Part shown: piece by piece, positions 1 to 32,824 of the stretch | Layout: each line of letters starts with the position of its first letter | How positions within the stretch are numbered: position 1 is the stretch's first letter | NCBI RefSeq assembly: GCF_004762035.2 | Contig: NZ_SIJK02000059.1 | Span: forward strand, 1-32,824 | From: Candidatus Chloroploca mongolica | GTDB lineage: Bacteria; Chloroflexota; Chloroflexia; Chloroflexales; Chloroflexaceae | Direction of reading: 5' to 3' | DNA length: 32,824 nt | Notes under the pieces: generated by a model | Database searches by the model: none | What the model saw: the letters and a program-made list of their open reading frames with translations, nothing else | What the model was told of the DNA's origin: nothing | Position numbers and translations under genes: made by a program

Positions 1-104
1 ACGGGCCAGTTCGCCATGTCGTTCCTGCGGACGGCGGCCCGCGCTTCCTCGGACGGGCCAGTTCGCCATGTCGTTCCCGCAGACGACGGCCCGCGCTTCC
101 TAGG
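1..104. repeat. 52-bp tandem repeat, two copies
   Basis: A unit starting ACGGGCCAGTTCGCCATGTC occupies about 1-52 and recurs at 53-104 with a few substitutions. The array may continue beyond the left edge of the window. I see no coding potential. Confidence 0.8.
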
Positions 105-137
105 TTGGCGCACGGCCCCTTCGCCCGATCAGGGCTT

Positions 138-150
138 TTCAGACAGCCGC
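138..150. repeat. Solo copy of a MITE terminal sequence
   Basis: CTTTTCAGACAGC lies here, immediately after the TAA stop (minus strand, 151-153) of the adjacent gene. It matches the terminal inverted repeat of the MITE at 8761-8878. No partner repeat is visible in the window, so it may be a relic or the end of an element that continues to the left. Confidence 0.5.
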
Positions 151-2313
151 TTACTCGGCGATCGTGCGCAGGTGTAAGAGGAGATGAGGGTAGAGCAAAT
201 TGAGCCGTTCGAGCGTCGAGGCCGGCAGGCTCCACACAATGACTGGCGTAACCGCCAGGGCACTGGTACGCCGTGGCGCGCCCAAGAGGGCAGCATAACC
301 ACCAATGAAGGTGCCAGGTACTGCTTTGAGCGCCAATTCATTACCGGCAGGATCGTTCAGGCGCATGGTACCAGATACCAGCAGATAGCCTTCGTACCCA
401 GGTTCGCCTGCCGAAAAGAGGATATCACCCGGCAACAGATGATGGGGTTGAAAATCGAGCGCAAGATCAAGCAAACTGGCCCAGGGCAAACTCCGTAGCA
501 TCGGCAGCTCGGCCATCCAGTCGGCACGGGTACATGCCTCGACGAGATGCAAGGTTCTGGCAATCGGCAAAAAGACCTCGGGGGTGAGTTTCAAAAGCTG
601 GAGTTCGCCGTGGGCGTGCATCGTGGTCGTACGGGCCTCGCCAAGCAGGGCACCACGCTCACCGATGCTGCTACCACGCCCTAGCAGGCGCATCTGCGCC
701 CCATCCATATCGATCGCGACCAGGCCAGAATGCACAATATAGGTCACACCATCAGAGGGATCCCCCTGGTGCAGAATCACATCGCCATCGGCCCAATTGA
801 CCGCTTCGACCTGGCTAGCGAGGATCAGCCGCTCGCCAATAGGCAAACGGGCAAAGATTGGGCAGGCAGCAATCGTCTCGACCATCTCGGTAAAGGTATC
901 GCCAGGCACATGGGCACCCATGCCAACGACCATGCCACTGCCGGCAAACTCAATGCGATCGCCCAGACCATCGCTATCCTCGGGCAACTGATGCTTGTTG
1001 GTATGAGCGAGCACCAGGCGTTGACTCTTGGCACTGAGCGTTTGAAGGAGTTGGGCCGACATTGTCGTATGGATCGATCCGCCGCCAACATCCTGCACCA
1101 GAATGCTCGCCCCTTCGGCAAAGCGCATTAGTTGCTCACGACGCCAGGGCAGCAACACACCCTGGGCTTCGAGTTCGCTAAACCAGGTCTCATCGTAGCG
1201 CATATCGCCCGAATAGCAGAGACCCTGCACCCGCACCGCAATCGTGGGAATCGAATGGATCGCATAGATCGCCTCAAAGTGGCGTCCTTCCAATTCAAGC
1301 GGGGTTCCGGGATCAAGGCAGTAGAAATCAAAGAGCGTCGCCACCTGATGCGCCGGGACATCGAGCATTGCTTCGAGGATGCGCAGCAGACTACGATAGA
1401 TCAAGGTCGAAGTGACCAAGCGCACCCGATGGCTGCCCATCAGGATCAATTCGGGCAACCCGGCGAGATGATCTTCGTGCAGATGCGACAGGACCACCTC
1501 AGAAATATGGCTTGGCGAGACGCCCAGATTGCCAAGGCGCAGCACAACATAGGCCGCCGCATCAAAGAGCGTTGCCTGGATCTGCACCGTTGAGCCGAGG
1601 TAGGCGAGAAAACAGGTGGTAATGCCGGAGGGATCAAAGCCATCGCTGCCGCCAATAAATTGCAGCGTAATCTCCTGCCGCTGGAGCGGGCGCGGTGGGG
1701 CGAGATGAAGTGGCACGGCAAGCGTCGTAATCTGGGTTGTGAGACGAGCGATGACGCGGCCTTCTTCACGAAAGACAAAATGGTCATCTTCAAGGGCCAG
1801 TTGCGTCACCCCAAAAGCGCCGCCCCCGGCCTCAAGGCTCACAATCTCGACGAGATCCTCTAACATCAACACACGCCCAAGCGGTGCATAATAGCCGACC
1901 GCAGCACACTCCTGCTGCACCCAGGCAAACTCACCATAATCTTCAGAATCAGCAGGCCCACGGATTGTTTCGTTGAGGATCGTGCGCAGACGCCGGGCCT
2001 GGTGCTCAGTGACCGTCACCAGGCGCGTTTTGCGTTGTTGCCCAAAGAAGCTCGAGTAGATCAAAAACTCGACACTCGCATAGTTGATCCCCCGGCGCAC
2101 AAAACCACTCGAGCCGAGCTCCTGCCCTGCCGTCAGATCAACCGGCAGCAGAATAATTGATGGAGGGATCAGACCATCATGCAGCAAATATTTCAGAGTC
2201 TCGGGGGGACAATGCACCAGCACATCACCATCACTGGTAGCCACCACTGCAACACTGTTGGGCAGGTGACGAATGCGGTCAGGGGATTCAGGACGTGTGC
2301 TTGTGCCAGTCAT
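151..2313 (-). CDS. MBL-fold hydrolase fused to two cyclic-nucleotide-binding domains
   Basis: The product is 720 residues. The first ~180 residues match no family I recognise. A metallo-beta-lactamase domain follows at about 215-470, with the metal motif HLHEDH at 277-282, a later metal-ligand-like SGD (368-370) and a candidate His near 437. Two CAP-type cyclic-nucleotide-binding domains follow at about 485-590 and 603-715. The first keeps the phosphate-cassette pattern GERGALL...RTTT; the second has GGYAALL...RRTS, with Gly replacing the usual Glu, so it may bind weakly or not at all. The likely role is a cytosolic metal-dependent hydrolase or phosphodiesterase controlled by cAMP/cGMP, but the substrate is unknown. 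The ATG is preceded by GAAGGAAA at good spacing. It is separated from mutS2 by 166 bp. Confidence 0.85.
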   Translation of the reverse strand: MTGTSTRPESPDRIRHLPNSVAVVATSDGDVLVHCPPETLKYLLHDGLIPPSIILLPVDLTAGQELGSSGFVRRGINYASVEFLIYSSFFGQQRKTRLVTVTEHQARRLRTILNETIRGPADSEDYGEFAWVQQECAAVGYYAPLGRVLMLEDLVEIVSLEAGGGAFGVTQLALEDDHFVFREEGRVIARLTTQITTLAVPLHLAPPRPLQRQEITLQFIGGSDGFDPSGITTCFLAYLGSTVQIQATLFDAAAYVVLRLGNLGVSPSHISEVVLSHLHEDHLAGLPELILMGSHRVRLVTSTLIYRSLLRILEAMLDVPAHQVATLFDFYCLDPGTPLELEGRHFEAIYAIHSIPTIAVRVQGLCYSGDMRYDETWFSELEAQGVLLPWRREQLMRFAEGASILVQDVGGGSIHTTMSAQLLQTLSAKSQRLVLAHTNKHQLPEDSDGLGDRIEFAGSGMVVGMGAHVPGDTFTEMVETIAACPIFARLPIGERLILASQVEAVNWADGDVILHQGDPSDGVTYIVHSGLVAIDMDGAQMRLLGRGSSIGERGALLGEARTTTMHAHGELQLLKLTPEVFLPIARTLHLVEACTRADWMAELPMLRSLPWASLLDLALDFQPHHLLPGDILFSAGEPGYEGYLLVSGTMRLNDPAGNELALKAVPGTFIGGYAALLGAPRRTSALAVTPVIVWSLPASTLERLNLLYPHLLLHLRTIAE

Positions 2314-2415
2314 GGGGTATTTCCTTCAACAGAACCCGACCAAAATCCCTCAAAGCATATATTAAACGATCAAATGCTTTTTGTTTGCAGATATTCGCTA
2401 CGTGTTTTGTTCGAT

Positions 2416-2444
2416 GAAAGACACCAGCTTTACTGGCATCTTTC
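2416..2444 (-). terminator. Possible hairpin terminator downstream of mutS2
   Basis: GAAAGA and TCTTTC arms enclose CCAG/CTGG around a CTTTA loop. It lies between the mutS2 stop (2480) and the start of the MBL gene (2313). No clear T-run follows on the minus strand, so the terminator role is tentative. The rest of 2314-2479 is AT-rich and probably carries the MBL gene promoter. Confidence 0.35.
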
Positions 2445-2479
2445 ACCCAACCAACACATTTCGTAGCCCAGGAAGGATT

Positions 2480-4987
2480 TTAGCGTTCAACGAGGGTAGC
2501 AACCGTCACACCATCCCCACCATCGCGCCCGCCGCCAGTGAAATTGACGACCAGGGGATGGGTCTGGAGGACATCACGCACGATCTGGCGCAGGGCACCT
2601 GTACCTTTGCCATGCACGAGGCGCACCTGGGAGAGGCCGGCGAGGTAGGCATCGTTGAGGTAGCGATCAAGCCGGTCGCTCACTTCGTGAGCGCGCCAGC
2701 CACGCATATCGAAGGTCATGGAGACATCTGGGGGAGGCGGGAGGGAGACGGTACGTTCGGGGCGATAGTCGCGACGAGAATTCGCCGTTTCAGGCTGACC
2801 TTTTTCGCGGGTCAATTCGCGGAGATCAACCGTCATCCGAAACCCACCAACCTGAACGGTCGCCGTGGCGTCTTCATGATCGAGCGCGACGATTTCGCCT
2901 TTGAGCCCGACGGAACGCACCATGACGGTATCACCAGGTTGCAATGGGCGCGGTTCCTGAGTACGCGGGGCGACGGTGGCAGGCCTAGCTTGCCTGGCGG
3001 CGGCTTTCACCTGCTCGGCAGTATCCTTCAAGCGCTGATCGGCCTCTTCGAGCCACTGACGCGAGAGCGAGACACTGCGGAAGTCGTCACGTAACCGTTT
3101 GAGTTCGCCGCGTGCTTCGCGCAATTCTTCTTCGAGCTCACGATGGGCGGCTTCAGTCTCTTGTTCACGCTGCTGCTGAAATTGCAGCCATTCGTGTTCG
3201 AGGCGATCGCGGTACTTCTCGGCATCAACGCGGAGTTCTTCGGCACGTTGGAGGGCACGTGCCGTTGCTTCACGTTCTTTATGAATGCCGGCGAGCAGAT
3301 CCTCGACCGCTGCATCGCTCCGGTCAAGCGTGCTATGCGCCCGGTCAACCAGCACAGAATCGAGGCCGAGTCGACGCGCAATCGCGAGCGCATTGGAACG
3401 CCCTGGCAAGCCAATGCTCAGACGATAGGTGGGGGCAAGCGTTTCGAGGTCAAATTCGACCGAGGCATTCTGCACGCCATCGGTATTGTAGGCAAACGCC
3501 TTGAGCTCGGCATAGTGGGTCGTCGCGACACCGAGCACACCGAGTTCGAGCAGGCGCTCGACAATGGCGCGGGCGAGAGCGGCACCCTCCACCGGATCGG
3601 TACCGGCCCCGAGTTCATCAAAGAGCACCAGCGCAGGCGGGCGTTCTTCACTCAGCAATTTCCAGTGATCGGCATCCCAGAGTTCTTCGGGCAACGGCAC
3701 TGCTTCGAGCGCACCAAGGACGCGAATGATCGTGCGCATATGCGACGAAAAGGTCGAAAGGCTCTGCTCGATACTCTGTTCGTCGCCAATATCGGCGAAG
3801 ATATGGTGGAAGACCGGCAGGCGCGACGGGGCGGCAGCGGGAATATGCAGACCGGCCTGGGCCATCAGCGCCAGCAAGCCGGTCGTTTTGAGGGCAACCG
3901 TTTTTCCGCCGGTATTTGGGCCTGTGATCAACAGCAAACGAAACGAATCGCCGAGCCAGAGCGTCACTGGTACGACGGTACTTTGATCAAGCAGCGGATG
4001 GCGCGCCTCGGTGAGCAACAATGGTGCTCGCTCACGGTCGGGGTCAACAAGTTGAGGATCAGCCACCGGGGGAAGCGGCACATCAGGCGACCAGTTGACC
4101 ACCTCGGGGGCGACGCAGCGCAGGCTCGTTGCATATTTGGCTTTGGCAAAAGCGAGATCAAGCTCGGCGATAGCTTCGACGGCGGCCACAAGCAGCGGCG
4201 CGGCAAGACCCACCCGCTCGGCAAGTGCGGCGAGGATGCGCTGCACCTCCTCTTCTTCGGCAGATTGCAACTCACGCCAGCGATTATTCAACTCGACCAC
4301 CGCCATTGGCTCGATATAGAGCGTTGCACCGCTACTCGACTGGTCATGCACGAGACCGCGTACATCTTTGCGATGGCTGGCCTTGACGGGCACCACATAC
4401 CGCCCGTTGCGCACAGTAATAATTGGCTCTTGCAGGGCAGCACCAACGGTAGCCGACCCGATCATATGCTGAAGCTTTTCCTGGAGGCGAGCAAAGGCAA
4501 TCCGGATCTCGCGGCGCAGACGGCCCAGTTCAGCGCTTGCGCTATCAAGCACATTGCCATCATCACCAATCGCGTGCAGAATCTCATCTTCAAGCGGCGG
4601 CAGGATCGGCAGCAACGCGGCGCGCTCGATCACAAGGGGAAAGAGCTCGGGGTTGAGCTTGAGCAAACGAGTGCGGATCTGGCGAGCAGCCATTGTCGTA
4701 CCCGCAATTTCAAGCAAGCTCGGGCCATCGAGCAACCCGCCGCGCTCGGCATGGCGAGCGGCGCGACGAATATCGCGAACGCCGCCAATCGAAAGATCAG
4801 GAAACTCATCGAGCAACTGACGGGCTTCGCTGGTCAACGCGAGGGCCTGACGAACCTCGGGCATCTGCGTCGAAGGCAAGAGCGCGAGGGCAAGCTCGCG
4901 TGACGCAGAAAAGGCCGTATAGCGAGCGAGATGCTCGCGAATTTTGAAAAACTCGAGGGTTTCGAGGGTTTGTGGTGCTATGTTCAT
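2480..4987 (-). CDS. mutS2: Endonuclease MutS2 / RqcU-type ATPase
   Basis: The product is 835 residues and is full length for MutS2. It has the family's N-terminal start (MNIAPQTLETLEFFKI), a core-clamp region, Walker A GPNTGGKT at 356-363 and Walker B LVLFDELGAGTDP near 453-465. A long charged coiled coil follows, then a C-terminal Smr nuclease domain from about 759 with DMRG and HGKGTGALR. The MutS N-terminal mismatch-recognition domain is absent, as is normal for MutS2. Family members suppress recombination and, in Bacillus, act on collided ribosomes. The frame stays open upstream to 5179, but that part reads hairpin-repeat DNA, so I chose the ATG at 4987. An insertion of about 20 residues (LPEELWDADHWK region) precedes Walker B. 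Confidence 0.95.
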   Translation of the reverse strand: MNIAPQTLETLEFFKIREHLARYTAFSASRELALALLPSTQMPEVRQALALTSEARQLLDEFPDLSIGGVRDIRRAARHAERGGLLDGPSLLEIAGTTMAARQIRTRLLKLNPELFPLVIERAALLPILPPLEDEILHAIGDDGNVLDSASAELGRLRREIRIAFARLQEKLQHMIGSATVGAALQEPIITVRNGRYVVPVKASHRKDVRGLVHDQSSSGATLYIEPMAVVELNNRWRELQSAEEEEVQRILAALAERVGLAAPLLVAAVEAIAELDLAFAKAKYATSLRCVAPEVVNWSPDVPLPPVADPQLVDPDRERAPLLLTEARHPLLDQSTVVPVTLWLGDSFRLLLITGPNTGGKTVALKTTGLLALMAQAGLHIPAAAPSRLPVFHHIFADIGDEQSIEQSLSTFSSHMRTIIRVLGALEAVPLPEELWDADHWKLLSEERPPALVLFDELGAGTDPVEGAALARAIVERLLELGVLGVATTHYAELKAFAYNTDGVQNASVEFDLETLAPTYRLSIGLPGRSNALAIARRLGLDSVLVDRAHSTLDRSDAAVEDLLAGIHKEREATARALQRAEELRVDAEKYRDRLEHEWLQFQQQREQETEAAHRELEEELREARGELKRLRDDFRSVSLSRQWLEEADQRLKDTAEQVKAAARQARPATVAPRTQEPRPLQPGDTVMVRSVGLKGEIVALDHEDATATVQVGGFRMTVDLRELTREKGQPETANSRRDYRPERTVSLPPPPDVSMTFDMRGWRAHEVSDRLDRYLNDAYLAGLSQVRLVHGKGTGALRQIVRDVLQTHPLVVNFTGGGRDGGDGVTVATLVER

Positions 4988-5063
4988 AGGACGTATGGTA
5001 CCACAGCCAGGCTGTGGGCACCTCATCCATAGGATTGATTTTTGGGGGCCTGCGGACTGATGC

Positions 5064-5210
5064 GCATGGGTTTTTAGGGCTGTCGCCCTAAAAACCCATG
5101 CTTGTGCTGGCGAAAACGGCCAGCGAAGCTGGCCGTTTTCGCCAGCACAAGCGAGATGCTTGGGGCCGCAGCCCCCCAAGCGTGGGTGTGTAGAGCGGTT
5201 GCCCTACAAG
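5064..5210. repeat. Cluster of perfect hairpins between hemH and mutS2
   Basis: A 16-bp perfect stem (5064-5079 with 5086-5101, loop CTGTCG) abuts a 24-bp perfect stem (5101-5124 with 5128-5151, loop GAA). A GC-rich mini-hairpin, GGGGCCGCAGCCCC, follows near 5161-5176. The tail GTTGCCCTACAAG resembles the flanks of the hairpins at 9901 and 15850-16080. It probably terminates hemH transcription incidentally. Confidence 0.85.
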
Positions 5211-6313
5211 CGCAGCTGACTGTTGTGCGCGAGCTCAACGGATTCCGGCGAGGCAACCGGATTGAGCAGGTTGCGACACTGGTCGCTGGTGCATCCGGGG
5301 CAGCGCAGGGGGTACTGGCGCGAGTGATTGCGCCCGCTTGCAAGGTGGTCAGCGACGAGATCAGCCAGGGTACGCTGAAAGTTTTCGTCGTCGTTGAGGG
5401 CAGGAACACGTTTGAAGTTGGTGATGCCGACGCGGTGAGCTAATTCGCCGTATTCATGGTCAATCTCGGCGAGCGTTTCAATGTGGTCACTCGTGAAAGC
5501 AATCGGGACAACGAGAACGTTGCGCCGCCCCTGCGCACCCAATTGCTTGATCACCTGCTCGGTCTGTGGCCCAAGCCAGCGCACTGGACCAACCGCCGAT
5601 TGGTAAGCAAGCAGATATTCGTACGCAAACCCAAGCCGCTCCATCACCGCCTGCACACTTGCACCAATCTCTTGGGGATACGGGTCGCCACGGTCAATGA
5701 TCTTGAGGGGCAGCGAGTGGGCGCTAAACAGCAAGAGCACATTGTCTCGTTCAGCGGCAGGAAACTGTTCCAGGCCAAGCTGCACGCTACGGGTCATTGC
5801 CTCGATAAAACCGGGATGGGTCGGCCAGCGGTCAATCACGCTCCAAGAGAAAGCGTTGCTGAGGCCGAGCCGCCGCGCTGCACGCCAGAGCTCGTTGAGG
5901 CTTGAGCCGGTGGTGGCGCAGGAAAACTGGGGATACTGGGTAAAAGCGACCGCACGTTGCACCCCATCGGCCTGCATCTGACGCAAGGCATCTTCGCTAA
6001 AGGGAGGCGCATAGCGAAAAGCGACATAAAACCGATGAGGGGCCGTCGCCGGCGAGAGCCGGTCGAGCCAACGGATCATGCCCTCGCCCTGGATGGTGGT
6101 CCAGCGCAAAATCGGTGAACCACCGCCAATGAGGCGATAATTCTCTTGCACGGCAGCGGTGCGTCGCCGTGCAATGAAGGGGCCGAGCCAGGCTTGCAGG
6201 GGCAACTGAATAATTTCGCGGTCAGCAAAGAGGCGAACGAGAAAAGGGCCGACTTCATCGAGGGTCGCTGGTCCCCCGAGGTTAAGCATCACAATGCCAG
6301 TCTGCACGGACAT
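5204..6313 (-). CDS. hemH: Ferrochelatase with predicted [2Fe-2S] site
   Basis: The product is 369 residues. It inserts Fe2+ into protoporphyrin IX (or coproporphyrin III) in haem synthesis. Family landmarks are LNLGGP at 11-15, YPQFSCATTGSSLN at 127-140, the catalytic His in SAHSLP (H199) and FTSDHIETLAEIDHEY from 273 with the catalytic Glu. The C-terminus carries CPGCTSDQC (C338, C341, C346). Together with C132 in FSCATTG this reproduces the C-x2-C-x4-C plus upstream-Cys arrangement of the [2Fe-2S] cluster of animal ferrochelatases. An AAAGGTAG ribosome site precedes the ATG. High haem demand fits the multihaem cytochrome genes nearby. GAGCGCACGCGCTC (about 6335-6348), a near-palindrome upstream, could be an operator. 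Confidence 0.95.
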   Translation of the reverse strand: MSVQTGIVMLNLGGPATLDEVGPFLVRLFADREIIQLPLQAWLGPFIARRRTAAVQENYRLIGGGSPILRWTTIQGEGMIRWLDRLSPATAPHRFYVAFRYAPPFSEDALRQMQADGVQRAVAFTQYPQFSCATTGSSLNELWRAARRLGLSNAFSWSVIDRWPTHPGFIEAMTRSVQLGLEQFPAAERDNVLLLFSAHSLPLKIIDRGDPYPQEIGASVQAVMERLGFAYEYLLAYQSAVGPVRWLGPQTEQVIKQLGAQGRRNVLVVPIAFTSDHIETLAEIDHEYGELAHRVGITNFKRVPALNDDENFQRTLADLVADHLASGRNHSRQYPLRCPGCTSDQCRNLLNPVASPESVELAHNSQLRL

Positions 6314-6417
6314 GAGCGAACTACCTTTGTATTGAGCGCACGCGCTCTTCTTCAGAATCTATACAAATCTTATCAAAACTATGCGTAGTATACCATATAT
6401 ATCGTAGGGCCGAAGCA

Positions 6418-6565
6418 CGCGTGGGGGCGGGGCGTGGGGGCACGGCGACGCCGTGCCCGTACGGGGGGCGGCAGGGGCACGAGCAAGCCGTGCCCGTACG
6501 GGCGGCGGTGCGTTGTAGGGGCACGGCTTGCCCGTGCCCTGCGTTGGTAGGGCACGGGCAAGGGG
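6418..6565. repeat. GC-rich palindromic repeats (GGGCACGGC type)
   Basis: This tract contains repeated GGGCACGG..CCGTGCCC palindromes separated by GTACGGG or GTAGGG. They are similar in design to the arrays at 19180 and 22530. Apparent open frames here are compositional artefacts. Confidence 0.75.
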
Positions 6566-6584
6566 GGCGGCGCGCCGTGTCACC

Positions 6585-6900
6585 CCGCTGCCGCTGCGCC
6601 CGCCGTGTCACCCCGCTGCGCCAGCCATGTCACCCCGAGCGCAGCGAGGGGTCTTCCATGCGCCACAGCGAAGATTCCTCACTCCGTTCGGAAGGACATG
6701 GCTGGCGTTGGCACCCCGCTGCGCGCCCTTGCCACCCCAAGGCATCCGCCCTGTCACTCCGAGCGCCCGCCGTGTCACCCCGCTGCACCAGCCATGTCAC
6801 CCCGAGCGCAGCGAGGGGTCTTCCATGCGTAGCAGCGAAGATTCCTCACTCCGTTCGGAATGACATGGCTGGCGTTGGCACCCCGCTGCGCGCCCCTGGC
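6585..6900. repeat. CACCCCGAGCGCAGCGAGGGG repeat block, copy set 1
   Basis: Two full units carry GAGCGCAGCGAGGGGTCTTCC, then GAAGATTCCTCACTCCGTTC, then GACATGGCTGGCGTTGGCAC. They are interspersed with short CGCC(G/A)TGTCACCCCGCTGC modules. The same family recurs at 28836-29225 and 32565-32824. The ends of each unit are partly complementary (ACCCCGAGCG with CGTTCGGAATGACA). It is non-coding. Confidence 0.85.
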
Positions 6901-6904
6901 CCTC

Positions 6905-7108
6905 TTGGGATACTGCTGGCAAACCCCAACTGAGCGGCACCCTGCGTTTTTCGGGTCGTCTTGCGTCGAGAAATTGCGCCTCGTGCGGCGTGGGCCACCA
7001 AGCGAGGTCGTCACAGCCCTCCTCCGCAAAAAACCGCAACGACGCTGTGGGGAGTACAGGCTCTCTGAGCGAAGGTCGCTCATCCAACGTTTGCCAGCAG
7101 TATCCCAA
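6905..7108. mobile_element. 204-bp MITE-like element with 20-bp perfect TIRs
   Basis: TTGGGATACTGCTGGCAAAC at 6905-6924 has its exact reverse complement at 7089-7108. The interior has no transposase and only spurious frames. The right end lies 18 bp from the stop codon of the glycosyltransferase gene. I could not identify a target duplication. Confidence 0.7.
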
Positions 7109-7126
7109 AAGGCACGGGCGGCGGAG

Positions 7127-9859
7127 CTACGGCCAGCGATAGCGCTGCCCTGGCGGGAGGCGCAAGGTTTCGGCCCCAAGTCGCCCGAGCATGACAGCGT
7201 CGTCGTCGAGGGGGTGTTCAAAGCGGGCATGGGTGGTCCATTGAACGATGCGATCACCCTGCCAAATTTCGCCACTCACCGGTGTGCCAGGCAGGGCGAT
7301 GCGTGCTGCGGCTTCGGCCATGGATGGGCAGAGACGTTCGTTCGCATCGTTTCCATCGCGACACGTGGTGCTCCGGCGGGTTTCACCGAGATAGAGGGTT
7401 GTCCCGGAGGGGCGCGGGGTCACTGCGTTGCCCCGGAGTTCGAGGCAGAGGCGCTCGAAACATTGCAGGCGCCCCCAGTCAAACGGGACGAGCGGCGTCA
7501 ACGGCCACCCGAGGCGCTCGAGGCCCCCCAGGTTTGTCCAGGCGGCCCACATAACCCCCGGCACCATATAGTCGGTTGCGGCGACATACTGCCCTCCCTG
7601 CGGCGCAACCGCGAGGGTCGTCGGCAAGATCACATCTGCTGATGCGCCTTTAGGATCAGCAAGGCTGACCTTGATCTGGTACGAGCCTGGCGGCAGATTC
7701 GTTGGCACAGCAAAGGGATGCATGTGTTGCACCGTCGCGTCGGTCGGCCAGCGCGATGGTGGATAGACCCCGTAGATCAATCGGCGTGTACTGGTTGCCA
7801 CAATGCCGCCATCGAGGGTGGTCAGGTCAACTACGACGCTCAGGTTATCGTTGGAAGGAGGCATAGCCGTGCGTTGCCAGAGCAGCGTCAGCGTCACCAG
7901 TTCACCCGGCTCGTAGATTTGCCCCACTGACGGCACAATGGCATAGCTCGTTAGACGCAAAGCCGTGTCGCCGAGGACAAGCTCGCCGTCAAGCGGGGAG
8001 GCGGGCCCGGTTGCAACCGGACGATAGAGATCGAAGGTGCCGAGCGAGCCGTCGTGCGCATAACGGCGCTGCACCAGTTCGACGACACCGGGGCTTAGCC
8101 AGTTGCCCAGGTAATCGAGGACCACCAGGGGCAGCGTGCCATTGGCGAGCTCGTGCAGCAACGCCGTTTCGTCGGCCAGTCCCTGATCAAGCAACTGGCG
8201 CATCTCGAACGCCTGCAGCCGTGAGGTCACCCCGGCGGCGGCGGCAACCCCGGGCATGTCGGTCAGCACCACCGGCCCCGCCGCTTGCACTGTCATCGTG
8301 AGCAGCGTACCAACCCTGGTCTGGGCCGCTAACACTTCGGCCTGCCGCCTTGCATCGGTCAGCAACCCATGACGCCCAAAGACGAACCGCGGCTTCAATG
8401 GCTCGACCAGACTGGCCGGGCGCAACTGGTCGGCGTGCCACAACGGCGGATAGTAGGCCAGTGCCAGCACAAGCAAGCCATAGAAGAGCAGGCCACGCCA
8501 CGGCAACCAGCAGCGTATCAGACTCGGCGCGAGCGCGATGAGCCAGATCAGGCCAGCGTAGAGTTCGAGGAAATAGTTGCTATACGCGCCAACCTTGCCC
8601 ACGCCAAGCGCGGTAAGAAAACCGGCGAGCGTATACAAGAGCGCGAGTTGGAACGACGAGCGCGGCCAACTGACCTCACCCCCTGGCTCCCGCTCGACAG
8701 CGGAGCAGGGGAGGGTTCGCGACGAGGATCTGGACGGCAAAGCATCCAGCTCAGCCTCAGAGGCTGTCTGAAAAGTCGACGGTTTGCTTCGGAGTGCCGA
8801 CTTTAGCCGGCTAAAGCCGGCACTCCAAGGGTGCATCACGTGGTGGCGAACGACACTGACACCCTTTTCAGACAGCCTCTCAGCGGCAGCCGCAACAGGG
8901 GCGCGGCGCATCAGAGATAGCCCGGCGAATACAACCAGCAAGGCCGCAGCCGCAAGCGCCCAGCGCAGGCGGATCTGCTGAGCCCAGAACTGCAGCGCCA
9001 ACTCGGCGTCCCAGCGATTCGCATTGGCCGCGACGACGTGCAGCGCAAACCAGCCCTGGCTCGCCCATTGCATTGCAAGCAAGGTGAGCCCGCCTGCCAA
9101 GCCGAGGGTCAACCCAAGCACCACCAGGCGGTAGAGCGGCAAGCGGTCGGCATAGCGACGGCGTCGCCTGCGCCCCGGTAGCGTCTGCCGAGCATCGATC
9201 AGACTTGGCAAGACCTGCCAAGCAAGCCAGGCCGAGGCGGCAACCGGGGCCGCAAGGAGTGACGGCTTGACAAAGAGACTCGCAGTCAACAAGAGGCCAG
9301 CGACGGCCACACGGCGCAGCGAGGGCAACGGCGGATGTACCAGCACCACCAAGCCCCAGAGCCCGAGCGCCAGACCGAGCAGGTCAACCCGCATGAGGGC
9401 CGACCATTCGCGGACAATTGGGATGGTAAGAAAGAGGAGCACAAGCAACCACGACGTACGGCGTACCGTAGGGGAAGCCGTGGTGGCCCCAGGGTGGGAC
9501 AGCCAGGCAATGGCCCCCATTGCGGCAAGCGTCGCAACCAGGGAAAGCAGGCGACCAGCGATCAACACCGACCCTGTCAGCGGCGTCAGCACCGCCGTAA
9601 GCACCAGGTAGAGCGGAGGATAATTGACAATCAGAAAAGGGGCGTTCTCTGGATCAGCATAGAGACGCCAAATCGGCACCCCAGCACGCAGGCGCTCGAC
9701 CTGAGCGACCAGAGGGCCTTCGCCATAGTCAAGAGGAAAAGGAAACGCCAGAAGCTGCCGCACATGCGCAGCAGCATAGAGCAGATAGGCAATCGCGAGC
9801 AACCCCAGCGCAACCTGGGCCACACGCACCAGCGAAGGACGATACAGCATACGGTGCAT
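7127..9859 (-). CDS. Large membrane protein, glycosyltransferase-39/PMT-like, with periplasmic C-terminal half
   Basis: The product is 910 residues. The first ~480 residues hold about ten hydrophobic helices and an early loop motif, DYGEGPLVAQVERL, near 43-56. Acidic residues in this first loop and a NYPPLYLVL segment are typical of dolichyl/undecaprenyl-phosphate-sugar-dependent GT-C glycosyltransferases. The C-terminal ~430 residues are soluble and probably periplasmic, with a beta-sandwich-like stretch (LTSYAIVPSVGQIYEPGELVTL onwards). A likely role is transfer of a lipid-linked sugar to a surface protein or glycan; donor and acceptor are unknown. Residues about 328-368 are encoded by an in-frame MITE. 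The following ~25 residues (SRSSSRTLPCSAVEREPGGE) are also low-complexity. The hydrophobic pattern resumes near 394. The MHRM start lies at 9859, with a later Met possible at residue 4. Confidence 0.75.
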   Translation of the reverse strand: MHRMLYRPSLVRVAQVALGLLAIAYLLYAAAHVRQLLAFPFPLDYGEGPLVAQVERLRAGVPIWRLYADPENAPFLIVNYPPLYLVLTAVLTPLTGSVLIAGRLLSLVATLAAMGAIAWLSHPGATTASPTVRRTSWLLVLLFLTIPIVREWSALMRVDLLGLALGLWGLVVLVHPPLPSLRRVAVAGLLLTASLFVKPSLLAAPVAASAWLAWQVLPSLIDARQTLPGRRRRRRYADRLPLYRLVVLGLTLGLAGGLTLLAMQWASQGWFALHVVAANANRWDAELALQFWAQQIRLRWALAAAALLVVFAGLSLMRRAPVAAAAERLSEKGVSVVRHHVMHPWSAGFSRLKSALRSKPSTFQTASEAELDALPSRSSSRTLPCSAVEREPGGEVSWPRSSFQLALLYTLAGFLTALGVGKVGAYSNYFLELYAGLIWLIALAPSLIRCWLPWRGLLFYGLLVLALAYYPPLWHADQLRPASLVEPLKPRFVFGRHGLLTDARRQAEVLAAQTRVGTLLTMTVQAAGPVVLTDMPGVAAAAGVTSRLQAFEMRQLLDQGLADETALLHELANGTLPLVVLDYLGNWLSPGVVELVQRRYAHDGSLGTFDLYRPVATGPASPLDGELVLGDTALRLTSYAIVPSVGQIYEPGELVTLTLLWQRTAMPPSNDNLSVVVDLTTLDGGIVATSTRRLIYGVYPPSRWPTDATVQHMHPFAVPTNLPPGSYQIKVSLADPKGASADVILPTTLAVAPQGGQYVAATDYMVPGVMWAAWTNLGGLERLGWPLTPLVPFDWGRLQCFERLCLELRGNAVTPRPSGTTLYLGETRRSTTCRDGNDANERLCPSMAEAAARIALPGTPVSGEIWQGDRIVQWTTHARFEHPLDDDAVMLGRLGAETLRLPPGQRYRWP
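8756..8883. mobile_element. 118-bp MITE inserted in frame, with 5-bp target duplication
   Basis: AGGCTGTCTGAAAAG (8761-8775) and CTTTTCAGACAGCCT (8864-8878) form perfect 15-bp terminal inverted repeats. The direct repeat CTCAG flanks the element at 8756-8760 and 8879-8883. Inside is the imperfect palindrome GGAGTGCCGAC...CCGGCACTCC (8791-8826). Element plus duplication adds 123 bp, exactly 41 codons, so the host gene stays open on the minus strand. Confidence 0.85.
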
Positions 9860-9911
9860 TATATACGATGCAGTGAAGGGTGTTTTATGTGCAAACTAAA
9901 GCCCTACAACC

Positions 9912-9966
9912 CATCGTGTCTTGAACAAACAGCCAGCAAAGTTGGCTGTTTGTTCAAGACACGATG
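9912..9966. repeat. 24-bp perfect-stem hairpin
   Basis: The arms are 9912-9935 and 9943-9966 around GCAAAGT. The apex AGCCAGCAAAGTTGGCT parallels the apex of the 5101-5151 hairpin, but the arms are unrelated in sequence. GCCCTACAAC at 9901 matches flanks of the other clusters. It lies just downstream of the PepSY gene (minus strand) and may act as its terminator, although no T-run follows on that strand. Confidence 0.8.
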
Positions 9967-9982
9967 ATTAAAAAAGGTACGG

Positions 9983-10450
9983 TTAATCATCATCGTCATC
10001 ATCGTCATCATCGTCGTCGTCTCCGCCATTGTCATTCATGGTTGCATTTCCGTTTGAGGTCGTGGTAGCGCCAGGGGTCGCGAGGATCTGGCTAGTGGTT
10101 GCATCCACATAGACGAGACCTGTGCTTAATGGAACTTCATAGGCAACGGCACCCTGATAGGTTACAAGCATAGGTGTGCCTGTGAGCGTAGCACCACTGC
10201 TATTGGCAACAGCAAGGCTAGCTGCTTGTTCCGCCGAGACCGGATAAGAGTCTGATGGATTTGAAGGTTGGAGGGTCGTTGGGCTTGTCATGGGCTGTGT
10301 GCCAATGGCCGTAGTCGCCTGGACGGGTGCCACATCAGTGGGAGTAGATGTCGTGCTAGAACCAGAGAAACCAGGGCCGAACACAGCAAGCAGAATGAGC
10401 ACAAAGGCAGTCACTGCTGCGGCGATAGCAAACAAAGCACGTTGGTTCAT
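9983..10450 (-). CDS. Membrane-anchored PepSY-domain protein with poly-Asp tail
   Basis: The product is 155 residues. After MNQR comes one hydrophobic helix (about 5-27), so it is exported and anchored. A Ser/Thr/Pro-rich stretch follows, then a PepSY-like domain at about 70-125 (SAEQAASLAVANSSGATLTG, AYEVPLSTGLVYVDATTSQIL). It ends in Gly plus 12 consecutive Asp residues. The ATG at 10450 is preceded by AAGGAG; the frame is open further upstream without a ribosome site. PepSY domains occur in peptidase inhibitors and in membrane oxidoreductases. The acidic tail could bind cations. It diverges from the redox operon across a shared 299-bp region, so joint regulation is plausible but unproven. 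Confidence 0.8.
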   Translation of the reverse strand: MNQRALFAIAAAVTAFVLILLAVFGPGFSGSSTTSTPTDVAPVQATTAIGTQPMTSPTTLQPSNPSDSYPVSAEQAASLAVANSSGATLTGTPMLVTYQGAVAYEVPLSTGLVYVDATTSQILATPGATTTSNGNATMNDNGGDDDDDDDDDDDD

Positions 10451-10643
10451 AAGAATGAAGCTCCTTACTAGAATGATATGTGAGCCTACTCTACAACTCT
10501 TTCCTTGGAAGCACATTGGAAAGCATCACGTCATATTCCAAGGTTGCTCACAGGAAAAGGGTGGCGAGGCAGGTGAAGGATCGTCAGCACAGATCGATAA
10601 GGTTGCTTCACCATAGATTATCACTCCGTTACCAAGATCATCA

Positions 10644-10664
10644 AAATTCCAAGCAAATTCCAAG
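10644..10664. promoter_or_regulatory. Two helically phased direct repeats, candidate operator
   Basis: AAATTCCAAG occurs at 10644-10653 and 10655-10664, an 11-bp period (about one helical turn). A related TATTCCAAGG lies near 10533-10542. All are in the divergent region between the PepSY gene and the redox operon. They are a candidate binding site for a regulator of both units. I could not fix a promoter here. Confidence 0.4.
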
Positions 10665-10749
10665 TAACTGGTGCTACGCTCAACAGAGAAGTCATAACTA
10701 TCGTACAGGCGGCCACAAACAATGTCGCCCATGCGAGAGAGAGGTTTTG

Positions 10750-11010
10750 ATGACATTCGTAGCACGATCCCTCACCCTGGATCTCATCAGGGCCGAGGTG
10801 CTTGCCACAGGACAGGTCGTTGCCGACTCGGTGCGCTGTGTCCAGTGTGGTATCTGCTCTTACAACTGCCCGATCGGTCTTGACGTACGAGCCTACGTCT
10901 GGTGCAGCGCAGCGATTGAAGATTCACGCTGCCTTACCTGCGGGCAATGCATCGCCCGCTGCCCACGAGGTGTGCTCCGTTTTGCACCAACGGATCGCTC
11001 GCGTGCGTAA
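10750..11010 (+). CDS. Two-cluster [4Fe-4S] ferredoxin / HdrC-like protein
   Basis: The product is 86 residues. Two motifs are complete: C-x2-C-x2-C-x3-CP at C30, C33, C36, C40 (CVQCGICSYNCP) and at C61, C64, C67, C71 (CLTCGQCIARCPRG), with an extra C52 between. The 20-residue spacing and the CPRGV ending resemble heterodisulfide-reductase HdrC and related electron-transfer subunits more than classical 2[4Fe-4S] ferredoxins. It is soluble and probably cytoplasmic. The ATG at 10750 follows a purine-rich GAGAGAGAGG site. The stop lies 17 bp before the flavoprotein start, so it is the first gene of the operon and the probable electron relay between the flavin and the membrane cytochrome. Confidence 0.88.
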   Translation: MTFVARSLTLDLIRAEVLATGQVVADSVRCVQCGICSYNCPIGLDVRAYVWCSAAIEDSRCLTCGQCIARCPRGVLRFAPTDRSRA

Positions 11011-11027
11011 CAAAGAGGAAGAATCTA

Positions 11028-12350
11028 ATGGGCCTGCGCTATGTTATTGTCGGAGCGGGCGTAGCTGGCATTGCCGCTGCCGAATCGTTACGCACCCGTG
11101 AGCCGTCGGCCAGTGTTACAGTCGTTACTGACGATCCTGCGGGTTTCTATTCGCGTCCCGGTCTCGCCTATTATCTCAGTGGGCTTATACCAGAGACGCA
11201 ACTCTTTCCTCGCTCGCCCGCCGAGTTGCGTGCGCTCGGCTTGACCTGGGTGCAGGCTCGGGCTGATGCGCTTGATCCGCGTACGCATCGCCTGACCCTT
11301 GCTGATGGGCAAATCCTCGCTTATGACAAACTGCTTCTCGCCACGGGTGCGCGTGCAGCCTTGCCCGACTTCCCTGGGAGCGACCTCGACGGCATCGTCA
11401 CCCTTGATAGCCTTGCCGATACCCGTGGCATTGTGCGCCGTGCGCGTCAAGGTCTGCAAGCCGTTGTTGTCGGTGGTGGCATCACCGCCCTGGAAATTGC
11501 CGAGGGCCTCAATGCGCGAGGGTGCCGGGTTCACTACATGCTGCGCGGGGCGCGTTACTGGGCCAATGTGCTCGACCCCGATGAATCGCAACTTGTCGAG
11601 GATCATCTTCGTGCTACAGGGATCATCCTTCACCATCATAGTCAGATACGTGAAGCGATCGGCAAACGCGGTCGCCTTGTCGCGGTCGAGACCATGACTG
11701 GCGAGCGCATCCCGTGTGAGTTGTTGGCCGTCGCGATTGGCACGCATCCACGGCTCGATCTTGCCCAGAGCGGTCGACTCAAGCTCGACCGGGGCATTCT
11801 GACTGACGCCTACCTCAAGACGAGCGCTGAGGATGTTCTGGCGGCTGGTGACGTCGCCCAGGTCTACAATGAAGTGACGGGCAAAGCGACGCTCGACACA
11901 CTCTGGGCAACTGCCCGGGCGCATGGGGAAGCTGCTGCGGCCACGATGGCAGGCATCCCCACACCCTACCGCAGTGCCGTAGCGCAGAATGTTACCTTGC
12001 TCGCTGGTATCCCCACAACGATCATCGGGTCTGTGGGTGGTGGAGAGGATGCAGATCTCGTAGCAATTGCCCGTGGTGATAGCGAAACCTGGCGGATGGC
12101 TGCCTCAGCGTGGGTCGTTGTGGATCCACATCCGGTCAATCGCCTACGCCTGATGCTTGGTGAGCAGACTCTCAAAGGGGCGCTTGTGATGGGGGATCAA
12201 ACGCTCTCGCGGCCACTACAGCGGCTGATTGCAGCCAACGCCGATCTTACGCCTATTCGTCAAGCCCTCCTCGCTGATAAGAGCGCCGTTGCGGACCTCA
12301 TCATGTCGTTCTATGCTGAATGGGAGCAGAGTCATGCAGACAAGCGGTGA
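11028..12350 (+). CDS. FAD/NAD(P)-dependent oxidoreductase
   Basis: The product is 440 residues. It belongs to the rubredoxin-reductase/NADH-dependent nitrite-reductase-like branch of the pyridine nucleotide-disulphide oxidoreductases. The FAD Rossmann motif GAGVAG is at 9-14, ATGARA at 105-110, the second nucleotide motif VVGGGITALEIAEG at 147-160, and the FAD-closing LAAGDVAQ near 285-292. A dimerisation-like C-terminal region follows. No redox-active CxxC pair is visible, consistent with direct flavin-to-carrier transfer. AAGAGGAAG precedes the ATG at 11028. Its stop overlaps the next gene by 17 bp. It probably exchanges electrons between NAD(P)H and the iron-sulphur protein upstream; direction cannot be read from sequence. 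Confidence 0.9.
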   Translation: MGLRYVIVGAGVAGIAAAESLRTREPSASVTVVTDDPAGFYSRPGLAYYLSGLIPETQLFPRSPAELRALGLTWVQARADALDPRTHRLTLADGQILAYDKLLLATGARAALPDFPGSDLDGIVTLDSLADTRGIVRRARQGLQAVVVGGGITALEIAEGLNARGCRVHYMLRGARYWANVLDPDESQLVEDHLRATGIILHHHSQIREAIGKRGRLVAVETMTGERIPCELLAVAIGTHPRLDLAQSGRLKLDRGILTDAYLKTSAEDVLAAGDVAQVYNEVTGKATLDTLWATARAHGEAAAATMAGIPTPYRSAVAQNVTLLAGIPTTIIGSVGGGEDADLVAIARGDSETWRMAASAWVVVDPHPVNRLRLMLGEQTLKGALVMGDQTLSRPLQRLIAANADLTPIRQALLADKSAVADLIMSFYAEWEQSHADKR

Positions 12351-13194
12351 ACTGCCACTACCTCGGGGGCGACGGCCGCCGCGCCATACTACCTATGAAC
12401 TGGAGATAGCCGTCATTGGGGTTGGAGCGGTCACAGCTTGCTATGTCTGGGCCATGCAGCGCCTTGACACCGCCCCTGGCGCCTTCTTTGGTCACAGCCT
12501 GGGTGTGATCGGCTTTCTTCTCATGCTGGCTACCGAAACCCTCTACTCGCTACGCAAACGGGCACGCGGGCGCACCTATGGACGGCTGAGTACCTGGCTT
12601 CAGTGGCATATTGTTATGGGCATCGTGGGTTCGTATATGGTGGTGTTGCATACGGCCTGGCGGTTCAATGGACTGGCTGGTGTCGTCACCTTACTCACGG
12701 TCGTGGTTGTTCTGAGTGGCTTCGTGGGACGTTATGTCTACACAGCCATTCCCCGCAGCGTGGATGGTGCCGAGCTATCGCTCGCCGATCTCACGGCTCG
12801 CCTGACCGCAAGTGCGACGCGTCTAGAGACGCTAGCCCGTCCTGGCTCGGCCTTACGTAATCTACCATCCGCCGATCTGCTTACGACACCACCACCTGTT
12901 CCTGGTGGCCCACTCACGGCACTGCTCGCCCGTCCGCTCCTTGCCTGGCGCGACCGAGCCGAGCAGCAACGTCTCCTTGCCACGCTTGGGATCATCGATC
13001 AAGCAACGGTCGTCGAGATCCGCCATACGTTAGCCGAGCGCCAGCGGCTCTTGCGGCAGATCCAATCCCTCGCCGTTGCACGCCGCCTGCTGGCTCTCTG
13101 GCATACCATCCATATCCCCCTCGGAGTGGCCCTGTTCGCTCTGGCATGTGTGCATATTGGTGCCGCGCTCTACTACGCGACACTGTTGCATTGA
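12334..13194 (+). CDS. Putative di-haem membrane cytochrome b
   Basis: The product is 286 residues with five predicted membrane helices: about 25-41, 52-70, 91-110, 114-135 and 258-282. A soluble helical insert of about 120 residues (140-255) precedes the last helix. H92 and H106 in helix 3 and H260 and H274 in helix 5 are each 14 residues apart. This is the classic arrangement for two stacked b-haems shared by two helices. H54 and H257 are additional candidates. No match to a named family is evident. The ATG at 12334 overlaps the flavoprotein end, and GGGAG precedes it. A role in moving electrons across the membrane to the downstream cytochrome c is inferred. Confidence 0.7.
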   Translation: MQTSGELPLPRGRRPPRHTTYELEIAVIGVGAVTACYVWAMQRLDTAPGAFFGHSLGVIGFLLMLATETLYSLRKRARGRTYGRLSTWLQWHIVMGIVGSYMVVLHTAWRFNGLAGVVTLLTVVVVLSGFVGRYVYTAIPRSVDGAELSLADLTARLTASATRLETLARPGSALRNLPSADLLTTPPPVPGGPLTALLARPLLAWRDRAEQQRLLATLGIIDQATVVEIRHTLAERQRLLRQIQSLAVARRLLALWHTIHIPLGVALFALACVHIGAALYYATLLH

Positions 13195-13205
13195 GGAGGC
13201 TGGTG

Positions 13206-14456
13206 ATGCGTCGTCTTGGCTGTCTTACACCCTTTGGCATTATCGCCGGGATTGCTGCTATGGTTGCTGTCGTGATCGCCTGGATGCTTGGTGGGGGCAG
13301 TATGTTCAGCCCTGGCCCCCTGAATGCCCAGGGGCGGATTGGTGTACCACTTGGCGGCGTTACTTCACACGCTGCACTCGGTGGGAATTGTGCTGCTTGT
13401 CATACCAACCCGCTCGATACCCGTGGCATGGCCGGTCTTTGTCTCGATTGCCACACCGACATCCAGGCTCAACTCACCAGCCCTGACACCCTGCACGGTG
13501 CCTTGCCCGACGGGGGAGCTTGTTTGAGTTGTCACACCGAACATGGCGGACCGACTGCTGCTCTCACGGAAATGGAGCTCACGGCATTCCCGCACGCTGC
13601 ACTTGGTTTCGCGTTGACTGCTCACCAGTACACCAGCAATGGGTATGTTTTTGCCTGTGACGATTGCCACACTGCGCTGAAGATTACCCCGCGACCAATC
13701 AATGCCTATCGTTTCGATCAGGCGATTTGCATCGACTGCCATATGGACTACCAGGCTGATTTTGTCGTCTCACACGTTGCTGATTTTGGTACAGAGTGCC
13801 AAAACTGCCATGACGGGATTGATCGCTTCAGCGGCTTTGACCACAATACCCTGACAGTTCCTCTCGCTGGCAAGCACGGCGAGGCTACGTGTACGAGTTG
13901 CCATGGTGAGGTACGCGATGTTGCGAGTTTTGTCGGTCTTGCTACTACTTGTGTCGGTTGCCACCAGACCGATGACATCCATAATGGCACCTACGGTAGT
14001 GACTGCGCGAGTTGTCATACCCCGGCTGGTTGGGAGCAGGCGACCTTCGATCACAGTCGCACCGCCTTCCCACTTACCGGTGCCCACATCGCGACACCTT
14101 GCACAAGTTGTCACAGCAACCATATCTTCCAGGGTACACCCACGGATTGCGCATCATGTCACGCCGAGCCACAGGTTCACCTGGGACAGTTCGGCACGAA
14201 TTGCAACAGTTGTCACACGACGAGCCGTTGGGAGGGGGCCATCTTTGATCATACCTTCCCGCTGAACCATGGCGGTGAGGGCACAATTGCGTGTGCGACA
14301 TGCCACACGAACCCGCAACAGTATACCGTGTATACCTGCTACAACTGCCATGCTCATCCACAGGCTGCCACACTTGCCGAACATCGTGAGGAGGGAATTT
14401 CAGGCACTATTGATGACTGCGCTAGCTGTCATCCTACGGGGCACGAGGGTGACTAA
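13206..14456 (+). CDS. Membrane-anchored 15-haem cytochrome c
   Basis: The product is 416 residues. An N-terminal hydrophobic segment (about 8-28, no obvious signal-peptidase site) anchors a periplasmic domain with 15 CxxCH haem-attachment motifs: CAACH, CLDCH, CLSCH, CDDCH, CIDCH, CQNCH, CTSCH, CVGCH, CASCH, CTSCH, CASCH, CNSCH, CATCH, CYNCH and CASCH. Many further His residues suggest bis-His ligation as in cytochrome c3/c7-type wires. Repeats of the form FDH..FPL..H..CxxCH (around 'FDHSRTAFPLTGAHIATPC' and 'FDHTFPLNHGGEGTIAC') point to internal duplication. The start at 13206 has GAGGAGG 6-7 bp upstream, overlapping the previous stop. It is the last gene of the operon and the presumed outer electron conduit. 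Confidence 0.93.
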   Translation: MRRLGCLTPFGIIAGIAAMVAVVIAWMLGGGSMFSPGPLNAQGRIGVPLGGVTSHAALGGNCAACHTNPLDTRGMAGLCLDCHTDIQAQLTSPDTLHGALPDGGACLSCHTEHGGPTAALTEMELTAFPHAALGFALTAHQYTSNGYVFACDDCHTALKITPRPINAYRFDQAICIDCHMDYQADFVVSHVADFGTECQNCHDGIDRFSGFDHNTLTVPLAGKHGEATCTSCHGEVRDVASFVGLATTCVGCHQTDDIHNGTYGSDCASCHTPAGWEQATFDHSRTAFPLTGAHIATPCTSCHSNHIFQGTPTDCASCHAEPQVHLGQFGTNCNSCHTTSRWEGAIFDHTFPLNHGGEGTIACATCHTNPQQYTVYTCYNCHAHPQAATLAEHREEGISGTIDDCASCHPTGHEGD

Positions 14457-14499
14457 ACGACCATGCTATGTTTGTTAAGGGCACAGCTCCGTATCGCTC

Positions 14500-14549
14500 T
14501 TTTCTCGTGGTTGGTGGCAGCTTTTCGCCGCCACCAACCACAAGAAAAC
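14500..14549. terminator. Bidirectional terminator between convergent genes
   Basis: The stem GTGGTTGGTGGC (14507-14518) pairs perfectly with GCCACCAACCAC (14530-14541). It extends outward with TTTTCT and AGAAAA. The flanking T-run on one side and A-run on the other suit termination of both the cytochrome operon (plus) and the acyl-CoA dehydrogenase (minus). Confidence 0.8.
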
Positions 14550-14583
14550 GCTTCTTCGAGACACAGGAGTGGCACAGCAAGCT

Positions 14584-15753
14584 TTAGCGTCGGTTGACGC
14601 GGTAGCCAACCTGCTTGAGCAACTCGCTGGCGATGACGCTCTTCTGGATCTCGTTGGTGCCCTCAAAGATACGGGTGACCCGCGCATCGCGGTACATCCG
14701 CTCGAGGGGCACTTCACGTGAGAAGCCCATGCCACCGTAGATCTGGATGGCTTCGTCAATTACCTGGCTCGCCATCTCGGTGCAGTAGAGCTTGACGATG
14801 CTGCTTTCGAGCGTCGCATTTTTGCCATCATCAACCTTGCGTGCGCAATCGTAGACGATCTGCTCCATCGTATAGATCTTGACCGCCATTTCAGCAAGCT
14901 TAAACTGGATCGCCTGCAAATCGGCGATAGGGCGACCAAACTGGTGACGCTCGATCGCATAATTGCGACTGAGCTCAAACGCCTCTTTCGCTGCCCCAAC
15001 ACTGCTGCCACCAAGCCCGCAACGCCCGATATCGAGGGTACGCATGGCAACCTGAAACCCATGGCCGACGCCACCAAGCACATTCTCGGCTGGCACACGC
15101 ATATCCTCAAAGAAGAGGCTTGCGGTATGCGACGCCTTCAGGCCCATCTTGTCCTCGACCTTGCCCACATGGAAACCAGGGAAGTCCTTCTCAACGATGA
15201 ACGCGGTGATCCCACCACGGGCACCTTTGGTCTTGTCGGTCACAGCATGCACAATGATCACATCGGCGAAACTGCCATTGGTGATCCACATCTTCTGACC
15301 ATTGATGACCCACTCATCGCCACGCAATTCGGCGGTTGTACTAAGATTAGCCGCATCACTGCCCGCGTTCGGCTCGGTCAACGCCCAAGCCCCCACGAGA
15401 CGGCCCTCATTCATCGGGCGCAGGTACTTGTCCTTCTGGGCCTCATTGCCCCCGAGGTAAACACTCATCGCAGCAAGCTGCGCATGCGCCCCAAAGATCG
15501 TCGCATGGCTAGCACAGACACGGTTCAACTCTTCCATCAGCACACAATAGCCCGTGATGCCCATGTCAAGCCCGCCATACACTTCGGGGAACGGCACACC
15601 CAACAAGCCCAACTCGCCGGCTTTCTTAAACGTCTCTAGCGGTACCCGCTCCTCTTCATCAACCTCACGGGCGATAGGACGGATCTCCTTATCCACGAAC
15701 TCGCGCACCGTCTGACGCAGCATCTTGATCTCATCACTGTGCTCGTACTCCAT
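14584..15753 (-). CDS. Acyl-CoA dehydrogenase
   Basis: The product is 389 residues, normal for the short/branched-chain acyl-CoA dehydrogenase family. It uses FAD to make a 2,3-enoyl-CoA. Signatures are ALTEPNAGSDAANLST (family motif 1), WITNGSFADVI, QFGRPIADLQAIQFKLAEMA (motif 2) and YRDARVTRIFEGTNEIQ near the C-terminus. The catalytic-base Glu sits in the usual position (E364). Chain-length specificity cannot be read. The ATG at 15753 follows GAGGAGG; an upstream extension to 15837 lacks a ribosome site. No ETF genes are adjacent, so it appears to stand alone. Confidence 0.93.
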   Translation of the reverse strand: MEYEHSDEIKMLRQTVREFVDKEIRPIAREVDEEERVPLETFKKAGELGLLGVPFPEVYGGLDMGITGYCVLMEELNRVCASHATIFGAHAQLAAMSVYLGGNEAQKDKYLRPMNEGRLVGAWALTEPNAGSDAANLSTTAELRGDEWVINGQKMWITNGSFADVIIVHAVTDKTKGARGGITAFIVEKDFPGFHVGKVEDKMGLKASHTASLFFEDMRVPAENVLGGVGHGFQVAMRTLDIGRCGLGGSSVGAAKEAFELSRNYAIERHQFGRPIADLQAIQFKLAEMAVKIYTMEQIVYDCARKVDDGKNATLESSIVKLYCTEMASQVIDEAIQIYGGMGFSREVPLERMYRDARVTRIFEGTNEIQKSVIASELLKQVGYRVNRR

Positions 15754-15854
15754 TGTCGAGGCCTCCTCTTGATGCGGTAGTGATACCGCTGCTGTAGTGA
15801 TGCAGCCTCTCTGGCTGCGCCTGGTTGTTGTGTGCAAGGCCGAGCCCTGCCTGC

Positions 15855-16090
15855 CGTTGCGTTCGAGGGCTTCGCCCCCACATCCCTACTGCTTGTCTGG
15901 CAACAGGCCAGCTACACTGGCCTGTTGCCAGACAAGCAAACATTCCTGGGGCTGTCGCCCTACGATCCCATACGTATGCCGACTGTTTTCACCAGCATAC
16001 GACGCGAGTTTCCGGGGGCCGCAGCCCCCCACGAAACAACTTGTTAGGGCGGTAGCCCTAACCATACTGGGCCGACGGCCCGGATGCAAT
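15855..16090. repeat. Hairpin cluster between acyl-CoA dehydrogenase and CocE-type gene
   Basis: The main hairpin has 21-bp perfect arms, 15891-15911 with 15917-15937, and apex GGCCAGCTACACTGGCC. Around it are mini-hairpins GGGCTGTCGCCC (near 15950), GGGGGCCGCAGCCCCC (near 16014), TTAGGGCGGTAGCCCTAA (near 16045) and GGGCCGACGGCCC (near 16070). The block shares its modules with 5064-5210. Confidence 0.85.
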
Positions 16091-16093
16091 GCA

Positions 16094-17869
16094 TCATGGT
16101 GTTGCAACCTCCTGGAGTTGCTCGCCTGCCATCGCCTGCCTGGTCGCCTCGCTGACAACGGGGAGAAGCAGAACGGAGGGATGCTCGGCGTCGTGAAAGA
16201 CCATTTGTTGGGCACGGAGTCCCGCAGGAACCGCGTCGATCAAGGCCCGTCCATCCCCACTATTGACATTCCAGCGGGGGTGAGCCCCACTACAGATATG
16301 CAAGCGCAGGCGTTGTCCGGCATGAAAACGCCGTGCTGTTGCCCAGAGATCAAGTTCAAGCCGGAGGCTGCCGTCAGGTTGACGCTCACCGACACCCGGC
16401 TCAACCCGGATGGCACCCTCGCAGACATTGATGCTCCGCCCATCAGGGTCAACCGCGCAGAGACGCCCGACGAGATCGAAATAGGCCAGATTGGAACGAA
16501 CAAAAACCTCGAGGCGCACATAGCCAAGCACATCCAGCGGCGCTTCGAGCGGCGCACTGGTAAAGAGCAACACATCGTGGCGTGCCTCAACACGCGCCTG
16601 GTTACGCGCCCCACCATCCGGGCTCAAGACCGGCCCGCCAACCGAAGGCGTTGGATCGTGCGGATCATACTCGAACGATGAAGCGGGAGCCTCTTGCGCC
16701 CTGGTTTCACGCAACCAACCCCCGGCGTGCAGATAGAACCGCTGCAATTGCGCCGGCGGAGGCCAGAAATCCATCTCGTGCGTTTCGTGCGCCCCTAACA
16801 GCGCCAACCGTACGGCCCGTCGGCGCGGCACGTCACGCCCGCGCAAGAGCGCATCAAACCAGACCAACCCCTCGCGGACAGACGCGCCAAGGATGCTCTT
16901 GGAGGTATGGTGTCCGGCGAGCACCGTGAGATAGGGCCGCGCATCAGCAGCCAGCAAGTCGGTATAATCGGCAAGTTGGTCACGCAGGAAAATGTCGTAC
17001 CACGCAGCAACCAGATGCACAGCCGGCGTCACCCGCGCAAGCGAACGATCAAAATCCACCCTGGACCAATAGGCCCCATCAGGGCCTGGCTCGGCGAGCC
17101 ACTGCTGAAAGAAGGGCTGCACCGCCCCGGTCGCCCGGCGATCGGCTTCAGCGAGCGGAGCCGAAGCCAGCGTCGCCGCCAGGGTCGCCTCGCGCTGCGG
17201 GCGCAACACCCGCACCAGGGCAACCAGGTCAAGCGAGCGTCGGTTGGTTGCCTCGAGATAGGTTGCCCAGCGCAGCGACGACTCATAGGCAAACGGGCCA
17301 CCCGGATAGAACGAATGCGAAAAGCGGCTCGTCGCAATCACCGGCATGATCGCCTTGAGAAACGGCGGCGCATCGGCGGCCACGGCCCACTGGGTATAGC
17401 CAAGATAACTTGGCCCCCACATCCCCAGATTGCCCTCGAACCAGGGCTGGGCAGCGATCCAGTCCAACGTCGTGCGGCCATCCTCCTGCTCGTGGACAAA
17501 AGGCTCAAAGACCCCGCCCGAACGAAACCGCCCACGCACCCCCTGCACCACCACATTGTACCCACGCTCAGCAAAGAGCGCTGCCCCCATCAAACCACCC
17601 GGCCCGAGCAACCGAGTCTCGGAGGGGCGACCATAGGGCGTGCGGATCAAAATCGTCGGAAACTGCCCGCTAGCACGCGGAAAAAAGCGATCCGCATAGA
17701 GCACCGTGCCATCGGGCATTGGCACAGGCAGATCATACTCGACGGCCACCGCATATTCGGGTGGGCGCAAACCAAACGCACGAGCGATGATCTGGCGACG
17801 CCTGGCATAGAGCCCCGCGCCAACCAATCCGAGCCCGGCTATGCCGATGGCCGCCAGCGAACGCCGCAT
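16094..17869 (-). CDS. CocE/NonD family serine hydrolase (peptidase S15-like)
   Basis: The product is 591 residues. An N-terminal hydrophobic helix (about 4-22) followed by RRR suggests a membrane anchor or signal. The alpha/beta-hydrolase core has the nucleophile in GPSYLGYTQ (Ser154), the acid in VAAWYDIFLRDQ (Asp292) and the His in LAGHHTSKS (His320/321). The C-terminal jelly-roll domain (about 360-591: GPVLSPDG, LLFTSAPLEAPLDVLGYVRL) is typical of CocE and X-Pro dipeptidyl peptidases. It should hydrolyse an acyl ester or N-acyl bond; the substrate is unknown. The ATG at 17869 is preceded by AGAGGAAG. A strong promoter lies 137 bp upstream at 18006-18035, so it has its own transcript. Confidence 0.9.
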   Translation of the reverse strand: MRRSLAAIGIAGLGLVGAGLYARRRQIIARAFGLRPPEYAVAVEYDLPVPMPDGTVLYADRFFPRASGQFPTILIRTPYGRPSETRLLGPGGLMGAALFAERGYNVVVQGVRGRFRSGGVFEPFVHEQEDGRTTLDWIAAQPWFEGNLGMWGPSYLGYTQWAVAADAPPFLKAIMPVIATSRFSHSFYPGGPFAYESSLRWATYLEATNRRSLDLVALVRVLRPQREATLAATLASAPLAEADRRATGAVQPFFQQWLAEPGPDGAYWSRVDFDRSLARVTPAVHLVAAWYDIFLRDQLADYTDLLAADARPYLTVLAGHHTSKSILGASVREGLVWFDALLRGRDVPRRRAVRLALLGAHETHEMDFWPPPAQLQRFYLHAGGWLRETRAQEAPASSFEYDPHDPTPSVGGPVLSPDGGARNQARVEARHDVLLFTSAPLEAPLDVLGYVRLEVFVRSNLAYFDLVGRLCAVDPDGRSINVCEGAIRVEPGVGERQPDGSLRLELDLWATARRFHAGQRLRLHICSGAHPRWNVNSGDGRALIDAVPAGLRAQQMVFHDAEHPSVLLLPVVSEATRQAMAGEQLQEVATP

Positions 17870-17996
17870 GAGATCTTCCTCTGATGAAAATAGGAAAGAT
17901 AGGGTAGGGAAAACGAGAACCCTGCCCTCTTGAACCTGCCCTGGGAAAAAGCATCCCGGCTTTCTCACAAAGCGTATGACAAATATTACACGGTGC

Positions 17997-18035
17997 GTTA
18001 TAAAAAGTATAACAAATACCTATGAGACCTGTCAA
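17997..18035 (-). promoter_or_regulatory. Sigma70-type promoter with palindrome over the -10
   Basis: On the minus strand, TTGACA (18030-18035) and TATACT (18006-18011) are separated by 18 bp. The inverted repeat GTTATA-N5-TATAAC at 17997-18013 covers the -10 box and could be a repressor operator. It should drive the CocE-type gene. Confidence 0.7.
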
Positions 18036-18055
18036 GCCATAAATAACGCAGAGTG

Positions 18056-19135
18056 TCAATTTGCCTCAAATTGCTCAAAGGCGAGCCCATAGGTACGGGC
18101 GGGAATATCACCAAGCGTTGTCGGCCAGAGGCCCGTCACGGCGCGGGTGATCTTGCCGGCGTGGTCGTGACAATTTTCGATAAAGAGCGAGTAGCGCTGC
18201 TGAACACCCGCCGCCACTGTGCCTGCGACATACACACCGGGGACATTCGTCTCCATTGTTTCGGGATCAAACCGGGGAACCCGATTCGAGCCTTCGAGCA
18301 ATACGCCCACCTCTTCGAGCAGGCTCTGGTCGCCGCGAAAGCCGGTTGCCAACAAGACAAAATCGGTCGCGTGGCGCAGCGTTGGGCCAGGCACTGGTTC
18401 GCCGTCAACGGTACGCACGAATTCAACATAATCAGGCGTAATCGCCACCGGCATCGTTTCGGGCAAAAAACGGATCGTCCCGGCTTCGATCTGGGCCAGC
18501 AGATCGGGCATGAGCCAGTGCTTCACCCGGCGCTCATCAAAGGTCGCACGCCGATAGCTAATCGTCACCTGGGCACCGGCCCGCCAGCAACGGAGAGCGG
18601 CTTCGACGGCGGAATTTTTGCCGCCAACAATCAGCAACCGGCGCCGAAAATAGTCGTGCGGATCACGAAAATAGTGACTCACATGGGGCAGATCCTCACC
18701 GGGAAGATCGAGGCGAAGGGGCCAGTGCATATCGCCAATCGCAAAGACCACCCGTACCGCCTGATAGGTGCGTGGCCCGGTGCGATGGCTCGTCTGCAGC
18801 GTAAATGCCCCGACCGAGCCAGTCACGCTGGTCACCGGCTCGTAGCTATTGATATGCAGGTCAAACTGCTCGACGACCGCCCGCAGATAGGCCAGATACT
18901 CTTCGCCGGTCGTGCGTTGCTGATGATTATTGGGGATCGGCACCCCCGCAATCGCAATGCGCTCGCTCGTACTAAAAAAGGTTGTCTGGCGCGGCCACCA
19001 GGTCATCGTATGACCAATCTGACCCACATCGAACTGCACATAGCGTACCCCTCTGAGCTTGAGACAAACGGCGAGTTCAAGGCCAATCGGCCCGGCGCCA
19101 ATAATAGCGATGTCGTACGGTTGCTGCGTAGGCAT
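18056..19135 (-). CDS. YpdA/Bdr-like flavoprotein (putative thiol-disulphide reductase)
   Basis: The product is 359 residues. FAD motif GAGPIG is at 13-18, the YpdA-like [17 protein letters not shown] at 52-68, NADPH motif [13 protein letters not shown] at 169-181 and ATGFRGD in the last third. YpdA of Firmicutes reduces bacillithiol disulphide using NADPH. FFSTSE and GGKNSA are shared with that family, but the low-molecular-weight thiol of this organism is unknown. No catalytic CxxC is present, also as in YpdA. The ATG at 19135 is preceded by AGGAAAGGAA; upstream DNA is palindromic repeat, so the longer open frame to 19417 is rejected. It is transcribed toward the CocE-type gene but separated by that gene's promoter. 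Confidence 0.85.
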
Positions 19136-19157
19136 GATGTGTTCCTTTCCTGCATAG

Positions 19158-19570
19158 TTATTGCATCTTCCGTGTATGCACCCCGCCAGGGCACCCGCAA
19201 GGGCTGCCCCTACACCGGCCCCGCCCAGGGCACCCGCAAGGGGTGCCCCTACACCCGGCCCCGCCCAGGGCACCCGCAAGGGGTGCCCGTACACCCGGCC
19301 CCGCCCAGGGCACCCGCAAGGGGTGCCCCTACACCGACACCGGGCCCGGCCCCCGGCCCCGCCCAGGGCACCCGCAAGGGGTGCCCGTACACCCGGCCCG
19401 GCCCAGGGCACCCGCAAGGGGTGCCCCTACACCGACACCGGGCCCGGCCCCCGGCCCCGCCCAGGGCACCCGCAAGGGGTGCCCGTACACCCGGCCCGGC
19501 CCCTGTAGGGGCACCCCTGGCGGGTGCCCCTACAGGGGGCGGGTGCCCCTACAGGGGGCGGGTGCCCCGT
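19158..19570. repeat. Array A of GGGCACCCGCAAGGGGTGCCC palindromes
   Basis: About eight near-identical palindromes, GGGCACCCGCAAGGGGTGCCC with the last base slightly variable, are spaced by TACACCCGGCCCCGCCCA-type linkers. Two longer linkers carry GACACCGGGCCCGGCC. Degenerate TAGGGGCACCC...GGGTGCCCCTACAG units close the array. The left edge (TTGCATCTTCCGTG, about 19159-19173) and the downstream GATGCAATCGCCCTG (about 19653-19667) recur at the edge of array B. I see no gene in 19136-19687. Confidence 0.85.
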
Positions 19571-19687
19571 TGTTGCCGGGTGCCGCCGTTTGCGCCGCTG
19601 GTTGCATGCACATGCTGCCACATAGCGCGTATGTTTGTATCCGGTTTCGTATGATGCAATCGCCCTGTATAGTTGCGGGCTCTTATC

Positions 19688-19717
19688 TTGACATGGAGTA
19701 ACCCTCATGAGTATAAT
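19688..19717 (+). promoter_or_regulatory. Consensus sigma70 promoter
   Basis: TTGACA (19688-19693) and TATAAT (19712-19717) are both perfect consensus, separated by 18 bp. The -10 lies inside the palindrome GAGTATAATACTC (19710-19722). It drives the exported PPC-domain gene at 19756. Confidence 0.8.
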
Positions 19718-19755
19718 ACTCAAGATTCTACTTCTGTTAGGAGCCGCGTGTATTC

Positions 19756-21264
19756 ATGAACCACCGTATACACTGGCGCAATGCCGCGGTTGCCACGTTC
19801 ATTATCGTTGCACTCTTTCTCGCGGTAACTGCCCCTTTCACCTCACTTCCGCTCAGTGCGCAAACCGCTATTACGGTTGATCCTCCCACCCCTGCCATCA
19901 GCGTTGCCCCTGGTGGGACAAATCAGATTCTGATTACCGTGACGAATAATAGCATTCCCGGTGCGGTGGATCGTACGTTTACCCTTGCTTTTATCAATAT
20001 TCCCGCTGGGATTCAGCTCGCTCCCTCTGGTTCGACCTTCATTGCTGTCGGTTCGTCGCAGCAGATCAGTATTGGCGCTGCAGTGGCGAGCACGGTTGCG
20101 CCAGGGGTCTATACGATTGCCGGCAATATTACCGGTACTGCTCCGGGTCAGACGAATGTGACGCAGAGTATCTTTTTGCAGCTTACCGTCACTGGGGCAA
20201 CGTTTACCCCAACGCCAACAACGACGCCAACACCCCGTCCGGCGACCGCCACACCAACCCGTGGCCCGGTCTGTCGTGATGGCTTTGAGGATGATAACAG
20301 CCCGGCCGCAGCCAAAGTGATTGATGTTGATACCTCGCAGGAACGGGCGATCTGCCCCGCAGGCGATGTTGACTGGCTTGTGTTTGGCGGGGTCGAGGGC
20401 AAGGTCTATACGATTGATATTGCAAGTCAGTCACCTGGGCTCGATCTGAGCCTCGAAATCTTTGACGCGAACCTGAATAGTATCGCCTTTAATGACGATT
20501 TCTTCAACCGCACCCCCGGGAGCCCCAATCCAGGTGATACGCGCCCCCGCATTACCATCCGTATCCCTGCTGATGGGCGATACTATATTCGGGTGCGTGA
20601 TGTTGCCGGACGCGGTGGGGTGGATTTTCGGTATGTGATTGCGCTACTCAGCGGGAGCTACGGCCCAACACCAACCTTGGTCACCAATGTCTGCCTCGAT
20701 CTCTTTGAGCCCGATGGTCTGCCTGAGCAGGCGAGGCTGATCACATCGAATGAACTTCAGGAGAATCGTGCGCTCTGTCCTGATGGCGATGCTGACTGGG
20801 TAAGCTTCTTTGGCAAGACGGGCAAGCGTTACATTATGTATACCGATACGCGGCGCTATGTTGGGCGCACCAGGGTGAACGAGGATACACAGGCGGGCGC
20901 GGATACGGTGATGGTGCTGACTGATCGCGATGGGGTCTCGGTCATTGACATCAATGACGATATCCCGGGCGGCAATTCGCTCGACTCACAGATCGAGTTT
21001 ATTCCTCAGGTTGATGGCTTCTATTTTGTGCAGATCAAGAATGTCGGCGATATTGGCAATCAGTTTATTCGCTACGATCTTGTTCTGTTGCTCTGTTTGC
21101 CGGGGCAAACCGATTGTGGCCGGACGACGATCACCGGGTTGCCGATTAACCCGATTACGCCCGTGCCGACCGGCACGCCTGATCGTGAGTTTGTGCTTGA
21201 TCAGCCAACCGCGAACCCAACCAATACGCCCACACCTACGCCCACACCTACGCCTACGCCATAA
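19756..21264 (+). CDS. Exported protein with two PPC-like domains and Pro-Thr linkers
   Basis: The product is 502 residues. A signal peptide (about 1-36, ending LPLSAQ) precedes a beta-rich N-terminal domain (to ~146). A TPTPTTTPTPRPATATPT linker then leads to two pre-peptidase-C-terminal-like domains (about 172-300 and 310-450). Both domains carry C..D.FE.D, a CP.GD.DW core and YYIRV/FYFVQIKN strands. The chain ends abruptly in a run of Thr-Pro. Such PPC beta-sandwiches are extracellular adhesion or targeting modules. No catalytic domain is attached. It may be surface-associated through the tail. AGGAG lies 12 bp before the ATG. The next gene follows after 18 bp and is probably co-transcribed. 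Confidence 0.85.
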   Translation: MNHRIHWRNAAVATFIIVALFLAVTAPFTSLPLSAQTAITVDPPTPAISVAPGGTNQILITVTNNSIPGAVDRTFTLAFINIPAGIQLAPSGSTFIAVGSSQQISIGAAVASTVAPGVYTIAGNITGTAPGQTNVTQSIFLQLTVTGATFTPTPTTTPTPRPATATPTRGPVCRDGFEDDNSPAAAKVIDVDTSQERAICPAGDVDWLVFGGVEGKVYTIDIASQSPGLDLSLEIFDANLNSIAFNDDFFNRTPGSPNPGDTRPRITIRIPADGRYYIRVRDVAGRGGVDFRYVIALLSGSYGPTPTLVTNVCLDLFEPDGLPEQARLITSNELQENRALCPDGDADWVSFFGKTGKRYIMYTDTRRYVGRTRVNEDTQAGADTVMVLTDRDGVSVIDINDDIPGGNSLDSQIEFIPQVDGFYFVQIKNVGDIGNQFIRYDLVLLLCLPGQTDCGRTTITGLPINPITPVPTGTPDREFVLDQPTANPTNTPTPTPTPTPTP

Positions 21265-21282
21265 AACCCTGTTGCCCAGGCT

Positions 21283-22428
21283 ATGTATACACCCATTCGT
21301 GACGATACGCGCGAACTCGAAGTGCTGGTCAGCCAATTGGCTGACCAGACTGGTTCTCGGTTGGCGACGTCGCAGGGTGAGGCAACGGTGGCTGCGTTTG
21401 TCAATGGGCGGCTGCGCCATGCAGGGATGGGCGTCGGTACCTACGAAATACGCGTAGTTCCGCACCAAGGGCATTGGTATCGCTGGCCGGCCCTGCTGGG
21501 GCTGGTGGCGGCATTGCTGACGCCGCTGCTGCCATTGCCATCGCTGGCCCTGGCACTGATCGTCTTCGGGTGGCTCTTGCTCGATAGTCTGGGCATGCCG
21601 TTGCCCCCGCCAGGGCGTCGCTATGCCAGCCAGAATATTGTGGGTACCCGAGCGATTGCCGGCGCAATGGGGCTTGAACCGGCAGTGCCACGCTGGCACG
21701 TCTTGCTGCTGGCCCCCCTCGATATGGCGCTGGCGCACCGTGGGCTTGCCGCGCTGTGCGGGACAGGGCCAATCGCCGCGCTTGGACGAGTCGTGATTGC
21801 CACCGTGACGATCCTCGCGGCCGGGATGAGTCTCTTGCTCCCCGGTCTTCCATGGCTGATGAGTCTGCCTGGTGTGCTGGGCTATCTGCTGTTGCTGGTT
21901 GCCGCCCTGCGCCCGCCAACGCCGGCCAGTCCCGATGGCGGCCTGGCAACCCTGGCAACGATGTTGGCCGCAGTGCAACGCCTTGGCACGCTGACCAACG
22001 TCGAGGTGTGGGCCGTCGCGGTTGGGGCCGTTGCCAGCGACCGGCGTGGCGTCACTAATCTGCTCGCTCGGTTCCCCTTTGACCGTACCCGAACCCTTTG
22101 CATTGCACTAGAGCCGCTGGTGGGCAACCAGGTGGTCATTGCGAGCCGCGAACGGGCAGGGGGCGTGGCTGATCCGCTCTTGCTGGAACTGGCGCTGGAA
22201 GCCGACGCAGCCGATCCCCAGATCGATGCTGAACCGCAGATCCTGGCGCAACGGGGGCGGCTAGCAAGCATTCTGCGGCGTCACGGCTATCGAACCGTGA
22301 CTATTCTGGCACGACCTGCACCGGGGGCGCTGGCGCAGAACAGTGATCCTGCCGCGATGCCGCGGCTGGTGGAACGCACGACACGGCTGATTGTGGGCAT
22401 CGTGCGAGGTCTGGAGGCCAAGGGATGA
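21283..22428 (+). CDS. Membrane M28-peptidase-like protein lacking metal ligands
   Basis: The product is 381 residues. The N-terminus (ELEVLVSQLADQTGSRLATSQGEATVAAFVNGRLRHAGM) matches the entry helix of M28 aminopeptidases. Two hydrophobic hairpins follow (about 68-106 and 165-209), giving four membrane helices. Positions that normally bind zinc look substituted: LLLAPLDMA (141-149) where M28 has a His-x-Asp, SPDGG (216-220) for the DNASG segment, and VGAVASDRRG (247-256) for GxEExGxxGS. I infer a catalytically dead, membrane-embedded M28 relative, perhaps a binding or scaffold protein. It follows the PPC gene by 18 bp. The ribosome site is weak. Confidence 0.65.
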   Translation: MYTPIRDDTRELEVLVSQLADQTGSRLATSQGEATVAAFVNGRLRHAGMGVGTYEIRVVPHQGHWYRWPALLGLVAALLTPLLPLPSLALALIVFGWLLLDSLGMPLPPPGRRYASQNIVGTRAIAGAMGLEPAVPRWHVLLLAPLDMALAHRGLAALCGTGPIAALGRVVIATVTILAAGMSLLLPGLPWLMSLPGVLGYLLLLVAALRPPTPASPDGGLATLATMLAAVQRLGTLTNVEVWAVAVGAVASDRRGVTNLLARFPFDRTRTLCIALEPLVGNQVVIASRERAGGVADPLLLELALEADAADPQIDAEPQILAQRGRLASILRRHGYRTVTILARPAPGALAQNSDPAAMPRLVERTTRLIVGIVRGLEAKG

Positions 22429-22439
22429 AGGATCTGGGG

Positions 22440-22512
22440 AGACCTGGCAGGTGGGCGGCGCAAGGCTCCTGGGGATAGCGGAAGGGTTGCCTGCCGCTCA
22501 CCTGCCAGGTCT
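22440..22512. repeat. Inverted repeat, 14-bp arms
   Basis: AGACCTGGCAGGTG (22440-22453) pairs with CACCTGCCAGGTCT (22499-22512). It is just downstream of the M28-like gene and may end that transcript. The GACCTG..CAGGTC core resembles the hairpin at 23981. Confidence 0.65.
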
Positions 22513-22529
22513 GAGGGTGCTTCACGGCG

Positions 22530-22703
22530 GCACCCGGCAACACCAGGGCACCCGGCAACACCTAGGGCACCCGGCAACACCTAGGGCACCCGGCAACACC
22601 TAGGGCACCCGCAAGGGGTGCCCCTACAGGGCAGGGCCCGGTGTAGGGGCACCCCTTGCGGGTGCCCTGGTGGGGTGCATGCACGGAAGATGCAATCGCC
22701 CTG
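22530..22703. repeat. Array B of CACCCGGCAACACC units and GGGCACCCG palindromes
   Basis: Four near-direct repeats of GGCACCCGGCAACACC(TA)G are followed by two GGGCACCCGCAAGGGGTGCCC palindromes in opposite orientation around CCTACAGGGCAGGGCCCGGTGTAGG. The right edge, TGCACGGAAGATGCAATCGCCCTG, is shared with array A. Confidence 0.8.
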
Positions 22704-22718
22704 GTGCTTCGGCCTTAC

Positions 22719-22747
22719 TTGCGTAACGTGCGCGGTCGTGGTAGGAT
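22719..22747 (+). promoter_or_regulatory. Promoter of the putative 6S RNA
   Basis: TTGCGT (22719-22724) and TAGGAT (22742-22747) are 17 bp apart. Transcription would start near 22754-22756, which is where the closing stem of the predicted RNA begins. Confidence 0.6.
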
Positions 22748-22755
22748 CAGACTAT

Positions 22756-22915
22756 CCTCGGCTGCACGTGGGTGGGTATGTGTTTTGAGCCAACACTGTT
22801 TCGATGGGAGCTTTGCTCTAACGAGTTGAGTTATGCGGCGGGCCGCAGATACTCACAGGCGGGCACCCACCTGCGCTTGCAGGTTCGAAACTGACCCATT
22901 CACGGCATGTCGAGG
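22756..22915 (+). ncRNA. ssrS: Probable 6S RNA
   Basis: The 160-nt segment starts CCTCGGC and ends GTCGAGG. Its ends pair almost continuously for about 20 bp (22756-22777 with 22895-22915), with single-base bulges. An internal open region contains TTTTGAGCC on the 5' side. The 3' side has GGCACCCACCTGCGCTTGCAGG, which includes a small hairpin, followed by TTCGAAAC. A long rod plus central bubble plus GAGCC and CACCCACCT...GGTTCGAAA is the 6S pattern. The function would be to bind sigma70-RNA polymerase in stationary phase. A promoter fits the 5' end, and TTTTT follows the closing stem. It sits 24 bp before holA. No covariance search was possible. Confidence 0.72.
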
Positions 22916-22939
22916 TAAATTTTTCTGAGCGGTGTGGTT

Positions 22940-23911
22940 ATGCTCTATCTCTTCTACGGCCCTGATGAACTGGCGCGCAGCGAGGCGGTTGCCGAGTTGT
23001 GTGCATGTGTGCCGGCGGACGTGGCAGAGTTGAATATTAGTCGGCTCGATGGGCGGCGGCTAAAGCTTGAGACACTGGCGGCGGCGTGTGAAGCGATGCC
23101 CTTCCTGGCCGATCAGCGCCTGGTCATTGTGAGCGATGCGCTGAAGCATACGAAGGCGGGCAAAGAGCGCGACGAACTGCGGGCGTACCTCGAGCGGGTG
23201 CCCCCGGCATGCCTGCTGGTTTTTATTGAGGGTGACGATGTTGACCGCCGGAGTGTGCTCTTTACGCAGTTGAAGAAGAGCGGGGAGTTGCGCGAGTTTC
23301 AGCCCCCCCAGGGCGGCGAACTGGTGCGCTGGGTGACGGAACGGGCCCGTCGCTTTGGGGTGCGCCTTGATCCACCGGCTGCCCAGCACGTGATCGAGCT
23401 CGCGGGCGGTGATCCGCGGACGCTCCAGACGGAACTGGAGAAGCTGGCGACCTATGTGGGGCGGAAGGGGACGATCACGTCGGCAACGGTCGATCTGCTG
23501 GTACAGGATAGTCAGGAACAGAATCTCTTTGCGTTCCTCGATGATCTCAGTACGCGGCGCATCGGCGCGGCGCTACGCGGGGCACACGCCCTGCTCGAAG
23601 ATGGTCAGGCCCCGACCTATATTCTCTTTATGCTCGCCCGTCAGATCCGCATTCTCCTGGGTGTCCAGGAACTCGTCGCCCAACGGATGCGGCCTGATGC
23701 GATTGCCGCCGAATTAGGGCAAAAGCCCTTTGTCGTGCGCAAGGCCATTGAGCAGGCGCGGGCCTTTGGGCCTGGTGAACTGAGCGAATTGCACGCCCGC
23801 CTGCTCGAACTCGACCTTGCCACCAAAACCGGGCGCATCCAGCCCGAGACCGCGCTTGAGCTCTTTGTGGCTGAAACGTGCGTTGGGAAGGGTCTAGGGT
23901 CTAGGGTCTAG
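22940..23911 (+). CDS. holA: DNA polymerase III delta subunit
   Basis: The product is 323 residues, near normal for HolA, the clamp-loader subunit that opens the beta clamp. Landmarks are LYLFYGPDELARSEA at the N-terminus, SRLDGRRL, AMPFLADQRLVIVSD, LVFIEGDDVDRRS, ELEKLATYVG and the C-terminal collar helices (YILFMLARQIRILLGVQEL, KPFVVRKAIEQA). I chose ATG 22940, with GAGCGG upstream; GTG 22934 would add two residues. The last six codons (GLGSRV) and the stop come from the GGGTCTA tandem repeat, so the native C-terminus has been overwritten by repeat DNA. Confidence 0.92.
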   Translation: MLYLFYGPDELARSEAVAELCACVPADVAELNISRLDGRRLKLETLAAACEAMPFLADQRLVIVSDALKHTKAGKERDELRAYLERVPPACLLVFIEGDDVDRRSVLFTQLKKSGELREFQPPQGGELVRWVTERARRFGVRLDPPAAQHVIELAGGDPRTLQTELEKLATYVGRKGTITSATVDLLVQDSQEQNLFAFLDDLSTRRIGAALRGAHALLEDGQAPTYILFMLARQIRILLGVQELVAQRMRPDAIAAELGQKPFVVRKAIEQARAFGPGELSELHARLLELDLATKTGRIQPETALELFVAETCVGKGLGSRV

Positions 23912-23970
23912 GGTCTAGGGTCTAGGGTCTAGGGTCTAGGGTTTAGGGTCTAGGGTCTAGGGTCTAGGGT
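23890..23970. repeat. GGGTCTA heptamer tandem array
   Basis: About 11-12 head-to-tail copies of GGGTCTA, with one GGGTTTA variant near 23939-23945. Any reading frame on the plus strand meets TAG within 21 nt. The array supplies the holA stop (23909-23911). Confidence 0.95.
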
Positions 23971-23976
23971 TAACGT

Positions 23977-24035
23977 CGTGAGACCTCACAGGTCTGCTAG
24001 ACCTGTGAGGTCTTCAAGATCTGTGAGGTCTCACG
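23977..24035. repeat. Overlapping alternative hairpins
   Basis: A 15-bp perfect stem, 23981-23995 with 23999-24013 (AGACCTCACAGGTCT), competes with another perfect 15-bp pairing, 23977-23991 with 24021-24035 (CGTGAGACCTCACAG). It lies between convergent holA and rpsT and may terminate both. A CCTTTGCGCC/TTTGCGTCAA repeat follows at about 24050-24075. Confidence 0.75.
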
Positions 24036-24083
24036 AGGGTATTGAGACCCTTTGCGCCTTGGCGCCTTTGCGTCAAATTGCGG

Positions 24084-24344
24084 TTAGGCGCTAGCGGCGT
24101 TCAGTTTCTTCATCAGGCGTGATTTGCGGCGGGCAGCATTGTTTTTGTGAATAATGCCTTTAACGGCTGCTTTATCGAGCGTGCTAATAGCGTCGCGCAC
24201 GGCCTCTTCATCGGGGGTGCCGCTGAAGATCGACGTTTCGGCCTTTTTAACCATTGTTTTGACACGCGAGCGATAGACCGTATTGCGCTCGTGTTTGCGT
24301 GCATTGCTCCGAATGCGCTTCTTTGCCGACTGTGTGTTCGCCAA
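24084..24344 (-). CDS. rpsT: 30S ribosomal protein S20
   Basis: The product is 86 residues, the usual S20 length. The family opening [28 protein letters not shown] and the basic C-terminus [14 protein letters not shown] are clear. It binds the 5' domain of 16S rRNA during small-subunit assembly. The start is TTG, with GGAGG 9 bp upstream; no in-frame ATG lies between. It diverges from murJ across 87 bp that must hold both promoters. Confidence 0.97.
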
Positions 24345-24431
24345 GGATGGGTACCTCCGGTATAATCCAGGTTACGCTTCGTTTTTGTATTCTTCCCGCT
24401 AACGGTTAAGTATAGCAGAAGGGTTCCGTCC

Positions 24432-26045
24432 GTGCAACTTGGGATGCTGTTGCGCCGCGTGCGCGACGGGGCGTTGGGCAATAGTCTGATTGTGATGGCC
24501 GGCTTTGTGCTGAGCCGGGTGACGGGGTTGCTGCGCGATATGGTGGCAACCTATCTTTTTGGCACCTCGGCGGAAGCGGCGGCCTATCGGACGGCTTTTT
24601 CGGTGGTGGATCTGCTCTATCTGGTGATTATTGGTGGGGCATTGGGAAGCAGTTTTATTCCGGTTTTTATTGAGACGTGGGAGCGTGACGGTAAAGAGCG
24701 AGCCTGGCACGTGGCGAGTGCGGTAGTCACCTGGGCGCTGCTGATCTTGAGTATGGCGAGTGTGGTCATTTTCCTGGCTGCGCCGTGGCTCATTGCCACG
24801 CTTTATGGTGGGCAAGATTTTGATCAGGCCACGCTGGATCTGAGCACGCAGCTGACGCGGCTCTTTCTGCTTTCGCCGCTGTTGCTGGGGCTCGGTGGGT
24901 TGGCGATGGCGGCGCTGAATGCACGGGATCGCTTTACGCTGCCTGCCATGGCGCCTTCGATCTACAACCTTGGCATCATCGGGGGCGCACTGGTTGGGCA
25001 AGCGTTCGGCCTCGGCATCTGGGGGATGGCCTGGGGCGTCGTGATTGGCGCCCTCTTCTACCTGCTCGTCCAGATCCCGGGGCTGTATGCGCTCGAGATG
25101 CGCCTGCGGCTTCATCTGGGGCGCGGGATCGAACAGGTCAAGCGCATTGCCCGCCAGATGGGGCCACGCGTACTCGGGCAGGCCGCCGCCCACATCAGCC
25201 TCGTCGTCACGCTCGTGCTCGCGGCGCGGCTCAGCGACGGCACCGCCAAAGTCGCGGGGCTTGGCTATGCCTACCAACTGATGCTGCTGCCGTACGGCAT
25301 CTTTTCGCTGAGTCTAAGCCAGGTCGCCTTTCCGCGGCTCGCCCGGCTCGTCGCCGAAGAGCGCTACGACGACTTTAGCAACGACATTCGGCGGACGCTG
25401 GGCACCATTCTCTGGCTCACCCTGCCGGCGACGGCCATCCTGCTCACCCTGGGTTTCCCCATCAGCCGCGTGCTCTTTCAACGGGGGGCCTTTGACACCG
25501 CCTCGCTGCAACACACCACCAACGCCCTGATGGGCTACGCACTCGCGCTGCCTGCCTTTGCCACCTCGGAGATCCTGATCCGCGCCTTCTATGCGATGCA
25601 GCGCACCTGGACACCCGTGCTGATCGGGATGGGCCAGGTTGCACTGAACCTGAGCCTCGGCATCTTCTTTCTCCGTGCGGGCAATGATGTAACCAGTCTC
25701 GCCTTTGCCTTCAGCATTGCCAACAACATCGAAGCCTTGCTGCTGCTACTGGTGCTTGGCAACGCCATCCCAGGGATCTGGGCGCAACCGGCGCTCTGGC
25801 GGAGTGTCGGGGTAGCGGTGATCGCGTCGGGGATCATCGGGGCGGGCTTGCTACTGCTGACGATCGTTTCACAGGGAGCGATACCAGCGCTGACGGCGAC
25901 GCACCCATATGTCTGGACCGAAGATATGATCGCGTTGAGCGCCTGGTTGGTTGGAGCGCTGGCGCTCGCGGGGGCGGCGTACCTTGGGCTGAGTCTCATC
26001 GGGCGAGCCGCGCCGGCGGAGGCGCTGAGGGCACGGGTTCGCTGA
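24432..26045 (+). CDS. murJ: Lipid II flippase MurJ (MviN)
   Basis: The product is 537 residues with about 14 hydrophobic helices. It belongs to the MOP exporter superfamily and flips undecaprenyl-PP-MurNAc-peptide-GlcNAc across the inner membrane. Family landmarks are LSRVTGLLRDMVATYLFG at 27-44, the GSSFIPVFIE segment, the AAHISLVVTLVLAARL helix, LMLLPYGIFSLSLSQVAFPRL and RAFYAMQRTWTPV. It starts with GTG at 24432 after AGAAGGG; ATG 24444 is an alternative four codons in. TATAGC near 24412 could serve as its -10. Confidence 0.94.
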   Translation: MQLGMLLRRVRDGALGNSLIVMAGFVLSRVTGLLRDMVATYLFGTSAEAAAYRTAFSVVDLLYLVIIGGALGSSFIPVFIETWERDGKERAWHVASAVVTWALLILSMASVVIFLAAPWLIATLYGGQDFDQATLDLSTQLTRLFLLSPLLLGLGGLAMAALNARDRFTLPAMAPSIYNLGIIGGALVGQAFGLGIWGMAWGVVIGALFYLLVQIPGLYALEMRLRLHLGRGIEQVKRIARQMGPRVLGQAAAHISLVVTLVLAARLSDGTAKVAGLGYAYQLMLLPYGIFSLSLSQVAFPRLARLVAEERYDDFSNDIRRTLGTILWLTLPATAILLTLGFPISRVLFQRGAFDTASLQHTTNALMGYALALPAFATSEILIRAFYAMQRTWTPVLIGMGQVALNLSLGIFFLRAGNDVTSLAFAFSIANNIEALLLLLVLGNAIPGIWAQPALWRSVGVAVIASGIIGAGLLLLTIVSQGAIPALTATHPYVWTEDMIALSAWLVGALALAGAAYLGLSLIGRAAPAEALRARVR

Positions 26046-26057
26046 GAACGCGGCTAT

Positions 26058-26115
26058 TGATTGACGCAAAGGCGCAAAGGCGCAAAGATTCTTTTTACAC
26101 CTTTGCGCCTTCGCG
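26058..26115. repeat. GCAAAGGCGCAAAG hairpin repeat
   Basis: TTGACGCAAAGGCGCAAAG... and its near reverse complement CCTTTGCGCCTTCGCGTCAA face each other around CTTTTTACA. Dispersed family; other clear copies are near 24050, 26404, 27596, 29300, 29538, 29728, 31183, 31310 and 32277. Confidence 0.85.
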
Positions 26116-26400
26116 TCAAAATGTTCGCCGCATCACCGCCACCACGCGCTCGAGGTCTTGCTCGCTGAGGTTCGAGCCCGAGGGGAGGCAGAGGCCATCC
26201 CGAAAGAAGGCTTCGGCGACGCTGCCCCCACTGCGTTCGGAGCGTTCAAAGATGGGCTGGAGGTGCATTGGTTTCCACCCTGGGCGCGCTTCGATGTGCT
26301 CGGCTTCCAGCGCTACGCGGATCGCCTCGCGATCAGTGCCGCTTTGCGCCGGGTCAATGGTGATCACGGTGAGCCAGCGCGTGTGCCGCCCCCACGAGGG
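26116..26400 (-). pseudogene. DegT/DnrJ/EryC1-type aminotransferase, 3' fragment
   Basis: Only the C-terminal ~95 residues remain: GRHTRWLTVITIDPAQ, ALEAEHIEARPGWKPMHLQPIF, FRDGLCLPSGSNLSEQDLERVV. This is the end of a PLP-dependent sugar aminotransferase that lacks the lysine-bearing catalytic domain. GCAAAG-type repeats cut it off at the 5' side (26404 onward) and abut the stop. Similar scraps lie at 27620, 29336 and 31142. Confidence 0.85.
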
Positions 26401-26403
26401 TGT

Positions 26404-26465
26404 TTTGACGCCAAGACGCAGAGACGCAAAGATCTTTTTTCGACCTTCGCGCCTTTGCGTCAAAA
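26404..26465. repeat. GCAAAG-type hairpin repeat
   Basis: TTTTGACGCCAAGACGCAGAGACGCAAAG faces CCTTCGCGCCTTTGCGTCAAAA around CTTTTTTCGA. It marks the truncation point of the aminotransferase fragment. Confidence 0.8.
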
Positions 26466-26498
26466 GCAGCCGTTCCCCCTACCACCCACATCAAAAAC

Positions 26499-26534
26499 GC
26501 CGTGTTGCCCAGGGACTTGCCCTGGCAACACGGC
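26499..26534. repeat. Hairpin with GCCGTGTTGCC arms
   Basis: GCCGTGTTGCC-C-AGGG (26499-26514) pairs with CCCTGGCAACACGGC (26520-26534) around ACTTG, with one bulge. A similar design with different arm sequence (AACGCCGTGG..CCACGGCGTT) lies at about 29639-29681. Confidence 0.75.
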
Positions 26535-26591
26535 ACCCTCCAGACGCCAATCAAGCAGTTTCAAACGCTGTCTAAGCTCTAATGGAACGCT

Positions 26592-27008
26592 TCAATCGCC
26601 CGGCTCAAGCATATAACCTGCCTGCGTAAAATGATGATCAAAAGTAAATGCGGTTGTTAGTTGATATTGATTCATTACTATAAATGAAATGCAATCCGTC
26701 AATGAATATTGTTTATCTTCATGTCTGACAAAGTAGCGCCATCCCTGATAAAAAAGTTCTTCGTCAATGTGTGCCAGCGTAACTTTGGCGCTGGTCAAGA
26801 GGCGTGTTCCAACAGAAACAGCTTTCGCATGATAGTGACGGCTATTGAAAAACGTGACGACCTCATCAAACACATATGAGGTTGTCACAAAATACGGAAG
26901 GTTCTGACGGAACGTTTGCCAGTGCCGTTGGGCATGCTCGTGATTCTGATCATTGCGCAGTTCGAGTGCGAGCAGATAGCTTGTATCGAGAAAGTACCTC
27001 TGTCTCAT
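26592..27008 (-). CDS. PIN-domain ribonuclease toxin (VapC-like)
   Basis: The product is 138 residues. PIN acidic residues are visible: D8 in YFLDTSYLLAL, the DE of VFDEVVTFF, D in SLTDCISFIVM and D in FTFDHHFTQAGY. VapC enzymes are Mg-dependent RNases that cut tRNA or rRNA. The ATG overlaps the antitoxin stop by 4 nt (ATGA), the standard translational coupling. The C-terminus is intact (MLEPGD). Confidence 0.9.
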   Translation of the reverse strand: MRQRYFLDTSYLLALELRNDQNHEHAQRHWQTFRQNLPYFVTTSYVFDEVVTFFNSRHYHAKAVSVGTRLLTSAKVTLAHIDEELFYQGWRYFVRHEDKQYSLTDCISFIVMNQYQLTTAFTFDHHFTQAGYMLEPGD

Positions 27009-27214
27009 GGTGTAAGATAGATGTCATGCGCAATAGAAGCATCAGAAATATCAAGTACAACCGGATCATCTCCAAGTGATGCAAGTGGGTCACTCTCCAT
27101 TACGATGGGCGTGATAATAATGGTATCGTCTTCATGGCGTATCTCAACTTCAGCAACACCTTGCAACCATTCACGAGGGATGACAAGGCCTTGTTCCGTC
27201 ACGTGCGCTCGCAT
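27005..27214 (-). CDS. AbrB/SpoVT-type VapB antitoxin
   Basis: The product is 69 residues. MRAHVTEQGLVIPREWLQGVAEVEIRHEDDTIIITPI is the swapped-hairpin DNA-binding domain. The C-terminal tail (DPLASLGDDPVVLDISDASIAHDIYL) should wrap the PIN toxin. It is predicted to autoregulate from a promoter in the shared leader at about 27215-27288. Its first eight residues and the upstream DNA also occur in front of the MNT gene at 32212. Confidence 0.88.
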   Translation of the reverse strand: MRAHVTEQGLVIPREWLQGVAEVEIRHEDDTIIITPIVMESDPLASLGDDPVVLDISDASIAHDIYLTP

Positions 27215-27288
27215 ACTGCCTCCCTTGCTTCACAAAACGACTGCTACCTTCCAGGATACCATATCTTTGCACGCCCTACCAGGGAGGC
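27189..27288 (-). repeat. Shared antitoxin leader, copy 1
   Basis: Codons 1-8 of vapB and about 75 bp upstream, including the conserved TTCCAGGATACCATATCTT (27249-27267), match 32187-32272. On the minus strand GGTATCC may carry the -10. Copy 2 precedes the MNT gene. Confidence 0.75.
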
Positions 27289-27363
27289 TTTCTGAACACC
27301 AAGACACCACGCTTGCGCTTGAACCTTTGCGCCTTCGCGCCAATGGCCCCTATTCTTCTCCGG

Positions 27364-27598
27364 CTAATGTGAGCACCGCCGCTCGTGTATGAGGTGCCAG
27401 GCGGAAACGCAGAGCCTGCCTTCTTCGAGTTCGGCGACAACCACAGGCGGAACGGTGAGCCGACCAACAAGTGTGCGCACAACGTCGAGTAGTCCTACCT
27501 GATGCACGTACTGGAGGGGGGACGTATTGCAGATGATCTCAGGCAAGGCGCTCCTCACGTTGAAGTTGTTCCTCGGTCAAGCGGAGGTTCTTTTTGAA
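27364..27598 (-). pseudogene. Remnant UPF0175-DUF3368 toxin-antitoxin pair
   Basis: At 27539-27598 a frame ends FKKNLRLTEEQLQREERLA-stop, resembling an antitoxin C-terminus. A GTG start at 27558 overlaps it and opens PEIICNTSPLQYVHQVGLL...VPPVVVAELEEGR, the N-terminus of a DUF3368 PIN-like toxin. Homology then breaks into unrelated residues, and the frame stops at 64 residues against about 130-160 for the family. The 5' end of the antitoxin is replaced by GCAAAG-type repeat DNA. Confidence 0.65.
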
Positions 27599-27668
27599 TC
27601 TCTGCGCCTTGGCGTCAATCAACCGCCGTACACGCACCGCACCACCACCGCCACGCGCTCCAGGTCGG
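27596..27668 (-). pseudogene. Tiny aminotransferase 3' relic with attached repeat
   Basis: CTGCGCCTTGGCGTCAA is followed by a stretch that reads DLERVAVVVRCVYGG on the minus strand. This matches the extreme C-terminus of the DegT-type fragments at 26116 and 29336, with the same repeat at the same boundary. Confidence 0.6.
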
Positions 27669-27685
27669 CACCATATGCTGCCAGA

Positions 27686-28087
27686 TCAAGCGTCTTTCTC
27701 ACCTGCCAATTCCAGCGCCTCCTCGTATAAATTAAGCGCAAGATGAAACCCGCATCGCTTTAAGTCATCTAAGAGTGGCTGAACTGCCAGCCCAGCCACA
27801 TAGCCCTCACGCGACCTGGCATAGGCTATCACAGCTTGCTCACCTGGCCCCAGCCGATTAGGTGGTAAGGCAGCTTGTTCACTGTGATCAACAGAGACCG
27901 CCAGCATCCAATTGAACTTGCCAGGATTGATCGTATCTGGCCGCATCAAGCGCCCCATGTCCAACTCTAAGCAAACCAACTCCGGCACATAGACCGGTTC
28001 AAAAAGAGCGTGAAGCAGACCGATCTGACCGATGCGATCCAGATACAGCAACAGGGTGGTATCGCAAACCAGAGGCCGTCTACTCAT
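27686..28087 (-). CDS. DUF3368-type PIN-like toxin
   Basis: The product is 133 residues. LVCDTTLLLYLDRIGQIGLL carries the first PIN Asp, VYVPELVCLELDMGR the second acidic site, LGPGEQAVIAYARS the conserved GE, and LLDDLKRCGFHLALN a DD-like region replacing the usual D-x-x-R pattern. It is preceded by a UPF0175 protein that it overlaps by 8 nt. DUF3368/UPF0175 pairs are predicted type II toxin-antitoxin systems; the RNase target is unknown. Confidence 0.82.
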   Translation of the reverse strand: MSRRPLVCDTTLLLYLDRIGQIGLLHALFEPVYVPELVCLELDMGRLMRPDTINPGKFNWMLAVSVDHSEQAALPPNRLGPGEQAVIAYARSREGYVAGLAVQPLLDDLKRCGFHLALNLYEEALELAGEKDA

Positions 28088-28334
28088 CGGCTAACTCGCG
28101 GTGCAGATCTTCCCCCGTGATTGCCGACACAGGAATATCGTAGTCAGCACACAAATCCAAAAACATCATGCGTGGCACACCTGCCATATGGGCCGCAGCA
28201 CCGGATGAGAGTTTACCTATACGAAAGAGCATCAGCGCCGCGTACAGCCGCATATCACGCGCCAGTTCTTCCGGTGTCCGATTAAGCATCTGCGGAATAT
28301 CCCCTGGCAACTGTATTTCCACTACATCGTACAT
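28080..28334 (-). CDS. UPF0175 family antitoxin
   Basis: The product is 84 residues. The N-terminus VEIQLPGDIPQML and the central helix-turn-helix-like LFRIGKLSSGAAAHMAGVPRMMFLDLCADYDIPV are typical of UPF0175. The ATG at 28334 follows AGAGGAGA; an upstream frame to 28415 lacks support. It is the partner of the downstream DUF3368 protein and probable autoregulator of the pair. Confidence 0.85.
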   Translation of the reverse strand: MYDVVEIQLPGDIPQMLNRTPEELARDMRLYAALMLFRIGKLSSGAAAHMAGVPRMMFLDLCADYDIPVSAITGEDLHRELADE

Positions 28335-28435
28335 CGTTGTCTCCTCTGCCAAGCGATGGCCCTGCCCATCCATCGTGTAGCCTATCGCCCACTGCCGAGC
28401 AAACGGGCGCGACATGTGCGTGTTTACGCTTTTCC

Positions 28436-28560
28436 TGGGAATGAGGGCAGCTTGCCCTCATACGGCACGACGAGGGCGGGACGCCCTCGCGCCAAGGCTT
28501 GTAGGTTCCCCCAAGCTGGCACCGGGGCGGCACACCCTACACCCTACACCTAAACATCCG
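28436..28560. repeat. GAGGGC palindromes
   Basis: GAGGGCAGCTTGCCCTC (28441-28457) and GAGGGCGGGACGCCCTCGC (about 28472-28490) are consecutive short hairpins, followed by a direct CACCCTACACCCTACACC run. No gene is evident in 28416-28640. Confidence 0.65.
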
Positions 28561-28649
28561 TCAGCAAGTGCTATAGCAAAGCTATGGGGGTAGTGTACCG
28601 CACCACGAGCAGAAAATCCACCCGTCGCGCAAGGCCGACGCCACGGCGT

Positions 28650-28835
28650 TCCGGAGGTTGTAACGCAGAGGCGCGGAGGCGGGGAGGCGCGGAGGTTCAA
28701 GAGGAGCCACGATCTTCCGGTTCTTTGTTGGAAACCGGGGCTTGCACATCGCGCGTCAACTGAACGAAACGCCGAGCGGATCGCAATGCATCATCAGCAC
28801 TTTGTTGCGTACATAAAGCCCAAGGCATCCTCCGC
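28650..28835. repeat. Long dispersed repeat R, copy 1
   Basis: The block runs from GTTCCGGAGGTTGTAACGC through GGTTCTTTGTTGGAAACC, GCACATCGCGCGTCAAC and GCATCATCAGCACTTTGTTG to CATAAAGCCCAAGGCATCC. It is nearly identical to 32388-32565. On the minus strand it reads SADDALRSARRFV..TRDVQAPVSNKEP before a stop, possibly a gene 3' end carried along; I do not recognise the family. Confidence 0.8.
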
Positions 28836-29225
28836 CACCCCGCCGCACCAGCATTGTCACCCGCTGCGCTCTCCCTGTCACCCCGCCGCGCCAGCCATGT
28901 CACCCGCCGCGCCAGCCATGTCACCCCGAGCGCAGCGAGGGGTCTTCCCTGCGCCGCAGGGAAGATTCCTCACTCCGTTCGGAATGACATGGATGGCGTT
29001 GGCACCCCGCTGCGCTCTCCCTGTCACCCCCACCGCACCCTCCATGTCACCCCGCCGCGCCAGCCTTGGCACCCGCCGCGCCAGCCTTGGCACCCCGAGC
29101 GCAGCGAGGGGTCTTCCATGCGCCGCAGGGAAGATTCCTCACTCCGTTCGGAATGACATGGATGGCGTTGGCACCCCGCTGCGCCCACCTTGTCACCCCG
29201 AGCGGAGCGAGGGGTCTTCTATGCA
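28836..29225. repeat. CACCCCGAGCGCAGCGAGGGG repeat block, copy set 2
   Basis: Two complete units and one partial unit of GAGCGCAGCGAGGGGTCTTCC...GAAGATTCCTCACTCCGTTC...GACATGGATGGCGTTGGCAC are mixed with CGCCGCGCCAGCCATGTCAC modules. It follows repeat R directly, as at 32565. Confidence 0.85.
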
Positions 29226-29335
29226 CAGCACGGAAAATCGCCTTTTGTGCATCCTGAGCCAGCAGGCGAAGTCGCGACAGCCATTCCCCGCAAAATCTCG
29301 TCTTGAATCTCTGCGCCTTTGCGCCTTTGCGTCAA

Positions 29336-29547
29336 CATGCGCACCGCACGACCGCCACCACGCGCTCGAGGTCTTCCAGGGTGAGGTTCGAGCCCGAGGA
29401 GAGGCAGAGGCCGTCGCGGAAGAATGCTTCGGCGACGCTGCCCCCGCTGCGTTCGTAGCGTTCAACGATGGGCTGGAGGTGCATTGGTTTCCACCCTGGG
29501 CGCGCTTCGATGTGCTCGGCTTCCAACGCTACGCTGTTTTGACGCAA
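29336..29547 (-). pseudogene. DegT-type aminotransferase, 3' fragment (second large copy)
   Basis: It encodes VALEAEHIEARPGWKPMHLQPIVERYERSGG...FRDGLCLSSGSNLTLEDLERVV, very similar to 26116-26350. GCAAAG-type repeats bound it on both sides (29300-29336 and 29538-29610). Confidence 0.85.
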
Positions 29548-29765
29548 AGGCGCAAGGGCGCAAAGATCTTTTTTCGACCTTCGCGCCTTGGCGCCTTTGC
29601 GTCAAGATCATCGCCGTTCCCCCCGCCCCGCCACACCACAAACGCCGTGGCACCCAGGCGAGGCCCTGGTACCACGGCGTTTTGGGGTGTACCACAGAGA
29701 CACGGAGACACAGAGTTTGTTTTTTTACCTTTACGCCGTTGCGCCTTTGCGTCAAAATGTCCCCC
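29538..29765. repeat. Run of GCAAAG-type repeats and a CCGTGG hairpin
   Basis: GACGCAAAGGCGCAAGGGCGCAAAG (split by a few substitutions) faces TTCGCGCC..GCGTCAA at 29538-29610. AACGCCGTGG..CCACGGCGTT forms a hairpin at about 29639-29681. ACAGAGACACGGAGACACAGAG then precedes another TTGCGCCTTTGCGTCAA to 29758. Confidence 0.75.
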
Positions 29766-29769
29766 CACG

Positions 29770-30060
29770 CTACACTGCGTTGCGCTGAGCAACGGTGCGT
29801 TCGGTGACGACAACGGTGCGCCAGAGCAGGGCGGCGCTCAGCAGCGGGACGATGCTTGCGGCGCTCGCACGGCCAGGCACGGCGCTCATCCAGAGCAGGG
29901 CGATGATCACGCCGAGCACGTCCCATCCAAGGTAGAGCAAAGTGACCCTGCGGTGACTCCTTCCGGCGATGACGAGGCGTTGGTAGAGGTGCGAACGGTG
30001 CGCGGCGAAGATGTTTTCGCTGGGGCGTCAGCGATGCAGAAGGATGAAAGAGGCGTCAAA
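29770..30060 (-). pseudogene. WecA/MraY-type glycosyltransferase, 3' fragment
   Basis: Reading FDASFILLHR-stop-RPSENIFAAHRSHLYQRLVIAG...RRVTLLYLGWDVLGVIIALLWM, this is the C-terminal part of a polyprenyl-phosphate sugar-1-phosphate transferase (AHRSHLYQRL is characteristic). It contains an in-frame TGA and lacks the catalytic N-terminal helices. It ends at TAG 29770-29772. It is non-functional here. Confidence 0.8.
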
Positions 30061-30110
30061 ACGCATGGTGCAGATTGGCGTTTGGGCAGGCGCGTGCTGG
30101 CAGATTTCAC

Positions 30111-30497
30111 TTACCGCAACTGCTCAAACTCCGCTGCCAAACCCGATCCTGAAAGCAAATTCTCGCTCTGGCGCAAGACCTGATCGGCCCACTGCTTCGC
30201 CTGCACAGCCAGCAGGCTGCGCTGGAACGGATAATGCTGCGCATCGGGCCAGGCCTGGCGCCACAGCGCCAACATCACTTGTAAGTTGACCAATTCCTCA
30301 GCGATTTCGGCTGGCGCTTCTGCTGCAGTCCACTCGATCAGATACTGGCTTTCTTCTAGCATGGCTGCGGCTGCGGCTGCGCCCGTTGCGCGCCGCGCAG
30401 AAGATGCAACACGGCTCAAGTCGGCTGCCAGGCCAGCCAGGCGTACAGGCAATGCATCTTTGAGATAGCGCTCACGAATGCGGTCTCGGTTGGTCAT
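30111..30497 (-). CDS. Hypothetical helical protein
   Basis: The product is 128 residues with no signal peptide, predicted almost all helical. Its centre is conserved-looking: VRLAGLAADLSRVASSAR, MLEESQYLIEWTAAEA, ELVNLQVMLALWRQAW, AKQWADQVLRQSENLL. It resembles uncharacterised proteins I recall from cyanobacteria, but no function is known. The ATG overlaps the stop of the DUF5674 gene by 4 nt, so the two are translationally coupled and may act together, possibly as a toxin-antitoxin-like pair. Confidence 0.7.
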   Translation of the reverse strand: MTNRDRIRERYLKDALPVRLAGLAADLSRVASSARRATGAAAAAAMLEESQYLIEWTAAEAPAEIAEELVNLQVMLALWRQAWPDAQHYPFQRSLLAVQAKQWADQVLRQSENLLSGSGLAAEFEQLR

Positions 30498-30830
30498 GAT
30501 ATGCCTCCAAGCAGTTCCTGTGTAATCTCTGATACCTTGTGACGGATGTCATCGCTTTGGATAACCATGCTACGGTTGCCCAATCGCGGCCGAATGTTGA
30601 TCAACGATTCATACTCAATCTGCTGCTCATCCGGATACCAGTTTGCTCCCCAAAGATCGTCTTGCTCGCTGCCTTGCGCCAATAGCAACGCCTCACAATC
30701 TGCGTGCATCTCACCGCCGCCAGCCAATGTGCGCCGGCGGATCCACGACGATCTTCACCATGGGCGAGTAGACTTCCAGCATATCCTGGAGTTGTTGATG
30801 GGTTGCCCGACTGTCTAGCAGATGGATCAT
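30494..30830 (-). pseudogene. DUF5674 family gene, frameshifted
   Basis: The N-terminal piece from ATG 30830 reads MIHLLDSRATHQQLQDML...MVKIVVDPPAHIGWRR-stop. The rest continues in another frame: LAGGGEMHADCEALLLAQGSEQDDLWGANWYP...SLINIRPRLGNRS. Joined at about 30730, they give one standard DUF5674 protein of about 112 residues. A 1-nt insertion (or 2-nt deletion) in CACATTGGCTGG breaks it. It could be a sequencing error; alternatively, translation of the second part from TTG or GTG near 30727 cannot be excluded. Confidence 0.7.
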
Positions 30831-31039
30831 GTGTACTCCAGGCAAGTCACGTGTAACGACATTGTTGCCATACGCGGCAGTTCATTATACACACCAAGTT
30901 GCTCTGGTCAATGGACTTGACCTTGTGCCGGAAACGCACTGAACCCAGAAAGCCGTGCTTCTCTGCGCAATCTGCGATATCTGCAGATCGAGAACACTCA
31001 GGATTGATCCGCAGAGCACGCAGAGGATCGACGCGCCGC

Positions 31040-31185
31040 CGCCTCGACGCGTCCGACGCCCCGCCACAGCAGGGCGGCGCTCAGCAGCGGGACGAGGCTT
31101 GCGGCGCTCGCACGGCCAAGCACGGTGCTCATCCAGAGCAGGGCGCGCTTCGATGTGCTCGGCTTCCAACGCCACGCTGTTTTGA
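31040..31185 (-). pseudogene. Chimeric scrap: aminotransferase piece joined to glycosyltransferase piece
   Basis: 31066-31145 matches the glycosyltransferase scrap (LLWMSTVLGRASAASLVPLLSAALLW). It switches at GCAGGGCG to DNA matching the aminotransferase scrap (VALEAEHIEAR, 31142-31182). Read on the minus strand, aminotransferase precedes glycosyltransferase. The junction has about 5 bp of microhomology. Confidence 0.75.
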
Positions 31186-31335
31186 CGCAAAGACGCAAGG
31201 GCGCAAAGATCTTTTTTACCTCTTTGCGCCGTTGCGCCTTGGCGTCAAAATGACAGGCGTACCACGGCGTTCCGGAGGTTGTAACGCGGAGGCGCGGAGG
31301 TTCTTTTTTTACCTTTGCGCCTTTGCGTCAAAAAG
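31183..31335. repeat. GCAAAG-type and GGAGGCGCGG repeats
   Basis: TTTTGACGCAAAGACGC...GCGCCTTGGCGTCAAAA (31181-31252), then GTTCCGGAGGTTGTAACGC with GGAGGCGCGGAGG, then TTTGCGCCTTTGCGTCAAAA (31313-31333). The GTTCCGGAGGTTG module also starts repeat R. Confidence 0.8.
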
Positions 31336-31340
31336 CAGCC

Positions 31341-31823
31341 TTATGGCGCTGTATTGTCGAGATCACGCAGAAATGCGGTGAAACTCGCCAGTTCGGTGCT
31401 GAGCTGTTGATAACATGGACGCAGGTTCTGCGTCAACTCTTGCAGGCGAAGTGGGCGTAAATTGAAGGTATAGACGTTGCGCACGACGTGACGAAAACCT
31501 CGATATTCGTCCAGAGAGAACCGGGTCGTCTGGATGATCGCGGCGGGGCGTACACCGTCAATGGCTGCTGACATTTGCAACAGCAGATCACGATGCCAAT
31601 CCGAGCCCGTTGGAACACTCTCGTCCAGGGTGCGCGCAATGTCTTCGAAAATGCGTTCCACGCCAGCATAGAATCCGTGCAGGTTCAGCGCAACGCCGTC
31701 GAGATAGTCTGCGTCATTTTGCTGCTGCGCTTTGCCCAGCAGTGCTTCGGCGCGGCTGACGACTTGTTCTAGATCGTGCAGCGATGCCTGCATGCGACCG
31801 GCCAGCGCAGTGTAGGCGCTCAT
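31341..31823 (-). CDS. HepT-like (HEPN) toxin
   Basis: The product is 160 residues, all helical. The central DYLDGVALNLHGFYAGVERIFEDIARTLD and later RFSLDEYRGFRHVVRNVYTFNL match the HepT-like branch. The R-x4-H type active site falls in RGFRHVVRN. HEPN toxins are RNases, and MNT partners neutralise them by AMPylation or binding. Its ATG overlaps the nucleotidyltransferase stop by 4 nt, so the two are coupled. Confidence 0.82.
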   Translation of the reverse strand: MSAYTALAGRMQASLHDLEQVVSRAEALLGKAQQQNDADYLDGVALNLHGFYAGVERIFEDIARTLDESVPTGSDWHRDLLLQMSAAIDGVRPAAIIQTTRFSLDEYRGFRHVVRNVYTFNLRPLRLQELTQNLRPCYQQLSTELASFTAFLRDLDNTAP

Positions 31824-32212
31824 AGCGTTACACCGGTGGTTTCGATCATGGTCACGAGGTCACTGGGCAAGGCTTCAGCGCGGAGCAGATCGATCGCGAT
31901 CGATGGATCGAGGTCAATGAGTCGGGAGACGGCGCGGTAGTACCTGGCCTCATCCAAGCCCCACACCACCAGGTCAATGTCAGAGTGGGGGGAAAAGAGT
32001 TCATTGCGGGACAATGAACCGAACAAGACCACCCGCGTGACGTCATATGTGGTCTTGAGCAGCACCGCTGCGCGATGGGCGGTTTGCCACGCTGTCTGGC
32101 GTCGCACCTCCAGTGCCTCGCGCTGCTGGGCCATGCGCCGATGCGCTGTGGCACGATACTGGCGCATCTGCTCGGGATCAATCAGGCTTTGTTCCGTCAC
32201 GTGTGCTCGCAT
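31820..32212 (-). CDS. MNT-domain nucleotidyltransferase antitoxin with foreign N-terminus
   Basis: The product is 130 residues. The Pol-beta-type motif GSLSRNELFSPHSDIDLVVWG (65-85) gives GS plus DxD; a third acidic residue is likely D108 in SIAIDLL. It should adenylylate or sequester the HepT partner. The first residues MRAHVTEQSLIDPEQ do not look like an MNT N-terminus; they copy the VapB start at 27214. The native start may be Met16 (MRQYRATAHRR). Confidence 0.85.
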   Translation of the reverse strand: MRAHVTEQSLIDPEQMRQYRATAHRRMAQQREALEVRRQTAWQTAHRAAVLLKTTYDVTRVVLFGSLSRNELFSPHSDIDLVVWGLDEARYYRAVSRLIDLDPSIAIDLLRAEALPSDLVTMIETTGVTL

Positions 32213-32272
32213 ACGGCCTCCGATGCTTGCTGTGCCTTCCAGGATACCATATCTTGGTGGGCTCTACCAGGG
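32187..32272 (-). repeat. Shared antitoxin leader, copy 2
   Basis: Homologous to 27189-27288, including TTCCAGGATACCATATCTT and GTTCCGTCACGTG. It ends at CTACCAGGGA, after which a GCAAAG-type repeat starts. Confidence 0.75.
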
Positions 32273-32276
32273 ATGC

Positions 32277-32385
32277 GTTTTGACGCAAAGACGCGAAGGC
32301 GCAAAGATCCTTTTTGACGCAAAGACGCGAAGGCGCAAAGATCCTTTTTGAACCTTTGCGTCTCTGCGCCTTTGCGTCAACATGA
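32277..32385. repeat. Direct and inverted GCAAAG-type repeats
   Basis: TTTTGACGCAAAGACGCGAAGGCGCAAAGATCC occurs twice in tandem (32278 and 32314), followed by the inverted TTTGCGTCTCTGCGCCTTTGCGTCAA. Together they could fold into alternative long hairpins. Confidence 0.85.
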
Positions 32386-32387
32386 CG

Positions 32388-32565
32388 GGCGTTCCGGAGG
32401 TTGTAACGCAGAGACTCAGAGGCGCGGAGGCGCGGAGGTTCAAGAGGAATCCGGTTCTTTGTTGGAAACCAGGGCTTGCACATCGCGCGTCAACGGAACG
32501 AAACGCCGAGCGGATCGCAATGCATCATCAGCACTTTGTTGCGTACATAAAGCCCAAAGCATCCT
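32388..32565. repeat. Long dispersed repeat R, copy 2
   Basis: Near-identical to 28650-28835 in the same orientation, differing by short indels in the GGAGGCGCGG tract and a few substitutions. The two copies bracket the 3.6-kb segment with the DUF5674 and HepT/MNT genes. Confidence 0.8.
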
Positions 32566-32824
32566 CCTTGTCACCCCGCCGCGCCCGCCCTGTCACCCCG
32601 CCGCGCCATCCATGTCACCCCGAGCGCAGCGAGGGGTCTTCCATGCGCCGCAGTGAAGATTCCTCACTGCGTTCGGAATGACATGGATGGCGTTGGCACC
32701 CCGCTACGCGTCCTTGCCACCCCGCCGCGCCATCCATGTCACCCCAAGCGCCATCCATGTCACCCCGCCGCGCCAGCACTGTCACCCCGAGCGCAGCGAG
32801 GGGTCTTCGATGCGCCGCAATGAA
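32566..32824. repeat. CACCCCGAGCGCAGCGAGGGG repeat block, copy set 3
   Basis: One full unit and the start of a second, with CCGCGCCATCCATGTCACCCC modules between them. It runs off the right edge of the window. Confidence 0.85.

Follow-up and report, generated by a model that had tools for sequence, protein, structure and literature searches.

Large multihaem cytochromes have been reported from Chloroflexota, along with electrode activity in one isolate, and the available text of the three reports (PMC7399161, PMC3971608, PMC5808234) names no point of the inner membrane at which such electrons would enter. Could a four-gene cassette of Candidatus Chloroploca mongolica provide such a point? The cassette lies on the plus strand at positions 10750-14456 of contig NZ_SIJK02000059.1, within the window analysed here (the whole stretch of 32,824 nucleotides). 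Its products probably form one membrane redox complex, in which a split system resembling ferric reductases and NADPH oxidases is wired to a multihaem cytochrome (MHC). With its four conserved genes and a defined donor side in the cytoplasm, the cassette opens the entry-point question to testing gene by gene.

Organization of the four-gene cassette

The genes encode a 2x[4Fe-4S] protein (P0001), a FAD/NAD(P) flavoprotein (P0002), a five-helix cytochrome b (P0003) and a membrane-anchored cytochrome c with 15 CxxCH motifs (P0004). The FAD and cytochrome b genes overlap by 17 bases, and gaps of 17 and 11 bases separate the FeS from the FAD gene and the cytochrome b from the cytochrome c gene, respectively. 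The four overlapping or closely spaced plus-strand genes described in a first-pass annotation of this DNA were borne out by their coordinates (Table 1).

Table 1. Positions of genes, motifs and selected codons of the cassette in the window
Feature	Positions	Strand	Basis
P0001, FeS protein, 86 aa	10750-11010	+	several Fer4 families over cut-off
First cluster motif of P0001, C30-C40	10837-10869	+	Cys conserved
Second cluster motif of P0001, C61-C71	10930-10962	+	Cys conserved
P0002, FAD protein, 440 aa	11028-12350	+	Pyr_redox_2
Second nucleotide-binding motif of P0002, GGGITALE	11472-11495	+	
P0003, cytochrome b, 286 aa, five predicted helices	12334-13194	+	
H54 codon, TM2 start, MHC-linked members only	12493-12495	+	31/31 vs 0/8
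H92 codon, TM3, proposed inner-haem ligand	12607-12609	+	alignment
H106 codon, TM3, proposed outer-haem ligand	12649-12651	+	alignment
H257 codon, one turn ahead of H260, MHC-linked members only	13102-13104	+	31/31 vs 0/8
H260 codon, TM5, proposed inner-haem ligand	13111-13113	+	alignment
H274 codon, TM5, proposed outer-haem ligand	13153-13155	+	alignment
P0004, 15-haem cytochrome c, 416 aa	13206-14456	+	Cytochrome_C7 and c3-type repeats
Hydrophobic N-terminal segment of P0004, preceded by conserved GC	13230-13289	+	by eye
Span of 15 CxxCH motifs of P0004	13389-14432	+	motif count

Cofactor motifs of the FeS protein, flavoprotein and cytochrome c

P0001 contains two CxxCxxCxxxCP motifs and is predicted to bind two [4Fe-4S] clusters; its cysteines 30, 33, 36, 40, 61, 64, 67 and 71 showed at least 95% conservation (29 rows). 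P0002 matched Pyr_redox_2 (E = 4.1e-50) and is a FAD/NAD(P)-dependent oxidoreductase of the PadH/NirB/ferredoxin-reductase-like kind, with the PadH equivalog (NF045765) as its best NCBIfam match at 173.3 bits (E = 7.5e-51), below the cut-off of 475. The only cysteines of P0002 are C166 and C230, so that there is no redox-active cysteine pair close in sequence. R173, shortly past the GGGITALE motif, was at least 95% conserved (32 rows).

The count of 15 CxxCH motifs in P0004 given by the first-pass annotation was exact; when the residues of P0004 were shuffled 10,000 times, the motif appeared 0.17 times on average and never more than 3 times. P0004 has 18 further histidines, so that by number each of the 15 haems could have two His ligands. 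The N-terminus, MRRLGCLT, is followed by a hydrophobic segment recognised by eye, in agreement with the membrane anchor that had been claimed. P0004 scored 26.2 bits against HmcA (NF045713; cut-off 400 not reached), and a PDB sequence search with it gave no match at 0.001. Within its own genome, Pfam Cytochrome_C7 was matched by P0004 (also present on a duplicate contig) and by two five-motif proteins. A whole-genome search with a CxxCH DNA pattern was discarded as too unspecific (581 matches, 397 in the control). BLAST scores among CxxCH-rich proteins may be inflated, and the shared N-terminal segment is the better sign of homology.

Conserved histidines and topology of the cytochrome b

The two histidine pairs of P0003, H92/H106 and H260/H274, each 14 residues apart, had been numbered correctly in the first-pass annotation, which staked its reading on their conservation in homologues and on co-occurrence of the four genes elsewhere; co-occurrence was found in other Chloroflexota loci. 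All four residues, together with H54 and H257, were invariant in a 26-sequence alignment. The four candidate ligands were present in 39 of the 39 homologues kept (31 MHC-linked and 8 MHC-less); a further sequence, L084 (profile E = 2.2e-7), without H260/H274 and without a FeS or FAD neighbour, was excluded from these rows and retained in the tree.

Between TM4 and TM5, P0003 carries an insert of roughly 100 residues that is absent from 17 rows (L020-L037) of the 26-sequence alignment. In the predicted model of full-length P0003 (mean pLDDT 71.2) part of this insert ran together with TM5 as a single long helix, and the fold search gave no useful result; we therefore modelled the short homologue L037 (mean pLDDT 80.8), in which the ligand histidines lie in helices 3 and 5. 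The TM2-TM3 and TM4-TM5 loops of L037 hold 6 lysines or arginines each, and the opposite-side loops 1 each, a charge distribution that places H92/H260 inside and H106/H274 outside. We propose that H92/H260 would ligate the cytoplasm-side b haem and H106/H274 the outer b haem.

Distribution of the cassette and its relatives across Chloroflexota

All 26 public loci with the cytochrome b (genome-contigs set) belonged to Chloroflexota; outside the phylum, the search covered a species-wide collection with a single pattern, an approach that detects close relatives only. FeS, FAD and cytochrome b genes occurred in the same order in 24 of the 26, and an MHC gene directly followed the cytochrome b in 24, with the exceptions in both cases at contig edges. 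Among the strong loci of a phylum sample, an MHC relative lay within 1.5 kb in 24/24 and a FAD relative was present in 23/24; these 24 loci include our own genome and others already in the genome-contigs set, and the counts are not independent. All four genes were together in L075 in a different order, 0.7 kb separated the FAD and cytochrome b genes in L032, and L028 and L030, which share a contig, were identical copies in opposite orientation. The FAD frame of L071 looks broken and no FeS motif was found there; both FAD and FeS relatives were present in L059, of the same genus.

As an alternative to outward flow, extracellular electrons, from Fe(II), sulfide or partner cells, might pass inward through the MHC to NAD(P)+, driven by the membrane potential, and supply a phototroph with reductant. 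Multihaem chains can run both ways, and the host genome encodes two PF00124 (Photo_RC) proteins, which makes a light-driven potential likely. However, electrons moving inward would go uphill, against both redox potential and membrane potential, and the names of its carriers do not link the cassette to phototrophs: of the 26 loci, 12 bear the title Anaerolineae, Anaerolineales, Anaerolineaceae or Anaerolinea, and another 7 are called just 'Chloroflexi bacterium'. We regard inward flow as very doubtful.

The FAD-FeS-cytochrome b part of the complex favoured here can stand without a cytochrome c. Ten of 25 weaker phylum-sample genomes were opened, and 8 of these 10 distant relatives carried FAD-FeS-cytochrome b and no MHC; FAD and FeS accompanied the cytochrome b in all 8 MHC-less loci, and a P0004 relative was found in 0/8 of their genomes. 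H54 and H257 were present in 31/31 MHC-linked cytochromes and in 0/8 MHC-less ones, where position 257 is Arg. On the midpoint-rooted tree, L084 included, the association of these residues with MHC linkage was a single change. H54 and H257 may provide the contact between the b and c cytochromes, or else a further redox site.

A three-gene module existing without cytochrome c, the H54/H257 pair and the FRD-like ligand layout described below are features beyond those recorded in the first-pass annotation.

That MHC-less relatives retain FAD-FeS-cytochrome b, and that the ligand layout resembles ferric reductases, would suit a surface reductase serving iron acquisition or redox defence rather than respiration, with the MHC as an electron buffer. 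The MHCs of these loci carry 15 to 33 motifs, however, and two consecutive MHC genes occur in 4/26 loci, in our judgement a large investment for assimilation. Such a role appears quite improbable.

Family and fold comparisons of the cytochrome b

The first-pass annotation could not match the module to NarI, DsrM, Hdr or CymA. Pfam and NCBIfam both include NarI, DsrM and NapC-CymA models, and P0003, P0004 and the 26 cytochromes b gave no Pfam match at E ≤ 1 and no NCBIfam match to any of them. The mismatch with Hdr held less cleanly, the name being seen once, as HdrA2 among many generic Fer4 models matched by P0001 (23.8 bits, cut-off 1100; best 25 of 101 families). The ligand layout of ferric reductases and NOX is a better match than any of these four.

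The FRD superfamily (NOX, FRE, STEAP, YedZ/MsrQ) is defined, in the available text of PMC3591440, by haem-ligand His pairs on TM3 and TM5, and with helices taken from the L037 model the pairs fell in TM3 and TM5 in 39/39 rows (L084 out). The spacing in TM3 is likewise 14, and in FRD proteins, as in the complex proposed here, an inner and an outer haem would take electrons supplied on the cytoplasmic side outward. In NOX2 the spacing is described as 14 in TM3 and 13 in TM5, with the first His of each helix serving the inner haem (PMC8228183, PMC3591440); P0003 differs in a TM5 spacing of 14 and has five predicted helices. None of the 26 members exceeded the curated cut-off of PF01794 (FRD), with 4/26 at E ≤ 1 (best E = 0.11), and L072 reached E = 0.0061 at 17.0 bits, under the cut-off of 28.

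PF01292 (Ni_hydr_CYTB) was the commoner weak match, with 26/26 at E ≤ 1, and its cut-off of 30.1 was not reached in any score seen (best, L037, E = 1.8e-6, 28.3 bits). The match to this prokaryotic cytochrome b561 family ran near full length in most of nine short members with coordinates, and its best stretch in P0003 itself covered residues 248-282 only. The PF01292 family includes quinone-reactive members, and a quinone-linked system was considered, in which menaquinol is oxidised at the cytochrome b to supply the MHC with electrons, as in Geobacter CbcL, or in which FAD-FeS reduces quinone at the cytochrome b with the MHC as a side exit. The invariant H54/H257 could sit at a quinone site. 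In L076, which was counted as MHC-linked, the cytochrome b adjoins an 8-haem gene, and neither a FAD relative nor a CxxCxxCxxxC motif was found within 11 kb, so that the b-to-c step may not always need FAD/FeS. CbcL is described as a bc-type complex with menaquinol oxidation at low potential in the available text of PMC12307469. Against this stand the FAD and FeS genes beside the cytochrome b in 24/26 loci (two cut by contig edges) and in 8/8 MHC-less loci, and the two-plus-two His layout, which is not shared by the five PF01292 proteins used for comparison. A quinone-linked role is rather unlikely.

Profile-profile comparison (hhalign) against proteins of the class, five from PF01292 and eleven from PF01794, gave nothing significant; the best alignment, A3 against PF01794 (E = 0.0085, probability 4.7%), covered the TM3 H-14-H segment and is not proof of homology. 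Foldseek gave no match against the PDB at E ≤ 0.001 with the P0003 and L037 models. The top rows of structure comparison with VIA had Z of 8-10 for CybB/SOO, STEAP4 (Z 8.7; 155 aligned, 5.2 A), SpNOX (Z 8.5; 118 aligned, 3.4 A), b561 and Dcytb, tied with designed or unrelated bundles; Z below 13 is not decisive for helical bundles, and families missing from these top rows are not excluded. Two weak glucose-6-phosphatase matches in a PDB sequence search with P0003 (E = 0.063 and 0.22) were judged to be chance.

A proposed electron path

Conservation, synteny, ligand layout and topology together support the trans-membrane electron-transfer module that the first-pass annotation had suggested. In the proposed complex, the FAD of P0002 would accept hydride from NAD(P)H and hand electrons on one at a time to the [4Fe-4S] cluster pair of P0001, a transfer that we infer from the gene pair and the PadH-like nature of the flavoprotein. 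The clusters would reduce the cytoplasm-side b haem (H92/H260), from which electrons could move on to the outer b haem (H106/H274) and then to the anchored 15-haem P0004 at the outer face. Chloroflexota are not known to have outer membranes. If this organism has none, as is said or presumed of other Chloroflexota in the available text of PMC7399161 and PMC5808234, P0004 might extend into the cell wall and hand electrons to an extracellular acceptor or a partner cytochrome; this path presumes both a possibly extracellular position of P0004 and an outward direction from NAD(P)H.

We tentatively put forward a fuller version as a serious possibility: a quinone-independent split NOX-type reductase that takes electrons of NAD(P)H by way of FAD, both [4Fe-4S] clusters and a stacked pair of b haems to a surface multihaem wire, and whose FAD-FeS-cytochrome b module, still alone in MHC-less Chloroflexota, joined the MHC together with H54 and H257, an order of MHC-linked and MHC-less states that the midpoint rooting of the tree does not settle. 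If true, electron entry could bypass the quinone pool, and Chloroflexota would have an extracellular electron route of their own.

Comparison with known systems

No description of a FeS-FAD-cytochrome b-MHC operon was found in the available text of the open-access PMC literature. Gene clusters in PMC9386147, which combine cytochromes b, or FeS/anchor proteins, with MHCs, are as described there a different gene set. Large MHCs of variable haem number, also from Chloroflexota and with EET suggested, are known from Anaerolineales bioanode genomes; FeS, FAD and cytochrome b partners are not mentioned in the available text (PMC7399161).

The nearest parallels differ in their parts. CbcL of Geobacter sulfurreducens, like CbcBA and ImcH, is a membrane cytochrome that hands electrons to multihaem c, but it is a single protein that combines a b domain with a multihaem c domain, whereas b (P0003) and c (P0004) are separate genes in the cassette. 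CbcL and ImcH are moreover menaquinol oxidases, with no FAD/FeS partner named in the available text of PMC12307469. PadF/PadH of phenylglyoxylate dehydrogenase are likewise a FeS and FAD pair in an NADH-dependent enzyme, but P0002 falls far short of the PadH cut-off, and its neighbour in the cassette is a membrane cytochrome b. Compared with the FRD superfamily, the cassette has its FAD/NAD(P) part on a protein of its own, of the Pyr_redox_2 family and accompanied by a 2x[4Fe-4S] protein, and the partner on the outside is a 15-haem cytochrome c.

Organisation and surroundings of the cassette

The four plus-strand genes in operon-like spacing, and the 15 CxxCH motifs of the cytochrome c P0004, were borne out as described in the first-pass annotation. 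The motifs are not a product of chance, and 10,000 shuffles gave a mean of 0.17 and a maximum of 3. PadH was the top NCBIfam relative of the flavoprotein P0002, at a score far under the PadH cut-off. Residue 52 of the FeS protein P0001 is a ninth Cys, found in the window and L013 only among 29 FeS rows. At the N terminus of P0004 (~13206-13229), a GC pair lies ahead of the hydrophobic segment in 29 of 30 multihaem cytochrome c (MHC) rows, as LGC in 25 of 30. Its position before the hydrophobic stretch ruled out a lipobox, and the conserved Cys is predicted to be on the cytoplasmic side.

Features of the cassette region
Feature	Position	Strand	Length	Description
Four-gene cassette	10750-14456	+		operon-like spacing
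P0001 (gene 1)		+	86 aa	two CxxCxxCxxxCP motifs
P0002 (gene 2)		+	440 aa	Pyr_redox_2 flavoprotein
P0003 (gene 3)		+		membrane cytochrome b
P0004 (gene 4)		+		cytochrome c, 15 CxxCH; N-terminal hydrophobic segment in front
Small divergent gene	9983-10516	-		Asp run at its end

The small divergent gene had no Pfam match at 0.001; by eye, proteins resembling its product adjoin the cassette in L013, L014 and L015. Near the L037 cassette, a small membrane ORF (9696-10208, minus strand) has the look of a DUF4405-type cytochrome b, again by eye. A second contig of the assembly (G000:C134, L092) carries window positions 56-19309 again, with a single mismatch across 19,254 bases; this contig is likely redundant, and a recent duplication could also account for it. 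Stretches at ~6.6-6.9, 28.9-29.2 and 32.6-32.8 kb, and also at 19.3 and 22.6 kb, align at ~83-96% to one another's copies on the duplicate contig; they are dispersed repeats and a possible cause of contig ends.

Conservation of the gene set

Synteny across Chloroflexota had been left to be checked, and the four genes do co-occur elsewhere. A scan with P0003 of one genome per species (84,980 species), by a method that detects close relatives only, gave 26 loci, every title a Chloroflexota group; two of the loci, L028 and L030, are identical and share a contig. The order FeS-FAD-cytochrome b was seen in 24 of these (L026 and L038 begin at a contig edge), and an MHC gene followed cytochrome b in 24 (L018 and L019 stop within cytochrome b). 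FAD and cytochrome b are 0.7 kb apart in L032. The first downstream MHC carries 15 to 33 motifs where complete, and four loci (L022, L031, L036, L038) have two consecutive MHC genes.

In a phylum sample, the cytochrome b profile matched 49 of 400 genomes (25 of 222 genera), 24 of them at E<1e-50. Among these 24 strong loci (L039-L062, with the window's own locus among them and some overlap with the 26-locus set), an MHC relative lay within 1.5 kb in all 24 and a FAD relative in 23. The exception, L062, reads cytochrome b-MHC-FeS-FAD in a wider view (L075); because all four genes are present there, rearranged, the arrangement argues for a functional unit rather than inherited order alone.

The source organism stands close to Candidatus Chloroploca: a Candidatus Chloroploca sp. 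Khr17 protein is 97% identical to P0003, the tree tool labelled the nearest relatives Oscillochloridaceae, and the window's own genome encodes two Photo_RC proteins. Presence within the genus is patchy: no cytochrome b match was found in G001, a congeneric genome with a listed completeness of 100%.

Modules without the cytochrome c

Ten of the 25 genomes with weaker cytochrome b matches were opened, and eight held FAD-FeS-cytochrome b in order with both FeS motifs. No listed neighbour at these eight loci had more than one CxxCH, and a P0004 search of the eight genomes gave zero relatives; the modules (L077-L083 and L085) stand alone. In L076, cytochrome b adjoins an 8-haem gene and neither FAD nor FeS was found within 11 kb, which speaks somewhat against a fixed four-part unit. 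The tenth, L084, was unconvincing as a homologue.

Proposed haem ligands and family placement of P0003

We compared 31 MHC-linked and eight MHC-less cytochromes b. The two histidine pairs on which the first-pass annotation relied, H92/H106 and H260/H274, were kept in 39 of 39, and H54 and H257 were present in 31/31 MHC-linked versus 0/8 MHC-less proteins. In a 40-row tree, a branch with support of 91/89 (below the starred level, with long branches flagged) has the MHC-linked members together on one side; being a single change on the tree, the H54/H257 association is a lead and not a correlation of independent events.

A model of the short homologue L037 (pLDDT 80.8, pTM 0.73) places H92/H106 in helix 3 and H260/H274 in helix 5. 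Going by charge, the loops TM2-TM3 and TM4-TM5 are assigned to the inner side, which orients H92 and H260 towards the cytoplasm, and H106 and H274 towards the exterior. This arrangement agrees with the ferric reductase domain (FRD) scheme as given in the accessible parts of PMC8228183 and PMC3591440, where the first His of each helix ligates the inner haem; NOX2 has H101/H115 spaced 14 in TM3 and H209/H222 spaced 13 in TM5. The layout differs from that of five PF01292 proteins compared (helices by eye), where two early helices hold invariant His, a late helix has a pair spaced 14 and a loop has one more.

PF01292 matched 26/26 members at E<=1, below the Pfam cut-off wherever the score is known, and PF01794 matched 4/26. 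Foldseek against the PDB gave nothing at E<=0.001. VIA-align gave CybB/superoxide oxidase Z 9.8 (135 aligned, 3.9 A), with unrelated bundles at similar Z; STEAP4 (8.7), SpNOX (8.5), cytochrome b561 (8.4), Dcytb (8.0) and cytochrome b6 (7.8) scored like designed and unrelated helix bundles. From these results a di-haem b-type core is likely, and P0003 works like an FRD protein in ligand layout and is at most a candidate member of that superfamily.

Proposed electron path and comparison with known systems

The reading of the cassette as a transmembrane electron-transfer module was sound as far as it went, its genes and motifs being real and conserved. With motifs and gene order as observed, cytoplasmic NAD(P)H would reduce the FAD of P0002, from which electrons would pass through two [4Fe-4S] clusters of P0001 to the inner and then the outer b haem of P0003, and on to the 15 c haems of P0004. 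NADH enzymes often carry an acid after the second nucleotide-binding strand; P0002 has a conserved Arg (R173) there, which hints at NADPH as donor. Electrons moving outward go downhill in potential, a direction that the membrane potential also favours, and inward flow would cost energy. The main rival, a path involving quinone, seems to us rather less likely.

The cassette's interest lies in giving extracellular electron transfer in Chloroflexota an entry point that can be tested. The four-gene operon was not found in the open-access literature, to which our search was confined. Extracellular electron transfer, anodic and cathodic, is reported for Ardenticatena (PMC5808234, in part), and is suggested for Anaerolineales, whose large, variable MHCs are described in the accessible part of PMC7399161 without the partner genes of this cassette. 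The nearest known entry is Geobacter CbcL, but it is menaquinol-fed according to the portion of PMC12307469 available; the present cassette adds a new variant to the trans-membrane haem conduits already known.
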